From Pseudoalteromonas sp. NC201 (lineage in GTDB: Bacteria; Pseudomonadota; Gammaproteobacteria; Enterobacterales; Alteromonadaceae), in NCBI RefSeq assembly GCF_002850255.1, contig NZ_CP022523.1, positions 1,126,486 to 1,190,485 of the forward strand: DNA of 64,000 nt. The letters are read 5' to 3'. The number at the start of each line of letters is the position of its first letter. Position 1 is the stretch's first letter. A program made the position numbers and the translations under genes. Of the stretch, positions 1 to 64,000 are shown in pieces. The notes under the pieces are model-generated. The model had not been told where the DNA came from, made no database searches, and saw only the letters and a program-made list of their open reading frames with translations.

Positions 1-1672
<1,672 letters not shown>

Positions 1673-1987
1673 AGGGCCTGTTGATCTTTCAAGTTTGTTT
1701 TTGCAGCAGTTTGATTGGTATTTATACAAGGCAGAGCCAGCGTAGCATAGTCACTCTATGTAAGTCTGGCGATAAAGACTTTGTGCTCCTGCAAAGTCAC
1801 CTTACCCCACATCCTTGTGGGGCAACACAGTAGAAATGCTAATCAAGCGCTGCCCTTTGGGTTCATCTGAGTGCGCTTTGTTCATTGTTGCTCAACTTTT
1901 GCCTAGATTACTAGGCGGCAAGTCGAGCGTCGCGACCAAAACACACTCAGAAGAACAAAAATCAAACAGCAAAGGTCAACAGGCCCT
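1673..1987 (+). repeat. Miniature inverted-repeat element R1, long copy (b) with extra hairpin insert
   Basis: A 315-base element with near-perfect terminal inverted repeats (AGGGCCTGTTGATCTTT at the left, AAAGGTCAACAGGCCCT at the right), flanked by TA on both sides. It is the inverted counterpart of the copy at 19512-19776. Compared with that copy it carries about 50 extra bases near 1770-1820 containing two small hairpins (GACTTTG/CAAAGTC and CCCCACA/TGTGGGG). An open frame spanning it is only a translation of the repeat and is not a gene. Confidence 0.85.
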
Positions 1988-2322
1988 AGATAAAGGTAGT
2001 CCCGATAAGTGCTTTTTACCAGATTTAGGTGGCCTTAAAGGCCAATATTGAATACCAAGAGAGTGGCGACATTTGTGACTCTCTGGGTAGTGAACACGCC
2101 AAATCTGACTGATTACATGATTTTTAATTAGACGCTTGAATATTCAATAAAAGTAAATAAATATTGCGCAAATCGTCTAGAATTGTTTGTTGGAACGATT
2201 TAATTGTGTTATCAGTATAAAAAGGCGCAATAAATAACCTATTTCATTTCCTATAGTGATAATAAGAAACTTTCTATCGTCAGCGTCTAACTATAATTTG
2301 GAACGTTACAAAGGAAACCGTT
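1988..2322. other. Non-coding gap before the TonB-dependent receptor
   Basis: AT-rich intergenic sequence of about 335 bases between repeat copy b and the receptor start. It must hold the receptor promoter and leader. AAAGGAAACC just before the ATG at 2323 is a usable ribosome-binding site. I see no reading frame, clear operator or terminator. Confidence 0.5.
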
Positions 2323-5148
2323 ATGACAATAACAAAACAAAAAACGACTTTGGCGTTGGCAATCGCCAGCTTGTGTGGTTCGGGCGCTATGGTGTGGACG
2401 GCCCCTGTGTTTGCCGAGGAAGCAGCGTCGGAACCCGTTGAAAAGATTATGGTAACGGGGTCGCGTATCGCGCGGGCAAACCTAAGTAAACCCGGCGCGG
2501 TAGCCACAATATCTAGATCGGATATTGAGCAAACCGGGTTTAAAAATATTGGTGATATGCTGCAAAATCTAACGGTTTCCGCCAGTGCTCCTAATGCTTC
2601 TCAAAATGAAAATACGTCGGGCGTGACAAACTTCGACTTACGCGGTCTAGGTGCACAGCGCACGTTGGTCTTGCTAAATGGCCGCCGCTTACCAAACGGG
2701 GGAAATGGCGCGGATGCTGCGGTTGACCTAAGTGCTATACCTACAGCGATTATTGAACGTGTTGAAATTCTATTGGACGGTGCCTCTTCTATTTACGGCT
2801 CTGATGCGGTGTCTGGTGTCGTAAACATTATTACTCGCCAAACGGGCGATATTTTTGAGGTCAGTGGCTCAATTGGCCAATCCGCTGAAGGCGATGCTGA
2901 TACGACTTCTTTGGAACTTGTAACAGGGATTGTTGGCGATAAAGGGCGTTTTATGGTGAGTGCCAGCTACGATGAAAAACAAGAAGTGTATGCTGGCGAC
3001 AGAGACTTTAGCCGCTATGATTTAACACTTAATCCGGATGGCAGTTACGGCCAAGGCGGTAGTTCCGCAATGCCATGGAGTAACCTAAAAGTCACGGATG
3101 AAAACGGTAAGGAAATATTTGTTACCCGAGGCCCAGAATATGGCGAGTGGCGTGAAACTATCTCCGATGCATCACTTGCACAAAATGATTTATACAACTA
3201 CCAAGAGCCTAGCTTGCTACAAACGCCTTTTGAACGCTATAGCATGAGTGCGTTTGGCGAGTATGATCTTGGCAATTTGAAGTTTTCGGATGACGTGGTA
3301 TTCAATTTCGAGGCGCTTTATTCACATCGAAAATCCACTACCAATGGTGCGCCTCAGCCACTAGTTCCAGTTTGGGGTGGGTATTTAGATTTCACTTACT
3401 CTCCTGATAACTATTACAACCAACAATTTGGTCCGAAAGACAAAGATGGTAATCCTTATGCCATCAATGACTGGCGTCGCAGAATGGTAGAAACCAATGG
3501 CCGCATGAACCATGTGGAAAACAGCCAATACCGTATCGTGATGGCGCTTTCTGGTGATTTTAATGCAGATTGGAGCTGGGAGTTGGCCTACAATTTTGGT
3601 CGCAACTCAAACAAACGACTAAAAACCGGCATATTCAATTGGCCAGCGGCTAAAAATGCGGTCGGTCCTACCCATTTTGATGATCAAGGCGTGCTGCGCT
3701 GTGGTGCTACACCGGATGCGCTAATTGCGGGTTGTGTGCCGCTTAATATCTTTGGCCAACCCGGTACCGACTCCGAAATTTCCGAGGACATGCTAAATTA
3801 TCTCTCTGGTGATTGGCCGGGGATCCAACAAGGTCATAACCAGATTAAAATCGCCAGCGCGAACCTAAGTGGCGTAGTGGCGAGTTTGCCTGCGGGCGAC
3901 CTAGGTGTGTCTTTTGGCATCGAAAATCAAAAAGTTGAGGCGCGTAATCAAACAGATGCCGTTTCTATTAATATTTTAGTCACGGATGGATTAGGTAGAC
4001 CAACTGGCGGCGAATATTCGCTCAATGAAGCCTACCTAGAAGCTGTCGTACCACTACTATCAGACCACGATTGGGCGCAGAGCCTAGAGTTAAATCTCGC
4101 GACTCGATATTCAGACTTTGATACGTTTGGTTCGACCACCAATTCAAAAGTGGGCGTATTTTGGGCGTTGAATGAGCAGTTGAGTTTTAGAGGGACTTGG
4201 TCACAAGCATTTAGAGCGCCTAATGTGGTGGAACTTTATAAAGGAAGGTTACCTGGTTTTGAAAATGGCGACGATCCTTGTGCCGTAGCAAATCCAAACC
4301 AAAACTGTGTCAGCACAGGCGTTCCCGCTGATGGCAGTTACCGAGAAACGATCGGACAGATCAGAACTAATACTGGCGGTAACACCGAACTTGAACCAGA
4401 AACCGCGACGAGCAAAACACTTGGGGTGATTTATCAGCCGAGCTGGCTTACTAACGGTTCAATCACCTTAGATTTTTATGACATCCAATTAAAAGATGCC
4501 ATTGGTAACATTAGCGCGGTGACTAAATTGAGTGAATGTATGAATAATGGTTTGTACTGCGACTCTGTACATCGTGTTCAATCTGGTGAGTTTCAGGGGG
4601 TGATCACCGGTGTTGATGTGTTTAATGAAAACCTCAATGCGTTAAACCGTCAAGGGGTGGACGCGGAAGTTCGTTTTGACATCGGGCAGTTTTCATTTGG
4701 TGATTTGAGTACCGCACTAAACTGGTCATTTGTGAGTAAACATGAAGTCATTGAACCAGGCCTTGCAACCAAAGACAGAGCCGGACAGCGCGTTAATGGC
4801 CAGATGGCGGTGCCTGAGCACAGAGTTAACTTTGCACTTAATTGGCAGCATGACGACTTTAGCGCAAGTTGGCAAAGTTACTACATCGATTCAATGTTAG
4901 AAGAAGTATCGGTTAAACAAGGCGACCAAATCGTTAACTTTACCAATACCGTTGATAGCACGCTGACACATAATGCTCAAGTAACCTACCATTTAGACTC
5001 TGTTGATACTCAAATTACGCTGGGCGTTAACAATCTACTGGATGAAGCGCCGCCTTTTGCGACGGGTAATGGAAATAACGCAGATCCCATTCATTCATCT
5101 TTATATTTGGGTCGTGAGTACTACCTAAGATTTAAGACAGAGTTTTAA
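2323..5148 (+). CDS. TonB-dependent outer-membrane receptor
   Basis: 941 residues. A signal peptide (about residues 1-32, ending PVFA) is followed by a TonB-box-like stretch (EKIMVTGSRIARAN), a plug domain (about 45-170, with the LRGLGAQRTLVLLNGRRLP and IERVEILLDGASSIYGSDAVSG motifs) and a beta-barrel ending in the outer-membrane signature YYLRFKTEF with a terminal Phe. This plug style is that of the large carbohydrate/peptide receptor group of Alteromonadales rather than classical siderophore receptors, so the substrate is unknown. The barrel holds one or two disulfide-type cysteine pairs (e.g. CAVANPNQNC). A strong hairpin terminator follows at 5181. It converges on the PepSY operon; whether the two are functionally linked cannot be told from position alone. 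Confidence 0.9.
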   Translation: MTITKQKTTLALAIASLCGSGAMVWTAPVFAEEAASEPVEKIMVTGSRIARANLSKPGAVATISRSDIEQTGFKNIGDMLQNLTVSASAPNASQNENTSGVTNFDLRGLGAQRTLVLLNGRRLPNGGNGADAAVDLSAIPTAIIERVEILLDGASSIYGSDAVSGVVNIITRQTGDIFEVSGSIGQSAEGDADTTSLELVTGIVGDKGRFMVSASYDEKQEVYAGDRDFSRYDLTLNPDGSYGQGGSSAMPWSNLKVTDENGKEIFVTRGPEYGEWRETISDASLAQNDLYNYQEPSLLQTPFERYSMSAFGEYDLGNLKFSDDVVFNFEALYSHRKSTTNGAPQPLVPVWGGYLDFTYSPDNYYNQQFGPKDKDGNPYAINDWRRRMVETNGRMNHVENSQYRIVMALSGDFNADWSWELAYNFGRNSNKRLKTGIFNWPAAKNAVGPTHFDDQGVLRCGATPDALIAGCVPLNIFGQPGTDSEISEDMLNYLSGDWPGIQQGHNQIKIASANLSGVVASLPAGDLGVSFGIENQKVEARNQTDAVSINILVTDGLGRPTGGEYSLNEAYLEAVVPLLSDHDWAQSLELNLATRYSDFDTFGSTTNSKVGVFWALNEQLSFRGTWSQAFRAPNVVELYKGRLPGFENGDDPCAVANPNQNCVSTGVPADGSYRETIGQIRTNTGGNTELEPETATSKTLGVIYQPSWLTNGSITLDFYDIQLKDAIGNISAVTKLSECMNNGLYCDSVHRVQSGEFQGVITGVDVFNENLNALNRQGVDAEVRFDIGQFSFGDLSTALNWSFVSKHEVIEPGLATKDRAGQRVNGQMAVPEHRVNFALNWQHDDFSASWQSYYIDSMLEEVSVKQGDQIVNFTNTVDSTLTHNAQVTYHLDSVDTQITLGVNNLLDEAPPFATGNGNNADPIHSSLYLGREYYLRFKTEF

Positions 5149-5180
5149 CTTCACATTGTTTCCCTGTGAGAGTAAGACAA

Positions 5181-5206
5181 AGCGGGCTATGTAAGCCCGC
5201 TTTTTT
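5181..5206. terminator. Rho-independent terminator between convergent genes
   Basis: Perfect 7-base stem GCGGGCT/AGCCCGC with a 5-base loop and a run of six T on the plus strand. It ends the receptor gene; its T-run overlaps the stop codon of the converging PepSY gene. Confidence 0.85.
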
Positions 5207-6800
5207 AGTTCGCAGTTTGGTGCGAAGTTCGTTCTGACGAAGTTGCGCTTGTGGTTTGCGCTGCGGCGTTGATCCGTGACACTGCCTTCCAACAGATCAA
5301 GGCCATTAGTGCTATTAGTCCAATTACAATCGCGAAGTCTACTTTAGTTTGTAGCGGTAATAAGTTGTATTGGTTACCGAAGTAGGCCAAATTCATCACT
5401 AAACTTAAACAATAGCAAATCCCACTTAGTCCTAATAACACCTTGCTAAAGGACAAAACATCTTTGGCAAATTGGCTACTTATCAGGGCGAAGAAAAAGG
5501 CTATAAACATAGAGGACTTGACGGTTTCTAATTTGTCGGCATGCGTCGCAGGAAGTAAAGTGGTTAATGTAAAGCCAACAGCAACCGCTAAAATCACCCC
5601 AATAAAACTGCCGCTGGTCAGTCTTTTGACAAACATTAGGCTTTTAGGACTTTGCTTTTTCTGCTTTGCTCGTTTGTCAATCCACATCAAATTGCCAGTA
5701 ACAATTAAGTAGGCGGTTGCAAGACCAAGGCATAAAAACGCCAGTCGCATGCCATATCCAGCAAAATCACCAAAGTGGAGGCTTGCAATGGTAGAGAGTC
5801 CCGCTCGTACCGCATTATCATAGTTGTTTTCTGTGAGGTAAACTTGCGAATTGTCACTGAGCTTATACTGAATTTCTTTAATATTAGAGAAAGCATCATT
5901 GCTTTTTGCTGTAAAGCCCACCACCGCATTCTTGTCACCAAAGTGGCTAATTTCAACCATAGTAAAGGTAACATCCCCAAGCTTAGCCTGTGCTTGAGCT
6001 CTTAGTTGATCGATGCCTTGCATGGGTTGTATTTGGTTTATGGCCTCAATTTTTGGCTCGTTAAATCCAGCTGCTTGCAGTAATGCAGTTTGGTTGCCAC
6101 CATAGAGCAGCACGGCGTATGAAATCTGGTAGATAATCACGAGGTTGAAAACAAGCCCTGTGAAGGCGTACATAATGTGAAAAGGTAGGCCCATCGTGCC
6201 AATCAGGTTATGAGCATCCAGCCATTTGTCTTTTTTACCTTCGGCGCGATATTGAAAGAAGTTTTTAGCAATTTTACGCCAATGGATCACAACGCCACTT
6301 AGTATAGCAACGAAGAAAAATAACGTAATCACTCCAACAAAATAGAGTCCAGGCCTACCTAACCCCAAATCGAAATGGAGTTCAAAAAGCAACGTAGAAA
6401 ACTCAAACTTATCGGCGTCAGCAAGTACCTCACCAGATTGCGGTGATATCAATAGGTGTTGATCCTGATGATCCTCCCCCGTGATCGGGTGGGGCTGATC
6501 TAAATGGGTTGCAAAATATACTTCAATAAACGGATTATGCGGCGTAGGCTCTCGCATAAAAAAGCCATGATCGGTATCAACATCGTATTGTTGTTGAATA
6601 GAGTTTATGGCGTTGTCATAAGAAATTGTGGTTATTGACTCGTTTGATTGTACAGCCAGAGGTGCACGCTCCCAACCCCGAATATTATCTCTAAATAGGC
6701 TAAGTGAGCCTGTGATAAAAACGATGAATAATACCGTTGAAATAATGAGTCCAATCCAGGCGTGCGCTTCGGTTAATGATTTTAGTGTTTGGTTTTTCAT
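5205..6800 (-). CDS. PepSY-associated transmembrane protein (iron-regulated type)
   Basis: 531 residues. Family: PepSY-associated TM helix proteins, found with siderophore receptors and proposed to reduce or release ferric iron from siderophores at the inner membrane. Seen: an N-terminal TM segment (about 13-35), a large periplasmic loop with an HPITGEDHQDQHLLISPQSGEVL PepSY-like stretch, helices near 150-180 and 205-230, a second loop, then several C-terminal helices (about 345-510). Conserved histidines in the helices (e.g. LHFDLGLGRPG, IHWRK, DAHNLIG) fit a heme- or metal-binding membrane protein. It is the last gene of a three-gene operon: the upstream gene stops 4 bases before its ATG at 6800. 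Function beyond family membership is inferred. Confidence 0.85.
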   Translation of the reverse strand: MKNQTLKSLTEAHAWIGLIISTVLFIVFITGSLSLFRDNIRGWERAPLAVQSNESITTISYDNAINSIQQQYDVDTDHGFFMREPTPHNPFIEVYFATHLDQPHPITGEDHQDQHLLISPQSGEVLADADKFEFSTLLFELHFDLGLGRPGLYFVGVITLFFFVAILSGVVIHWRKIAKNFFQYRAEGKKDKWLDAHNLIGTMGLPFHIMYAFTGLVFNLVIIYQISYAVLLYGGNQTALLQAAGFNEPKIEAINQIQPMQGIDQLRAQAQAKLGDVTFTMVEISHFGDKNAVVGFTAKSNDAFSNIKEIQYKLSDNSQVYLTENNYDNAVRAGLSTIASLHFGDFAGYGMRLAFLCLGLATAYLIVTGNLMWIDKRAKQKKQSPKSLMFVKRLTSGSFIGVILAVAVGFTLTTLLPATHADKLETVKSSMFIAFFFALISSQFAKDVLSFSKVLLGLSGICYCLSLVMNLAYFGNQYNLLPLQTKVDFAIVIGLIALMALICWKAVSRINAAAQTTSATSSERTSHQTAN

Positions 6801-6803
6801 TGT

Positions 6804-7058
6804 TTATCTCATTAACAATAATGCTGTATTTAGTAGCAGCGAAGGGATAAAAATAGCAAATAACGGCTTGCAGGCTGCTTTTGCACTTGGAAATGCGTAG
6901 CTCCATACGATAAAACCCGCCCAGATAGGAAATGCTAAGATCAGACCCAGCATGAGTTTTGCCGATTCAGAAAATGGTAGTAACAAGTTGAGGTTTAGCA
7001 CCAAAGAAATAGACAGTAATAATCCCAATGAAAATCCAAGTAAGGTTTTAGGCCACAT
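6804..7058 (-). CDS. Small membrane protein, DUF3649-like
   Basis: 84 residues with about three hydrophobic segments (7-28, 35-55, 65-82) and the motif GFIVWSYAFPSAKAACKPL. Size, three-helix layout and position beside a PepSY protein match the DUF3649 (iron-uptake-associated) family; the match is by eye only. It overlaps the upstream gene by 11 bases and is followed after 3 bases by the PepSY gene, so translation is probably coupled. Specific role unknown. Confidence 0.7.
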   Translation of the reverse strand: MWPKTLLGFSLGLLLSISLVLNLNLLLPFSESAKLMLGLILAFPIWAGFIVWSYAFPSAKAACKPLFAIFIPSLLLNTALLLMR

Positions 7059-7383
7059 AACTTATTCCCCCTACAAATAGAGATAACAAGAAGACTAATG
7101 CTGAACTGAGATAGAAACGTCTTATTGAATACCCACTTAACAAAGTTACTGAAACTAAACTAAACATCAAGATAACAAGTGCTGCTAACATCGCAGAGAT
7201 AACAGGATATTGCACAGTTAAAATACCAAGTCCGGACAAAATTAGTAGAGTGGCTAAAGGATATGCTGCGAGTCTACTAATAGATGAAGCCAAAAATCGT
7301 TGTTTAGGGCTTGCCAAGTAGAGTAACACTGCGGCAAACCAAAATGGTATAATTGAGAAAAAGCTCATGATGGTGATAATCAT
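7048..7383 (-). CDS. Small membrane protein, DUF3325-like
   Basis: First gene of the PepSY operon. An upstream in-frame TTG at 7395 is possible, but the ATG at 7383 (111 residues, MIITIMSFF) or 7368 looks more natural; none has a good Shine-Dalgarno sequence. About three to four hydrophobic helices are present, and the stretch YLASPKQRFLASSISR resembles the S-x-x-Q-R loop of DUF3325 proteins, which co-occur with PepSY and DUF3649 genes in siderophore loci. The Fur-like box at 7369-7387 overlaps the start region, which predicts iron repression of the whole operon. Family assignment is tentative. Confidence 0.65.
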   Translation of the reverse strand: MIITIMSFFSIIPFWFAAVLLYLASPKQRFLASSISRLAAYPLATLLILSGLGILTVQYPVISAMLAALVILMFSLVSVTLLSGYSIRRFYLSSALVFLLSLFVGGISYVA

Positions 7384-7387
7384 TATT
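7369..7387 (-). promoter_or_regulatory. Candidate Fur box at the start of the PepSY operon
   Basis: GATGGTGATAATCATTATT matches 16 of 19 positions of the Fur consensus GATAATGATAATCATTATC by my count. It lies across the candidate start codons of the first operon gene, so either translation starts at the later ATG (7368) or Fur sits over the initiation region. Confidence 0.6.
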
Positions 7388-7473
7388 GTTTGCAATTGAT
7401 TGTAATGATTATAGGTATGTTCTTCAAGGCTTGAGTAATAATTGTCACAAATTAGATAAATTAATGATATGGC

Positions 7474-7525
7474 AAAAGCAGGGCTGCACTGTGAGGCTTC
7501 AGGAAGTCACGGTTTGATCCCTGCT
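7474..7525 (-). terminator. Probable terminator of the azurin gene
   Basis: On the reverse strand AGCAGGG pairs with CCCTGCT, with inner pairing (GTGA/TCAC and CTTC/GAAG) and a short TTTT tail. It sits just after the azurin stop codon. The loop is long, so this is a moderate call. Confidence 0.55.
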
Positions 7526-7536
7526 CTGTAGCACTT

Positions 7537-7992
7537 TTAGCTAAGTGTAAAAATGCCTTGCATAATGGCGAAATGGCCCGGGAAAGAACAGAAGAACTTG
7601 TAGCTGTCACCTTGCTTTAACTGCTCAGTAGAGAAGGTCACTGTGGTTTGCTCGCCACCGCCAATCACCTTTGATACGGCTAAAACGCGACTGTCGTTTG
7701 GCTTTACATAGCTATTATTTGCACCTGCCGACATACCATCGGTTGCAACGGCTTGAACATCTGCTGCTTTGCTCAACACCCAGTTGTGGCCCATGGTGGT
7801 GGCTGGCAGTTTGCCCGTATGCTTTAACGTGACTGAAATTTCTTTACAGCTAGATGGCGCACTGAGTGATTTTTTAGAAAACTGCATCATGTCGTTGGCT
7901 TCGATGCTGAGTTCACATTCGTTTGCCGATGCAGTATGAGAAAACAGAAAGACACCTAGGCTAAGCAAAGTGATGGAAAGAGAGGTTTTCAT
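7537..7992 (-). CDS. azu: Azurin (type 1 blue copper protein)
   Basis: 151 residues; small periplasmic electron-transfer protein. Signal peptide 1-23 (ending HTASA), mature start NECELSIEANDMMQF as in azurins. Copper ligands are visible: Gly68-His69 (MGHNW), Cys135 and His140 (FFCSFPGH) and axial Met144. A disulfide is expected between Cys26 and Cys49. TAAGGAG lies a few bases before the ATG and is a good ribosome-binding site. A weak Fur-like site lies upstream. It stands as a single transcription unit with its own terminator. Confidence 0.95.
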   Translation of the reverse strand: MKTSLSITLLSLGVFLFSHTASANECELSIEANDMMQFSKKSLSAPSSCKEISVTLKHTGKLPATTMGHNWVLSKAADVQAVATDGMSAGANNSYVKPNDSRVLAVSKVIGGGEQTTVTFSTEQLKQGDSYKFFCSFPGHFAIMQGIFTLS

Positions 7993-8011
7993 ATTTAACT
8001 CCTTAATTAAA

Positions 8012-8030
8012 AATCATTCTCATTATTATC
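8012..8030 (-). promoter_or_regulatory. Weak Fur-like site upstream of azurin
   Basis: On the reverse strand GATAATAATGAGAATGATT resembles overlapping Fur hexamers, with about 13 of 19 consensus matches by my count. It lies 20-38 bases upstream of the azurin ATG, where a repressor could act. Tentative. Confidence 0.35.
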
Positions 8031-8281
8031 TTTGCCGGGATGAATGTAAATGGATGCAGATCAATAAAACGGTTCTTTGCGTGAAGTGACTGAAATTAAA
8101 GAGTGAAAAGCAAAATGAAAGCTTAACAGGCCCAGATATTCAGGGCATCAATGCAATGGAAAGCCGTCAAGCAGCCAAAACAAGAGGGTAGTTCTTTTAA
8201 AACCATTGTCTTATGGCTGATGTCGTTGGTGTAATCATGATCAGTCAAGACATCAGCTAATCCGACTTATTGCTAATTTGT

Positions 8282-9472
8282 TTATGAAGCAGTGATAGTG
8301 CAGTTATCCACCCTGCGTACCTTTTGCAGTGCCGAAAAGAGTCTAGTTTTGTCGTTTGCAAAGAGCTGTTCGGTGTTTATTATTTGGTTAAACAAGCCTG
8401 CCAGTTCATCCGTGAGGTTACCGTGCTTGGCAAGATGCTGGGTCAGTGTTTCAAGAATGGCTGCACCAAGCTGATTTAATGTGCTTCTTAGCTGATCCAA
8501 ATTGGCATCTTCGTTTGGTACGCCTTCAGCCAGCCATTGTGCCCGGTATCTGTATTGAATAGCTTTTGCAGCATCCATTTGTGCTTGGAAAAACGCCTCA
8601 ACGCTTGCACTATCCAGACATTGCTGGCGGGCTTGCTCTAGCGCTTTTGAGAGCACAGTGGCTTCACGGGATAAGTCTTCAATTGGCCTGTGTTGTTGTG
8701 CTTTAAACAGTGCTACAGGCTGCATCTGAGCAAGACGTTGGTTGATATGTGAGAATAGCACCTCAGCAGAGTCTGTTCGCGTTTTGACCAATGTATTTGC
8801 CTTTTCAACGACCTGCGCCAGCGCGCTGCGAGCTTCATCTTCGCTTATCGGCTGAGACCGTTTCTCCACTTTCATCAGACCAAACAGCGTATGGTTATCC
8901 GCGTTATCCTGAATGCTTACTTCGCGCAGTATCAGCTCTGGGTAAACCACTTTAAGTGTGCAGCTACCTACGGCAACGGTGTTTTGGTCAAATTGTCCAT
9001 TTGCAAGTAAGCGAGCCGCTTCGTTGGTGCCTTTGGGCACGGGCTTGGTTTGTACCTGATGAGCATTGAGCCAATGACCAATTTGGTTCAGGGCTGCCGG
9101 GTGGGATGCTGCATGCGTAATTTTAGTTGTCTTTTTCAATCCAAAAACACACATTTCGATAGGGATATACACAGCAGCACTCAGCTCCGTTACCTTGTAG
9201 TTACGCATCGCATTGACAATGGCTGGGACCAGTTGTCCTTCAATAGTGGAGTTGGCCAGCGCGCTAAAGGCCCTGCTCTGCGCTTGTGCGGCATTGGCAT
9301 AAGTATGCTCCGGGGTGCCCGAGTAAAAACGCTCATACTCCTGCGACTGGCGGTTGGCGAGTAGGTCAAGTGCGGCATGATTAAAACTCCCCGGCCCGGC
9401 TTGTATATAAACAGACTCGGCCTGAGTTGTCAGCGTAAACAGCAGCGCGGATAACACCAGTAAGCGAAACAT
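8282..9472 (-). CDS. Secreted prephenate-dehydratase-like / AroQ-gamma chorismate mutase fusion
   Basis: 396 residues from the ATG at 9472, which begins a clean signal peptide (MFRLLVLSALLFTLTTQAES). An in-frame ATG at 9523 would add a 17-residue leader; neither start has a strong ribosome-binding site. The first half shows PDT-domain marks: QAGPGSFNHAALD, AAVYIPIE, SHPAALNQIGHWL, GTNEAARLLANGQF and NHTLFGLM. The usual catalytic TRF triplet reads TLF here, so dehydratase activity is doubtful. The second half (LFSHINQRLAQMQPVALFK, PIEDLSREATVL, VEAFFQAQMDAAKAIQYRYR) is a clear exported gamma-class AroQ chorismate mutase. A periplasmic route from chorismate towards phenylpyruvate is inferred. 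Monocistronic; no aromatic-synthesis neighbours. Confidence 0.8.
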   Translation of the reverse strand: MFRLLVLSALLFTLTTQAESVYIQAGPGSFNHAALDLLANRQSQEYERFYSGTPEHTYANAAQAQSRAFSALANSTIEGQLVPAIVNAMRNYKVTELSAAVYIPIEMCVFGLKKTTKITHAASHPAALNQIGHWLNAHQVQTKPVPKGTNEAARLLANGQFDQNTVAVGSCTLKVVYPELILREVSIQDNADNHTLFGLMKVEKRSQPISEDEARSALAQVVEKANTLVKTRTDSAEVLFSHINQRLAQMQPVALFKAQQHRPIEDLSREATVLSKALEQARQQCLDSASVEAFFQAQMDAAKAIQYRYRAQWLAEGVPNEDANLDQLRSTLNQLGAAILETLTQHLAKHGNLTDELAGLFNQIINTEQLFANDKTRLFSALQKVRRVDNCTITAS

Positions 9473-9771
9473 AAATGACAATTTCAAGGGCTTTTCCAAA
9501 GGTTCTACAGGCAAAAAACGCATCCTAACAGAACCTCTACGCGCTGTCCTGCAAGTGGAGTGATTTATTGATAACTCACAGCGCACTTTATGTACCTGCT
9601 TACTCGCCTTTTAGCATCAATAAGTACTTTTTTATTACCGCCAGCCAAACGCTTATAAAACGGAAAATAATCATGCCAAGCACGTTAACAAGCGTATAAA
9701 ACTGTATCAGTGACAGGGTGGGAACGGCGGTCTATGCTTGAAATGACTGCAATTAAAGGGTGATTTTAAAG

Positions 9772-10446
9772 ATGAAAAAATACTGGCTGCTGCCATTGTT
9801 GTTTACTCCACTATTTGTCAATGCGGCGACATCTTCTACCGTAACATTGGCTTCCGATTATTTATTTAACGGCGTAAGTCAAACTAAGGAAGACGAAGCG
9901 CTTCAAGTTAGTCTCGATTGGTTTGGAAAAAGTGGTTGGTATGCTGGAGGCTGGGTGTCTCAAGTAGATTTTGGTGATGGTACGGATTTAGAAGGAGATC
10001 TGTATGGTGGCTACAAATTTACGCTAACTGAAAAATTAAAGCTTGATGTTGGCCTCTCCCAATATACCTATCATGGTGATGATGTGAGTGCTGATTACAA
10101 CTATGCAGAAGCCTTTGCAAAGTTTAATTACGGCCAGACAAATTTAGACTTTTGGTATGCATGGGATTACTTTGGAACAGGGGCTGCTCACGGGATAGTG
10201 ATGCTCACGCATAGTATCCCAATCACAGAACGGTGGTCACTGACGCTCGGGGTTGATCATTCAATGAGCTTTGATAGTGATAAATACGAATGGGAGTCGG
10301 GTGATGATGACTATACCCACTGGCATCTAACTGGAACTTACTCGATTAGTACTTGGTCTTTTTCATTGGGTTATGAAAGCAATGACATTGATTCTTATGC
10401 AGATTCTACATTTGTGGCGTCAATTTCAAAAACATTTAACTTCTAA
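9772..10446 (+). CDS. TorF-family putative porin
   Basis: 224 residues from the ATG at 9772. Signal peptide MKKYWLLPLLFTPLFVNA, then the family opening SSTVTLASDYLFNGVSQT, alternating aromatic beta-strands and a C-terminal Phe (KTFNF) as in outer-membrane barrels. This is the TorF/Gcw_chp (TIGR02001) type. Substrate not known. AAAGGG lies 11 bases upstream of the chosen ATG; a GTG at 9760 is possible but would overlap that site and add a poor leader. Single gene. Confidence 0.8.
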   Translation: MKKYWLLPLLFTPLFVNAATSSTVTLASDYLFNGVSQTKEDEALQVSLDWFGKSGWYAGGWVSQVDFGDGTDLEGDLYGGYKFTLTEKLKLDVGLSQYTYHGDDVSADYNYAEAFAKFNYGQTNLDFWYAWDYFGTGAAHGIVMLTHSIPITERWSLTLGVDHSMSFDSDKYEWESGDDDYTHWHLTGTYSISTWSFSLGYESNDIDSYADSTFVASISKTFNF

Positions 10447-10583
10447 ATTTACCTTTTATTAACTTTTGTGTTGATTTTAGTTGCGAATTGTACTTTTATA
10501 TAGCTATATGATTGATGCTCCATAACTTTTTATAGGAGTAAGCAATTGATGAGGTAAATAGTGATAAAAGCTATGGAGTCGCA

Positions 10584-11033
10584 ATGATGAAGGATACGAT
10601 AAAACTAACAGCACTCTCTTTGGCGGTATTTTCTCGGTTTAGCTTTTCAAGCCCGCTAGAATTTGCCGGTGGTGCAGACATGTCTAAGTTAGTCGAGGCA
10701 GAGCACATATTGCCAAATCTCAATGACTACACAACAAACCTTGTGACCGTAAAAGGAGTGGTCACTCATGTTTGCAGAAAGTTAGGTTGCTGGATGACGC
10801 TGCGAGTAGCAAATGGCCTAGACGTAAATATCGAAGTTGAGCAAGGCGATATGGTATTTCCACTTGCTGCGATTGGCCGTGAAGCCCATGTGACGGGGCG
10901 CTTCGAAGCGCTAAACCAGCGCGCTTTGGCTTGCGTGAGTAAAGCAGACGATGAAGCTGCACTTATGCGTTTGGGATTTAATCCAACGGCCGTAACCATT
11001 TCGCATTTAGTACAGCAGATAAAACACAGCTAG
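10584..11033 (+). CDS. Exported DUF4920-family protein
   Basis: 149 residues. A signal-peptide-like N-terminus (MKDTIKLTALSLAVFSRFSFSS) is followed by a compact domain with VTVKGVVTHVCRKLGCWMTLRVANG, the recognisable DUF4920 core with its C-x4-C-W pair. The fold is likely OB-like; biochemical role unknown. An ATG ATG pair gives two adjacent start choices. GGAG lies about 9 bases before. Its 3' end overlaps the convergent azlD gene by 27 bases. Confidence 0.75.
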   Translation: MMKDTIKLTALSLAVFSRFSFSSPLEFAGGADMSKLVEAEHILPNLNDYTTNLVTVKGVVTHVCRKLGCWMTLRVANGLDVNIEVEQGDMVFPLAAIGREAHVTGRFEALNQRALACVSKADDEAALMRLGFNPTAVTISHLVQQIKHS

Positions 11034-11306
11034 ACTCCCAAACGTGGTGACATAGAGGTTTTTAAAGCGAAACGCCAGTATTACCGCAACCGTTGCGGCG
11101 ACCAAATAGGGGTTGCTTGGCGTGATGGCAAGTTGCTTGTTCTGAATGAATACAATGGGTACCCAAATGGCAGTCAGTACGCAAGGGGCGCTAAAACTTA
11201 AAAAGCGTTGTAGTTTAGGGCCGATAGTAAAAGGCAGTTGTTTTGCCAAAAATAAATATCGAGTTGCAAACGTGACGCAAGCCATGGCTAAAATAGTGGT
11301 GATCAT
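11007..11306 (-). CDS. azlD: Branched-chain amino acid exporter subunit AzlD
   Basis: 99 residues, about four hydrophobic helices, with the family opening ITTILAMACVTFATRYLFL. Small partner of AzlC; the pair exports branched-chain or related amino acids through the inner membrane. Its ATG overlaps the azlC stop codon (ATGA), indicating translational coupling. Confidence 0.85.
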   Translation of the reverse strand: MITTILAMACVTFATRYLFLAKQLPFTIGPKLQRFLSFSAPCVLTAIWVPIVFIQNKQLAITPSNPYLVAATVAVILAFRFKNLYVTTFGSLAVFYLLY

Positions 11307-11986
11307 ACACGCTCCTTTTTACTTTGTAGCACATATCCTACCGACATTCCGAGCAGCGCTGAGGCGATTAAACCAAATTCAAAATGGATCAGTTTGAACA
11401 CTAAGATAGTTACGGCCGACGTTAAACAGGCGCATAACACGGGTAATGCGTTAATACTCGGGACCACTAAAGCAATAAATATTGCCGCAATCGCGAAGTC
11501 TAAGCCAAGGTTGGTCAAGTCAGGTAAAAACTGACCTGCGACAATACCAATGAGCGTCCACAGATTCCATGCAACATAAAAGCTACCACCAGCGATGAGC
11601 GCATACATGAGCCGAAGTTTGCCTTGATAGGCACGGTGGTGATGGGAAAACGCAAATAATTCGTCAGTGAGAAAAAACGCAATGGGGCCACGCCATTTAA
11701 GGGGTTTATCTATCATTTTATTGCGGATCGCAAGGCCATAGAGTAAATGTCTCGCGCTAATAATAAAGGTAGTCGCAAGCAAGGTGATAAGCGCGGTGTC
11801 TTTGGCAATAAGCTCTATTGCCACTAACTGCGCCGAGCCTGCAAAAACTAATAACGACATTAACTGTGCTTCGAGCGGCGTAAAGCCATTTTGCACGGCA
11901 AGGGAGCCACACAATATTCCCCAAGGAAGCACGGCGAGATTTAATGGCAACATATCCCAAAAGCCTTTACATACTGCGACTTTCAT
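11303..11986 (-). CDS. azlC: Branched-chain amino acid exporter AzlC
   Basis: 227 residues from the ATG at 11986, chosen because it starts one base after the stop of the AraC gene, has AAGG 9 bases upstream, and gives the family start (FWDMLPLNLAVLPWGILCG). The longer frame to 12064 would run inside the AraC gene. Multi-pass permease with the conserved FAGSAQLVA and FIISARHLLYGLA segments. Encoded in one operon araC-like - azlC - azlD. Confidence 0.88.
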   Translation of the reverse strand: MKVAVCKGFWDMLPLNLAVLPWGILCGSLAVQNGFTPLEAQLMSLLVFAGSAQLVAIELIAKDTALITLLATTFIISARHLLYGLAIRNKMIDKPLKWRGPIAFFLTDELFAFSHHHRAYQGKLRLMYALIAGGSFYVAWNLWTLIGIVAGQFLPDLTNLGLDFAIAAIFIALVVPSINALPVLCACLTSAVTILVFKLIHFEFGLIASALLGMSVGYVLQSKKERV

Positions 11987-11987
11987 A

Positions 11988-12788
11988 TTAACAAGCCTTG
12001 CTATATTGACTGGGAGTGATCCCCATATTCTTTTTAAAATGACGGTTGAAATGGCTTTGGTCATAAAAGCCTACACTTAATGCTGCATGGGAAACACTTT
12101 TGCCACTGCGCAGTAATGCCTTAGCATGATTAAGCCGGTGTTGTATTTGAAAGGCATGGGGAGTGAGGCCGGTGTGGGCCTTAAACACACGAATAAAGTA
12201 AAAGGGACTCATGCCGACAAGGCTCGCTAAGGAGTCGAGTGATACATCTTCAAATAAATTATCCAAAAGAAAATGGCGTGCAGTGGTAATTCGTTGCTTC
12301 ACCGAAGGGATCTTTGTATCGAATGTGACTTTGCCTTGCTTATTGCTTAAATAAGATAGCAGAGTAATAAGCTGAGACTGCTTTTCAAGCACGCTGGTAT
12401 CACATTCTAAGACGTTAAAAGTGGTGTCCATGAGTGCCGCAAGCGCTCGGTCGTGTACCACTGCATCATGGAAAAAAGGAGCTATTGCCTTGCCATCACC
12501 AAGAAACTGATTAAATAGTTCAGGCGTTGGGTAGAGTGAACGGTACGAAGACTTATCTTTTGACGCCTTTCTGCAATCGTGCACCTGCTCTGCATTAATC
12601 AAAATGACACTATGCTGACTAGCTAAGTGTTCACCGCCACTGCGGTAGAATCGCTGCGCACCACTATCCACTAGGGCAAGCGTATAGCCGCTGTGGCTAT
12701 GTCTACCAAAGTCTTCCTGCTTATCAATGTTGTGTAGTACTTCTAGGCCACCGAGTTCACGATGAAAACTAAACTTTGAGTGTTGCAT
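11988..12788 (-). CDS. AraC-family transcriptional regulator (azlCD operon)
   Basis: 266 residues from the ATG at 12788, preceded by GGGGGAGAG. N-terminal cupin-type sensing domain (HSHSGYTLALVDSGAQRFY) and C-terminal double helix-turn-helix (LDSLASLVGMSPFYFIRVFKAHTG and SHAALSVGFYDQSHFNRHFKKNMGITPSQY). It is the first gene of the azlCD operon and presumably controls amino acid export; the effector is unknown. Confidence 0.88.
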   Translation of the reverse strand: MQHSKFSFHRELGGLEVLHNIDKQEDFGRHSHSGYTLALVDSGAQRFYRSGGEHLASQHSVILINAEQVHDCRKASKDKSSYRSLYPTPELFNQFLGDGKAIAPFFHDAVVHDRALAALMDTTFNVLECDTSVLEKQSQLITLLSYLSNKQGKVTFDTKIPSVKQRITTARHFLLDNLFEDVSLDSLASLVGMSPFYFIRVFKAHTGLTPHAFQIQHRLNHAKALLRSGKSVSHAALSVGFYDQSHFNRHFKKNMGITPSQYSKAC

Positions 12789-12886
12789 AATTCTCTCCCC
12801 CATTGATGAAAAGCGTATCTGTCTTCACTCAAAAAGTCTTGTACAAAATTGCACAATGCCACAAACAATAACCGGGTTAACAACGC

Positions 12887-13360
12887 CTAATGCCAAGTTT
12901 CTTTTTTAAGCACGTTAACAAGGCGGTGATTGATTAAGCATTGGCCATCGATTACTTTAAGCTCGTCTTCATACACACCGTTAAATACGGTGATTGGGGT
13001 ATCTGATTGAGATTTTGGCTGCTGATAAAGAACAAAGTAGCTTTTAGCACTAAACTTATTTGCCTCGATAGGTTGAATATCGGCACTGGTTATCATGTGC
13101 ATACTTTTTGTTGTTTTTATGGCTTGTTGCTGCCTTATTGTTATTTCTTCAGCACCAGTAATATTGATACTGAGTGCTGGGATACTAAATGTTGCATCCT
13201 GTGTAAAAACACTTTGGTATGCTTGTGCTGAACCCGAATCTCGATATTTTATGTAATTGTGCAGTGTCGTTTCACAGAGGCGCTGGTTACTGCTTGGCTT
13301 GGTGGTCATGCAACCACTCATAACACCTGCCGCTGCAACTAAAAGGAAATATGATTTCAT
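12887..13360 (-). CDS. Lipoprotein with SnoaL/NTF2-like fold
   Basis: 157 residues. A lipobox (VMSGC, Cys17) marks it as a lipoprotein. The rest resembles the NTF2-like superfamily: CETTLHNYIKYRDSGSAQAYQSVFTQDATFSIP, a ligand-pocket stretch and a final strand ending HRLVNVLKKETWH. Catalytic role not determinable; the fold is a by-eye call. Single gene. Confidence 0.6.
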   Translation of the reverse strand: MKSYFLLVAAAGVMSGCMTTKPSSNQRLCETTLHNYIKYRDSGSAQAYQSVFTQDATFSIPALSINITGAEEITIRQQQAIKTTKSMHMITSADIQPIEANKFSAKSYFVLYQQPKSQSDTPITVFNGVYEDELKVIDGQCLINHRLVNVLKKETWH

Positions 13361-13813
13361 AACGTAACCCTAATTTTTTGCTAATAATCTCAGTGAATTT
13401 AACCGTATTGTCAACCAAGCTAAAGCGTATGATTTATCTTGACGTAACGATTGCGTAAACATGTAAAGCCCCTTTACGGCTTTTTCTGCTACGGTTTTAT
13501 TAGATGCTACTGATCTGTTAAGTGTGTATTTATATCATGCAGATTTTCACCTTATGACAATTTAATATTGACGAATAAATTAACTTAGTTTACTTTTGTG
13601 AAAGCGCTTACATTTTGCGTTTGTTTTTTTGACTTCATTTGTAAGCGCTTACATTTGTTGCTAGGAACGCGCTGAGTAGTCTTCCAGCGTATAGCTAAAT
13701 AATCTGCTCTGAGAAACGATGAGTTAATCGACGGCTTATCTAAGCCTCAGGTTAAATAATAAAGTTCTTAGCATTCAACCATTTGACAACGACGTTTTGC
13801 ATCGGGGTAACTG
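13361..13813. other. Regulatory gap upstream of the GH16-receptor operon
   Basis: About 450 bases with no reading frame. It contains two LacI-type operators (13599-13653). Between them and the GH16 start there are about 160 bases of leader that could hold the promoter. GGGGTAAC precedes the ATG at 13814. Confidence 0.7.
13599..13653. promoter_or_regulatory. Paired LacI-family operators before GH16
   Basis: Two palindromes, TGAAAGCGCTTACA at 13599-13612 and the perfect TGTAAGCGCTTACA at 13640-13653, share the core AAGCGCTT. Their centres are 41 bases apart, close to four helical turns, which suits a tetramer or two dimers on one DNA face. The same motif pair occurs at 26227-26264 beside the LacI gene cluster. 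Confidence 0.85.
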
Positions 13814-16468
13814 ATGAAAATTGCAGCAAGAAAATTAACAAGGCTATGTACCGCAATCTCTGTGGCTATCATAGCGGGATGTGGCGGAAGCGCCGAGACA
13901 GAAACTAATTATAAATCCGTTGATACCACAGCGCCGGTTTCAGACTGGACGCTAGTGTGGAGCGATGAATTTGATAGCGATGCGATAGACACATCTAAGT
14001 GGACGCACGAGGTAAATTGCGACGGCGGTGGCAACAATGAAAAACAGTGTTACACCGACAATGAACAGAACGCGTTTATTGCCGATGGCATGCTGAATAT
14101 TGTCGCTACCCCTGCGCAAGCAGGCGCACAACTGCCGTATACCTCGGCAAGATTGAACACCAAATATAAAGCTGACTTTAAGTATGGCAGATTCGAAATG
14201 CGGGCCAAGCTACCAAGCGGGCAAGGCAGTTGGCCCGCGTTTTGGATGTTGCCTACGGATGAGGTTTACGGTGGCTGGCCCAAGTCTGGTGAAATAGACA
14301 TCATGGAAGCGGTAAATCTCAAGGTCGCTAATGAAGACGGCTCGGTTGAATCTAACGTGCATGGCACGCTTCATTACGGCCGTGATTGGCCTAATAATGT
14401 TCACACCGGTAAAGCATACGCCATACCTGATGGTGTAAATCCAGCCGATGACTTCCATACCTATGCTGTGGAGTGGCAAGAGGGTGAGATCCGTTGGTAC
14501 GTTGATGGTTATCTCTACGCCACGCAACGTCAATCGGAAGTTCGTTACAACTCAAAGCAAGAAGCGGTTGGTTTAAAACACCGTGGATGGTTTGCTGAAT
14601 ACTACGAGCAAGGCTCAGGCGAGCTGGTTACTCATTGGGATAGTGCGCCTTTTGATCAACAGTTTCACCTTATCTTAAACCTTGCCGTTGGCGGTGATTG
14701 GCCTGAAAACGTTAATAATAAAGGTATCGACTCGGACGCCTTTGTGAACGGACAATCGTTTGTGGTTGACTATGTCAGAGTGTATGAATGCGGCTCTAAC
14801 CCTGAAACGGGCAAAGGATGTGAAACGGTGCGTCCAGGCTACGACGACCTTGAGGATGCGTTAGTCGAAGGCGAAGCACCTATTCCGTCGCCACCTTCTT
14901 CGGGTACCGCTAAAAACCTAACCATCTTTGATGATAATTTTAATGTTAACTGGCCAGCTTGGGATTGTTGTGGTGGCTCTACGCCTGCATTGGTTGCAGA
15001 CGAAAGCCGTGGCAATGTTGTTGAGTTTATGGTCGGTGAGACGCCAACCGTAAATGGCTTTACCAGCCGTGCCGAATTTATCACAGATCCAAGCGGTAAA
15101 GCCTCGCCATTTGATGCAACGAGTATGCTAGAAGCGGGCTATATTCGGTTCGATATGCAAGTGACACAAATGCCTTCAGACCCGAGCGCAGCATGGAAAT
15201 TTAAAGTCGAAAGCCAAGGTGCTTCTAGCGCTGCTGAACTCGATCTTTTTGCAAGCGTTGAAGGACAATCACCAGCCGCAGGCTCGTGGCAAACTTATAC
15301 CTTCCCACTACAGCAGTTGGCTGATGCAGGACTTGATGTGTCAGCCATTGATGTTGTGATGATCTTCCCAGCATGGGGGGCTGGTAATGGTGCTATCTAT
15401 CGTGTTGATAAGGTTGAGATTGCACAGGATACAAACTTACCTTCGTTGACCTTATTTGAAAATGCCATTAACGCGCAGTGGCCGCTTTGGGATTGTTGTG
15501 GTGGCTCGACACCGGCTGAAGTCTCTGACGATGCGACGCATGGTATTGTTGCTGAATTCACGATTGGTGACACACCAACTGTAATGGGGTTTTCGTCTCG
15601 AACAGAAGTGGGCGGAGCTGGAAAGCCGTTTGATGCAACCGCAATTTTAGCAGGTGGCGTAGTACAGTTTGAGATGAAAGTCATGAGCTTACCGTCAACG
15701 CCTGATGCCCCTTGGCTACTTAAAATTGAGTCTGACAATGCCGCGAGTGCGGTTGAGCTACCACTATCTGAATCACAAGAAGGTTTAGCACCACAGGCCG
15801 GTGAATGGCAAACCTATACTTTCTCAATTGAAGCTTTGGCTCAGGCAGGACTTGATCCAAGTGCAATTGATGTGGTGATGATTTTCCCAGCTTGGGGCTC
15901 AGGTAGCGGTGCGGTTTATCGTGTTGATAACGCAAAAATCTTTCATCCTGACGGTGACAAGGCGAGTGGTGGTCTAAGCTTATTCAAAGATCAAGCTGCT
16001 GAGCAGTGGTCAATTTGGGATTGCTGTGGTGGCTCTACACCCACAATCGAAGTGGACGAAGATGCAGCCCATGGTCAAGTTGCGCAATTTGTTATTGGTG
16101 CAACCCCAACTGTGATGGGATTCTTAGCGGATGACGATGTCTATTATGATGCTTCCCATTTACTAGAAACTGGCGTAGTTAAGTTTGATATGAAAGTGAC
16201 TTCAGCACCTGCAAATATCGACGCTCAATGGCTGTTTAAAATTGAGTCAAATGATGCCAGTGCGGCGGTAGAGCTTGCTCTGAACCAAAGCGCTGAAGGT
16301 CAAGTTCCAGAAGTTGGCAAATGGCAAACGTATACGTTTCCACTTCAAGCTTTGTACGATGCTGGACTCGATATTAGTGCCATTGATGTCTTGATGGTAT
16401 TCCCCAGCTGGGGAATGGGCGAGGGCGCCGTTTACCGCATAGACAATGTTGAAATCGTCAGTCAATAA
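13814..16468 (+). CDS. GH16 beta-1,3-glucanase (laminarinase-like) lipoprotein with three C-terminal modules
   Basis: 884 residues. Lipobox IIAGC (Cys23), so probably surface- or membrane-anchored. The GH16 domain (about 40-330) has the catalytic signature GEIDIMEAV, with Glu160 as nucleophile, Asp162 and Glu165 as acid/base. The context (SWPAFWMLP, NLAVGGDWP) is that of bacterial laminarinases. Three tandem modules follow (about 369-540, 543-715, 719-884), each starting W..WDCCGGSTP and containing GxTPTVxGF, a GxWQTYTFPL strand and a closing YRxDxxxI strand, as in galactose-binding-like carbohydrate modules such as the C-terminal domain of ExoP. They probably bind beta-glucan. First gene of an operon with the receptor 70 bases downstream, under LacI-type operators. 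Confidence 0.92.
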   Translation: MKIAARKLTRLCTAISVAIIAGCGGSAETETNYKSVDTTAPVSDWTLVWSDEFDSDAIDTSKWTHEVNCDGGGNNEKQCYTDNEQNAFIADGMLNIVATPAQAGAQLPYTSARLNTKYKADFKYGRFEMRAKLPSGQGSWPAFWMLPTDEVYGGWPKSGEIDIMEAVNLKVANEDGSVESNVHGTLHYGRDWPNNVHTGKAYAIPDGVNPADDFHTYAVEWQEGEIRWYVDGYLYATQRQSEVRYNSKQEAVGLKHRGWFAEYYEQGSGELVTHWDSAPFDQQFHLILNLAVGGDWPENVNNKGIDSDAFVNGQSFVVDYVRVYECGSNPETGKGCETVRPGYDDLEDALVEGEAPIPSPPSSGTAKNLTIFDDNFNVNWPAWDCCGGSTPALVADESRGNVVEFMVGETPTVNGFTSRAEFITDPSGKASPFDATSMLEAGYIRFDMQVTQMPSDPSAAWKFKVESQGASSAAELDLFASVEGQSPAAGSWQTYTFPLQQLADAGLDVSAIDVVMIFPAWGAGNGAIYRVDKVEIAQDTNLPSLTLFENAINAQWPLWDCCGGSTPAEVSDDATHGIVAEFTIGDTPTVMGFSSRTEVGGAGKPFDATAILAGGVVQFEMKVMSLPSTPDAPWLLKIESDNAASAVELPLSESQEGLAPQAGEWQTYTFSIEALAQAGLDPSAIDVVMIFPAWGSGSGAVYRVDNAKIFHPDGDKASGGLSLFKDQAAEQWSIWDCCGGSTPTIEVDEDAAHGQVAQFVIGATPTVMGFLADDDVYYDASHLLETGVVKFDMKVTSAPANIDAQWLFKIESNDASAAVELALNQSAEGQVPEVGKWQTYTFPLQALYDAGLDISAIDVLMVFPSWGMGEGAVYRIDNVEIVSQ

Positions 16469-16538
16469 GCCAGTGTGGATCGCCAATAGTGCTTTGAACT
16501 CGGTGATCCAGCAGCAAGAATAGAATCGCAGGGCAGTC

Positions 16539-19490
16539 ATGAATAACAAACAATTCAATAAAAGTAAGCTTGCCGTTCAGTTGTCGCTAGCAATAGCGAT
16601 GAATGCGGGAATGGTCAGCATAGCTCAAGCAGAAGAGCAACAAGCAGCCGAAAAAGTCGAAGTGATCGAAGTGAAAGGGATCCGCGGAAGTTTGATCCGT
16701 TCAATGGATTTAAAGCGCTCCGCATCGGGGGTTATGGATGCCATTTCGGCAGAGGAAATGGGGAAATTTCCAGACACCAACTTAGCCGAGTCTTTACAGC
16801 GGATCACCGGTGTTTCGGTCAGCCGCGCCAACGGTGAAGGCAGTCAAATTACCGTACGTGGTTTTGGGCCTGATTTTAACTTGGTGACATTAAATGGTCG
16901 TCAAATGCCGGGCACAGGTAATACTCGCTCGTATAACTTGGAAAACCTAGCCGCTGAAGGCGTGAGTGCGCTTGAGGTATATAAAACCGGGCGTGCTGAT
17001 GTACCAAGTGGCGGTTTAGGGGCTTTGGTCAACATTGTCACGGCTAAGCCACTACAACGCCCTGGGCAACACTTTAGCGCAACAGCAAAGGCGATTGTTG
17101 ATACCTCTAACGAAGCGGGAGATGATGTTACACCTGAGGTTTCCGCGGTTTATAGTAATACCTTTGCCGATGAAACCTTTGGTTTTGGATTTTCCTTCTC
17201 CCATCAGCAACGTGATTTTCAAAAGCAGCAAGCCAATATTCAGGGCTGGCAGGCCAATGTTGATCTACCTGATTTAGACCCGTCTAAAATCATTGATGGC
17301 CGTGCTGAAGATGCCGAGGGTAATAAAGTCGGAAATTACTTTTTTCCAAAAGACATGAACTACGGCATCGAAGATCTAGAGCGAGAAAGAACGAACGGTC
17401 AAGTTACCTTTCAATATGCACCGACTAACGGTTTTGTTGCCACCTTAGACTACACGGCAAGCCTTGCCGTAACTGGCTCTAATACGGTGGGGTGGGGTAT
17501 TTGGAATGAGTTTGGCGGTAACATTAACGCCTATGAGTTAGATGCCAATGGCACCGCGGTTTATGCCGATATTGGCGGTAATGATGCGTCGTTCACTGCA
17601 AATAGAAATACGACGGAAGTCGAGGCGCGTTCACTTGGATTAAATCTGGACTGGCAAATTAACGATAATTGGCATGTAGAGCTTGATTATCACGACTCAA
17701 AAAACGAAACCGATAATGGCGCAGATAAAGGCTTGGGTAGTGATGGTCAAATCATCTTAGGCTCAGATCAGTTGCTCACTAAGATTTATGATTATCGGCA
17801 GGGCGAAGTACCACATGCGAATGTGCTTTGGAAAAATGGCACGAATGAACTCATGGCAAGTGAAATTGATTCTAACTTTAGCCAATTTATCCATTCTCCC
17901 GGAGAGGCGACGGTCGAGCAGTTGCAACTTGATACCACTTGGTTTAACGACAGTTTTGATATTGGCCTAGTGAGTGTGCAGTTTGGTGCAGCTCGCACTG
18001 AACAGTCAACTGGGGGATATGAAGCGTGGAGTGGTCTACGAGGAGGACCGGGCTTTAATCCTTCGTTTAAAGAAATTTTCCCAGATAGCATGTTTACGCG
18101 CCATGAAACTGGCGATTTGCTAGACCAATTCGCTGGTGGTGGCAGTGACCTACAGCCGGGGTATTACTATACTTATGACTTTGATGAAGCTATTGCAAGG
18201 CAGCTTGCGTATCTTACAGAAGATGTGATCGGTGCTGACTACTACTCGGCGGATGCCTATTTTGATGGCATAGATAGCCAAAGTCGAGTTGATGAAACCA
18301 CTGACAGCATCTACTTGCAATCCAAATGGGAGTTTGAATTTTCTGACTACTTTGTGCAGATCAACGCAGGCCTACGCTATGAACAAACGGATGTGACAAG
18401 TGTGGTGCGTCAGCGTGTGGAAACGCAAGTGAATTGGGACAGTCCATCTGAATGGATTATGCAATACGCTGCGGGCGGTGATGACAACTTCTTAACGCAG
18501 CAAGGGGATTACGACATTCTATTGCCGATGATCGATGTGCGTTTTGATCTCACCGAAGATTTAATTGCACGAGCGTCTTGGGGCAAAACAATGTCGCGTG
18601 CGCCACTTAGTAATCTCGCTGGTGGCAGAAGTTTGTCAGGCAGCCCAAAACCGGGAGCGAGAACTGGTTCTCGAGGCAATACAAATCTACTACCGTTTGA
18701 GTCGACCAACCTAGATTTTTCACTTGAATATTATTACAACGAAGGAAGTTACGCGTCACTTGGCTACTTCAAAAAAGAGGTCGATAACTTTATTCAAACC
18801 ACAATCACGCAAACCACCATTGAAGGTCTTTACGATATTTACAATGGTCCAAGGTATAAACAAGCGATTGCAGATATTGAAGCCCGTGGAGAGCAGGCAA
18901 CCAGTGATGCCATTTTTGCGCAAATGCTCGCCAATGGTCACGGTAATGCCGATGGTAAAATTGAACCAAGCAGTGACGATCCATTGATGGTATGGAACAT
19001 CAGCCAGCCACAAAATACCGATAGTAAATCGGTTGATGGTTTTGAAGTGGCGGTACAGCACTTATTTGGTGAAACGGGTTTTGGCCTTGGTGTTAACGCA
19101 ACTTTTGTTGATGGCGATGTTGAGTTTGATAGTGAAAGCCTAGTGCAGCAAGCACCGCTGACGGGGTTGAGTGACTCGGCTAACTTCCAAGCATTTTACG
19201 AAAAAGACGGGTTATCGGTGAAGTTAACCTACGCATGGCGTGACGCTTATCTTATCGGGGTAGGTCAAGCGCAAGGCTCGGCAGATGCACCACCGCAATA
19301 TGCCAAGTCTTACGGTCAATGGGACGTTAGTGTGAACTACGATATTGATGAGCAGTTTACGGTGTTCTTTGAAGGTATAAACTTAAACAATGAAACCGAG
19401 CAAGGATATGGTCGTTATGAAGAGCAATTCTTATTTGCTCGTCAGTACGGTCCAAGATACTCGGTTGGTGTGAGGTATACTTTTGAGTGA
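16539..19490 (+). CDS. TonB-dependent receptor of the beta-glucan locus
   Basis: 983 residues. Signal peptide (about 1-31, ending SIAQA), TonB-box-like VEVIEVKGIRGSLIRS, plug domain with FPDTNLAESLQRITGVSVSR and VTLNGRQMPG, then a long barrel ending SVGVRYTFE. This is the Caulobacter/Alteromonadales long receptor type (TIGR01782-like) used for oligosaccharide uptake. It lies 70 bases after the GH16 gene and presumably imports laminarin oligosaccharides; substrate is inferred from context. Its likely terminator is now 320 bases away, beyond a repeat element. Confidence 0.9.
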   Translation: MNNKQFNKSKLAVQLSLAIAMNAGMVSIAQAEEQQAAEKVEVIEVKGIRGSLIRSMDLKRSASGVMDAISAEEMGKFPDTNLAESLQRITGVSVSRANGEGSQITVRGFGPDFNLVTLNGRQMPGTGNTRSYNLENLAAEGVSALEVYKTGRADVPSGGLGALVNIVTAKPLQRPGQHFSATAKAIVDTSNEAGDDVTPEVSAVYSNTFADETFGFGFSFSHQQRDFQKQQANIQGWQANVDLPDLDPSKIIDGRAEDAEGNKVGNYFFPKDMNYGIEDLERERTNGQVTFQYAPTNGFVATLDYTASLAVTGSNTVGWGIWNEFGGNINAYELDANGTAVYADIGGNDASFTANRNTTEVEARSLGLNLDWQINDNWHVELDYHDSKNETDNGADKGLGSDGQIILGSDQLLTKIYDYRQGEVPHANVLWKNGTNELMASEIDSNFSQFIHSPGEATVEQLQLDTTWFNDSFDIGLVSVQFGAARTEQSTGGYEAWSGLRGGPGFNPSFKEIFPDSMFTRHETGDLLDQFAGGGSDLQPGYYYTYDFDEAIARQLAYLTEDVIGADYYSADAYFDGIDSQSRVDETTDSIYLQSKWEFEFSDYFVQINAGLRYEQTDVTSVVRQRVETQVNWDSPSEWIMQYAAGGDDNFLTQQGDYDILLPMIDVRFDLTEDLIARASWGKTMSRAPLSNLAGGRSLSGSPKPGARTGSRGNTNLLPFESTNLDFSLEYYYNEGSYASLGYFKKEVDNFIQTTITQTTIEGLYDIYNGPRYKQAIADIEARGEQATSDAIFAQMLANGHGNADGKIEPSSDDPLMVWNISQPQNTDSKSVDGFEVAVQHLFGETGFGLGVNATFVDGDVEFDSESLVQQAPLTGLSDSANFQAFYEKDGLSVKLTYAWRDAYLIGVGQAQGSADAPPQYAKSYGQWDVSVNYDIDEQFTVFFEGINLNNETEQGYGRYEEQFLFARQYGPRYSVGVRYTFE

Positions 19491-19511
19491 TCTTTTTCGC
19501 ATCAGTTCACT

Positions 19512-19776
19512 AGGGCCTGTTGACCTTTGCTGTTTGATTTTTGTTCTCCTGAGTGTGTTTTGATCGCGACGCTCGACTTGCCGCCTAGTAATCTAAGCAA
19601 AAGTTGAGCAACAATGAACAAAGCGCACTCAGGGGAACCCAAAGGGCAGCGCTTGATTGGCATTTCTACTGTGTTATCGCCTAACTTACATAGAATAACT
19701 ATGCTACGCAGGCTCTGCCTTGTATAAATACCAATCAAACTGCTGCAAAAACAAACTTGAAAGATCAACAGGCCCT
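19512..19776 (-). repeat. Miniature inverted-repeat element R1, copy (c)
   Basis: A 265-base element with ends AGGGCCTGTTGACCTTT and AAAGATCAACAGGCCCT and flanking TA on each side. It is the reverse complement of copy b without the roughly 50-base hairpin insert. Inserted 22 bases after the receptor stop codon. The open frame inside it matches a frame in copy b only because both are repeats. Confidence 0.88.
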
Positions 19777-19777
19777 A

Positions 19778-19810
19778 ATACCAATTTCACTTAATTAAGC
19801 AAATTGGCAT
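19778..19810. repeat. Minimal R2-type repeat
   Basis: A 33-base palindrome-like sequence starting ATACCAATT and ending AATTGGCAT, with ACTTAATTAAG in the middle, as at the end of the larger R2 elements. Reduced relic or minimal unit. Confidence 0.5.
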
Positions 19811-19842
19811 AAAAATGCAGACCGATGAGTCTGCATTTTTTT
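19811..19842 (+). terminator. Rho-independent terminator, likely of the GH16-receptor operon
   Basis: AATGCAGAC pairs with GTCTGCATT around a 6-base loop and is followed by seven T. No other plus-strand gene ends nearby, so it most likely served the receptor gene before the R1 element landed between them. Confidence 0.8.
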
Positions 19843-20054
19843 GGCTCTAAACTACTTACTTTAGTAGGGGCGACTTTATGTCGCGCTCATTCAAGCGCAT
19901 ATTGCATAGGGAAATGATAAGGCTGAGTTCGAAGATGAATATCATTGATAAACTCAGTACGTAGCTCCCACCTATCGCATATTACTTTGTAACTTCATGA
20001 TTTAGTGTGATGATGCAGTGAGTGTGAATCGGACATGTTTGCGGGGTTGATGTT

Positions 20055-20666
20055 TTGGACAATTATTTGCTGTTTGTAGGTGTCGCTTTGGCGACAATTT
20101 TATTACCAGGGCCTGCGGTGATGCTGACTATCAATAACTCAATTCAAAGAGGCTTTGCCAAGTCTTTAGCTGGTATTTGTGGTGTCGCGCTCGGGATTTT
20201 GATTGTCGCCGCGATATCGGCATCAAGTTTAGGTGTGATCTTAGCCAGTTCGGTGTTGGCATTTACGGTCGTTAAATTTATTGGCGCTGCATATCTTTTC
20301 TATTTAGGCTACAAAATGTGGCGAACTAAAGGTGAAAGTAAAATAGGCAAATCTATTGCTGCAAGTACGATGAAAAAGTGCTTTTTAGAAGGCTTTTTTG
20401 TTTCGATCACCAATCCTAAGGCTGTTATTTTCTTTATGTCTATCTTTCCGCAATTTATCAATGTGGAAAATGCCTTTATGCCGCAATTTATGTTGCTGGT
20501 TTTGACCTTTAGCCTGCTGGTGTTTATGGTGCATATTTCTTATGCGGTGTTTTCTGGCCTTGCTAAGACTAAATTGTCGTCACCGAAGAGTATGACGATG
20601 ATGAACAAAGTGAGCGGTGGCGTGTTTTTTGGGTTTGGCGCCGGTTTAGTTGCCGCCGGTAAGTAA
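20055..20666 (+). CDS. LysE/RhtB-family amino acid exporter
   Basis: 203 residues, about six helices, with the family signature LATILLPGPAVMLTINNSIQRGF near the N-terminus and SITNPKAVIFFMSIFPQF in the middle. Inner-membrane efflux of an amino acid or derivative. The start is a TTG, since no ATG or GTG fits in frame and the family N-terminus begins here; GCGGGG lies about 8 bases before it. Single gene, unrelated to the glucan genes around it. Confidence 0.88.
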   Translation: MDNYLLFVGVALATILLPGPAVMLTINNSIQRGFAKSLAGICGVALGILIVAAISASSLGVILASSVLAFTVVKFIGAAYLFYLGYKMWRTKGESKIGKSIAASTMKKCFLEGFFVSITNPKAVIFFMSIFPQFINVENAFMPQFMLLVLTFSLLVFMVHISYAVFSGLAKTKLSSPKSMTMMNKVSGGVFFGFGAGLVAAGK

Positions 20667-20745
20667 TTTGAGTGGCTTAAAAATGTAAGCATACTCCCTT
20701 TTCTCGCGAGTAGTTAAAGGGAGCAAAGCTTGAGTTCGGCATCGC

Positions 20746-20907
20746 TTAGCTCCGCACTGTAGCTGGCTTACTAGCCTTAGTGCGAGTGGTTGGGCTACTT
20801 AGATTTGAATAAGCGCTTGAAGCACTCATTAAGCCAAAACAACCCAAAGTTGTTAATATGCCAATGACGACGTAAATAATAAAATCGATTACCATGATGT
20901 TGCTCAT
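20746..20907 (-). CDS. Small single-pass membrane protein (53 residues)
   Basis: Reads MSNIMVIDFIIYVVIGILTT then LGCFGLMSASSAYSNLSS and a basic, Thr/Lys-rich tail ending PATVRS. One hydrophobic helix (about 6-32) with a short N-terminus. GGAGAGG about 8 bases before the ATG is a strong ribosome-binding site. The gene begins 31 bases after the stop of the GntA-like gene on the same strand, so the two form an operon. No family recognised. Support is the site quality, the hydrophobic design and the operon position; conservation would decide. Confidence 0.6.
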   Translation of the reverse strand: MSNIMVIDFIIYVVIGILTTLGCFGLMSASSAYSNLSSPTTRTKASKPATVRS

Positions 20908-20938
20908 ATCTAGTTCCTCTCCGTTGGTACAATGTGCA

Positions 20939-21478
20939 TTAAATTCTGTGGGTTTCTACGTGTGATTCGACGACACGGAAACTCTGTGGGACCTCAAACT
21001 GAGGCATTAAGTTAAAAACAATCGCTGGGTACTTAAACTTTCTGTTTCTCGATGCGCTTGTAGGGCTTAAACAAGTGATATAAAGCGGCTCGCCATCCAA
21101 ATTAAAATGAAAATTATTGCTGCAATCTGACGATTGAGAATGCGGCCCTCTGGGCGTGCTCTGCGAAACTAGGTTTTGCAATTCCTGCAGTTTACGCCAA
21201 ACAGACTTATTAAAGTCGCTGTCATCTAAGTGTTGGCTCTGCTCAAAAACCGCCACAAACGCGGCACTTTTCATGCTGTTAAACTCTACCTTTTCGACAA
21301 AAGAATAGAGGCTCGTTATCAAACTAAAGTTGTTGTGTCTTGAGGTGAGATCGCCAAAACCTAAAACCTCAACATGGTTAAATGCTAATTCGGCTCTATT
21401 ACCACCACAAATGCATGGAAATTGCTGCTTGTTCACGAAATCAATAAAACTATCTTGCAGCTCGGGTTGTGGTGTCAT
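20939..21478 (-). CDS. YqcI/YcgG (GntA-like) heme-dependent N-oxygenase family protein
   Basis: 179 residues. Family marks: QFPCICGGNRAEL near the N-terminus (Phe20-Pro21-Cys22) and, later, NNFHFNLDGEPLYITCLSPTS leading into ASRNRKFKYPAIVFNLMPQFE. These correspond to the FPC, HF-x-G and L-x-P-x-ASR-x-x-R motifs of YqcI/YcgG proteins, which include the guanitoxin N-hydroxylase GntA. The protein ends soon after the QFE motif, so it lacks the C-terminal 30-50 residues of typical members; activity and substrate are unknown. AGGAG precedes the ATG. Followed by the 53-residue membrane protein gene. Confidence 0.7.
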   Translation of the reverse strand: MTPQPELQDSFIDFVNKQQFPCICGGNRAELAFNHVEVLGFGDLTSRHNNFSLITSLYSFVEKVEFNSMKSAAFVAVFEQSQHLDDSDFNKSVWRKLQELQNLVSQSTPRGPHSQSSDCSNNFHFNLDGEPLYITCLSPTSASRNRKFKYPAIVFNLMPQFEVPQSFRVVESHVETHRI

Positions 21479-21751
21479 GTTTTATGCTCCTAATGTTGTT
21501 ATTTGCGCTAGTTGGTTTTGGTGGTTTCCAATGCTGAATGGCGAAATGCATCTACATTGTTTATCTATCACTATGTAAGCAAGGCTCGAACCACAAATTC
21601 AAATGTTTAAGTTATTGAATTTAAATGGTTTTTGATCTTCGTGTTTTAATGGGGTAAATTTTTCACGTTTTATTCAGGTAAGAAGTACACGGTTGTAAAA
21701 ATTGGTAACGGTGGGTTTTTCGCTCCGGGCAAGGTTTACCCAGATTGGTTG

Positions 21752-22156
21752 TTATTGTCCGAGTAAAGGTAAGTTTTTGAGGTTTTTATAGTCCATTGCA
21801 ATGGCGATACAGCGGTAGAGTAGCGCGGCTGGCATGTCTTCTTCTAATTTAAGGACTATTGCTCGGTTTCCTTCAAACTGTAGCTCGTCGGAAAATAGTA
21901 CCCTAAATGTATCAACTAGCTTCGTTTGACAGTGAAAATAAAGGTGATAGTTGGTAGGCGTTTTGGCTTTCCAAGCCATACGGAAAGGACTACCCGATTT
22001 AACACTAATGCTTAACTCTCCCCACTTTATTGCCTCAATCACTGCGCCAAAGTTTTGCTCACTGGCAACCTGCATAACGAGGCTACGCAGTGCCCTGATT
22101 TTTGTTTGTGCAGCAGGTGGATAGGTACTAATCACTTGTTCGGCTATGTTTGACAC
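21752..22156 (-). CDS. DUF1801 (YdhG-like) domain protein
   Basis: 134 residues. Matches DUF1801 by the opening TYPPAAQTKIRALRSLV, the IKWGELSIS core and the pattern YHLYFHCQTKLVDTFRVLF. Small soluble protein of unknown function. Start is a GTG at 22156 with AAGGAAGA about 8 bases upstream. Single gene. Confidence 0.8.
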   Translation of the reverse strand: MSNIAEQVISTYPPAAQTKIRALRSLVMQVASEQNFGAVIEAIKWGELSISVKSGSPFRMAWKAKTPTNYHLYFHCQTKLVDTFRVLFSDELQFEGNRAIVLKLEEDMPAALLYRCIAIAMDYKNLKNLPLLGQ

Positions 22157-22357
22157 TCTGGCTCTTCCTTGGTGTTAGCTCATTTAGCTCATAAAGTAGA
22201 GTATTAAATTGAGCAGGTGAGGGCAAGTGTGCTCTTGGTGTGACTTTTTAAATCGCTTGTTTGTGCCCTGTAAAAAGAATAAACGAGCGCTTCAGACAAT
22301 TGGCTTACCTTAGATCTCTTAAATTCTAGTCCACATTAAAGTTGCTTCATTAGACAC

Positions 22358-22396
22358 TAAAAAACGATGTGAACACAGCCTCGTGCCCACATCGTG
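22358..22396 (-). terminator. Rho-independent terminator of the GH3 gene
   Basis: On the reverse strand CGATGTG pairs with CACATCG (16-base loop) followed by TTTTTT, directly after the GH3 stop codon. Confidence 0.75.
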
Positions 22397-22405
22397 TTAA
22401 GGGGA

Positions 22406-24946
22406 CTAATTGCAGCTTAGTGTCGGTGATGCTTCTGAAGAGATCTGTATCTCAGACAGCGTTACCTCTAGTATTCCAGCGGTTGAAAGCTCGAAAGGGA
22501 CAACGGTTTTAGTGAAGTCCATGCCTTGGGTTTTAAAGCAATTGAGGTCAATGCTTAGTGATTGCCACTTGGCTAAAGGCATCGCTTGAAGTTGCGTAGC
22601 AATATCGACTTTTGCGGTGCACGAGCCGTTTGCATCCGCTTCGCCTTCACAGCTCATCGCTACCCAAACCGATTTATCTGGCGCTGCATCAACTTGTACT
22701 TTAAAAGTAAGGGCGCTGTCGGTTGGAATACTTGGGCTTATGTCTTCTCTAAAGTAGCTTTCACTGGCGAGTCTAAAGCCGCTGCGTCGACTACCGTCAA
22801 AAAGTAGCTGAATGGCATCTTCTTGTACTTCTTTGTCCGTTGTGCGGTAGCTAATACCACCGAGCGTATGGGTGTTGGCATTTATCAGTTGATTTTCGGC
22901 ACTGCTGTATAAATGGCCTTGCCAAGGTTTATTGATTGATCTTACCAGTAAGTCTACACCGCTGGCGAGATTTGCCTGAGTTTGTATTTGCTCTGGTAAA
23001 TTATCTGCTAGTACATTTTGGTCTGAATAACGTAAGCCAAAACCATAAGGTAAAAGCGGGTCGTAATTTTTATCTTGGTAATTTACGATTTGTGTCGGCG
23101 TTTTTGGCCAAGAGTAGCTAAGCTTGCCAGTAAAATCATACTTAACTTGGCCGTTTTTGTCGGCAAGTAATACGTCACTGATCCCAATTCCTTCAGACCC
23201 CGGTAACCATGCCGCCACAAATGCATCTGATGCGTTGAGTTCAGGGTTTACCCACATTGGGCGACCACTGATAAACACCGCCACCGTAGGAATTCCTGCT
23301 TGTTTAAAGCGTTTGAGTAATGCGTGATCAGATTTATCAGACGGCTTGTATTCAAGTGTTGCTCTGTCACCGTGGCCCTCTGCATAGGGATCTTCGCCAA
23401 AGACCACAATAGCAACGTCAGGCTTATCTTCGAAATCACCGCTAGTACTTAATGTGACTGTGCCACCAGCCGCTTCTGCTTGCTGCTTTATACCATCATA
23501 AATAGAAGTACCGCCCGGGAAGTCGGCATTGGTGTTGTTGGTACCTTGCCAAGTAATACTCCATCCGCCCGACTGTTTGCCGATATTGTCGGCACCATCG
23601 CCTGCTAACAAAATATGTTGGTTCGGTTTAAGTGGTAATAGCTGATCTTTGTTTTTGAGTAAAACCAGTGACTCACGTACGGCTTGGCGCGCGACTTTAC
23701 GGTGCGACTCTGCGCCAATGATTTCTGAGTTGCCAGCCAATGGACGATTTGCAGGACTTGGTTTTTCAAAAAGTCCCGCACGGAGTTTAACTCTTAAAAT
23801 ACGACTTACTGCATCATCAATGCGAGACTGCGCGATAGCGCCACTTTTTGCTTGCGCTAGCGTATTGTTGTACAAGGCTTTCCAGTCGTTCGGGGCCATG
23901 ACGATATCAATGCCGGCATTAATGGCCTCTGCGCAGCTGTCGTTCGTACAGCCTTTTATTTGGCCGTGACCATTCCAATCGCTCACCACAAAACCATCAA
24001 AATTCATTCGCTCTTTGAGCACTTGGGTAAGCAAATAATGACTGCCATGCACTTTTTCGCCATGCCAACTGTTAAACGACGCCATCACCGATTGTGCTCC
24101 GGCTTCAAGTCCGCCTACGTAGCCTTGAGCGTGAAGTGCAATTAATGCTTTTTCAGAGGCGATGTTGTCGCCTTGGTCGTCACCATCAACTGTGCCACCA
24201 TCGCCGACAAAATGCTTTACCGTGCTGATCACGCGGTTCTTACCAAGAAAGTCCGCCTTAGGACCGCCCTGTAAGCCTTTAACAATAGCGCTGGAATACG
24301 CTTTTACGATGTCGGGATGCTCCGAGTATCCTTCATAGGTGCGTCCCCAGCGATCATCACGCACCACCGCGACCGTCGGGGCAAAGATCCAATCAATTCC
24401 GGTGGCTAACACTTCTTTTGCGGTAATGTGGGCGATTTTCTCAATAAGATCTGGGTTATTTGCTGCGCCAAGGCCAATGTTATGTGGAAATAGCGTAGCG
24501 CCAATGACATTATTGTGGCCATGAACCGCATCCGTTCCCCACATGGTTGGAATAGTGCTGCCATCTAGGCTATCGTCAATCGATGCCTGATAGAGCGCTT
24601 CGGCAAGTTTAACCCAATCTGCAGGCGTTGCATGTTTGTTGTTGTAAGGAAATGCGCCACCGCCATTGAGATATGAGCCGAATCCGTACTCTCGCATTTC
24701 TGCGACGGTAATATTTCGAATCTCAGGTTGGATCATCTGCGCAACTTTTTGCTCCGGGGTCATCTTAGCGAGTATCGACCGAATTCTTTCTTCTAGATTG
24801 CTATCGGTTTGAATCGCAGGAGTCAGCGCTGGCCAGTTTTCTACTTGGCGAGCTGCATCAACACTGGTTTTATTTGGGCTTTCGCTACATCCTGTTAAGG
24901 TTGCGATAGCCATTGCAAGACTTAGCATGGTTATTTTCGTTTTCAT
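22406..24946 (-). CDS. GH3 exo-beta-glucosidase/glucanase lipoprotein, ExoP-like
   Basis: 846 residues. Lipobox TLTGC (Cys20). N-terminal GH3 barrel with nucleophile Asp323 in GFVVSDWNGHG, substrate-site motifs WIFAPTVAVVRDDRWGRTYEG and VKHFVGDGGT, then the alpha/beta sandwich (ILLAGDGADNIGKQSGGW) and GDRATLEY. The last 160 or so residues form a galactose-binding-like domain as in ExoP, the exo-1,3/1,4-beta-glucanase of a marine Pseudoalteromonas. It would trim glucan oligosaccharides from the non-reducing end in the periplasm or at the surface. Co-transcribed downstream of the FucP-like transporter (gap 3 bases), with a terminator after its stop. Confidence 0.92.
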   Translation of the reverse strand: MKTKITMLSLAMAIATLTGCSESPNKTSVDAARQVENWPALTPAIQTDSNLEERIRSILAKMTPEQKVAQMIQPEIRNITVAEMREYGFGSYLNGGGAFPYNNKHATPADWVKLAEALYQASIDDSLDGSTIPTMWGTDAVHGHNNVIGATLFPHNIGLGAANNPDLIEKIAHITAKEVLATGIDWIFAPTVAVVRDDRWGRTYEGYSEHPDIVKAYSSAIVKGLQGGPKADFLGKNRVISTVKHFVGDGGTVDGDDQGDNIASEKALIALHAQGYVGGLEAGAQSVMASFNSWHGEKVHGSHYLLTQVLKERMNFDGFVVSDWNGHGQIKGCTNDSCAEAINAGIDIVMAPNDWKALYNNTLAQAKSGAIAQSRIDDAVSRILRVKLRAGLFEKPSPANRPLAGNSEIIGAESHRKVARQAVRESLVLLKNKDQLLPLKPNQHILLAGDGADNIGKQSGGWSITWQGTNNTNADFPGGTSIYDGIKQQAEAAGGTVTLSTSGDFEDKPDVAIVVFGEDPYAEGHGDRATLEYKPSDKSDHALLKRFKQAGIPTVAVFISGRPMWVNPELNASDAFVAAWLPGSEGIGISDVLLADKNGQVKYDFTGKLSYSWPKTPTQIVNYQDKNYDPLLPYGFGLRYSDQNVLADNLPEQIQTQANLASGVDLLVRSINKPWQGHLYSSAENQLINANTHTLGGISYRTTDKEVQEDAIQLLFDGSRRSGFRLASESYFREDISPSIPTDSALTFKVQVDAAPDKSVWVAMSCEGEADANGSCTAKVDIATQLQAMPLAKWQSLSIDLNCFKTQGMDFTKTVVPFELSTAGILEVTLSEIQISSEASPTLSCN

Positions 24947-24949
24947 GTT

Positions 24950-26200
24950 TTAATTACTCTTGAAACGCTGAGGAGTTGCGCCTTTTAATCCAAAGTAGGC
25001 GATGTAGATATAGCATAAAGCAGGCAGTAAGAATGATAGCTGCAGATTGATTCCGTCTGCTAGCATCCCTTGAAATAGCGGGATAACTGCACCGCCGACA
25101 ATAGCAAGACAGAGAATACCTGAGCCTTGTGCCGTTTGTTTTCCAAGCCCATTCAACGATAAGCTAAAGATAGTCGGGAACATCACTGAGTTACAAAGCC
25201 CGACCGCCAAAATGCTCCAAAGGGCGAGCTGACCGCTGCTAAATACTGCGATAAGTACTAATGCAAATGCACAGGCTGCATTAAAGACAAGCACGGTTCG
25301 ACCCGATATTTTCTGCATGACTAACGCGCCAATAAAGCGTCCGACCATGGCTCCACCCCAATAATATGCGATGAGCTTTGCGGCTTGGGCTTCGGTCATG
25401 TTGCCAATGTCCGGTTGATGTAAGAAGCTAACGAGTGTTGAGCCAATCGCCACTTCAGCCCCAACATAAACGAAAATACCGATTGCACCAAGCACCAAAT
25501 GTTTATGCTGCCATGCTTTGATTTCACCTGTGGTGACTTCCTCAGTAGTACTACTTAGCTGGGGAAGTTTGATAAAGGCAAAGATCAAAGCCAATGACGC
25601 GAGCATGGCTGCCAACATTAAGTAAGGCAGTTGGGTTGCGCTGGCATTGCCCACCTCAACTGTGCTTCCCTCACTGAAGATGAGCATGGCGCCAAAAAAT
25701 GGGGCGACAGTCGTACCAAGAGAGTTAAAGGCTTGGGTCATGGTGAGTCGTGCAGGGGCAGTTTCGGGAGAGCCAAGTACACTAACAAACGGGTTAGCAG
25801 CAACTTGTAGCACTGTGATCCCTGCCGCTAGTACAAATAGCGCGAATAAAAACACGCCGTAGATACCACTTTCAGCCGCTGGGTAAAAAAGCACACAACC
25901 AACGCCTGCGGTAAGTAATCCAGTTACAATGCCTTTTTGATAGCCGATTTTTCCAACCAATTTGCCAGCTGGCACCGAAACAACAAAATAGGCACTAAAA
26001 AAGCAAAATTGGATGAGCATCGCTTGAGTGTAATTAAGCTCAAACGCGCCTTTGAGGTACGGAATTAAAATATCATTCAAGCAAGTAATGAAACCCCACA
26101 TAAAAAATAGTGAGGTGAGGGCCCCCAAAGCAAATCGGTACTGACCAGTATGGCCCGTGGCGATTGCTGCTGAAACCTGTGGTTGAGACGGTACGCTCAC
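24950..26200 (-). CDS. FucP/GluP-type sugar:proton symporter (MFS)
   Basis: 416 residues, 12 predicted helices. The N-terminal stretch [21 protein letters not shown] is the signature of the FucP/GluP sugar transporters. Likely imports glucose or short glucosides released by GH3. It leads the transporter-GH3 operon, divergent from GH1 across a gap with paired LacI-type operators. Exact sugar cannot be told from sequence. Confidence 0.88.
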
Positions 26201-26226
26201 GACAAACTCCTAGTTGATTTTTTTTG

Positions 26227-26264
26227 GTAAAGCGCTTACATTTACAAAAATGAAAGCGCTTACA
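26227..26264. promoter_or_regulatory. Paired LacI-family operators in the divergent transporter/GH1 gap
   Basis: GTAAAGCGCTTACA (26227-26240) and TGAAAGCGCTTACA (26251-26264), same core as the GH16 operators, centres 24 bases apart. They sit 27 bases from the transporter start and about 120 bases from GH1, so one site pair could control both directions. Confidence 0.85.
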
Positions 26265-26385
26265 TTTTTAATGATGATTGCAGAAAGCGAACACGAATTC
26301 AAATAAAAAATGTTTTTGCCTTGCACTGTGACTAACACAACACGCTCGTACCTTGGCGTGAACACATAACTTGGAACGATTAACC

Positions 26386-27729
26386 ATGAATAAAATTATC
26401 CTGCCAACACACTCGGCCATGTTGAAGGCAGACTATATTTTCGGCGTTGCGACTTCGTCATTTCAAATCGAAGGTGAGCGGCGTGGGCGTTGTGAGTCAA
26501 TTTGGGATAGGTTTTGTGAACATGATGGCGCGATAAAGGATAGTAGTAACGGTGATATTGCCTGTGAGCATATATCTAGGTGGCAGCAAGATGTTGAACT
26601 CATAACCAGTTTGGGGGTTGACGCCTATCGCCTTTCTATTTCTTGGCCAAGAGTAATGAATGATGATGGCACGGTTAACGATGCAGGACTTTCATTTTAC
26701 CAACAATTGGTCGATGCGTTGGTTGCTAAAGGCTTAAAAGTGTTTGTCACGCTATATCACTGGGACTTACCACAAGCGCTTGAGGATAAGGGCGGGTGGC
26801 TGAATCGAGAAACGGCTGTGGCGTTTGCACGGTATACCGAGGTGGTATGTAAAGCGCTTGGCGATAAAGTGTATGCGTACACCACGTTAAATGAACCATT
26901 TTGTAGTGCACATTTGGGGTATGAATTAGGTATTCATGCACCGGGCTTGCGCTCCCAAGCGGCGGGACGACAAGCAGCTCATCACCTGCTTCTTGCCCAT
27001 GGTTTAGCGATGCAAGTGTTAAGAGCGCATTGCCCAAATAGCCTCCATGGAGTCGTGTTGAATTTTGCCAATGCGGATCCTGTGTCTACAGCGCATTGTG
27101 ACGTGGAAGCGGCAAAAATCGCGGATGATTACTGTAATCACTGGTATATCAAGCCAATTCTTGAAGGGCAGTACCCAGATTTACTTGCCCAGCTCCCCAA
27201 AGACGTACAACCAGATATGCTAGCTGGAGATTTAGAGATTATTGCTGCCCCCATTGATTATCTTGGCGTGAACTATTACACCCGAAATATTTATCAATCT
27301 GATGGTAATGGATGGTATGAACAAGTTGAGCCTAGTGCCGAAACGCTCACTACAATGGGCTGGGAAGTCGTGCCAGACTCATTTTGTGCATTGCTTCGGG
27401 AGTTACATGCTGAGTACCAGTTGCCACCACTTTATATCACAGAAAATGGTGCTGCCTTTGACGACAAAATGGAAAATGGCGAAGTATTAGACGTGCAAAG
27501 GCTGGCTTACTTCCAATCTCACCTGCTCGCGGTTAATCAAGCAATGGAGCAGGGCGTTGATATTCGTGGCTACTTTGCATGGAGTTTAATGGATAATTTC
27601 GAATGGGCAGAGGGGTATACGCAACGCTTTGGTATTGTGCACGTTGATTATCATACTCAGCAAAGAACCTTAAAGGCGAGTGCAAAAGCCTACCAAACGA
27701 TGCTGTTTGAGCGTAAATCAAGTGTCTAA
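26386..27729 (+). CDS. GH1 beta-glucosidase
   Basis: 447 residues from the ATG at 26386 (GGAA upstream); an in-frame TTG at 26371 is less likely. Family opening FIFGVATSSFQIEG-like (YIFGVATSSFQIEG), acid/base Glu170 in TLNEP, nucleophile Glu353 in YITENGAAFDD, and SLMDNFEWAEGYTQRFGIVHVD near the end. No signal peptide, so it acts in the cytoplasm on imported glucosides such as laminaribiose or cellobiose. First gene of the GH1-LacI-transporter cluster. Confidence 0.95.
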   Translation: MNKIILPTHSAMLKADYIFGVATSSFQIEGERRGRCESIWDRFCEHDGAIKDSSNGDIACEHISRWQQDVELITSLGVDAYRLSISWPRVMNDDGTVNDAGLSFYQQLVDALVAKGLKVFVTLYHWDLPQALEDKGGWLNRETAVAFARYTEVVCKALGDKVYAYTTLNEPFCSAHLGYELGIHAPGLRSQAAGRQAAHHLLLAHGLAMQVLRAHCPNSLHGVVLNFANADPVSTAHCDVEAAKIADDYCNHWYIKPILEGQYPDLLAQLPKDVQPDMLAGDLEIIAAPIDYLGVNYYTRNIYQSDGNGWYEQVEPSAETLTTMGWEVVPDSFCALLRELHAEYQLPPLYITENGAAFDDKMENGEVLDVQRLAYFQSHLLAVNQAMEQGVDIRGYFAWSLMDNFEWAEGYTQRFGIVHVDYHTQQRTLKASAKAYQTMLFERKSSV

Positions 27730-27798
27730 AACTATGCGCATTTTTAGCCAAAATTGGTATAGTGCGCAGATACAACTGATGGAATAAAAGTAATAGAT

Positions 27799-28806
27799 AT
27801 GGCAACGATTTACGAAGTCTCAAAAGCTGCAGGGGTATCATTAGCCACGGTGTCACGGGTGATGAATGGTAATGCAAAGGTGAGTGACAAAACCAAAGAG
27901 AAGGTGCTCGCGGCAATGTCAGAGTTAGGTTATAAACCTAACGCCATCGCGCAATCTTTGGCTTCTAACCGCAGTAACAGTGTGGGGCTTATGGTATCTG
28001 AGCTACACGGCTCTTTCTTTGGTGACATGATGAGTACCATAGAGAGTACGCTAAGAACGGCGGGTAAACATGCCATTATTGCTGCGGGCCACAGTGATGA
28101 AGAAAAGGAACAACAAGCCATCGAATTTTTATTGGATAGGCGCTGCGATGCCTTAATTGTGCATGCAGAAGCAGTCAGTGATGAATATCTCATTGAGCTT
28201 GCGGGACGAGATGTAGAACTGGTGCTAGTGAACCGCCACATTCCAGAGTTGGCAGAGCGCTGCTTTTATACTGATAACGAACTGGGTGGATACTTAGCGA
28301 CTGAGGCGCTATTGCAGCGCGGACATCGAGATATCGCGTATATCAGTGGACCGTTATTTAAGCTTGACGCCAAAGCGCGTTTGGCTGGTCATCAAAAAGC
28401 CTTAGCTGAATACAATGTGTCATTTGATCCTAAGCTCTCATTTGAAGGCGGTTATCATGAAACCGATGGCATCGCGGGATTTAATCACTTAATGCAAACA
28501 GGGCAGCGCTTTAGTGCCTTGGTTTGCGCAAACGATGAGATGGCATCAGGTGCGATGACTGCGGCCAGAGAAGCTGGACTTGATGTCCCATCAGCGCTTT
28601 CCGTTGTAGGCTTTGACGATGTGTTATTTACCAAATATCTTTATCCAAAACTCACCACCATAGATAACCCTATTCGTAAAATGGGCAATGCGGCGGCGCG
28701 TTGGGTACTTAAGTATGTGTATAAAGAGAAGCACCAACCCGATGTAGAAAATCTCTACCCACCAACTTTAATCTTGCGCGATTCTATCGCCGTAAAAGCA
28801 GAGTAA
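27799..28806 (+). CDS. LacI-family transcriptional regulator of the glucan locus
   Basis: 335 residues. N-terminal helix-turn-helix (TIYEVSKAAGVSLATVSRVM) and hinge helix (NAIAQSLAS), then a periplasmic-binding-like sensor with SVVGFDDVLFTKYLYPKLTTI. The presumed operators are the AAGCGCTT palindromes at 13.6 and 26.2 kb. It lies 69 bases after GH1 and 6 bases before the SP transporter, so it is autoregulated if read from the same promoter. Inducer is probably glucose or a glucobiose (inference). Confidence 0.93.
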   Translation: MATIYEVSKAAGVSLATVSRVMNGNAKVSDKTKEKVLAAMSELGYKPNAIAQSLASNRSNSVGLMVSELHGSFFGDMMSTIESTLRTAGKHAIIAAGHSDEEKEQQAIEFLLDRRCDALIVHAEAVSDEYLIELAGRDVELVLVNRHIPELAERCFYTDNELGGYLATEALLQRGHRDIAYISGPLFKLDAKARLAGHQKALAEYNVSFDPKLSFEGGYHETDGIAGFNHLMQTGQRFSALVCANDEMASGAMTAAREAGLDVPSALSVVGFDDVLFTKYLYPKLTTIDNPIRKMGNAAARWVLKYVYKEKHQPDVENLYPPTLILRDSIAVKAE

Positions 28807-28812
28807 TAAGCG

Positions 28813-30408
28813 ATGACCAGCTTGTCGATATCCAATGCATTAAAGTACACCTTAATTGTATCGTTAGGCGGGTTTATTTTTGGCTTTGATGCGTCGGTGA
28901 TTTCGGGTGCAATTGGCTTTATCAGTGAGGCCTTTAAGCTCACCCCATGGCAGCAAGGGATAGTCGTGAGTGCACCTACCTTAGGAGGGTTGGTCGCAAC
29001 ACTTATTGCAGGACCGGTGGCAGACGCTATTGGCCGTAAGCAAACATTGCTGATGACCGCGTGTTTGTATTTTGTCTCCGCGATTGGCTCGGCTTTCGCA
29101 ACTTCGTTTGAAGCATTGGTGATTGCGCGTTTCATTGGTGGAATGGCATTTTGTTCTTTGATGGTGGCGCCCATGTATATTGCTGAGATCAGCTTAGCGG
29201 ATCAGCGCGGGCGTTTAGTATCGGTTAATCAGCTCAATATAGTCGTTGGCCTATTTATCTCCTATTTCACTAACTATTTCTTACTTCAGCTCAGTCATAG
29301 CGAAGCAATGTGGGTGTCTGGTTGGCAAATAGATACTCAAACATGGCGTTGGATGCTTGGTGTTGAGGCGCTGCCAGCACTGGCGTGGATTTTGTTGTTA
29401 CTGTTATTGCCACGAAGCCCTCGGTGGTTATTGATGAAAGATCAGCAGCTAGAGGCTAAACGCACATTAACGCGATTATTTGGTAGCAACAATGCACAAC
29501 AGCAACTTGATGCTATTCAAGCGGCGTTACCTAAACTGCAACTGAGTAGTTTGTCGCTTGCGCGCAAAATGGGCAGTTTGTTTAGTAAGCGACTTCGTGT
29601 CCCTTTGATGGTAGGGGTTGTGCTTGCCATCGCGCAGCAAGTCACCGGGATTAATGTGGTGTTTTTTTATGCCCCGACCATTTTTGAGCAAAGCGGTATT
29701 GGTACTGATGCTGCATTTATGCAAGCGATTTGGATTGGTCTGATCAATGTGGTTTTTACCATCGTTGCGCTATTGACCATAGATAAACTCGGACGGCGGC
29801 CATTGTTACTCATCGGGTTAACGGGCATCTGCTTTAGTATGGCGCTGTGTAGCTGGGGCTTTAAACAAGCAACTTATCAGCTAAATACAGCACATATTGC
29901 TGAAATTAAGACAGAAGTTGCCGATTTTCCTGTGCATGCATTAGCACCAATATTAGGCCAGGCTTTCACCTCCGACGTTGCATTTAATGACGCGATAAAA
30001 CAGCGTTTAACTGCAGATGAGTACCGGCAATACAAGTCAGTGATTTTCGCACACAGTATTAATATGCCAGCAAAACTGGTTCTGCTTGGGATTTCCCTTT
30101 TTGTCGCGTCGTTCGCGATGTCGCTGGGGCCAGTCATGTGGGTAATGTTTTCGGAGATATTTCCAAATGCAATTCGAGCCGTTGCGATTTCCGTTGTCGG
30201 TGTGATTAATAATGCCGCCAGTTTTACTGTACAACTAGTGTTTCCGTGGGAGCTTGAGTATTTAGGGGCAAGCACCACCTTTTTATTGTACAGCCTGTTT
30301 TCATTGCTTTCGTTTGCGCTGGTATTTTTGTTTGTGGAAGAAACCAAAGGTAAGAGCTTGGAGCAGCTAAGCGAAAGTTTGGAACCGAAACCTGACTATA
30401 CCAATTAG
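28813..30408 (+). CDS. SP-family MFS sugar transporter
   Basis: 531 residues with sugar-porter marks: GGFIFGFDASVISGA near the start, ADAIGRKQTLL, FIGGMAFCSLMVAPMYIAEI, QQVTGINVVFFYAP and VEETKGKSLEQL at the end. It carries a 70-residue loop between helices in the C-terminal half (about 355-425), which many Alteromonadales members have. Probably the glucose uptake permease of the locus. The last codons (Thr-Asn-stop) lie inside the R2 repeat that begins at 30398, so the native C-terminus has been replaced or trimmed by that insertion. Confidence 0.9.
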   Translation: MTSLSISNALKYTLIVSLGGFIFGFDASVISGAIGFISEAFKLTPWQQGIVVSAPTLGGLVATLIAGPVADAIGRKQTLLMTACLYFVSAIGSAFATSFEALVIARFIGGMAFCSLMVAPMYIAEISLADQRGRLVSVNQLNIVVGLFISYFTNYFLLQLSHSEAMWVSGWQIDTQTWRWMLGVEALPALAWILLLLLLPRSPRWLLMKDQQLEAKRTLTRLFGSNNAQQQLDAIQAALPKLQLSSLSLARKMGSLFSKRLRVPLMVGVVLAIAQQVTGINVVFFYAPTIFEQSGIGTDAAFMQAIWIGLINVVFTIVALLTIDKLGRRPLLLIGLTGICFSMALCSWGFKQATYQLNTAHIAEIKTEVADFPVHALAPILGQAFTSDVAFNDAIKQRLTADEYRQYKSVIFAHSINMPAKLVLLGISLFVASFAMSLGPVMWVMFSEIFPNAIRAVAISVVGVINNAASFTVQLVFPWELEYLGASTTFLLYSLFSLLSFALVFLFVEETKGKSLEQLSESLEPKPDYTN

Positions 30409-30559
30409 TCTTAATACTTGCTCAATTTGAAGGAGTAAATCTGACGCTAACTGTGTTAAAAATTTCTCATTTAGAACAACTAAATAGCAAAATTTTCGCC
30501 TTGTTATCGACAAGATTTTTTCGCCTCAAAATAGATCACTTAATTAAGTAAATTGGTAT
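30398..30559 (+). repeat. R2 miniature element, full copy
   Basis: 162 bases with inverted ends ATACCAATT and AATTGGTAT. Inner landmarks: CTTAATACTTGCTCAATTTG, AAAAATTTCTCATTTAGAAC and CTCAAAATAGATCACTTAA. Reused in the copies at 32510-32671 (inverted) and 36829-37285 (interrupted). It supplies the stop codon of the preceding transporter gene. Confidence 0.85.
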
Positions 30560-30676
30560 TAGCAAAACCCGCGATAAAATATTTTTCCATGTAATTTTTT
30601 TGTAAACGATTTTTCATGTTTGGGATTTATTATCTTTCTTGGACTAGTCCAGAAATTCACATTTAAAGGAAAGATA

Positions 30677-32425
30677 ATGAAATTACCCGTGCTTAGCAGT
30701 GCATTACTTGCACTTTCATTTACCGCAAGTGCAGATGCATTTGAAAACAAAGTATTGCTTATTGGTATCGATGGCCTGCAATACGAAAAAATTGGTGCCA
30801 ATAATACACCGAACTTTGATCGCCTATATCTAACTCAAGCTTACACTGGCGGGATCGCAAAAACACAAACACAGCAAAAAACCAAAAGTGGCCCAGGTTG
30901 GGCGACAATTTTAACTGGGGTTTGGGTGAATAAGCATCAAGTGCCGAGCAACGACTCAGGCCTAGCAAACAAAGCCTATCCCAGTCTTTATCGTTACATC
31001 GCAGAACATGATGCTAACGCCGATATCTCAAGTTTTAGTACTTGGGGACCTATTCATACACAATTCTTCAGTGACGATGTTGCCTTGATGGACAGGAGAT
31101 CGGAGGGAGGCAGCGACGACGATAATTTAAATAAAGCGCTGGCTACCTTAAACAGCGGCTCACCAGATTTTGTCTTTTTACATTTAGATGAACCGGACGC
31201 TGTGGGCCACAGCTTATGCTTTGGTTCTGCCTACAATAAATCGGTAGAAGATGCAGACAAGCGACTGGGTAAATTGCTCGACGCGGTTGAAGCAAGAGAG
31301 CAAAGCGGTGAGAACTGGTTGGTGATGGTCACCACTGATCATGGCCGTACACCGGTTGTTGGCTGTCATCATGGTGAGCAAACCGAGCCGGAAAAAACCA
31401 TCTTTATCGCCACTAACAAAGTGTTGAATAAAGAATTTAGCTCAAAAGATGTTAATCCTGCTAATACCGATTTCTCTGGTTTATATGGCTATCCGGCACA
31501 AACAGCGATTGTACCGACCATTTTATCTTACATGGGCATTGAAACAAATGTGCAAGCGGGTTTTGAAAGCACGCCGATGTACGGTGACTTAGGGGTTCGT
31601 AAACTCAATTATGGTAATAAACTATTTACGTGGCTAAATGGTGCGAATGTACAAACGCGTGTTTATCGAAATGATCAACTGATTGAAACTTTGCCTGCGG
31701 GTGTTGCCCAGTGGCAAGACCCGCAGCCCGTATCTGGCATCAATAACTATAGCTTTGAGCAACAGGGTGTGCATGTTGGTTATCGAGTTACCGAGCTGAA
31801 ACTCAGTGCGGCGCATCAGTGGCACAATACTAAAAGCTACTTTTTCTCTGAAGATGCACGCTACTGGCGTTACGATACTGTGTTAGATAAAACGGATGAT
31901 GGCTATCCGGTATCGGTGACTAATGGCAACTGGCCGGGACTTGGTGATTATGCAGAACAAATTCGTGCAAGTTTTTATAAAGACAGTGGTACGGTGTACT
32001 ACTTCCTATCGGATGGTCAATACCTAAGCTATGACGTACAGAGCGATAAGGTACGAGCAGGTTACCCTAAAACAATTGATAACAATACTTGGCCGGGACT
32101 TGCTGCCTACGCAAATAAAATAACCGCAACCCTTCGTTGGACGTCCGATAAGGTGTATTTCTTCCTAGATGATGGTCAATACTTACGCTATGACTTGGGA
32201 GATGACCGAGTGGACAGTGGGTATCCCAAAGCTGTCAACGATAATACTTGGCCGGGACTTGGTGCCTATGCGACAAAGATAAGTGCAGCATTAAAGTGGA
32301 ACGACACGCGTGCTTATTTCTTCTTAACTGACGGTCGCTATCTAAGATATAGCATTACTTTTGACAAAGTGGATGCGGGTTATCCTAAAGCCATTGATAA
32401 CGGTACTTGGCCCGGGTTGCAGTAA
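30677..32425 (+). CDS. Secreted alkaline-phosphatase-superfamily phosphodiesterase with hemopexin-like repeats
   Basis: 582 residues from the ATG at 30677 (AAAGGA upstream); the longer frame is unlikely because this start gives a signal peptide (MKLPVLSSALLALSFTASADA). Catalytic part about 20-375: GIDGLQ (metal Asp), KSGPGWATILTGVWVNKH (nucleophile region), HLDEPDAVGH, TTDHGRTP and GCHHGEQ (metal ligands), as in the nucleotide pyrophosphatase/phosphodiesterase group. Four repeats of about 50 residues follow, each of the form YFF..D..YLRYD....D.GYPK.....WPGL, which is the hemopexin blade pattern and would build one four-bladed propeller. The substrate is unknown. Single gene with its own terminator. 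Confidence 0.82.
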   Translation: MKLPVLSSALLALSFTASADAFENKVLLIGIDGLQYEKIGANNTPNFDRLYLTQAYTGGIAKTQTQQKTKSGPGWATILTGVWVNKHQVPSNDSGLANKAYPSLYRYIAEHDANADISSFSTWGPIHTQFFSDDVALMDRRSEGGSDDDNLNKALATLNSGSPDFVFLHLDEPDAVGHSLCFGSAYNKSVEDADKRLGKLLDAVEAREQSGENWLVMVTTDHGRTPVVGCHHGEQTEPEKTIFIATNKVLNKEFSSKDVNPANTDFSGLYGYPAQTAIVPTILSYMGIETNVQAGFESTPMYGDLGVRKLNYGNKLFTWLNGANVQTRVYRNDQLIETLPAGVAQWQDPQPVSGINNYSFEQQGVHVGYRVTELKLSAAHQWHNTKSYFFSEDARYWRYDTVLDKTDDGYPVSVTNGNWPGLGDYAEQIRASFYKDSGTVYYFLSDGQYLSYDVQSDKVRAGYPKTIDNNTWPGLAAYANKITATLRWTSDKVYFFLDDGQYLRYDLGDDRVDSGYPKAVNDNTWPGLGAYATKISAALKWNDTRAYFFLTDGRYLRYSITFDKVDAGYPKAIDNGTWPGLQ

Positions 32426-32449
32426 ACACTGCAAAAGTAACGGATCTTG

Positions 32450-32474
32450 AAGGGAGTGAACAACTCCCTTTTTC
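32450..32474 (+). terminator. Terminator after the phosphodiesterase gene
   Basis: AAGGGAGT pairs with ACTCCCTT around a 5-base loop, followed by a TTTT run. Confidence 0.8.
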
Positions 32475-32509
32475 ATCTTGTTTTTTACTTCAATCCGCGT
32501 TCTTCAGTT

Positions 32510-32671
32510 ATACCAGTTGTATTAAGTAAATGATCTATCTTGAAGCGGGGAAATAGCTTTAGTAGCAAGGCAAAAATTTTGATATTTAGTTGTTCTAAAT
32601 GAGAAATTTTTAACGAAGCTAATATGCTATTTCACCCTTCAAATTGATTAGAGAATTAATTCAATTGGTAT
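32510..32671 (-). repeat. R2 miniature element, inverted copy
   Basis: 162 bases, ends ATACCAGTT and AATTGGTAT, reverse complement of the copy at 30398 with scattered differences (shared segment GTTCTAAATGAGAAATTTTT). Its right end is 37 bases before the threonine aldolase start, so the aldolase promoter is either within the element or in that short gap. Confidence 0.8.
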
Positions 32672-32708
32672 TATGCTGTGTGCTCCTCTTTTGACAAGGA
32701 TAATATTG

Positions 32709-33719
32709 ATGGATTTTAGATCTGATACGGTTACGCAACCGACCCCCGCCATGAAACAAAGCATGTTTGACGCGCCGCTTGGTGACGATGTTTATGGTGA
32801 TGATCCGACAGTGAATGCACTTGAACAGTTTGCGGCTGAGCGTCATGGTTTTGAAGCTGCGCTGTTTACCAGCTCAGGCACGCAAGCAAACCTGCTTGCA
32901 CTGATGAGCCATTGTGAAAGAGGGGATGAATATCTTTGTGGCCAACAGGCGCATAATTATAAATTTGAGGCGGGTGGAGCGGCTGTGCTTGGCTCTATTC
33001 AGCCGCAACCATTGGAAAACGAGGCCGATGGCAGTATTTGCTTAGAAAGAATTAAGCAAGCGATTAAACCTGATGATTTTCATTTTGCGAAAACTAAGCT
33101 GCTTAGTTTAGAAAACACCATTGGTGGCAAGGTTTTAAGTCTAGAATATATCGCACAAGCCAGAGCGCTGTGTGACGAGCATAGCTTAAAGCTCCATCTT
33201 GACGGTGCAAGAGTCTATAACGCTGCAGTCGCGTTAAAGGTTGATATCACAGAAATTGTAAAGCATTTTGATTCATTTACTATTTGCTTATCTAAAGGAC
33301 TTGGCGCGCCGATTGGCTCTTTATTGCTTGGTGATAAAGCATTGATAGAAAAGGCGAGAAGGCTTAGAAAAATGCTTGGAGGTGGTATGCGTCAGGCGGG
33401 CATGCTCGCGGCGGCTGGTCTTTATGCTTTGCAACATAATGTAGAGCGTCTCGAGGAAGATCATCAAAACGCGCAATATTTAGCTGATAAACTTGAGCAA
33501 CTGCCTGGGTTTAAGCCATGCAAGCACTTAGTACAGACGAATATTATCTTCGCTGAAGTGGAAGCTGGCATTGATCTTTTTACTATAGCAAAGCAGTTAA
33601 AGGCAAAGGGCATCAATATCACTCCAGGATATCAAGGCATGCGATTTGTGACGCATATGGGAGTGAGCCGCGCCGATGTGGATGAGCTAATAACAGAACT
33701 CACCAATTTGTTGATGTGA
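32709..33719 (+). CDS. ltaE: Low-specificity L-threonine aldolase
   Basis: 336 residues from the ATG at 32709 (AAGGA upstream). PLP enzyme splitting L-threonine/allo-threonine to glycine and acetaldehyde. Family start MDFRSDTVTQPTPAMKQSM and DDVYGDDPTV; PLP lysine Lys196 in CLSKGLGAPIGS; HLDGARVYNA upstream. Cytoplasmic. Single gene. Confidence 0.93.
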   Translation: MDFRSDTVTQPTPAMKQSMFDAPLGDDVYGDDPTVNALEQFAAERHGFEAALFTSSGTQANLLALMSHCERGDEYLCGQQAHNYKFEAGGAAVLGSIQPQPLENEADGSICLERIKQAIKPDDFHFAKTKLLSLENTIGGKVLSLEYIAQARALCDEHSLKLHLDGARVYNAAVALKVDITEIVKHFDSFTICLSKGLGAPIGSLLLGDKALIEKARRLRKMLGGGMRQAGMLAAAGLYALQHNVERLEEDHQNAQYLADKLEQLPGFKPCKHLVQTNIIFAEVEAGIDLFTIAKQLKAKGINITPGYQGMRFVTHMGVSRADVDELITELTNLLM

Positions 33720-33806
33720 TAGGTATTATATTTCGTTACATTTAACGTATTCTATTTGGGAACGTTTACTGCTAGTTTTGTGCGAAAGTTATATAAGGAA
33801 AATTCA

Positions 33807-34310
33807 ATGCTCTTTTCGTTGATAAAGGCTACGTTTGGTATTTCTGCTTTGCTAATCAGCACCGCAAGCATTGCCAATTCGGTCGATTTTTCTGTTGGTA
33901 CTGGCTATCCATTTTTTGGTCAAATCGAACTTTCTCTTCCACAAGCCGATAGTAATAGTCGGTGGTACGGAAATTACCTTATCGGTTTAGATGATGGATT
34001 TTCTATAGGCTATGAGAAAGCGGTGTCTGATAATAACAAACATGCAATAGGCGTGGTGTTAGGGGCTTTGGGGGCACGAGATGCTGGCCCTGCATGTGAA
34101 GATGATGATATTACATGTGGTATTTTTGAGCCAATTATCGATTTACTTGATGATGAAACCACCAATGGCGCAGGTTTAAGTTATAGCTATCACTTCTCGG
34201 GTATAAATCAGTCTGGATGGAGTGTGAAGCTGGTGGCTGGTTATGGCGAAAGCGGCGAGTCTCATAAAAAGCGTGCTGATGGTAGTTTTATTGTTAGCTA
34301 TCAGTTTTAA
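33807..34310 (+). CDS. Hypothetical outer-membrane-barrel-like protein
   Basis: 167 residues from the ATG at 33807 (AAGGAA upstream). Signal peptide MLFSLIKATFGISALLISTASIA, then alternating beta-strand pattern with Gly/aromatic residues, one cysteine pair (CEDDDITC) and a C-terminal Phe (FIVSYQF). The layout suggests a small eight-stranded barrel, but no family was recognised. Single gene between ltaE and a convergent receptor. Confidence 0.55.
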   Translation: MLFSLIKATFGISALLISTASIANSVDFSVGTGYPFFGQIELSLPQADSNSRWYGNYLIGLDDGFSIGYEKAVSDNNKHAIGVVLGALGARDAGPACEDDDITCGIFEPIIDLLDDETTNGAGLSYSYHFSGINQSGWSVKLVAGYGESGESHKKRADGSFIVSYQF

Positions 34311-34313
34311 GTC

Positions 34314-34350
34314 ATCGCCCTATGAACATTGGTCTCGGTTCTAGGGCGAT
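34314..34350. terminator. Possible bidirectional terminator between convergent genes
   Basis: Perfect 9-base stem ATCGCCCTA/TAGGGCGAT with a 19-base loop, lying between two convergent stop codons. T-runs are weak on both sides. Confidence 0.55.
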
Positions 34351-34371
34351 TTAGTTCTTATAATTTAGCCG

Positions 34372-36534
34372 TTAAAACTTGTATTTCACGTTAGCGCTGA
34401 TAGTTCTACGTTGTCCATAGAAACAATCGCCACGGAACAAACAGCTGGTAATAACCGTTTTATCGGTGACATTATCGACTTGTAAACTGAATTGATATTG
34501 TTCAATGTCATAGCCAATCATCATATCAATAAGGTTAAAGTTATTAGTCACTAATTGCTGATGTAGTGTTTGGCCGTTTAATTCAACTGTGCGACTGCCA
34601 TCATAGGTTTTTCCTACATGTCGAATACCCGCTCCAAATTTTAGCCCTGGAAGCCATTCATCTGCGCGGTACGTCGCCCAAATTGAAGCTAAGTGCTTAG
34701 GTGTTGCTGAGAGCTGAGTATCATCTGTGATGAGCGTAACCAAATCTTGTGCTACATAGAGCTCTGTAGGTGACAGCGGAGAAACGTCTTGTTCCGTATC
34801 TAAATAAGAATATGCTGCATAGATATCAAGGTGCTGCCACTCAAGTTGGGCCTCAAGCTCTAACCCTTTGACCGCGATTTCACCGTCTTGTACTTCAAAT
34901 TCGGGGGAAACTTTCCGTATTTGATTTTTGTCTTTAATTTCAAATATAGATGCAGTGATAAGGTGTTCGGTACCCGTTGGTTGATATTTTAAGCCGAGTT
35001 CAATTTGTTCACCCTCTAGCGGTTTATATGCGCCACCTTGTGGTTTTTGTCCAAATACAGCCTTAAACGATTCTGAATAGCTAGCATAGGGCGCTATGCC
35101 ATTCTCAAATTGGTAAAGCAAACCGATCCGACCTGTTGTGGCATTCTGACTATTTTTGATTGCACCTGCCGTTTGCACCTGATTTGAAACATCATCATAG
35201 CGAAGTGCCGCATTGAGTACCCAGCTATTCACTTCAGCAGTAACTTGAGCATAAGCACCAAGCTGTTTATTGTTTAACGTGTTTTCAGGGTTATCGACAA
35301 CTGCTGTTGGTAACGCTGTACTTTGTCCATACACTGGGTTATACAAGTCGAGTGGAGCTGCAACGCCACGGCCGCGATCAGAATCTGTATCCGCATTTTG
35401 GTAATCAACACCTGATACCATAGTGAGTTTAACCGCATCCAGTTCCAAATATTTATGGAATTGAAGATCCATCGTCACACTACGTGCACTTGAGTCGGTG
35501 AGGCTGGCAATACGCTTAACAGTGCGTTTGTCTGCTTCAAATTTTGGTGGCCAAGAATAAATGGTACGGTACTCGGATGAACTATCGCTGTAGCGACCAG
35601 AAAACTTAACATGCGTGTCTAAATCAAAGCTGTGCTCAACAATAGCGGTGATCGCTTGTTGCTCAGTATCATATTTATCCCAGCCAGGCTCGCTGACGAA
35701 ACGCTCACTGGGAATTTGGCCGTATTTTGCAGGTAGAATAGTGCCTTCATGCGGGAAGAATTGCGTTGAAGAGCCTGATTCATTTCTCTGAAGGTTGGCA
35801 AGCAAGGTAATTTTAGTTTCATCTGAAGCAAGCCAGCTAAAGCTTGGTGCAAGCATCAGGGTGTTGTCATCAACATAATCGGTCTGTGTGCCGCTGTCTC
35901 GATACATGGCAACAGCACGTGCTTGATACTCTTGCTGCTCACCAAATGTGGTGTTGTAATCAAGTGCTAGTTGCTTACGGTCGTAGTTGCCCACTTGTGC
36001 CCAGATCTCACCTTCAGTGTCTGCTTTTGGTAATTTTGATACTGCGTTGACGATACCACCTGTAGACCCCTGTCCGTAAAGCACGGATGAAGGACCTTTT
36101 AAGATCTCTACGCTTTCAAGTGCATAAGGGTTAGTACGGGTATTGTTGTAATTGCCAAACAATTTTTGCAGGCCGTCAACATAGAGTAAGGGGTCGACGC
36201 CACGAATTTTAGACCAGTCGCCTCGAGTATCAACACCATATGGCCCATTATAAACACCTGCAACATACCCAATCGCATCTTGCAGCGTTTCTGCGCCTAA
36301 ATCAGAAATACGTTGTGCTGTTAATACAGAAACCGAAACAGGTGTTTTGACGATTGGAACTGCTGTTTTTGATGCAGTAGCGCTAACGTATGAAATTAGT
36401 CCTCTTGGGCTAACTTCGATGATTTCAATGTCGTCTTTATCTTGTTTTGTTTGCTCTTGTGCAATCGCAGAGCAAGACAATGCCAGTGCAACGCTGGCAA
36501 TAAGGCTTGGATATTTGTATTTAAATGAGCGCAT
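34372..36534 (-). CDS. TonB-dependent siderophore receptor
   Basis: 720 residues. Signal peptide (about 1-25), plug domain typical of TIGR01783 siderophore receptors (TPVSVSVLTAQRISDLGAET, YVDGLQ, LESVEILKGPSSVLYGQGST GGIVN), barrel of about 22 strands with a cysteine pair near the end (CLFRGDC) and terminal YKF. Takes up a ferric siderophore; which one is unknown. A Fur-like box lies 45-63 bases upstream, consistent with iron repression. Single gene; no biosynthesis genes adjacent. Confidence 0.92.
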   Translation of the reverse strand: MRSFKYKYPSLIASVALALSCSAIAQEQTKQDKDDIEIIEVSPRGLISYVSATASKTAVPIVKTPVSVSVLTAQRISDLGAETLQDAIGYVAGVYNGPYGVDTRGDWSKIRGVDPLLYVDGLQKLFGNYNNTRTNPYALESVEILKGPSSVLYGQGSTGGIVNAVSKLPKADTEGEIWAQVGNYDRKQLALDYNTTFGEQQEYQARAVAMYRDSGTQTDYVDDNTLMLAPSFSWLASDETKITLLANLQRNESGSSTQFFPHEGTILPAKYGQIPSERFVSEPGWDKYDTEQQAITAIVEHSFDLDTHVKFSGRYSDSSSEYRTIYSWPPKFEADKRTVKRIASLTDSSARSVTMDLQFHKYLELDAVKLTMVSGVDYQNADTDSDRGRGVAAPLDLYNPVYGQSTALPTAVVDNPENTLNNKQLGAYAQVTAEVNSWVLNAALRYDDVSNQVQTAGAIKNSQNATTGRIGLLYQFENGIAPYASYSESFKAVFGQKPQGGAYKPLEGEQIELGLKYQPTGTEHLITASIFEIKDKNQIRKVSPEFEVQDGEIAVKGLELEAQLEWQHLDIYAAYSYLDTEQDVSPLSPTELYVAQDLVTLITDDTQLSATPKHLASIWATYRADEWLPGLKFGAGIRHVGKTYDGSRTVELNGQTLHQQLVTNNFNLIDMMIGYDIEQYQFSLQVDNVTDKTVITSCLFRGDCFYGQRRTISANVKYKF

Positions 36535-36578
36535 GATTAATCCCTATGATCTAAGTTTGCGCAAATGATATTGTAGAT

Positions 36579-36597
36579 GAGAGTGATTATCAATATT
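36579..36597 (-). promoter_or_regulatory. Candidate Fur box of the siderophore receptor
   Basis: On the reverse strand AATATTGATAATCACTCTC matches about 15 of 19 Fur consensus positions, with the GATAATCA core intact, upstream of the receptor ATG at 36534. Confidence 0.6.
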
Positions 36598-36660
36598 ATT
36601 GTTCTGTAATTTGCAAATATTACAAAGCATTATTCTAGTTACAACATTCGCCACGTTTTG

Positions 36661-36819
36661 TTAATTGTTGTGCCCTATACTTAAGCGGCGCTCAGCAGCA
36701 CAGCGCTTTGAGCAGTATTTAACGTTTTCCCAATCTCTTTGCCATTTTTTCCGCCAATAAAACGGGCGTTTGCAAATAGGGCATACTTTATAAGGTAGGT
36801 TTACTTTCTTATGAGCCAT
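36661..36819 (-). CDS. DUF2256 zinc-ribbon-like small protein
   Basis: 52 residues: [20 protein letters not shown] then [20 protein letters not shown], ending RLSIGHNN. It matches the short DUF2256 family by KxNLPxKxCxxCxRPFxWRKKW and the second Cys pair (Cys13, Cys16, Cys36, Cys40), a likely zinc site. Elsewhere these genes usually sit beside photolyase/cryptochrome genes; none is here. The R2 element starts 9 bases upstream of its ATG, and no ribosome-binding site is visible, so the insertion may have removed the native leader. Confidence 0.85.
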
Positions 36820-36916
36820 TTAGGGTTGATACCAATTAGTCTTAATACTTGCTCAATTTGAAGGAGCCAATCTGACGCTAACTGAGTTAAAAATTTCTCA
36901 TTTAGAACAACTAAAT

Positions 36917-37159
36917 AACCTGAGCTGCGGATAATTAATGCCTTTCTAGCAGCCAGTTTTAGCGCTAACTGCGTTGAATTCACTTCCAATAGCCAGCTAT
37001 TGGTGCGTAAATTCGCCTTGCTTACAGGATGTAGGTACCTTAGCGAGAGCAGGACGCGGAAGCGGTGTTTTCCCTAAAACTCTCTGGATAGACAAGGAAA
37101 AAACTAAGTTGTGCTTTAGCAACAATGAGTTGGAACATTCCTTATCCAAACCTCAGGTT
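36917..37159 (+). repeat. R3 element nested inside R2
   Basis: 243 bases with ends AACCTGAG and CTCAGGTT, flanked by AAAT on both sides (target duplication likely). Contains the segments GATAATTAATGCCTTTCTAG, CCAATAGCCAGCTATTGG and TCTGGATAGACAAGGA. A relative in the opposite orientation lies at 52528-52733. It carries its own R4 unit at about 37025-37068. Confidence 0.8.
37025..37068 (+). repeat. R4 short repeat, first copy
   Basis: Unit with GGATGTAGGTACCTTAGCGA then GAGCAGGACGCGGAAGCGG. A second copy, differing at a few positions, is at about 37180-37222. The first lies inside R3, the second inside R2. Confidence 0.7.
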
Positions 37160-37179
37160 AAATAGCAAAATTTTCGTCT

Positions 37180-37222
37180 TGCCTACACGGATGTAGGTAC
37201 CTTGGCGATAGCAGGACGCGGT
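37180..37222 (+). repeat. R4 short repeat, second copy
   Basis: GGATGTAGGTACCTTGGCGA followed by TAGCAGGACGCGGTAGCGGG; absent from the intact R2 copy at 30398, so it is a separate insertion. Confidence 0.7.
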
Positions 37223-37329
37223 AGCGGGGTTATCGACAAGATTTTCTCGCCTCAAAATAGATCACTTAATTAAGCCAATTGGTATTAGTCATTTTTAGTA
37301 TTCATACGGTAGTGATGAAAAGTGAGATC

Positions 37330-37363
37330 AAAAAAGCCCCATAGCGAGCGCTGTAGGGGCTTT
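37330..37363 (-). terminator. Terminator of the sulfur fusion gene
   Basis: On the reverse strand AAAGCCCC pairs with GGGGCTTT, with inner pairing, followed by TTTTTT, 20 bases after the stop codon. Confidence 0.88.
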
Positions 37364-37382
37364 AGAAAGGAAACAGTGAAGG

Positions 37383-39650
37383 TTATGCTGATGGGATGAG
37401 TGCATACCCTCCTTTTAAATGTCCGATATTATTAAAGCCGAGTCGTGCTAGCGCCTGTGCTGCAACTTGTGATCTACTGCCGCTGCGACACACCAACACC
37501 AACTCTTTCGTCTTGTCTTGGCTTTGTTTGCAAATAAAGTCAGTAAGGCGGGTTAGTGGCACATTTTGATCAAACGCTCTGTTGTGATTTAGAGCATATT
37601 CATGCGGTTCACGTATATCAATTAACAGCACACCTTCGTTGTTAGCGATGTGAGCATTGAGCTCTGTTGTGTTGTACTCGTGCAATTCAAATTGGTTTTT
37701 ATTGCAAACCGTTGCGCCACACATGATCTCACTGCCAGCCTCATCAACAATGTTTTTGTCTATTTGCGCCTTTTTCTCAACAAATACATCAACCGCAATG
37801 TCATGTTGAAGCACACTATTTAATAGTAAATTACGACTACACTCTGCCGCTAGGGTAGTTGCAAACTCATTGTTGTAGTCGTGACTTGGGCATAACAAGG
37901 TATCTGTGTCGATGAGCTGAGCAAGTAACTGAATGCTATTCAGCATCGCTTTTGGTGAGCTGGTGGAGAAGTTGCTTCTACCTAATGCCCCCATCAGGAT
38001 TAGGTCACCACAAAAAACGTATCTGATGGCGTACTTATCTTGTTGTTGCTCCAATAGCATAAAGGTGACGCTATCTTCCGTATGCCCTGGGGTGGTTAGT
38101 TTTGCAAGACGGAAATGACCAATAGCTAGCGCTTCAAGTGACTGGCCTTTATAGTCAATTTGTGTAGTTTGAGTTGGCCAGCCTAAATGGTCGCATGTTT
38201 GTTTTGGTAAATTCAGTGTGGTTCGACTCGATTCGTGATCGGCGTGCCCATGTGTATCAAGCGCAGCGAGCAGTGTTAGCTGCTGGCATTCTAATATCGT
38301 ATTAAGACGTTCTACCAGCTCAGGAAGTGGATCGATAATAATCGCCGTTTTTGACTGCTTATCAGCAAACAACCAACAGCATGCACCACCCACTTTAAAT
38401 TGTACTAGGCCGTCAAGCGCTTCTTTATTGTTAACGCCATTCGCCGCTTGCATGAGACAACTGTGACCGAGTGCCTGAGCACAATGGAGAATGCGCTCAC
38501 ACGCCGCGTCTATTTCAGTTTGGGTTGTGGCAGGACCAAAAGACAGTCGAATAGCCGATTCGCTTTGCCATGCAGGGAGTCCCATGGCATCTAGCACAAA
38601 ACTGCGCGTTACCTTTGAACTGCACGCTGAGCCCGAGCTGACACGGATGTTTGCTGCGTCAAACAAATCCATGATTTCTTTTGAGCTAAATCCCGGAATT
38701 GCAAAGTTTAGTGTAGTCGGAACGCTATTACTGAAGTGATTATTAAATACAATAGTCGGGAACGCATCTTTGAGCGTTTGTGCTAGTTGATTTCGAAAAT
38801 CGTGTAGTTTATCTACGCTTGCAAATTGGCTGTCATTTTCTTTTAGCAGTTCATCAAAAATCACATTCAGCGCGGCAAGGCCAGGTAAGTTTTCTGTCCC
38901 TGAGCGTAAACCGCTCTCTTGACCACCGCCAGCAATAAATGGCGTAAACGGCGCGGTTTCTCGAATATAAACAAAACCGATGCCTTTTGGTGCATAGAGC
39001 TTATGACCGCTAAAAGGTGCGTAGTCAATAGTTGTTCTCGCTAGGTTTAAATTGCGTTTACCCAGCGCCTGAACACAGTCAACCATCCAAAAAATATTTG
39101 AATTATGCTTTCTTATTACGTTTTCTAATTGGTTCAGGTCTTGATATACACCGGTTTCATTATTGACAGCCATAGTGCAAATCATTAGCGCATTAGGTAC
39201 TTCATTTGCGATAAACGCTAAATCCAGATTACCTGCACCATCAACCGGAATGGCTTTGACATCGGCATTAATTTCTAAAATTTGATTCCAATGTTTAAGT
39301 GACTCTGGTACTGCTTTGTGTTCAGTTGCCCCGTAAAGTAGTGTATATTTTTTGTTTGGCTGTATCTTCTTTTTTGCTTCACAAAGGGCTGATAGTATGC
39401 CGGTTTGGATGCCCTCGGTTGCGCCACTGGTGAAAATCACTCGACCATGACCAGAACCCAGCACCGCACGTGCTTTTTGGCGAGTTTGTTCCATCAGTTG
39501 CTTAGCCTGTAGGCCTGTAATGTGGCTGCTGCTCGGGTTACCAAACATGGTTTTCATGGTAACCAATGCTGCGTCTGCTGCTTGCTCTAATACAGGGGTT
39601 GTTGCATTAGCATCTAGATATATTTGAGGTAACACCGATTCTACTGTCAT
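37383..39650 (-). CDS. Cysteine desulfurase / persulfide-dioxygenase-like / rhodanese three-domain fusion
   Basis: 755 residues from the ATG at 39650 (AAAGG 8 bases upstream); an in-frame TTG at 39674 is less likely. Domain 1 (about 10-395) is an NifS/IscS-type cysteine desulfurase: IYLDANATTP, ATEHKAV, PLP Lys217 in FSGHKLYAPKG, and persulfide Cys343 in SSGSACSSK. Domain 2 (about 415-625) is an ETHE1-type metallo-beta-lactamase fold: THGHADH (His467, His469, Asp471, His472), TPGHTEDS (His523), CGDLILMGALGRSNF (Asp549) and CPSHDY (His590). Domain 3 (about 665-755) is rhodanese with Cys721 in VCRSGSRS. Cytoplasmic. Predicted: take sulfur from cysteine as persulfide, oxidise it to sulfite, with sulfur transfer by rhodanese. 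The divergent TauE/SafE exporter supports this. Function of the fusion is inference. Confidence 0.88.
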   Translation of the reverse strand: MTVESVLPQIYLDANATTPVLEQAADAALVTMKTMFGNPSSSHITGLQAKQLMEQTRQKARAVLGSGHGRVIFTSGATEGIQTGILSALCEAKKKIQPNKKYTLLYGATEHKAVPESLKHWNQILEINADVKAIPVDGAGNLDLAFIANEVPNALMICTMAVNNETGVYQDLNQLENVIRKHNSNIFWMVDCVQALGKRNLNLARTTIDYAPFSGHKLYAPKGIGFVYIRETAPFTPFIAGGGQESGLRSGTENLPGLAALNVIFDELLKENDSQFASVDKLHDFRNQLAQTLKDAFPTIVFNNHFSNSVPTTLNFAIPGFSSKEIMDLFDAANIRVSSGSACSSKVTRSFVLDAMGLPAWQSESAIRLSFGPATTQTEIDAACERILHCAQALGHSCLMQAANGVNNKEALDGLVQFKVGGACCWLFADKQSKTAIIIDPLPELVERLNTILECQQLTLLAALDTHGHADHESSRTTLNLPKQTCDHLGWPTQTTQIDYKGQSLEALAIGHFRLAKLTTPGHTEDSVTFMLLEQQQDKYAIRYVFCGDLILMGALGRSNFSTSSPKAMLNSIQLLAQLIDTDTLLCPSHDYNNEFATTLAAECSRNLLLNSVLQHDIAVDVFVEKKAQIDKNIVDEAGSEIMCGATVCNKNQFELHEYNTTELNAHIANNEGVLLIDIREPHEYALNHNRAFDQNVPLTRLTDFICKQSQDKTKELVLVCRSGSRSQVAAQALARLGFNNIGHLKGGYALIPSA

Positions 39651-39773
39651 GATTGTGCCTTTAGGTATAAGCAAATTACCGATATAACAAAAAGTAATAA
39701 GTAATTATTTATAGTTATAATAAGGGAGATAGGCGTGCGTTTCAACTATTGAGGATGTGTTTATTGCATTCAG

Positions 39774-39819
39774 GTGTATTCACTTTTAATGTAAATTTAA
39801 TTTGAAAAAAGTGTATTCA
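39774..39819. promoter_or_regulatory. Direct repeats in the sulfur-locus divergent promoter
   Basis: GTGTATTCA occurs at 39774-39782 and 39811-39819 (37 bases apart), with a further ATTCA just before the first. The gap serves both the fusion gene and the TauE gene, so a shared regulator is plausible. No regulator gene is adjacent. Tentative. Confidence 0.3.
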
Positions 39820-39905
39820 TCATGTTTAATTGCGTTCGCTCAAATACTAGATGAGTATGGTAACGGGTATTAATAAGGAAAGGCTCTTTGAGTAATGGAT
39901 GAATA

Positions 39906-40808
39906 ATGTTGCAACGAATAACAAAACCGACGATGTGGCCCTTATTTTTTACACTGGGTGTGTACGCTACGTTGATCTGGGTACAAGGCTTTTATCAAGC
40001 ACTTGGTCAAATTATCAGTGAATCCCATATTGCGCTGACCATGGCGTTGGGATCGTTTGTGGCAGGTGGAACGGCATTAGGCGGTGGCGCCGTCGCCTTT
40101 CCTGTGATGACTAAATTATTAGACATAGATCCCGCTACGGCCAAGGTATTTTCTCTCGCGATACAAAGTTTTGGTATGACAGCGGCGACCATTACTATTT
40201 TCTGTCGCCGTATTCCGGTATATAAAAACGTTATTTTAATGGCGTTGCCAATGGCTGCGCTTGGTGTAACGCTCAGTCTATTGTATATCGCGCCTCTGGC
40301 ACCAAGGCTCCTAGTTAAGTCTATTTTTAGTTTTTTGTTGCTCTGCTTTGCACTAACACTGATTTTGAGATGGTGGCGTAAGGCACATCATCAACCTAGC
40401 AGTGAGTTTATCCAACCTAAAATGCTACGCTTTATGGCCGTAGCGTTAATCGGAGGTATAGCTAGTGGATTAGTAGGGTCGGGTGCAGATATTGCACTCT
40501 TTGCCTTGTTGGTGATTGCTTATAATGCAGATGTGAAAAAGGCGACTGCAACCTCCGTCGTGGTGATGACGTTTACCTCATTGATTGGAAGTAGCATTAA
40601 TGCGTGGCACCTCAATACGATCAGCAGTGAAATAAATGGCTATTTGCTAGCGGCAATACCGATTGTGGTCGTTGGTGCTCCATTAGGCGCTTATGTTTGT
40701 TCAAAAGTAAAAGTGGGGCATCTGGTCAGTTTTCTTTTAGTCTTGATTGGGCTTGAAGTGAGCTTTACCTGTTATGAGTTATATCCGACGCTGCTAGGAT
40801 TGTTCTAA
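39906..40808 (+). CDS. TauE/SafE-family sulfite/organosulfonate exporter
   Basis: 300 residues with about eight helices. Family marks: GSFVAGGTALGGGAVAFPVMTKLLDIDPATAKVFSLAIQS in the first half and GGIASGLVGSGADIALFALLVI with ATSVVVMTFTSLIGS in the second. Such permeases export sulfite, sulfoacetate or related anions. Divergent from the sulfur fusion gene with 255 bases between, suggesting it exports the sulfite produced there. ATG at 39906; the ribosome-binding site is weak. Confidence 0.85.
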   Translation: MLQRITKPTMWPLFFTLGVYATLIWVQGFYQALGQIISESHIALTMALGSFVAGGTALGGGAVAFPVMTKLLDIDPATAKVFSLAIQSFGMTAATITIFCRRIPVYKNVILMALPMAALGVTLSLLYIAPLAPRLLVKSIFSFLLLCFALTLILRWWRKAHHQPSSEFIQPKMLRFMAVALIGGIASGLVGSGADIALFALLVIAYNADVKKATATSVVVMTFTSLIGSSINAWHLNTISSEINGYLLAAIPIVVVGAPLGAYVCSKVKVGHLVSFLLVLIGLEVSFTCYELYPTLLGLF

Positions 40809-40955
40809 TCTAACGCGGTTTACAAAATTGGGTAAGCCGCGAAGCGAGCAAATAACGAAGTTAGATTACGCTCGCTAAATAAAAATATCCATCTGTTACA
40901 CTTTATTATCATCTTTTCGTGTATTGCAAAAAACATTACATTTTTAAAATGTAAA

Positions 40956-40970
40956 TGATAGTTGTTATCA
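40956..40970 (+). promoter_or_regulatory. Candidate Fur box of the second siderophore receptor
   Basis: TGATAGTTGTTATCA differs from the 15-base Fur motif TGATAATNATTATCA at two positions. It lies 106-120 bases before the receptor ATG. Confidence 0.65.
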
Positions 40971-41075
40971 TTACTATTGTTTTGCTAAACTTCGCCCCCT
41001 CTCTGATAAATTATTTTCTGAAATAGGTATTTGGCTTATTTCACCACTATCCAATTGCGTAGTTTGGAGTTAAAA

Positions 41076-43487
41076 ATGCAATACTCTCGCTCTTCTGTTC
41101 TTTCCGCCTCATGCGTTGCGGTTAAGTTGGCTTTACTAGGTGCAAGCACAACGGCTTTTGCTTCTGAAGACACAGAAAAAATCAGTGTTTATGGCAAACA
41201 TAATAAAATTATTTTGCAATCTGGAACTGCAACTAAGTCCAATATGGATCTTATGCAGACCCCCGCCGCGGTTGTTGTTGTTGACAAAGAGCTACTAGAT
41301 TCGCAAAGCGCAGCGACTTTACAAGAAGCACTACGCAACGTAAGTGGTTTGTCTCAGGCCGGTAATAACTACGGCATTGGTGATTCACTAATGGTTCGTG
41401 GCCTAGGCGTAAACTATACCTACGATGGTATGTATGGTGGTGCTGACTTAGGGAACAGCTTTAACCCAACACGCTCCTTAACCAATATCGAAAGTATTGA
41501 AGTGTTAAAAGGTCCTGCTACAGGCCTTTATGGTATTGGTGCTGCAGGTGGTGTAGTTAACTTAGTTGAGAAAAAGCCACAGTTTGAACAAGCGCTCTCA
41601 ATTAACGGTAAAGTGGGCGCATGGAATACTTATGGTTTGGGCGTTGATTTTACAGATGCAATTACTGACAAGCTTGCCTACCGTGTTGTTGCAAACCATG
41701 AGCGTAGCGACGGCTATCGAGATCTAGAATCTAATAGAGACGAAATCTATGCAAGCTTACGTTTCGACCCAAGCAGCGAGCACTCATTTTTACTTTCAGC
41801 GGCCTATATTGATGATTCGCAACAAGTAGATTCAATTGGCGATCCGGTACGGATTATTAACTGGGATAGCATTACTGGGCAACCAGGACTGGTTACAGCT
41901 GATCGCTTGCCAAATGACCCACAATATGATGCTGAGAAAGGTAAGTGGTTAGGTGTACAGCTGAATGATGAACAGCGCGCGCAACTTGCTGAGTCAATTC
42001 GTATTGGCGATGGCCTAAAGCCTTTTAATCTTGGCGATGGGAATCTGATTTCTCCTTTATCTCGTCCTAATGAAGGTGAAGAGTTACGGATAAAGCTTCG
42101 TCACGATTGGTACTTAAATCGCAACTCGAAGCTAACCCAGCAGGTATTATGGCGTAGCTATGATTCTGATTTTGTTCGCCAAACTGGTGCTTACAATTAT
42201 GTTTATTGGGAGCGCAATGGTGTGATCAATGCAAACCCAAGAGCTCCGCTTGTGATTGATGATGTGCTATATCCTTATGCGGCTCGCCGTCAAGAGTATC
42301 GCCGTCAAGTTGCCAGCGAAAAAACTTGGCAGTACTTTGCTGATTTACAGTTAACTTGGGATATGGCTTCTTTGAGCGGTGAGCATTTAGTCAGCGTTAA
42401 CTATGAAAATCGTGATATGCGCTTAAAAAGTTGGTCTGCATATGATGCCGATGGTAAAGGTTCAATTCCATATATCTTAGACATTCGCAGTCCAAACTGG
42501 CCAACAGGCGAATTCGAGGATTATGACCCATCGCTACGTAGTAATTACGATAAAACGCTTACGGCGTATGGCATTAGTGCACAAGAAGTGGTGTATATCA
42601 CTGATGCACTAACTGCTCGTGCTGGTCTTGCATATACTAGCGTTGAACAAAAATATCAGCATTTAGGTACTGATCGTTCACCAGAAGAGAGTGAAGAGCT
42701 GGACACGGATGATGCAGGTATGACGTATAATATTGGCTTGAATTATCAAGTGACCTCTCAGCTTTCTGCTTTTGTAAATATGGCAAAAGGTCGTACTGCA
42801 TACAGTGTACTGGGTAGTCTAGAAAATGAAGCTGATGCAAATCGTAAAAACAGACCTGACTCTGAATCTGAAACGTTAGATATTGGTGTGCGTTTTACTG
42901 CCTTTGATGAAGATTTATTGGGCTCATTAGTGTGGTTCGAAACTAAACGCACAAACCTAATGTATAACAATCCTGAGTATAACGAGCAGCCAGGTGACGA
43001 CTACAATGTCAGCGTTCCACGCTATTTCTTCGATGATGAAGATGAGTCAAAAGGTGTAGAGCTTGACTTAAATTTAGCATTGAACGACCAAATCAGTGTG
43101 AATATGAACGCGACTTATCAAGATGCTGTTGAGATCCGTTCGAATGAACGCTCAGGTCAAATGAAAGGGGTACCGAAAAAGTTTGCCAGCACGTGGGTGA
43201 AGTATACCCAGCCAGCTAATTGGTTTGGAGGGACTCTAGAGTACAGTCTTGGAATTAACTATGAGAGTGAACGAACAATTAATTCTGTTTCTTTCGGCCT
43301 GCCTACGGCAACTATTGATGGTTATACTCGCTGGGATGCTGCAATTAAGTTCGATGCTGAGCAGTTCGATATTCAGCTAAACCTTGAAAACCTAACTGAC
43401 GAGCGTTATTACAGTAAAGCATTGTTCTTAGGTGGCACGCCTGGCAACGAGCGAAATGCTAAATTGAGCTTTAACTATAGGTTCTAA
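41076..43487 (+). CDS. TonB-dependent siderophore receptor
   Basis: 803 residues from the ATG at 41076 (GGAG upstream). Signal peptide (about 1-29, ending TTAFA), TonB box region EKISVYGK, siderophore plug (TPAAVVVVDKELLDSQSAATLQEAL, MVRGLGVNYTYDG, IESIEVLKGPATGLYGIGAAGG), barrel ending LSFNYRF. Ferric-siderophore uptake; ligand unknown. A Fur-like box lies upstream and a strong hairpin follows. The adjacent AraC-type gene converges and may or may not regulate it. Confidence 0.92.
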   Translation: MQYSRSSVLSASCVAVKLALLGASTTAFASEDTEKISVYGKHNKIILQSGTATKSNMDLMQTPAAVVVVDKELLDSQSAATLQEALRNVSGLSQAGNNYGIGDSLMVRGLGVNYTYDGMYGGADLGNSFNPTRSLTNIESIEVLKGPATGLYGIGAAGGVVNLVEKKPQFEQALSINGKVGAWNTYGLGVDFTDAITDKLAYRVVANHERSDGYRDLESNRDEIYASLRFDPSSEHSFLLSAAYIDDSQQVDSIGDPVRIINWDSITGQPGLVTADRLPNDPQYDAEKGKWLGVQLNDEQRAQLAESIRIGDGLKPFNLGDGNLISPLSRPNEGEELRIKLRHDWYLNRNSKLTQQVLWRSYDSDFVRQTGAYNYVYWERNGVINANPRAPLVIDDVLYPYAARRQEYRRQVASEKTWQYFADLQLTWDMASLSGEHLVSVNYENRDMRLKSWSAYDADGKGSIPYILDIRSPNWPTGEFEDYDPSLRSNYDKTLTAYGISAQEVVYITDALTARAGLAYTSVEQKYQHLGTDRSPEESEELDTDDAGMTYNIGLNYQVTSQLSAFVNMAKGRTAYSVLGSLENEADANRKNRPDSESETLDIGVRFTAFDEDLLGSLVWFETKRTNLMYNNPEYNEQPGDDYNVSVPRYFFDDEDESKGVELDLNLALNDQISVNMNATYQDAVEIRSNERSGQMKGVPKKFASTWVKYTQPANWFGGTLEYSLGINYESERTINSVSFGLPTATIDGYTRWDAAIKFDAEQFDIQLNLENLTDERYYSKALFLGGTPGNERNAKLSFNYRF

Positions 43488-43501
43488 TTGGTTCGCAAAT
43501 A

Positions 43502-43530
43502 AATAAGGAGGGAAGTCCCTCCTTATTATT
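43502..43530. terminator. Strong hairpin after the receptor gene
   Basis: Perfect 12-base inverted repeat AATAAGGAGGGA/TCCCTCCTTATT with a minimal loop between convergent genes. Followed by ATTTCT on the plus strand. Confidence 0.75.
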
Positions 43531-43592
43531 TCTAAGCAGTCGATGCTTAGTCGCGTTTAGATTAGTTAACCCCTGAACAGGATAAAAATCAG

Positions 43593-44471
43593 TTATTTAA
43601 TGTAACAAGTGATACGAGTGAGAAGCTCGTGTGGTGGTGTATCTCTAACATCGTTTAAGTATTCTTCGATAACAGGCACATCGGCAGGTTCGAACTCACT
43701 GTTAGGTAACCATTGTCCAAACAGGTACTCGTAAGGCGTTTCAAGAGAAGCATAGTCACCTTGGTAAAGTAGGCTAGCTGTTTTGCCGGATGGAATGGCG
43801 AATTCACAAAGCCCCTCTGGGAGAGATGCGGTTGTCTTTGGCACTAAAATTGTTGCCATTGATTTTAGTTTGCTTTCCTCGACGGTTTTTGGGTCGTCAA
43901 AATATACACCAAAGAAACGCGTATCCGCACCTAATAAGCCTTGTTGCTGCGCCAGTACGTTTAATTTTTCAAATGCTTGACCGATTTGCATGTAATCGCC
44001 ATGGTGCTCAAGTCCGATTAACGTCATTTGCTCATTACTGCCTATTTCTACATTAAACATATTCGAATCCTCTTCTACCTTAATGATATAAAACTCGGCC
44101 GCACAGCCTTTTGCCTTGGCCTGTTCATGTTGGCGAAATAGGCTAGGTGGTTGCTTATATCGTTGAGAAAATGCTCGGCTAAACGCTTCAATACTTGCAT
44201 AACCGGTCTGCTCAGCCACCTTTGCAATGGAGTCTTGGGTGCGAATTAACATACCTGCAGCAACATGTAGTCGCATTCTTCTTACGGTTGCATTGATGGT
44301 TTCCCCAGCGATTGAGCGATAAACACGGTGAAAGTGATAAGTCGACATATGGCATTGATCAGCAAGCGTGATCACATCAAGTTCGCGATTAATATTGTTA
44401 TAGATGTAATCAATAACAATATTTAAGCGAGTAGTGTATTGGCTCAGGGTTGTTGCTTTTCTAGTCATCAT
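43593..44471 (-). CDS. AraC-family regulator with GyrI-like effector domain
   Basis: 292 residues. The DNA-binding part comes first (about 15-115: ADQCHMSTYHFHRVYRSIAGET and IAKVAEQTGYASIEAFSRAFSQRYKQPP), followed by a GyrI/SbmC-like small-molecule domain (about 140-290, MTLIGLEHHGDYMQIGQAFEKL to DVPVIEEYLNDV). Same order as Rob/MarA-type multidrug-response regulators. Targets unknown. Its ATG lies close to the mini R2 repeat at 44503. Confidence 0.88.
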   Translation of the reverse strand: MMTRKATTLSQYTTRLNIVIDYIYNNINRELDVITLADQCHMSTYHFHRVYRSIAGETINATVRRMRLHVAAGMLIRTQDSIAKVAEQTGYASIEAFSRAFSQRYKQPPSLFRQHEQAKAKGCAAEFYIIKVEEDSNMFNVEIGSNEQMTLIGLEHHGDYMQIGQAFEKLNVLAQQQGLLGADTRFFGVYFDDPKTVEESKLKSMATILVPKTTASLPEGLCEFAIPSGKTASLLYQGDYASLETPYEYLFGQWLPNSEFEPADVPVIEEYLNDVRDTPPHELLTRITCYIK

Positions 44472-44502
44472 TCACTTCATTGTTGGTTTATGCGGCCACT
44501 TT

Positions 44503-44548
44503 TACCAATTCACCTCAAAATAGATCACTTAATTAGGCGAATTGGTAT
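44503..44548. repeat. R2 mini copy (46 bases)
   Basis: TACCAATT at one end, AATTGGTAT at the other, and only the right-end part of R2 (CCTCAAAATAGATCACTTAA) between. A deletion derivative. Confidence 0.7.
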
Positions 44549-44637
44549 TACAACTCCGAAACTTACGTCAGAGTTGATATGGCTTATCATGGCAGAACTC
44601 GATTTGATAATGTTTGCTGATTTGTACTTTACGCAAC

Positions 44638-45840
44638 TTATTGGTTTTCCGTAAGTGCTTTTTCCACAGCTTTTAAAATAGATGATTTGGTAGACGGTTT
44701 GGTGATGTACCCAGTGAGCCCCAAAGACGCCCACTTTCTGATTATATCTTTGTTTTTATTGCTAGTTAGCGCAATGATAGGAAGTTTTTTACAATGTGGA
44801 ATATTGCGAATATTTTTGGTTGTATTGTAGCCATCAAGCTCTGGCATAAATAAGTCCATAAATACCATGGTGAATTTATGTTTTCTCAATGTTTTTATAG
44901 CGCCTAACCCGCTGGTTTCACAGTCTACTTTATACCCCTCATCACGTAGGATCTTGGCTATCATCTCTCGATAAATTTCGTTGTCTTCCACTACCATTAT
45001 TTTTACTTCTTCTTGCTTGGTTTCAAGCGCTTTTGGTTCGCTAACATCAACCTCACCGGTATCACCTACTGGCAATACATTTTGCGCTAATTGCGCGCAC
45101 TTAGAGTTGTCTTTTTCGCTCAGCAATGCTGTAAGCTCAGCGATAGAGAATTGTTTATCTTTCAATCTTTTTGTTAATTCATGAACGCTATCTGCCAATT
45201 GGTGTTCTAGTTCATCCAGCAGTGGCGATAAGTGTTTTTGTTTTAATTCATTTAGCAAGTCATCTTGAACTTTATTAATCCCTTTTTCATTGTCGAGATT
45301 ACGTCTTACCGTTTGTAGCGTTTCATCCGCTTTTTGATGATACAAAGCTGCATCATCAATCAATTGCTTTAGCTTGTCATCTATGCGACCAAAATGCTCC
45401 TCTCTGATTTTAGCAACCTCAGACGTGCCTTCCGTACGAACCAAAGCATTATGTAAGATCATACGAAATCGGTAGTTCTCATACATCGGTTTGTAGACAA
45501 AATAATCGGTAAAAATACCTTTCATACAACACCGAAAGGCCACGCCTGACTCTTTGTTTTCACACAGTAAAATATTTTCATGAGCATAGTTAAGTAAGCC
45601 ATGCTTGGCGAGCAAACTATAGATTTCGACGCTTTTTGCGACTGTCTTTCGAGCAATAACAATGACATCTGGTGGAGACTCAGTTAGCACTTCAGCTACT
45701 TCTTTATGACTAGTGAGAGTACGGTATTCATTGACTTGAGAAGCAACAATATCAACAACGCCTGTCATTTCTGCAGGATCGTCGCAAATAATAATCACTT
45801 TTGGATGTCGTTGTGCGTGTTCAACGTCTTTTTTATGCAT
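44638..45840 (-). CDS. Double-receiver response regulator (pseudo-receiver, coiled region, receiver)
   Basis: 400 residues. The N-terminal 130 residues resemble a receiver (HPKVIIICDDPAEM, YKP near 118) but the phosphoacceptor position reads VIVIARKT with no Asp, so it is a pseudo-receiver. A helical linker of about 130 residues follows (many Leu/Gln/Glu, coiled-coil-like). The C-terminal receiver is canonical: VVEDNE acidic pair, Asp329 in VFMDLFMPELDGY, ALTSN and ITKPS. No output domain, so it acts through protein contacts or as a phosphate sink. Last gene of the kinase operon, 46 bases after the REC-EAL gene. Confidence 0.88.
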   Translation of the reverse strand: MHKKDVEHAQRHPKVIIICDDPAEMTGVVDIVASQVNEYRTLTSHKEVAEVLTESPPDVIVIARKTVAKSVEIYSLLAKHGLLNYAHENILLCENKESGVAFRCCMKGIFTDYFVYKPMYENYRFRMILHNALVRTEGTSEVAKIREEHFGRIDDKLKQLIDDAALYHQKADETLQTVRRNLDNEKGINKVQDDLLNELKQKHLSPLLDELEHQLADSVHELTKRLKDKQFSIAELTALLSEKDNSKCAQLAQNVLPVGDTGEVDVSEPKALETKQEEVKIMVVEDNEIYREMIAKILRDEGYKVDCETSGLGAIKTLRKHKFTMVFMDLFMPELDGYNTTKNIRNIPHCKKLPIIALTSNKNKDIIRKWASLGLTGYITKPSTKSSILKAVEKALTENQ

Positions 45841-45886
45841 AGATTCCCTCTAACTATGAGAGTATATCAAAGCCTATTAAATTTAA

Positions 45887-47092
45887 TTATTTACTAGAAT
45901 GAGACTTTTGCAATGCGGATTCAGAGACAGTTTGCAAAAACTCCGACGGGGTACAAGGTGGGTAGTAATAATAGCCTTGAACCGATTCTACTTCGTAACT
46001 TTGTACAACGACTAGGTCCTCAATCTCTTCGACACCCTCAGCGACGACCTCTAGTCCAAGTTGGTGAGCCATCTCACAGGTGCTCGCGATAATGACGCGT
46101 TTGTTTGGTTGCGTTGAACAGCCATCAACAAAGCATCTATCGATTTTGAGTTCATCAAACGGTAACTCGTTGAGCTGCTTAATAGAAGAATACCCTGTAC
46201 CAAAGTCGTCAATAGACAGCTTAAAGCCTTTAAGTTTTAAACGCAGCAACACATCAAGCGCACGCTTGATGTTATCTAACAAGTGACTCTCAGTTAACTC
46301 TAGAGTGATTTGAGAGGTGGGGGTGCAATACTCTTCGCAAATAGACTCGAGTTTTTCTGGGAGTTTTATGTCTTCTAGCTCTTTCACGCTCAAATTAATG
46401 CTGAATTGAAGCGCTTTAAGAATATCTCGATTATAGCTAAGCAAGGACAAGGTTTGTTTCAACAGGCTATAGGATAGCAGGTGAATTAATTCGTTCTCTT
46501 CCATTGTCGCGATAAACTGTGAAGGAGGCACAGTGCCATCGGTACTATGATGCCATCTTGCAAGCACTTCTGCGCCAATGATTGCACCGGATGAACTTGC
46601 GACTTTAGGTTGAAAATACGCACAAAACTCTTCTCGCAATAATCCCTCATAGATCTCATCTTTACTATAGTTTTGTAGAGCGTGTTGGGACTTTGTGGAT
46701 GTATTTTGAGACTGAAGCTGACTGTAAAGTTCTTTTAGCTTAGTTGCAGAAAGTGGCTTTTCTAAACTAGATATAATGGTGAGGCCATGAAGCTCTGCTA
46801 GTGCAGCGGTATTTTTGATAAATAGACCTTTTTCACCACTTAGCAAAGCGATAGGTGCTTGGATACTTAGTTCGGCAAATTTCCGTAATATCTCTACGCC
46901 ATCCATTTGCGGCATGTTGATATCAAGTAAAATAAGGGAAGCTTGATGGAGTTCTTGACTTTCTAATGCAGACAGCCCGCTGTTAAACCCTTTAAAGGCG
47001 CACGGTGTCTGGTTAGAAATCAACAATTGCAATTGTGTGAGAATAAGCTCGCTATCATCAATCGCAATAATAAGGTGCTTTTCATTTATCAT
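45887..47092 (-). CDS. Receiver-EAL cyclic-di-GMP phosphodiesterase
   Basis: 401 residues. Receiver domain (about 5-125; AIDDSE, Asp in ILLDINMPQMDG, Lys in SSLEKPLS) joined to an EAL domain (about 150-395). Catalytic motifs are intact: EVLARW, NLSVKELED, LELTESHLLDN, DDFGTGYSS, KIDRCFVDG and AEGVEE. An active c-di-GMP phosphodiesterase controlled by phosphorylation is expected. Gap to the upstream kinase stop 29 bases, so one operon. Confidence 0.92.
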   Translation of the reverse strand: MINEKHLIIAIDDSELILTQLQLLISNQTPCAFKGFNSGLSALESQELHQASLILLDINMPQMDGVEILRKFAELSIQAPIALLSGEKGLFIKNTAALAELHGLTIISSLEKPLSATKLKELYSQLQSQNTSTKSQHALQNYSKDEIYEGLLREEFCAYFQPKVASSSGAIIGAEVLARWHHSTDGTVPPSQFIATMEENELIHLLSYSLLKQTLSLLSYNRDILKALQFSINLSVKELEDIKLPEKLESICEEYCTPTSQITLELTESHLLDNIKRALDVLLRLKLKGFKLSIDDFGTGYSSIKQLNELPFDELKIDRCFVDGCSTQPNKRVIIASTCEMAHQLGLEVVAEGVEEIEDLVVVQSYEVESVQGYYYYPPCTPSEFLQTVSESALQKSHSSK

Positions 47093-47121
47093 ACATACTA
47101 GACCTGAATTTTTAGCACGTG

Positions 47122-50100
47122 TTACGTGAGATCTTCCACATTAAGTATAGAAGCGATTTCAGCTTGTGCATTATCAAAAAGCATCAAACATTGATTCAAT
47201 AAATTTTCAATTTTTATCTGCTTACCTTCACCTGCTGCATGTTCAAGTTCTGCCATTTTTTCAGAGAGTTGTGTTGCGCCGACAGCCTTCGCCGAGGTTT
47301 TCCCTTGATGTGCAATATTCTTGACACTTTCAGGATGTTCTAGGTCTACCCCTTGTAACAGTTTTTTCGTGTCGTCGACAAAGCTTCTTAAGAAAATACT
47401 CTGTAACTCTTTATCTGTACCTACATATTCACTGAGTATCACCAAGTCGATATGTCTGGTTGGCGCATCTAGTTCCTCCATCAATGAGGAAGCATTCTCC
47501 GCTCCTTGGCTGTTTGTTGGAATGTTGCTCGAAAACCATTTTTTTAGCTTTTTGTTTAATTTCTGCAAGACAATGGGCTTTGCAATGTAATCGTCCATCC
47601 CGGCGTTAAAGCAAATATCTTTCTCACCGTCTAACGCATTAGCCGTTGCCGCAATGATAGGAATGTGCTCTAGATTGCGTTCACGTTCATGCTCGCGACG
47701 TTGTTTTGCGAATTCATAGCCATCCATCACAGGCATATGGCAGTCCGAAATAATAAGCGAAAAGTGATACTGTTCGAGTAGCTGCAAGGCAACTTTACCA
47801 TTGTCGGCAATAATGCATTGATAGCCTAGCAGAGCTAGCTGTCTTTTGAATAAATCCTGATTATAAACATTGTCCTCGACGACTAAGATAAGCTTGTTAA
47901 GTGCTTGGGCATCATTAATTGTGGGTAGTGCCTTAGATTTAGTCTCGCTGTCGTCACTTGTTGATTCACTGTCAATTAGCCCTTCTAAGGTGGCGATGTG
48001 TGAAACGACTTTATAAGCGTAATAAGGATATAGCGCGAGGTTTGAGACGTTGATATTGTTTGCATGCGGAAGCTTGTCCTGATTATTGTCTAGTAAAATA
48101 TACTTGCACTCGCTTTCCGCGATGAAAACTTCTTTTCCTTCTGTAGTGAGTTGTTGGAAGGCTTCTGCAGTGATAACGAGATAATCAAATTGTTGACTAT
48201 CAATCAGTTGCGCGTTAAACAGTTCTCGAGGGAATATTTCACATTGGGCTTCATAGATGCGCAGTTGATTTTGCAGGTCTTTTTCAAATTTGTCCTCGTC
48301 GCCCACCACAGCAATTTTTAGTCTGTCTAAGGTTAAGCTAATATCACGGGTTTGTTTTGGCACTTCACAGTATGGCAGAGTAACAATAAAGTTACTGCCA
48401 AAACCCTCGAGGCTTCTACAGTCAATTTCCCCTTCCATCATGGCTACAAGTTTGTGGGTAATGGAAAGGCCCAGCCCGGTACCGCCATATTGGCGTTGAA
48501 TACTACTATCTGCTTGAACAAATGGTTTAAAAAGGTTTTCTACTTGTTCTTCGGACATACCTTTACCATTGTCTTTCACGCTAATTTCCATATAACCATC
48601 ATCGGGAGAGCGCCCAATAGTCACTTCTACAAAGCCAGCGGCGGTTGCAGTAGTTTTGGTGAATTTTAACGCGTTACCGATTAGGTTTAATAAAATTTGG
48701 CGCAGTCTAACTGGATCTCCTAATTGCCAGTTAGGTAACTGTGGCGAAAGATAAAAGGCAAGCTTGAGCTTTTTAGAGTCCGCTTGATATGCAAGGAGCT
48801 CCGCGAGTTCTCTAATAATTTCTTGCCAGCTAAATGGCGTAGATTCAAGTTGCATTTTCCCAGCTTCGATTTTTGAAAAGTCTAATATGTCGTTAATTAT
48901 TCGAAGTAGTACTAATGCTGAGCTTTTTGCGACTTTGGTGAGGTGAGATTGCTCGTGATCAAGGTTAGACTGGGCGAGAATGTCCAGCATGCCCACCACG
49001 CCATTCATCGGCGTTCTTATCTCGTGACTCATTGTTGCGAGGAAGCGAGACTTTGCTTCACTTGCTTGCTCTGCTTTTATGCGAGCTTGCTCAAGCTCTG
49101 CAGAAAAGTTGATGCTTTTAGTAATATCATTCTGATAGATGAGGGTGTATTTCCCAGAATCTGTGGTGATATTTTTCACTAACACGTTGAACCAGTACAG
49201 GGTATCTTCACTAACATACTGGCACGTCGTTAGTGCTTGATACTGCTCTTTGTCTTTTGCCTCTTCTAACATGGACAGTAATTCGCTGTTGTCTGTCATT
49301 GGCAGTTGGGTAATAAATGCTATAACGTCAGAACCTTTGTTGAGAGAGCTTCCCATGAATTGGTATTCGTTGTGATTAGTTCTTTTAATGTGTTCGTTAA
49401 ACTGATTTAGCATAGCTATATGCTGGTTTTCATCAATTAGCAGGATAAATGCTGGAAATGAATCAATGGCTTCTTGAAGCAGCTTTTCTGTAGATTTTTG
49501 GACTTTGAGTAAATGCTGAGCTGACATTCTTTCCACATCCGCTTCATGCATTTTTTCTAGGGCCGCTTTTCTCGCGGCAACGAGTTCTTTTTGTATTCTC
49601 TTTTGGCGATTGTTTTCATTAACTTGATTCGTTACATCTTTTACAACCCCGACAACAAACTGCGAATTTTCACTTGAGTAGTATTTTAAATTGAGAATGA
49701 CATTTAGGTATCTAGTTGAAGATTCGTCTCTTATTGTCAATTGAAGTTCACTAGATTGATCGTGAGTTATGGAACGTAAGTTTGATTGCAACTTCTTCCT
49801 ATTGTCACTATCGAGTAATTTTATAATTGGTTTTAAATTATGGTACTCAAGTTCGGGAGTTAAGTTAAACAGCGTCCTAAAGCCTTCAGAGGTATGTGCT
49901 ACGTGTTGTCCAACAGGCACCTCAAAACTACCGATAGCGGCAAGCTTCTCAGATGAGTTCAATAAAGTTTGACGCTTTTGAATCGCGTCTTTTGCAGCTT
50001 GCTTGTCTAATTTTGCTTTTTGTTGGGCGCGATAGCTAATTGCTAAACCAAATAAGCAAAATGCAACTAATGACAACACCTGCCAGATAAACTTAATTTC

Positions 50101-51846
50101 TATGGTGTAGAAGAGATCTTGATTAAACGCTTCACGTGAATAAGCATAAGCACCCACTTGAAGTTCTTGATCCCAGATTTTTGCACTTAGAAAGTCGGTT
50201 TGGTCAATATTATTAGTAAGCAGTAATTGACTTAGTGGAGTATGCGTGCCGCTAATTTTAATCGCCTCGACTTCCTGCATAGTGTAGTAACCCGATGCGT
50301 TTTCTAGGCGGGTATCAAGGCTGAGTTCTAGGCTGCCAAGTAAGACATCCAGCTGAACTTCGTACCAATACAGTGTTTCCGTCAGCCCCTTATCGGACAG
50401 CCCAAGACCCGCCATAATCAATATTCGATGGCCATCATTACCCTTTATAATTTGTGTAATTACCCCTCCACGGTGCAAACTTTCTTGATATTGAGAATAA
50501 AACGACGCGATCTGGCTTTTGTCTACATACTGAGTGTTATTAAGATTATTAACGGCTAGCGTTTGCAACTGAGACGGTTTAGCGAGATCGGCATTGGTGC
50601 TAATACTGGCATACCTAAGGCTTTCAACATGTGGCTTGTACCATAGCGTTTTAAGGTGGTTTATACGCTCCAATGAGTGGTTGTTCAGCTGCCTAAGAGT
50701 TTGTACTTCAGAGAGGTATAATAGCTGCTTTTGACTTGCAAAATGTTCCACAAATAGCACGGCAAGTACTGACGAAAATATCACAATGAGCTGTGCGGTT
50801 TGTGTTCTAAGTGGTGCCGTTTTATATATTTTTAATTCGGTAAACGCTCTAATCAATAGGCAAATTAAAATGATATAAAGCAGCGCAATGATCAAAGAGA
50901 TAATGAGTGAGGTTTGAGCTCGCTCTTGTGAATTTTGCATAGATGCGTCAGCAGAGTCCTTCATATATTCAAGTAAATTCAGGCTGCCACTAGCGAGCAA
51001 GTTCAAATAGGCAGTACTGTTATCCCACCACACATAGTGTGGTAAGTTGATTTCAGCTCCACGGCTAAAGCGGTTTAGGGCTGAGGTGACATAGTCATAC
51101 TCTCTAGACGCCGTAGCGGCATTGTATAGCTGTACGGTATTTTGATTATCTTTGAGGCTGTCCATCAGTGTGACATGAGTGGCGTAGTATTGTAGCGCGC
51201 TTCTCATTGCACTTAATCTAGTGGCCTCTTCATCTGCCGTTAAGTATCGGCTGATCTTAGCTCTGAGTCTGCCCCCTAACTCAATTGCTCTGATAAGTGT
51301 GTGAATATTCTGGTACTGTGTTTTATCCTCATTGCTACCAAAATTATGGATGAAGGACTGCTCAGTTTGTATGGTTCGGACTGTATCGATTAAGTGATTA
51401 ATCAAAATTGTGTAGCGAAGAAATAGTTGCTCGTGGTTGATATTTGCCTGTCTATTGAGCTTTCTCAGTGTTTGTATATCGTCTTTTATGGTCAATTGAA
51501 ACTGATCGAAGTTATTAATGCTCGTGAGTTTTTCAGCAGTGAGTCTTATTATTTTTTCGTCCGTTTCCTGATAATATGCAAGTAGTCGCGCGTCGTGTTC
51601 TTCTTCGGACTTAAACCCCGTGGACATGCCGCGTTCACGTTGCAGACTAAAGATCACTTCAATCGCTTTATCTAGGGCGGAAAGGTTGTTGTAGTATAAA
51701 GTCAGACTCTGGTGAACCACACGATTTTTATTAAACTCGTTAATTTCGAGGTAAAAACCACTTAAGCAGACTAGGGAAAAAAGGGTTAGGGAGATTATTT
51801 TAAAATACTTGCTCACATTTGCCACCTGCGTTATCTCACAAAACAA
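47122..51846 (-). CDS. Hybrid histidine kinase with NIT-type sensor, receivers and Hpt domain
   Basis: 1574 residues. TM helix at about 14-34; NIT-type sensor helices (SLQRERGMSTGF near 68 and EQSFIHNFG) to about 300; TM pairs near 310-330 and 347-365; a second periplasmic segment to about 595; TM at about 600-620; two PAS-like regions (about 640-760, 785-905). HisKA with His941 in [11 protein letters not shown], ATPase (LIGNALKFT, DNGKGM, GGTGLGLS). A degenerate receiver (about 1165-1290, no clear Asp), a canonical receiver (VVEDN, SDCHMPVMDGY) and an Hpt domain with AHQGKTSAKAVGA follow. NIT domains are linked to nitrate/nitrite sensing, but the ligand here is not proven. First gene of the kinase/REC-EAL/double-receiver operon, divergent from the GAF gene. 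Confidence 0.9.
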   Translation of the reverse strand: MFCEITQVANVSKYFKIISLTLFSLVCLSGFYLEINEFNKNRVVHQSLTLYYNNLSALDKAIEVIFSLQRERGMSTGFKSEEEHDARLLAYYQETDEKIIRLTAEKLTSINNFDQFQLTIKDDIQTLRKLNRQANINHEQLFLRYTILINHLIDTVRTIQTEQSFIHNFGSNEDKTQYQNIHTLIRAIELGGRLRAKISRYLTADEEATRLSAMRSALQYYATHVTLMDSLKDNQNTVQLYNAATASREYDYVTSALNRFSRGAEINLPHYVWWDNSTAYLNLLASGSLNLLEYMKDSADASMQNSQERAQTSLIISLIIALLYIILICLLIRAFTELKIYKTAPLRTQTAQLIVIFSSVLAVLFVEHFASQKQLLYLSEVQTLRQLNNHSLERINHLKTLWYKPHVESLRYASISTNADLAKPSQLQTLAVNNLNNTQYVDKSQIASFYSQYQESLHRGGVITQIIKGNDGHRILIMAGLGLSDKGLTETLYWYEVQLDVLLGSLELSLDTRLENASGYYTMQEVEAIKISGTHTPLSQLLLTNNIDQTDFLSAKIWDQELQVGAYAYSREAFNQDLFYTIEIKFIWQVLSLVAFCLFGLAISYRAQQKAKLDKQAAKDAIQKRQTLLNSSEKLAAIGSFEVPVGQHVAHTSEGFRTLFNLTPELEYHNLKPIIKLLDSDNRKKLQSNLRSITHDQSSELQLTIRDESSTRYLNVILNLKYYSSENSQFVVGVVKDVTNQVNENNRQKRIQKELVAARKAALEKMHEADVERMSAQHLLKVQKSTEKLLQEAIDSFPAFILLIDENQHIAMLNQFNEHIKRTNHNEYQFMGSSLNKGSDVIAFITQLPMTDNSELLSMLEEAKDKEQYQALTTCQYVSEDTLYWFNVLVKNITTDSGKYTLIYQNDITKSINFSAELEQARIKAEQASEAKSRFLATMSHEIRTPMNGVVGMLDILAQSNLDHEQSHLTKVAKSSALVLLRIINDILDFSKIEAGKMQLESTPFSWQEIIRELAELLAYQADSKKLKLAFYLSPQLPNWQLGDPVRLRQILLNLIGNALKFTKTTATAAGFVEVTIGRSPDDGYMEISVKDNGKGMSEEQVENLFKPFVQADSSIQRQYGGTGLGLSITHKLVAMMEGEIDCRSLEGFGSNFIVTLPYCEVPKQTRDISLTLDRLKIAVVGDEDKFEKDLQNQLRIYEAQCEIFPRELFNAQLIDSQQFDYLVITAEAFQQLTTEGKEVFIAESECKYILLDNNQDKLPHANNINVSNLALYPYYAYKVVSHIATLEGLIDSESTSDDSETKSKALPTINDAQALNKLILVVEDNVYNQDLFKRQLALLGYQCIIADNGKVALQLLEQYHFSLIISDCHMPVMDGYEFAKQRREHERERNLEHIPIIAATANALDGEKDICFNAGMDDYIAKPIVLQKLNKKLKKWFSSNIPTNSQGAENASSLMEELDAPTRHIDLVILSEYVGTDKELQSIFLRSFVDDTKKLLQGVDLEHPESVKNIAHQGKTSAKAVGATQLSEKMAELEHAAGEGKQIKIENLLNQCLMLFDNAQAEIASILNVEDLT

Positions 51847-51890
51847 ACTATAGTAGAAATATAAACACTGTCTAATTAAGTAAGTAGATT

Positions 51891-52376
51891 ATGAAAACCC
51901 CTGAGGTACCTAAAAACGAACCAGCTAGGTTACATGCGCTTAGGGAGCTTGCGATACTCGATACAAAACCAACACTTGAATTGGACCGAATTACTCAATT
52001 TACTGCCCATGTTTTTGATGCTCCAATTGCATTGGTAAGTCTTGTTGACAAGGACAGACAATGGTTTAAATCTCGCTTTGGATTGGATGCTGAGCAAACG
52101 TCTCGCGATGTTTCATTTTGTGGTCATGCAATATTAGAAGACACGGTATTTGTGGTTCATGATACGCTCGAAGATCCTCGCTTTATGGATAACCCTTTGG
52201 TGTTAAATGCCCCTCATATTCGATTTTATGCTGGTGCTCCTATCATATTGTCCAGCGGTTTTCGCGTTGGGACCGTATGTGTTATCGATATAGAACCCCG
52301 AGAGTTGAGTGAAGCTGATTGTGAAATATTAAAGCAAATCGCAACCGACGTTGTGACTCAGTTGGAAAAAATCTAA
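51891..52376 (+). CDS. Stand-alone GAF-domain protein
   Basis: 161 residues, single GAF domain with DAPIALVSLVDKDRQWFKSRFGL, SRDVSFCGHAI and FYAGAPIILSSGFRVGTVCVID. This GAF type is usually fused to kinase or GGDEF domains; here it is alone. It is transcribed divergently from the hybrid kinase 44 bases away, so shared regulation is likely. A small-molecule or redox sensory adaptor is inferred. Confidence 0.85.
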   Translation: MKTPEVPKNEPARLHALRELAILDTKPTLELDRITQFTAHVFDAPIALVSLVDKDRQWFKSRFGLDAEQTSRDVSFCGHAILEDTVFVVHDTLEDPRFMDNPLVLNAPHIRFYAGAPIILSSGFRVGTVCVIDIEPRELSEADCEILKQIATDVVTQLEKI

Positions 52377-52881
52377 TTGTACTTTACCGCAAGTAAAAGC
52401 GATGGGTGTCAAAATTTTCTATAAAGTCGGCCGTTACAGCCGCAAATGTTAGTGCATTTAGCTCGTGGAAACGTTACAATTGAGACTGTATATCATTGCC
52501 ATTTAGGGCAATGTTTAAACGATAACTAACCTGAGGTTTAGATAAGGAATGAGGTAACTCATTGTTTCTAAAGTAATATTAAATTACTACCTTATCTAGC
52601 CAGAGAGTTTTGATGATAACTAGGCGAATTTGCGCACCAATAGCTGGCTTTTGGAAGTGAGTTCAACGTAGTTAGCGCTAAAATTGGCTGCTAGAAAGGC
52701 ATTAATTATCCTAAGCTCAGGTTAACTACGTATATTTCTAAATTTATTTCTGTATTTTTGAATCACGGCTTTTTCCTACACGGTATAAAAGATAAGGTGA
52801 GGTGCATTTAGTCAAATGGCTCCATCTTATGCTGTGGTTGTACGTAGCATCTTATATTAAATTAGGTACACGACTCATTTC
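52377..52881. other. Intergenic region containing an R3 element
   Basis: About 500 bases between the GAF and CDF genes with no convincing frame. Most of its middle is the R3 relative at 52528-52733; the rest shows no further feature I can support. Confidence 0.6.
52528..52733 (-). repeat. R3 element, second copy (inverted)
   Basis: 206 bases, ends AACCTGAGG and CTCAGGTT. The right part (AATAGCTGGCTTTTGGAAGT, TAGAAAGGCATTAATTATCC) is the reverse complement of the left part of the nested copy at 36917. It lacks the R4 unit present in that copy. Confidence 0.8.
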
Positions 52882-53772
52882 ATGACAGATATCACTACGC
52901 ATCAAGCTTCTCGCCGAAGATTATTGATTGCGCTTGCAATCACTTGCTCTTTTATGATCATTCAAGTTATTGGTGCTTATTACGCTAATTCTCTCGCTGT
53001 GTTAGCTGATGCTGGACACTTGTTTGTGCACAATAGTTCTTTATTTATCGCGTTGATAGCGTCAAGTGTGGCAGTTTATCTTGCTAAAACATATAACGAT
53101 GGTTACAAGCGTGCTGAATATACCGGTGGACTTATCAATGGCATTCTCTACCTTTCAATTGCGGTAATTATCTTGCTCGAAGGGAGTGAGCGATTGTCTC
53201 ATCATGCGGGCGGTCATGACCTAGAGGTGAATAGCTATTTAATGTCTATGATTGCTGCAATTGGGTTTTTGTTTCATGGGGCCTCCGCTTGGGTGCTGTA
53301 CAAAGGCCGTAAAGACAGTATTAACGTCTATGCTGTTTTCTTGCACTCATTTTTTGATTTACTGTCCACCATATCGACATTTATCGCAGGTGTGATTATA
53401 CACCTCACAGGCTGGGAGGTGGTTGATATTCTCTCGAGCATGCTGATTTCTGTCTTTGTATTGTTCACAGGAATTAAGGTGATAATTGCTTGTCTTAAAG
53501 GACTTGCTACACCCCCAGAAGTTTTGCCCACGGTTCAAGAAGTAGAGAGAACGATTGTGTCTACGGAGCATGTTGAAAGCGCCCATAATATTACGGTTAG
53601 CAAAATTGATGGGGCGGTTGTCGTTGGTGCACATGTGGTATTAAAGCATCACTGTACTATCGAATCTCATGATTCAGCGTGTCGCGTGGAAGTGGAAGAA
53701 GCGTTGAAAAAGTCCTTTAATGTGCTGAGTAGTGTGCTACAAATAGAGAGCCATGACTGCCCTCATCATTAG
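52882..53772 (+). CDS. Cation diffusion facilitator (ZitB/CzcD-like) with altered metal motif
   Basis: 296 residues, six helices and a C-terminal cytoplasmic domain. The helix-2 metal motif, usually H-x-x-x-D, reads DAGHLFVHN (His46, His50), while the helix-5 motif HSFFD (His155, Asp159) is normal. This exchange of Asp for His suggests changed metal selectivity. The C-terminal domain has HNITVSKIDGAVVVGAHVVLKHH and ends ESHDCPHH. Proton-coupled export of zinc or a similar ion at the inner membrane. Single gene. Confidence 0.88.
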   Translation: MTDITTHQASRRRLLIALAITCSFMIIQVIGAYYANSLAVLADAGHLFVHNSSLFIALIASSVAVYLAKTYNDGYKRAEYTGGLINGILYLSIAVIILLEGSERLSHHAGGHDLEVNSYLMSMIAAIGFLFHGASAWVLYKGRKDSINVYAVFLHSFFDLLSTISTFIAGVIIHLTGWEVVDILSSMLISVFVLFTGIKVIIACLKGLATPPEVLPTVQEVERTIVSTEHVESAHNITVSKIDGAVVVGAHVVLKHHCTIESHDSACRVEVEEALKKSFNVLSSVLQIESHDCPHH

Positions 53773-53889
53773 GGAAAATAAACCCAATGTGTGATATATT
53801 TTTTAGTTATTTGTTGCACTACCTTGGCAGGTTTTAAAATATTTTTTATTGTTATACATAGGCAGTATCAAAAACCGGTGGTGTAACAT

Positions 53890-56673
53890 TTGAATCAAAA
53901 GCAAGCGCTCATCATAACTTTAGTCTTAGGTGTACTTGGCGGGCTGGCCAATCTGTTGCCAATTTGGTTTTTGGATAGTTCTGAATTCCTTTTTGGCCAG
54001 CTGTTTGTATTATTTATCCTGCTGCTATGCGGATGGCGCTATGCCATCATCGCTGTGATTATAGGTGCCGGTTTTATTTGGTATCGATGGGAGCATGCTT
54101 GGCCTTCTGTGGTTTTTTTCTTCGAAGTGTTGTGGCTTCACTTTGTCTGCGTCCGTTTCGCCAAGCCATTTTTTGTTCGGGGTATCGTTTATTGGATTTT
54201 GTTGGGGTTACCTGCATTATTTATTTTTGGCTATTTTGCCCTCGAATTGCCTTTACTCGTTATATTCACTGCACTGGCTAAGTACCTAATCAATGCAGGT
54301 ATTTGTCTCGCTGTGGTCGACTTGCTGAGCTTTTTCTTTACTCGCAGCAAGTGGCAAGGGATGCCGCTCAATCAAATTTTTAATTCTACCGTCAACCTTG
54401 TTATCGTTTTGGTTGTATTGATGACAACCGTTGTATTGACAAACAATTACTATAAAAGAATTGAAGCTGAGATAAAAACACAGCTTGAAGAAGCCTCTGG
54501 TTCTATTGTCGCTCAAATTGATGACTACCTTGATGCATATCGTCGCGCGATGGTGATATCCGCAACAGATGTATCCTTAGGGATTGATGCCGACTATGTT
54601 ATCGAGCGTTTGCTAAAAACTCATGCAAACTTTAGAACCGCGATTGTCGCGGACAAAGATGCTAATGTTACTCACCTTTATCCGCAGCATTTTGCTGATA
54701 CGATGAAGGGAACAAATGCCAATGTGTCAGATAGAGACTACTTTATTAAAGCTCCCGAATACCCAGAAGGATTTGTTTCAGGCATATTTCAAGGACGTGG
54801 TTTTGATGAAGCGCCTATTGTCGCAATTTCAGCACCAATCTTTATCGCTGAAGAGTTTAGGGGGATTGTGGAAGGGTCTTTAATATTTGGTTCATTTGAA
54901 CGCTTTATTCCAAAAATTCTTGCTGAAGATGCCAATTTGATTGTGTTGGATAAACATAAAAGGGTTGTCTATAGCTCGTTAAAGACCGAATTTAAAACCC
55001 TAGATATGCCAAGTGATGTGGTGTTGCAAGCCCTATTTGATAAGGAATCCTCAACTTTTGAAGACTCGACTGAGCAGATCTTATTTAAACAAACTGCGGT
55101 ATCTAAACAATATGAATGGTCAGTTATCACTATGCTCGACCGTAAATATCTTAATTTAGTTGCTGCTGAAGCTTGGTCAGATGCATTGGGACTTGCGCTT
55201 GCGATTATTGTATTGAGTTCTATTTTTGTCCGTCAGCTCACTCGATTGTTGGTGCGTCCAATTGTGGCGCTCAGTCATGATATTCGTGCTTACGAACCTT
55301 CAACTTTAATCGAAAATTCGGCGAATGCAGATAGCAGCTTTTTAGAAATAATTGAGTTGCAGCAGCAGTTCAATCAGCTGGCTTTTAAGCTAACACTGAG
55401 TTTTACAAAACAAAATCAAGCCAGCCTAGAAAACGAAAGACTTAACCGTAAGCTTACCGACTTCAATCGTGAGTTAGAGCAACAAGTTGCTGAGAAAACG
55501 GAAGAGCTAACCAAAGCCGTAGAAGCCGCTAACGCTGCTAATCATTCCAAGAGCCGGTTCCTCGCCAATATGAGTCATGAAATTAGAACGCCGTTAAATG
55601 GAATTATCGGTATGTCGGATAGCTTGATCAGAGAGCAAAGTCTTAGCAATGAGATGGCAGACCAAATAACAATTATACGGCAGTCGGCAAAGAACCTGAT
55701 GCTTATCCTCAATGATATTTTGGATTATTCTAAAATTGAGGCGGGGGCTTTGAAAATAGAACGCCGGGCAGTGAATTTACAAGAAATGCTCGACAGTCTG
55801 GTCAGCATTTTCAAAATTTCTAACGTCAGATATGGTGTTGAGTTTAAGTACGAGAAGGGGGCTGAACTCCCTACGTACCTTGAGTTAGATGAACTACGCG
55901 TGTCACAAGTGGTAAATAATTTACTCAGCAATGCTGGAAAGTTTACCAACAAAGGCCACATAACACTTTCCGTCCATTATGAGAGTGGGATGTTAAAGTT
56001 TACTGTTGCTGACACTGGAATTGGCATTTCAAAAGCGCAACAGGAAACGTTGTTCCATGAGTTTACTCAGGCAGACCTTTCAACCACAAGAAAGTTTGGT
56101 GGTACCGGACTTGGCTTAGCTATTTCTAAAAAACTAGTCGAAGCGATGCATGGCGAGATAAGCATTCACAGTGAACTTGGGCTCGGTAGTAAATTCTATG
56201 TAGATATTCCAGCTTCAAAAGGGCAGGGGGTTAAGAGAGAGCAACAAGAAGTAGGGGCTCCTGATTTTAATGGCCTCGATGTTCTATTGGTAGAAGACAA
56301 TAAAATTAACCAAGTGGTTGTTGGTAAGTTGCTAGAGAAAACGCACTGCTTGTTAGATAAAGTGGACGACGGAGTCGAAGCTTTAGTTGCAATGAAGGCG
56401 AAAAACTATGCCTTGGTTTTAATGGATTGCCAAATGCCGAATATGGACGGCTTTGCTTGTACCAAAGCAATCAGAAACGAGCCAAATATATACGGCAATC
56501 CACATATTATTGCGATAACAGCGAACGCCTACGAAGAAGATAAACAAAAATGTATCCAGGCAGGCATGGATGATTTTATTGCTAAACCCATTGATATTAA
56601 CGAACTTTATCAAAAGCTTAGTGAATGGCAGCGCTCAGAACTGCCTGATAGTGAAACGCAAGATAAGGGCTAA
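53890..56673 (+). CDS. Membrane hybrid histidine kinase with CACHE-type sensor
   Basis: 927 residues, starting at a TTG (GGTGGTG upstream, no ATG in reach). About five hydrophobic helices at 5-150 in a MASE-like membrane block, TM near 175-192, an extracytoplasmic CACHE-type domain (about 200-420, [20 protein letters not shown] and ISAPIF), TM near 437-455, coiled coil, HisKA with His563 in [11 protein letters not shown], ATPase ([24 protein letters not shown]) and a C-terminal receiver with Asp846 in [13 protein letters not shown]. Ligand unknown. Convergent with the propeller GGDEF-EAL gene. Confidence 0.9.
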
Positions 56674-56701
56674 CGCTTAGGCTAGCCCACTCAACCCGCG
56701 A

Positions 56702-59700
56702 TCAAGCTCGTGAGCGTTCATGCTGTTCGTAAAATGCGAGCAAATCGTCAATCGCCATAGGCTTTGCGAAGTGGTAGCCTTGCATATATTCACAGCCTAC
56801 GTCTCTTAGATAATTAAGCTGAGATTCTGTCTCGACACCTTCTGCAATACACTTCATGTTTAAGCTTTGCGCCAATAAATAAATGGTTCTAATGATAGAT
56901 TTATTCGCGGGTTTTGCGCTCATATTGCGTACAAACCCTTGGTCAATCTTTATAATATCAAGAGGGAACTCATTCAGATACGTGAGTGAAGAAAAGCCAG
57001 TGCCGAAGTCGTCGAGTAGCAATATAAAATCAGCCCGCTTCATTTCGTTGATAGTTGCTCGTGCCTTAACCATATCAGACATAAAAATTGACTCGGTGAT
57101 TTCAAGTCTTAAGCAACGATTAGTAAGACCATGCGCTTTTAAAATCTCAGTGAACTGGTGTGCGATATCTGAGCGTAAAATATGTACCGCGCTTAAATTA
57201 AGAGATAAATAAAAGTCTGGTTCTTGTGTAAACAATGGACGCAATTCTATTAAGGCTCTGATAAGCGCTTGCTCAGTCAAGGTTTCGATCAAGCCGCTTT
57301 CTTCAGCGATTGGAATAAAATCGCATGGAGGAATTAGCATGTCATTATTGCGCCAACGCATGAGTAACTCAACGCCTGCAAGCTGACCCGTTGTGGTATT
57401 GATGATAGGCTGATAGTGATTGAAAAACTCACCGTCTTTAACTGCCGTTTTCATTGCGGTTTCTAACCGAAGCTTTTTACTGATCTCTTCATTCATTGTC
57501 TCAGTAAAGAACTTGAATGCATTTCTTCCCGATTGCTTTGCATGGATCATGGCGATATCCGCGTTACGGATTAAGGATTCTGAGTCCGGTGCATCAAACG
57601 GGTAAACTGCAACGCCAATACTGGCAGATACACTCATGGTGATCCCATCAATTTCGATACGTTCGGGTATGTGCTTCACTAAGCGGGAGACTACCTCGCT
57701 CACATATTCGATGCTAGGGAAGGACTTAATTAGCACAAGAAACTCATCGCCACTCTGCCTTGCTAAGATACAATTATTGTTAATTTGCTCTTTGATCCGC
57801 TTAGTTATCGCGACCAGTAGTTTATCGCCAATATGATGTCCATAGGCATCATTAATTGGTTTAAATTTATCTAAGTCAATAAAGAGTAGGGCACAGCTTT
57901 GCTGTGTGTTGTTTGCGTTAAACAGCGCAAATTCAATGTGCTGTAGCATTAAGCTGCGATTCGGTAGCTCCGTCAAAGCGTCGAAATTGGCGAGATATCT
58001 AAGTTCATTCTCGGCTTTTTTCTGCTCAGTCAAATCGGTAACAACGACCACGAAGTATTGGAGATTCACATTGTCCTTGGAAACCGCGCTAATGCTTAGT
58101 TGAACTGGATGCACTTTATCCCAGCCGTCTGTAACTTGAACTTCCTGTCTTAGATATTGATTTGGTCCAAGAGATTTTAAATTTGCAATTAAACCGTGGA
58201 ACTTCTTTTGCCCGATGGCATTAACAAAACGCTCAGTCGTTAAGTCGTTTAACGCTTCGTTTTCCTGCAGTTGAAATGCTCTACAGAAGCTACTATTGAC
58301 CGAAATGGGCTGTAAGTTAGGGTCTAAGATCACAATCCAATCGTTCACTTGGCTGAAGGCCTCACCCAGCATATTTGCGCGCATCTGGTTCGCTTTTTGC
58401 GTGGTTACATTGGTATAAATACCGTGTAGTTCAGTGGCTTTGCCTTGTGCGTCAAACTCTGCGACTTGGCCAAAGTCGTGAAACCAGTGCCAATTATTGT
58501 CAGTGCAGCGCAGTCGATAAGATAGAGAAAGCTGCTCTTTGGTCGGGTTAGAAATAAATTTCTTCCAAGCACGCTCGACAACTTCTCTATCATCTGGATG
58601 AATGGCGTTATAGTGTTCTTGCAACGTCATAGTATCACTCTTAAAGCCAAGCGCTTCGGCGCGCTGCTGTGTGATTTGGCGTGCAACGACATCTGCTGAC
58701 CAAACGCCGCTTTTGGTTGATTTCAACGCCAGCTTCGTTTGCCTTCCTGCATGCGTAACGGCTTTAAGTGCAGTTTCAAGCTGACGTTGTTTCTGTTTGT
58801 GCTTAATAACGACGAGCGATATTAGCGCGAATGCACTTAGACTGTATAAGATTAATGCAACAGGCGAGCGCCATGGAGAGTGAGCAACATGAAAGCGCAA
58901 GTTGAGTGCATTGCTCAGGTCATCACCGTCAAGCGAATGCGGTGCAACGATTAACTGATAATCACCAGGGAGTAATTGATTTAGAAATACTTTGTTTCGT
59001 TTTAAGTTTGAAAACGTAAGTGCACTTGGACCATGCAAAGAAGCTTGGTATTGAATATGATGATTGGCATTGAAGTCAAAATCAGAAAACAGTAGCTCAA
59101 TGCCCATGTCATCAAACTTAAAATCAAATGCTTGCAATATTGCATCAGGTGCTAAGTAGGTTTGGTCCCTGCTTAAAATATCCATTTGAGTGACCAGTAG
59201 TGGGCGGCGCTTAACCGCGCCATCTGAAAACTGTTCCGGATCGAAAGTGATAGAGCCGTTGACTGTACCGAACATCAGCTTGCCAGATTCAAGTGCTGCT
59301 GCTGCCCCTCCGTTAAACTCAAGCGTCGGCAGGCCTTGATTCGTTCCAAAGGTTTCCAATACTTTATTTATTGGATCAAATTTAAACATGCCGCGTTGAC
59401 TGCTGGCCCAAATCATTCCATCTCTATCTAACTGGAGATTGTAGATAGCATTACTCATCAAACCTTGTTCAGTCGTTAGCTTGTATTCTTCGGCGTAAGT
59501 ATCTTTATTGAGCCCGACTAGACCTTCGGTTGAGGTCGCCAACCATAGTGTTCCAGCTCTATCTACTACCCAACTATTAACGGCGGAGACCAAGTGCTTA
59601 TCCGATTTGTTGTAAATTGTTGTTAGGGTATCTGTTGACTCATTATATTTGACCAAACTGATGTCCGTACTTATCCAATATTCATCGTTAGTCGTATCCA

Positions 59701-61189
59701 AAGGCGGTAGGATCAAAAAGCTCTGTGCCGCTGCCAGCTGCTTTGACAGTCCTTCTAATGCCCGCACTGTACTAGTGGCAGCATCATATTCATAAAACCC
59801 GTTGCTATTGATAAATGGAAACTTACTTTCTGAGTACTTCGCAATACCCCAGCTATATGGTTCAAGTTTGTCACCATTTTCAAGCGTAATTGGGTTTAGC
59901 TGTTTGGTGTCGGTGTTAAATAGTGCGGTCTCTTGAGTTGTTTGTATAAGAAATGTATTTTTGTCGAAATATGAAGAATTAAAAATAGAGAATACAGCAT
60001 CTGCTCCGTACAGCGCTTTTGGGTCTCTATTTTGCAGGTAACTGGATTTCAATTGCTGGGTGCTCAAATCAAACTCATTAATGCCGTTATCCGTACCGAG
60101 GAGTACCGTGTTATTGTTGGTAGGGTGAATCGACCAGATATTGTTATTGGCAAACCTGTCTTGGGTGTTTATAAATGTTGTAAAGCGCAGCGAGCTTGAA
60201 GGCCATAAATATGCACCATCATTATACGTGCCCATCCATAGGTTATTGTTTCTATCTGCGTAAAGGTTAGTGATACTGGGGTTGGTGAGACGATATTGCC
60301 CTTCGGTTAAGGAAAGCACCTTTGAACTGGTTTTTTTTCTTCTATCAATAAGCAACAATCCATGTTCGGTAGCAATAAACTCGCCATAGGGAGTGATTTG
60401 ATGTCCCCAAATATTTTTCTCAGGAACGAGCTCATAGCTTTTTGAAGCAACAAGTGTTTGATTACTGACTGGAATTACAAATAAGCCTTCTACAGTACCA
60501 ACGAGTAACCCCAACGATGGGTCGCGTTTGAGTAATTTAACATCATGACTGAGTTCTGACTTTGAATCTGTGTAATTTATTTGCTCTACATTGCCGGTCG
60601 CAAGAGAATAGGTGAATAGACCTTCCGTTGTACCAATAATCACAAAATTACCGATAACGTTTATGGCGCGAATGTAGCTACTTGGTGCGAAGTGAGTGAG
60701 TAATTCTGACTTTAACGTATCGCGATCTAATGTGTAGAGGTCACTTTCAATGGAGAAGATGATATTTTCTCGATGAGCAATGGCTGTAGCGATGGGTTTT
60801 GGAGCTGCGTTGTTGTCTTGACGTTTACCGTCGTAGATTTGTTGAACTGTGTAGTCATCAACATTCAGTAAAAACGCACCGCTGATACCAGTAGAGATCA
60901 GTAACTCGTCATTCGAGATATTGAATAGCCCAACTATTTCTTGCTCATCAAGACCCTGAGAGGCTGCAATACTAACGATTTGATTGCCGTCATAGCGGTT
61001 TAAGCCTTGAAGAGTACCGATCCAAATAAAGCCATGTTTATCTTGTGTGATGGCGGTGATTGCTGATTGACTTAACCCCTCCTCAACAGAGAAACGAGAA
61101 GTATATTGACCGAAGTTATGGGCGTGGCTAGGCGCGACTATGCAACACAAAGATAATAATATAAAAAAACACAATAGCGCTTGCTTCAT
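56702..61189 (-). CDS. Two-component-propeller sensor with PAS, GGDEF and EAL domains
   Basis: 1495 residues. Signal peptide (ends APSHA), then periplasmic propeller repeats (about 25-690; many WIGT..GL..Y units such as GFIWIGTLQGLNRYDG and LWMGTYNDGAYLW), a Y_Y_Y-type domain (about 690-770), one TM (about 778-797), two PAS regions (about 815-930, 940-1055), GGDEF (about 1060-1220) and EAL (about 1235-1485). The GGDEF site reads SGDEF, a variant that may or may not cyclise GTP. EAL motifs are intact (ELLMRW, ITESIFMSD, DDFGTGFSS, KIDQGFV, AEGVETE), so phosphodiesterase activity is likely. Such propellers often sense polysaccharides or other envelope ligands. Single large gene. Confidence 0.9.
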   Translation of the reverse strand: MKQALLCFFILLSLCCIVAPSHAHNFGQYTSRFSVEEGLSQSAITAITQDKHGFIWIGTLQGLNRYDGNQIVSIAASQGLDEQEIVGLFNISNDELLISTGISGAFLLNVDDYTVQQIYDGKRQDNNAAPKPIATAIAHRENIIFSIESDLYTLDRDTLKSELLTHFAPSSYIRAINVIGNFVIIGTTEGLFTYSLATGNVEQINYTDSKSELSHDVKLLKRDPSLGLLVGTVEGLFVIPVSNQTLVASKSYELVPEKNIWGHQITPYGEFIATEHGLLLIDRRKKTSSKVLSLTEGQYRLTNPSITNLYADRNNNLWMGTYNDGAYLWPSSSLRFTTFINTQDRFANNNIWSIHPTNNNTVLLGTDNGINEFDLSTQQLKSSYLQNRDPKALYGADAVFSIFNSSYFDKNTFLIQTTQETALFNTDTKQLNPITLENGDKLEPYSWGIAKYSESKFPFINSNGFYEYDAATSTVRALEGLSKQLAAAQSFLILPPLDTTNDEYWISTDISLVKYNESTDTLTTIYNKSDKHLVSAVNSWVVDRAGTLWLATSTEGLVGLNKDTYAEEYKLTTEQGLMSNAIYNLQLDRDGMIWASSQRGMFKFDPINKVLETFGTNQGLPTLEFNGGAAAALESGKLMFGTVNGSITFDPEQFSDGAVKRRPLLVTQMDILSRDQTYLAPDAILQAFDFKFDDMGIELLFSDFDFNANHHIQYQASLHGPSALTFSNLKRNKVFLNQLLPGDYQLIVAPHSLDGDDLSNALNLRFHVAHSPWRSPVALILYSLSAFALISLVVIKHKQKQRQLETALKAVTHAGRQTKLALKSTKSGVWSADVVARQITQQRAEALGFKSDTMTLQEHYNAIHPDDREVVERAWKKFISNPTKEQLSLSYRLRCTDNNWHWFHDFGQVAEFDAQGKATELHGIYTNVTTQKANQMRANMLGEAFSQVNDWIVILDPNLQPISVNSSFCRAFQLQENEALNDLTTERFVNAIGQKKFHGLIANLKSLGPNQYLRQEVQVTDGWDKVHPVQLSISAVSKDNVNLQYFVVVVTDLTEQKKAENELRYLANFDALTELPNRSLMLQHIEFALFNANNTQQSCALLFIDLDKFKPINDAYGHHIGDKLLVAITKRIKEQINNNCILARQSGDEFLVLIKSFPSIEYVSEVVSRLVKHIPERIEIDGITMSVSASIGVAVYPFDAPDSESLIRNADIAMIHAKQSGRNAFKFFTETMNEEISKKLRLETAMKTAVKDGEFFNHYQPIINTTTGQLAGVELLMRWRNNDMLIPPCDFIPIAEESGLIETLTEQALIRALIELRPLFTQEPDFYLSLNLSAVHILRSDIAHQFTEILKAHGLTNRCLRLEITESIFMSDMVKARATINEMKRADFILLLDDFGTGFSSLTYLNEFPLDIIKIDQGFVRNMSAKPANKSIIRTIYLLAQSLNMKCIAEGVETESQLNYLRDVGCEYMQGYHFAKPMAIDDLLAFYEQHERSRA

Positions 61190-61605
61190 TAAAAGACCTT
61201 TCTCTATCCAATCTCATTTAGTCCTTTAACAACATGTTACCAAATCAAACTAAGCTGATCCGCGCTAATAAAACTGTTAGCGGTGACGCGAAGTCTAGCG
61301 GAAATGCTAGATTGAAATCAACTTAAACCTTGGTTTTTATGCAATATATTTAACAATTTATACATGTTTAAGGTTTGTCATTTGTAGCAAACAAAACAAT
61401 CTTCTTGGGTGAAAGTGCACCCAAACTCTCATGTTTAAAGTGAAACTCATCTGGTTAAGTTAAGCGTAGCAGTTTTACTGGATTTTTCTTAATTTTATAG
61501 AAATAAACGTCGGCTTGAGTACGACGTTTTACGAAGTGTGAATAACGAAGTCTTTGCTGCAGCTTACAAAGAAAAATAATTCGCATTTATAGCTAAGGTA
61601 TGTGT
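61190..61605. other. Intergenic region upstream of bfd and the propeller gene
   Basis: About 415 bases between divergent genes with no convincing reading frame. It includes a small hairpin (GGGTG/CACCC near 61410-61425) and a stronger one at 61505-61529. Nothing else supported. Confidence 0.4.
61505..61529 (+). terminator. Isolated hairpin, possible terminator of an unannotated RNA
   Basis: AAACGTCG pairs with CGACGTTT with a 9-base loop and a TTTT tail. It does not follow any gene on the plus strand, so it could end a short untranslated transcript from around 61.3 kb, or be chance. Confidence 0.3.
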
Positions 61606-61620
61606 TGATAATTGTTATCG
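61606..61620 (+). promoter_or_regulatory. Candidate Fur box of bfd
   Basis: TGATAATTGTTATCG differs from TGATAATNATTATCA at two positions, 51-65 bases before the bfd ATG. Confidence 0.7.
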
Positions 61621-61670
61621 TTTAGATTAGACTTGTTTTCAGTTAATGAGTTTGAGATTGGTTTTCATTT

Positions 61671-61865
61671 ATGTACGTGTGCATTTGCCATGGTGTTACA
61701 GATAAAAAGATTGCAGAGACGATAGACGATGGTGCTCGTTCAATGCGTGATCTTAGCCAGACATTATCTGTTGGTAAGCAGTGTGGAAAGTGCTGTAACT
61801 GTGCGAAGAAAATTCTAAATGAAAAGCTGATTGCGATTGTTGATGTCACTGATCAGGTTGCGTAA
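61671..61865 (+). CDS. bfd: Bacterioferritin-associated ferredoxin
   Basis: 64 residues. [2Fe-2S] ligands Cys4, Cys6, Cys38 and Cys41 are in the standard Bfd spacing (YVCICHGVTDKKI, GKQCGKCC). It donates electrons to the bacterioferritin heme to release stored iron. It is convergent with the two bfr genes, with its own Fur-like box, so iron starvation would raise Bfd. Confidence 0.95.
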   Translation: MYVCICHGVTDKKIAETIDDGARSMRDLSQTLSVGKQCGKCCNCAKKILNEKLIAIVDVTDQVA

Positions 61866-61897
61866 CAGTACATTATCACGCAACCTCAATTAAATAC

Positions 61898-62362
61898 TTA
61901 TAGTTGAGACTGTAAGTAGTTTTCTATTCCCATCACCTTAATTAGATGTTGCTGAGTTTCAAGCCAGTCAATTTGCTCTTCTTGCTCGTTTTGGATTTTA
62001 TCTAACGCTTCACGGCTGATGTAATCTTGCTTTTCTTCACACAATTTAATTGCTGCTTGGAGGTCGACCAAAGACGCTTGCTCAAATGCCATATTGCAAT
62101 CAATCATCTCAGCGCTGTTTTCACCAATTTTTAAACGACCTAAATCTTGTAAGTTAGGAAGGCCTTCCAAGAACAAAATTCGCTCGATAAGGCGGTCAGC
62201 GTTTTTCATTTTTTGTATTGAGACTTTATAATCCGCTTTGTCTAACTGGCTAAAACCGAAGTCTTTAAACATACGTGCGTGCAAAAAGTATTGGTTGATA
62301 CCTACCAACTCATTGGCCAAAACTTTATTAAGCGCTCCGATTACTTCTCTATCACCTTTCAT
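61898..62362 (-). CDS. bfr: Bacterioferritin, heme-binding-type subunit (ferroxidase ligands lost)
   Basis: 154 residues. Ferritin-like four-helix subunit with heme ligand Met52 (IQKMKNADR) and Glu18, Glu94 kept, but Glu51, His54, Glu127 and His130 of the E. coli ferroxidase centre read Lys, Asn, Gln and Gln. It should bind heme at the dimer interface but not oxidise iron by itself. Downstream partner of the ferroxidase-type subunit, 17 bases after its stop. Symbol given for the family only. Confidence 0.9.
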   Translation of the reverse strand: MKGDREVIGALNKVLANELVGINQYFLHARMFKDFGFSQLDKADYKVSIQKMKNADRLIERILFLEGLPNLQDLGRLKIGENSAEMIDCNMAFEQASLVDLQAAIKLCEEKQDYISREALDKIQNEQEEQIDWLETQQHLIKVMGIENYLQSQL

Positions 62363-62379
62363 TTGTCGAGTCCTTAATA

Positions 62380-62847
62380 TTAAAGCTGAGATTGGATATA
62401 ATTCGGAGCACCGATAAGATCAATCAGGCGAATTTGCTGCTCTAGCCAGTAAACATGATCTTCTTCTGTATCAAACAACAGCTTTTCAAGCGTTTCTCGA
62501 GATTGGTAATCTTGCTCTTCTTCACAGATTTTGATTGCTTCTTTAACGCATTCGACAACTTCAAGCTCTAGTTTTAGGTCGTTTTCCATCATGGACTTAA
62601 CATCTTGGCCGATGAGTAGATCACGACGTTTTGTCATGTTAGGTACCCCTTCCAAGAAAAGAATGCGTTTGATCAACCAATCTGCATGCGTGGTTTCTTC
62701 TTCACGTTCGTGCTCAAGGCGTTGGTATAGTTTGCTCAACCCCCAATCTTCGTACATACGTGAATGGATGAAATATTGATCGATAGCTGCAAGCTCATTG
62801 GCTAATAGCTTATTGAATGCGTCGATGACTTTTTGTTTACCTTGCAT
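62380..62847 (-). CDS. bfr: Bacterioferritin, ferroxidase-type subunit (heme Met absent)
   Basis: 155 residues. All six ferroxidase ligands are present by alignment with E. coli Bfr (Glu18, Glu51, His54 in EETTHADW, Glu94, Glu127 and His130 in TEEDHVYWLE), but the heme Met52 is Thr. It complements the downstream heme-type subunit; mixed 24-mers are expected, as in bacteria with two bfr genes. Promoter lies in the AT-rich region above 62848. Confidence 0.92.
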   Translation of the reverse strand: MQGKQKVIDAFNKLLANELAAIDQYFIHSRMYEDWGLSKLYQRLEHEREEETTHADWLIKRILFLEGVPNMTKRRDLLIGQDVKSMMENDLKLELEVVECVKEAIKICEEEQDYQSRETLEKLLFDTEEDHVYWLEQQIRLIDLIGAPNYIQSQL

Positions 62848-63119
62848 GCTGTTACCTCAAACTGTGAATATGCGGCTAGTCTAACGGATTTATGTGATGT
62901 GTCAATGAAAAATCTTTATAAAACATAGTGTTATATATTGATTATAATTCGCATTTAAGTTGATGTTTTGGCCTAACAATGCAAATTATTGTTATTTCAT
63001 TTTGAGTAGGATCAGTAATGACAGCAAAAAATAAGACTTAAAGCTTAGCGCTACTATTGACAGAACAAGTGCAGGTGGTAAATTGACAACGATCTTTTGT
63101 TTTAAAGAGAAATGTAGAT

Positions 63120-63446
63120 TTGAATAAGCTAGTTTTGATTTTTGTGATGCTTCTACTTGCGGTGCAATCTGTGAGTGTATTCGCGTCTGAATCTAGCTTC
63201 CATCAAATCGAAGTGTCTCACCTCCAACATACTCACGATCATGCTGAAGATGTGCAAGCAGACCCCAGCGACCATCATACAAAAGATTGCCACCACTGTG
63301 GCCATTGCAGTGGGACGCATTTGAATTTAGTGATTTTAAAATCTTTTATCCCCTTTGAAATGCGACCAAATAGCGAAATTTATCCTCAATCAGATACTAA
63401 AGTGCGTGCTTTTGTAGAGCAAGCACATCGTCCACCGATCGCTTAA
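63120..63446 (+). CDS. Small His/Cys-rich exported protein before metal-efflux genes
   Basis: 108 residues, TTG start (AAAGAGA upstream, no ATG in reach). Signal peptide (MNKLVLIFVMLLLAVQSVSVFA), then a His/Cys-rich stretch HLQHTHDHAEDVQ and HHTKDCHHCGHCSGTHLN, likely metal binding. Such proteins (CopL/DUF2946-like) commonly precede heavy-metal RND efflux operons; the assignment is tentative. An R2 relic lies between it and the next gene. Confidence 0.7.
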   Translation: MNKLVLIFVMLLLAVQSVSVFASESSFHQIEVSHLQHTHDHAEDVQADPSDHHTKDCHHCGHCSGTHLNLVILKSFIPFEMRPNSEIYPQSDTKVRAFVEQAHRPPIA

Positions 63447-63829
63447 GTCGCGGTTATCATTGAAGGCGTGAACTCAATTTAACTTCACTAACCTGTGTTT
63501 AGGTTAATGCGTAAATTGATAAACCCAACTTAGCGCAAATTCGTGTTTGTGAGCAAACAACTAGACCTGTTTTCTATGCTTATGTGTTTTGCTTTCAGTG
63601 ATATTGCCCACTCCGTTTATACCAATTGTATTAAGTACATGAGCTACTTTAACCCTGATTGGTATTACTCCTTCTTAGCTGATGACGTTGATTACAGATA
63701 AATCACGTCTGCTTGAGAAGCGCATTCTTGTTTACGAATTGGCACTGTAACAGCAATGCTTGGTGCAATTCGTTAAACAAGCTAACGGTTTTGAACGTCA
63801 ACTTACGTTCTTGAGTAAAAGAGTATCGA
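63447..63829. other. Gap between the His-rich gene and the RND adaptor
   Basis: About 380 bases without a gene. It contains the 47-base R2 relic at 63619-63665. The rest shows no reading frame or site I can support. Confidence 0.5.
63619..63665. repeat. R2 relic
   Basis: ATACCAATT at the left and ATTGGTAT at the right with TTAAGTACATGAGCTACTTT between, resembling the left end of the inverted R2 copy at 32510. Confidence 0.6.
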
Positions 63830-64000
63830 ATGACAAATTTTAAAATTTTCTCCATCTATTTCGCGGTGAACGCGCTTTTTAGCTCGCTGGCATATGCCGG
63901 CGACGGTCATGAAGAACATGAAGAGGAAGAAAATGCCATCGTACTAACGCAACAGCAGATGCGTTTTGCTGGAATTCAGACCAAAGAAGTCAAGCTGGAA
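63830..64000 (+). CDS. Heavy-metal RND efflux adaptor, N-terminal part (cut by window edge)
   Basis: First 57 residues only. Signal peptide MTNFKIFSIYFAVNALFSSL ending AYA, then GDGHEEHEEEENAIVLTQQQ and MRFAGIQTKEVKLE. The acidic/His start plus L-x-x-x-Q-x-x-x-AGI-x-T is typical of CzcB/CusB-type membrane-fusion proteins. It would link an inner-membrane pump to an outer-membrane channel; those genes should follow outside the window. Confidence 0.8.
   Translation, partial: MTNFKIFSIYFAVNALFSSLAYAGDGHEEHEEEENAIVLTQQQMRFAGIQTKEVKLE

Follow-up and report, generated by a model that had tools for sequence, protein, structure and literature searches.

The window (the whole stretch of 64,000 nucleotides of Pseudoalteromonas sp. 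NC201 that was analysed) encodes a single polypeptide of 755 residues in which a cysteine desulfurase (CD), an ETHE1-type persulfide dioxygenase (PDO) and a rhodanese (Rhd) follow one another from N-terminus to C-terminus. Across the family, desulfurase and rhodanese are best read as a constant core and the dioxygenase as a branch, retained in some lineages and altered or lost in others. It is moderately likely that the protein acts as a persulfide relay fed by cysteine, from which an optional PDO branch leads to sulfite. The relatives examined keep the first and last modules, whereas the middle one has repeatedly changed or decayed, and the movement of sulfur therefore looks like the basic job.

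Modules and catalytic residues of the fusion protein

The three-module fusion put forward in the original prediction is real: the open reading frame, Pfam domains and alignments with solved proteins agree on it, and Lys217, Cys343, His467/His469/Asp471/His472, His523, Asp549, His590 and Cys721 each stand at their predicted numbers. The features of the locus are listed below; the roles of PDO residues follow PMC6060420.

37383..39650, minus strand: fusion gene, 755 aa from ATG (ORF and Pfam)
38481..39623, minus strand: cysteine desulfurase module, residues 10-390, group I, NifS/IscS-like (PF00266, TIGR03402)
39000..39002, minus strand: Lys217, PLP lysine (SGHK), Lys in all aligned rows of relatives
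38622..38624, minus strand: Cys343, desulfurase catalytic Cys (SSGSAC), Cys in all aligned rows of relatives
37716..38381, minus strand: ETHE1-type MBL/persulfide dioxygenase module, residues 424-645, collinear with BpPRF and ETHE1
38235..38252, minus strand: HxHxDH motif, residues 467-472, His467 being the first iron ligand by alignment
38082..38084, minus strand: His523, second iron ligand by alignment
38004..38006, minus strand: Asp549, third iron ligand by alignment
37971..37979, minus strand: Arg558-Ser559-Asn560 of GRSNF (Arg558 = ETHE1 R163; Asn560 at the paired-Asp position of ETHE1 and AcPDO)
37881..37883, minus strand: His590 of SHDY, AcPDO H171 equivalent by alignment
37719..37721, minus strand: Cys644 of MCG, counterpart of the Cys conserved in type I PDOs (ETHE1 C247, AcPDO C224), aligned to 'kCG' of BpPRF
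37401..37667, minus strand: rhodanese module, residues 662-750 (PF00581, 42.9 bits)
37488..37490, minus strand: Cys721, rhodanese catalytic Cys (CRSGSRS loop), Cys in all aligned rows apart from those of L157, L059 and L207, which are truncated or split copies
39651..39905, no strand: divergent intergenic region, its fusion-side half conserved, best at about 39682-39724 as counted by hand (alignment of the window and 10 chosen relatives)
39906..40808, plus strand: divergent TauE/SafE-family permease, 300 aa (PF01925), with a homologue in the corresponding position in the P. piscicida group

A TTG codon 24 nt upstream of the ATG offers an alternative start (763 aa, ORF 37383-39674), and an Rfam search over 36500-41100 gave no match up to E 1. 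The fusion is not a chance product, since each of the best 120 of 6185 database relatives (E <=0.001, a set that includes plain desulfurases) carries both PF00266 and PF00581, and many of them conserve the middle site.

The N-terminal module contains an Aminotran_5 domain (PF00266, residues 10-382, 188.7 bits), but reaches neither the equivalog cut-off of the NifS model (TIGR03402, 268.3 bits, cut-off 530.75) nor that of the IscS model (209 bits, cut-off 643.2; both NCBIfam) and is therefore regarded as a separate subfamily. A fold-type I PLP domain with the PLP lysine, the His and Asp/Gln contacts and the loop Cys places it by sequence among the group I cysteine desulfurases. Its residues H111, D191, Q194, K217, C343 and R368, which we take to be the PLP contacts and catalytic residues of such an enzyme, are invariant across the three genus tables.

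The middle module falls short of the Pfam threshold for Lactamase_B (19.8 bits, cut-off 22.7), and its predicted identity as a PDO of ETHE1 or PRF type is borne out by alignment with BpPRF (5ve3, collinear over residues 424-749, E 2.2e-20) and human ETHE1 (4chl, residues 424-611, E 9e-18), which match the 2-His-1-Asp mononuclear iron triad of type I PDO to H467, H523 and D549. The stand-alone PDO of A. caldus (AcPDO) has this triad in common. Of its H-bond network and glutathione-site residues D61, H62, R139, D141 and H171 and its conserved C224 (PMC6060420), all but D141 have counterparts here, in D471, H472, R558, H590 and C644; AcPDO differs in not being embedded in a fusion and in having D141 where the clade of the window has Asn560. 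The expectation that all key residues would be present thus holds for every residue that was named, but overlooked Asn560, at which both ETHE1 (D165) and AcPDO have Asp. As the Ala variant of AcPDO D141 kept 1.5% activity (PMC6060420), even the PDO of the window protein may, by analogy, be weak.

Fusions of a rhodanese with a desulfurase and of a rhodanese with a dioxygenase are each known, but as separate proteins, and the single chain described here could, judging from its domains, span the path from cysteine to sulfite. The CD-Rhd fusion of Pseudorhodoferax has been reported to pass cysteine sulfur through both domains by thiol-persulfide exchange to roGFP2 in vitro (PMC8931425, PMC12319549). 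The window protein likewise carries both domains and both catalytic cysteines in one chain (C343 and C721, versus C334 and C466 in Pseudorhodoferax sp. Leaf274), a likeness drawn from the published description; the activity was shown for the Leaf274 protein, for which the available part of PMC8931425 describes no dioxygenase module. BpPRF (PDB 5ve3, 5ve4) has the PDO followed by the rhodanese, in the order found here, and a like rhodanese loop (CRAGGRS, beside CRSGSRS in the window protein), but differs in having no desulfurase and an Asp at the Asn560 position. PDO is also joined to a sulfurtransferase in CstB and in Blh of the bigR operon (DUF442-ETHE1, with a TauE-related transporter in the operon; PMC5823870), neither of which is said to have a desulfurase in the text available. 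The Blh model NF040641 scores 28 bits on the window protein (cut-off 625), and none of the 108 genus genomes or 14 control genomes has a match above that cut-off.

Distribution of the fusion and fate of the dioxygenase site

One match per genome was found in all 108 genomes of the genus. The fusion is present in 96 of 246 family genomes (84 family hits lie outside the genus, of which 60 were fetched) and in 32 of 295 genomes of the order sample; the class search gave 1/369, a lower bound with at most two candidates scored per genome. It also occurs in Planctomycetota and Verrucomicrobiota, and a phylum search around a Planctomycetota MAG found it in the centre genome only (1/199, at most five candidates scored per genome), indicating that the gene is rare there although at least 120 relatives are listed for the Planctomycetota query.

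A single clade for the genus is rejected (p-AU 0.0224). Where a copy of the window type is present, the locus that carries the gene in most other genomes lacks it in 26 of the 27 cases seen, and the remaining one runs off its contig. One fusion copy seems to have replaced another at a different locus in one lineage, and such replacement, together with one match in each of the 108 genomes, argues that a function has been maintained. The gene marks a maintained sulfur step on which literature searches found no study.

Within the genus, 26 of 108 genomes have a complete PDO site (group A), about 56 have an altered site that retains the iron triad (group B) and 25 have lost it (group C); the site is thus altered or gone in 81/108, or 82 if one truncated copy is counted. 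This assignment takes G046 out of group B, its copy being truncated but of the complete type and its genome lacking a Blh-type PDO. K217, C343 and C721 are kept in every sequence tabulated (25/25 A, 55/55 B and 25/25 C, the tables being without L091, L157 and L174). The rhodanese is not untouched, scoring 16 bits in L191, under the cut-off, and having a median dN/dS of 0.158 in the short C forms. Among P0123-P0242, the relatives of the Planctomycetota query (the few named are Planctomycetota or Verrucomicrobia), the same three residues are kept in 119-120 of 120, as is each position of the PDO site, and from this retention the complete form is likely ancestral. One of them, P0123, has Asp at position 560. 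A quick tree with flagged long branches, from which L059, L091, L207 and the split copies L157 (563 + 187 aa) and L174 (136 + 625 aa) were left out, implies at least 10 changes of PDO site state, which are losses rather than gains when rooted with the Planctomycetota rows.

The PDO module of group B is under purifying selection, its median dN/dS of 0.097 comparing with 0.09 in group A (60 and 11 non-independent pairs, respectively, L110 also being omitted). Such selection, despite replacement of residues essential in AcPDO, is more in keeping with a repurposed domain than with one that is merely dispensable. A stand-alone Blh-type PDO, scoring 272-365 bits or, in G061, seen as a single split hit, occurs in 2/26 complete-site, 34/56 group B and 4/25 group C genomes. 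Takeover by this enzyme as the cause of decay was not adopted, as 43 of the 81 altered genomes are without one and the counts do not control for kinship.

Gene neighbourhoods and alternative roles

Flanks were viewed over 2.5-6 kb at most (1.5 kb for L251-L277), and because the sets L009-L083 and L084-L250 overlap in at least 6 genomes, the 242 loci represent fewer than 242 genomes. The permease gene of the window is a clear TauE (PF01925, 82.4 bits, cut-off 32.6), a family whose members transport several anions. Its linkage to the fusion is not unique to this strain: a divergent TauE is found in 9 of 108 genus genomes, including that of the window, and a different TauE lies 86-93 nt downstream of the fusion on the same strand in Paraglaciecola/Colwellia loci. 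A TauE homologue was seen in the flanks of 19/242 loci, which rules it out as a defining partner, and the fusion-side half of the intergenic region remains conserved in L097 despite the absence of TauE there.

The original prediction had the enzyme convert cysteine to sulfite for removal by TauE. This does not stand as a general function: with the PDO site altered or lost in most genus genomes, desulfurase and rhodanese residues kept, and TauE rare, cysteine-to-sulfite conversion cannot be the role under selection family-wide. A dedicated enzyme of cysteine overload or sulfane-sulfur detoxification, making alanine and exported sulfite from cysteine, is unlikely for the same reasons, the gene being retained where its PDO site is not, even though the site in the window is complete apart from Asn560, TauE genes adjoin the fusion in two arrangements, and TauE accompanies a PDO-sulfurtransferase in the bigR operon (PMC5823870). 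Classical cysteine dioxygenase (CDO, PF05995) is present in 1/246 family genomes, a scarcity that would leave room for such an enzyme but is the same with or without the fusion, making complementarity uninformative. That the middle module is no oxygenase, acting instead as a hydrolase of the glyoxalase II type or as a structural spacer, is very improbable: it scores 68 bits with the GloB model TIGR03413 (cut-off 200.8), and group B members have replaced residues essential in AcPDO (PMC6060420) while group C members are without the site, but among solved structures it matches BpPRF and PDO-type proteins best (66-78 bits), with GloB-type hydrolases 2xf4 and 6rz0 at only 31-33 bits. A two-metal hydrolase is disfavoured, as the mononuclear facial triad of H467, H523 and D549 survives in 55/55 group B members despite replacement of Asp471/His472. 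The entry 2gcu (65.8 bits) is titled a hydrolase, and is listed, as 2CGU, among ETHE1-like proteins in PMC6060420.

Neighbours of PDO-less forms point to sulfur delivery. In L191-L206, from three genera without the PDO site, the fusion follows nqrM in all 16 loci fetched (of 25 hits), in the order NqrF-like gene, apbE (14/16), nqrM, fusion, on the same strand and 3-108 nt apart (NqrM assigned by Pfam in L191 and L196, by similarity in the others). In the genus loci L109-L190, the fusion lies 17-186 nt after an AI-2E gene in 70/82, and the AI-2E gene follows a TusA-like gene in 71 loci, with Cys-Pro kept in 71/71. The primary role might then be sulfur supply to a cofactor or carrier, notably for maturation of Na+-NQR (the NqrD/E [2Fe-2S]) or to the TusA-like carrier, with the PDO as a safety drain or regulator. 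This reading, although doubtful, draws on both gene orders, on the requirement of NqrM for the intramembrane [2Fe-2S] reported in PMC12174285, and on the presence of NqrM in 30/32 fusion-bearing genomes of the order sample versus 229/295 overall (p 0.012, ignoring kinship). However, the nqr link is limited to three genera and may go back to a single inheritance, 199 NqrM genomes of the order sample are without the fusion, the TusA-like gene is under the PF01206 cut-off (25.6 bits, cut-off 28.6), the tusA-AI2E pair occurs with no fusion beside it in 26/27 genomes seen and so does not need it, and no paper among the literature matches listed has both NqrM and cysteine desulfurase. An oxygen-gated sulfur valve on the respiratory chain, in which CD and Rhd would supply the Na+-NQR [2Fe-2S] with NqrM, the iron module would burn surplus persulfide to sulfite under O2, and the triad of group B would be an O2- or iron-sensing regulatory site rather than an oxygenase, is a distinctly improbable extension of the same evidence.

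A proposed persulfide relay fed by cysteine

In the preferred relay with an optional PDO branch, the group I desulfurase would take sulfur from L-cysteine, leaving alanine and a persulfide on Cys343; the sulfur would pass to Cys721 of the rhodanese, directly or via glutathione, and from there to a putative acceptor. In complete members, including that of the window, the ETHE1-type iron module would oxidise glutathione persulfide with O2 to sulfite, the rhodanese may join sulfite and persulfide into thiosulfate, and in the P. piscicida group the TauE permease may export the resulting anion. The nqrM linkage marks the fusion as a candidate sulfur source for the intramembrane cluster of Na+-NQR, and because natural versions of the protein differ in whether the middle step is intact, altered or removed, they allow a direct test of whether fusions of this kind function in sulfur delivery or in sulfur disposal.

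Fusion protein and its dioxygenase site

The fusion gene encodes a cysteine desulfurase (CD), an ETHE1-type persulfide dioxygenase (PDO) and a rhodanese (Rhd) in one chain:
37383-39650, (-) strand, fusion gene, 755 residues (763 if a TTG start is used)
39906-40808, permease gene (PF01925, 82.4 bits), divergent from the fusion gene

Domain and structure alignments confirm the three-domain architecture of the original prediction, and the residues named in it are located at the numbers it gave. Pfam places a class V aminotransferase domain at residues 10-382 (188.7 bits) and a rhodanese domain at residues 662-750 (42.9 bits), and the metallo-beta-lactamase model falls below its cut-off (19.8 versus 22.7 bits); against solved structures, residues 424-749 align to the PDO-rhodanese fusion BpPRF (E 2.2e-20) and residues 424-611 to human ETHE1 (E 9e-18). 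An Rfam scan of 36500-41100 gave no family matches up to E 1.

Passages of PMC6060420 on the A. caldus PDO (AcPDO) give H57, H113 and D130 as iron ligands, D61A, H62A and H171A as inactive variants, residual activities of 0.4% for R139A and 1.5% for D141A, and C224 (C247 of ETHE1) as essential and conserved across type I enzymes. In the alignment, the ligands correspond to H467, H523 and D549 of the window's protein, D61, H62, R139, D141 and H171 to D471, H472, R558, N560 and H590, and C224 to C644. The claim that all key residues are present holds for those originally listed, but the equivalent of D141, the sole residue of the AcPDO set not kept, is Asn560. This Asn is shared by the other 24 sequences with a complete site in the genus table, and Asp occupies the position in 119 of the 120 relatives listed for a Planctomycetota query.

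Distribution and conservation of the three parts

Both PF00266 and PF00581 are found on the best 120 of 6185 database relatives (E up to 0.001); among the best 120 of 4674 relatives listed for the Planctomycetota query, the few that carry a name are Planctomycetota, Fuerstiella, Mariniblastus, Adhaeretor or Verrucomicrobia. Genome searches (E up to 1e-100) located the fusion gene in 108 of 108 Pseudoalteromonas genomes with one match per genome, in 96 of 246 genomes (17 of 52 genera) at the family level, in 32 of 295 genomes (10 of 99 genera) at the order level, in 47 of 97 genomes of a further genus within that order (g326, probably Shewanella), in at least 1 of 369 genomes at the class level, and in 1 of 199 genomes around a Planctomycetota MAG, namely the central genome itself. 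Retention of a single copy in each genome of the genus suggests a necessary step that is sensitive to gene dose.

Within the genus, the PDO site is complete in 26 genomes, the window's included (state A), altered with the iron triad kept in about 56 (state B), and gone or deleted in 25 (state C); one genome (G046) has a truncated copy of A type. Across the tables of A, B and C (25, 55 and 25 sequences), desulfurase residues H111, D191, Q194, K217, C343 and R368 and rhodanese residues R680, C721 and R722 are invariant. All 55 B sequences retain H467, H469, H523, D549, H590 and C644 and have replaced H472 (by Arg in 50), with D471 mostly Glu (38/55) and R558 mostly Asn (48/55). A further family clade of 15 sequences shows free variation at D471 and H472, and retains D549, R558 and H590 in all members and H467 and H523 in 14. 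A desulfurase-part tree of 130 rows, built by a quick method and with long branches flagged, requires at least 10 changes among the three states; all 13 Planctomycetota-type rows on it have a complete PDO site.

For the PDO part, non-independent pairs give median dN/dS values of 0.09 for A (11 pairs), 0.097 for B (60 pairs), 0.063 for long C forms (5 pairs) and 0.396 for short C forms (7 pairs); from similarly non-independent pairs, the median of the desulfurase part is 0.036-0.09 and that of the rhodanese part 0.04-0.083, but 0.158 in short C. The B modules are therefore still constrained despite replacement of residues essential in AcPDO. The PDO modules of short C forms look relaxed, and their rhodaneses slightly so. 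The long C forms (L165-L173, 785-802 aa) lack an intact metal site, yet their middle domain is constrained, possibly through a new use of the fold. In two genus genomes the gene is split in two frames (L157, 563+187 aa; L174, 136+625 aa), which could be due to sequencing errors or fresh breaks.

Two loci and their neighbours

Of the 82 genus loci L109-L190, 70 place the fusion gene 17-186 nt after an AI-2E transporter gene on the same strand; in 71, a small TusA-like gene is upstream of the transporter gene, and all but one of these pairs overlap. The TusA-like gene of L109 (6436-6654, (-) strand) scores slightly below the PF01206 cut-off (25.6 versus 28.6 bits), and Cys-Pro is retained in 71/71; most products are of 72-92 aa, and the rows inspected have CPxP without its second Pro. 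At least 98 of the 108 genomes of the genus (71 + 27) contain the gene pair, with or without an adjoining fusion gene. Where the fusion gene is of the window's type (27 genomes), the pair is present and followed by another gene in 26 (lacI in 19) and by a contig end in one. Among genomes other than the window's that are assembled into three contigs or fewer, 6 of 7 with the window-type copy have it on the small replicon, versus 1 of 23 with a B or C copy. Window-type sequences cluster with Shewanella and Colwellia rows on the desulfurase tree, and a single genus clade is rejected (p-AU 0.0224; 23 of 50 rows). The simplest account is that a transferred copy replaced the original one in these genomes.

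The proposed linkage to a TauE permease is not unique to the strain: 9 of the 108 genomes of the genus, counting the window's, carry a TauE of the window's type divergent from the fusion gene, Paraglaciecola and Colwellia loci have a different TauE on the same strand 86-93 nt downstream (Pfam on L023 only), and one more is upstream in L244. Overall, however, a TauE gene is near the fusion gene in only 19 of 242 loci. In three genera without the PDO site (L191-L206, 16 fetched loci out of the 25 family-search matches in these genera), the fusion gene follows nqrM by 3-108 nt on the same strand in 16/16, and an NqrF-like oxidoreductase gene precedes the pair, as does apbE in 14. NqrM is considered necessary for the intramembrane [2Fe-2S] of Na+-NQR in passages of PMC12174285. 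The nqrM-linked fusion proteins are candidate sulfur donors to Na+-NQR. Co-occurrence in the order sample (NqrM in 30 of 32 fusion-bearing genomes versus 229 of 295 overall) is suggestive only. Other neighbours (subtilase, DUF386, murein endopeptidase, FadR-type regulator, shikimate kinase) look unrelated.

In the window, the fusion and TauE genes lie between two TonB-dependent siderophore-type receptor genes (34372-36534, (-); 41031-43487, (+)), of which the first is above the TIGR01783 cut-off of 223.5 (264 bits) and the second below (184.4 bits); the arrangement repeats in relatives (e.g. L010-L013). The window also encodes a protein that combines hemopexin repeats with a type I phosphodiesterase/nucleotide pyrophosphatase domain (30620-32425, (+)), an AraC-type regulator whose C-terminal part resembles SbmC (43593-44471, (-); RobA 60.1 bits, far below the cut-off of 380), and what looks like a beta-glucan use locus (13814-30408: GH16, TonB receptor, GH3 carrying Exop_C, MFS and sugar transporters, LacI).

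Proposed chemistry and relation to known fusions

Desulfurases of this family convert cysteine to alanine, forming a persulfide on the catalytic Cys. Cys343 would take sulfur from cysteine as a persulfide, and this sulfur would then move to Cys721 by analogy to the Pseudorhodoferax CD-Rhd fusion. On the model of PRF and CstB, the iron site of complete members would turn glutathione persulfide and O2 into sulfite, and the rhodanese might make thiosulfate. If every step runs, the net reaction would be cysteine + O2 + H2O to alanine + sulfite; sulfite formation by the window's strain is a plausible prediction. Passages of PMC8931425 and PMC12319549 describe transfer of cysteine sulfur through both domains of the Pseudorhodoferax fusion to roGFP2 in vitro by thiol-persulfide exchange, and release of H2S with GSH.

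CD-Rhd fusions are described in PMC8931425 and PMC11763069, PDO-rhodanese and Rho-PDO fusions in PMC12856154 and PMC13047784, and PDO together with TauE in PMC5823870. No account of a desulfurase-PDO-rhodanese chain was found in a search of open-licence papers, PMC9774590 among them, that covers few subscription papers, and on a term search a bacterial desulfurase review (PMC8300815) contains neither fusion nor dioxygenase. The protein is a variation on the known CD-Rhd and PDO-Rhd fusions that joins all three parts in one chain.

As a family role, the predicted cysteine-to-sulfite unit is too narrow: the comparative evidence says that selection holds the first and last steps, desulfurase and rhodanese, and that the middle PDO step is a branch. 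The interest of the family lies in its single-copy retention through the genus, its replacement between loci, the repeated change of its PDO module, and its link to nqrM.
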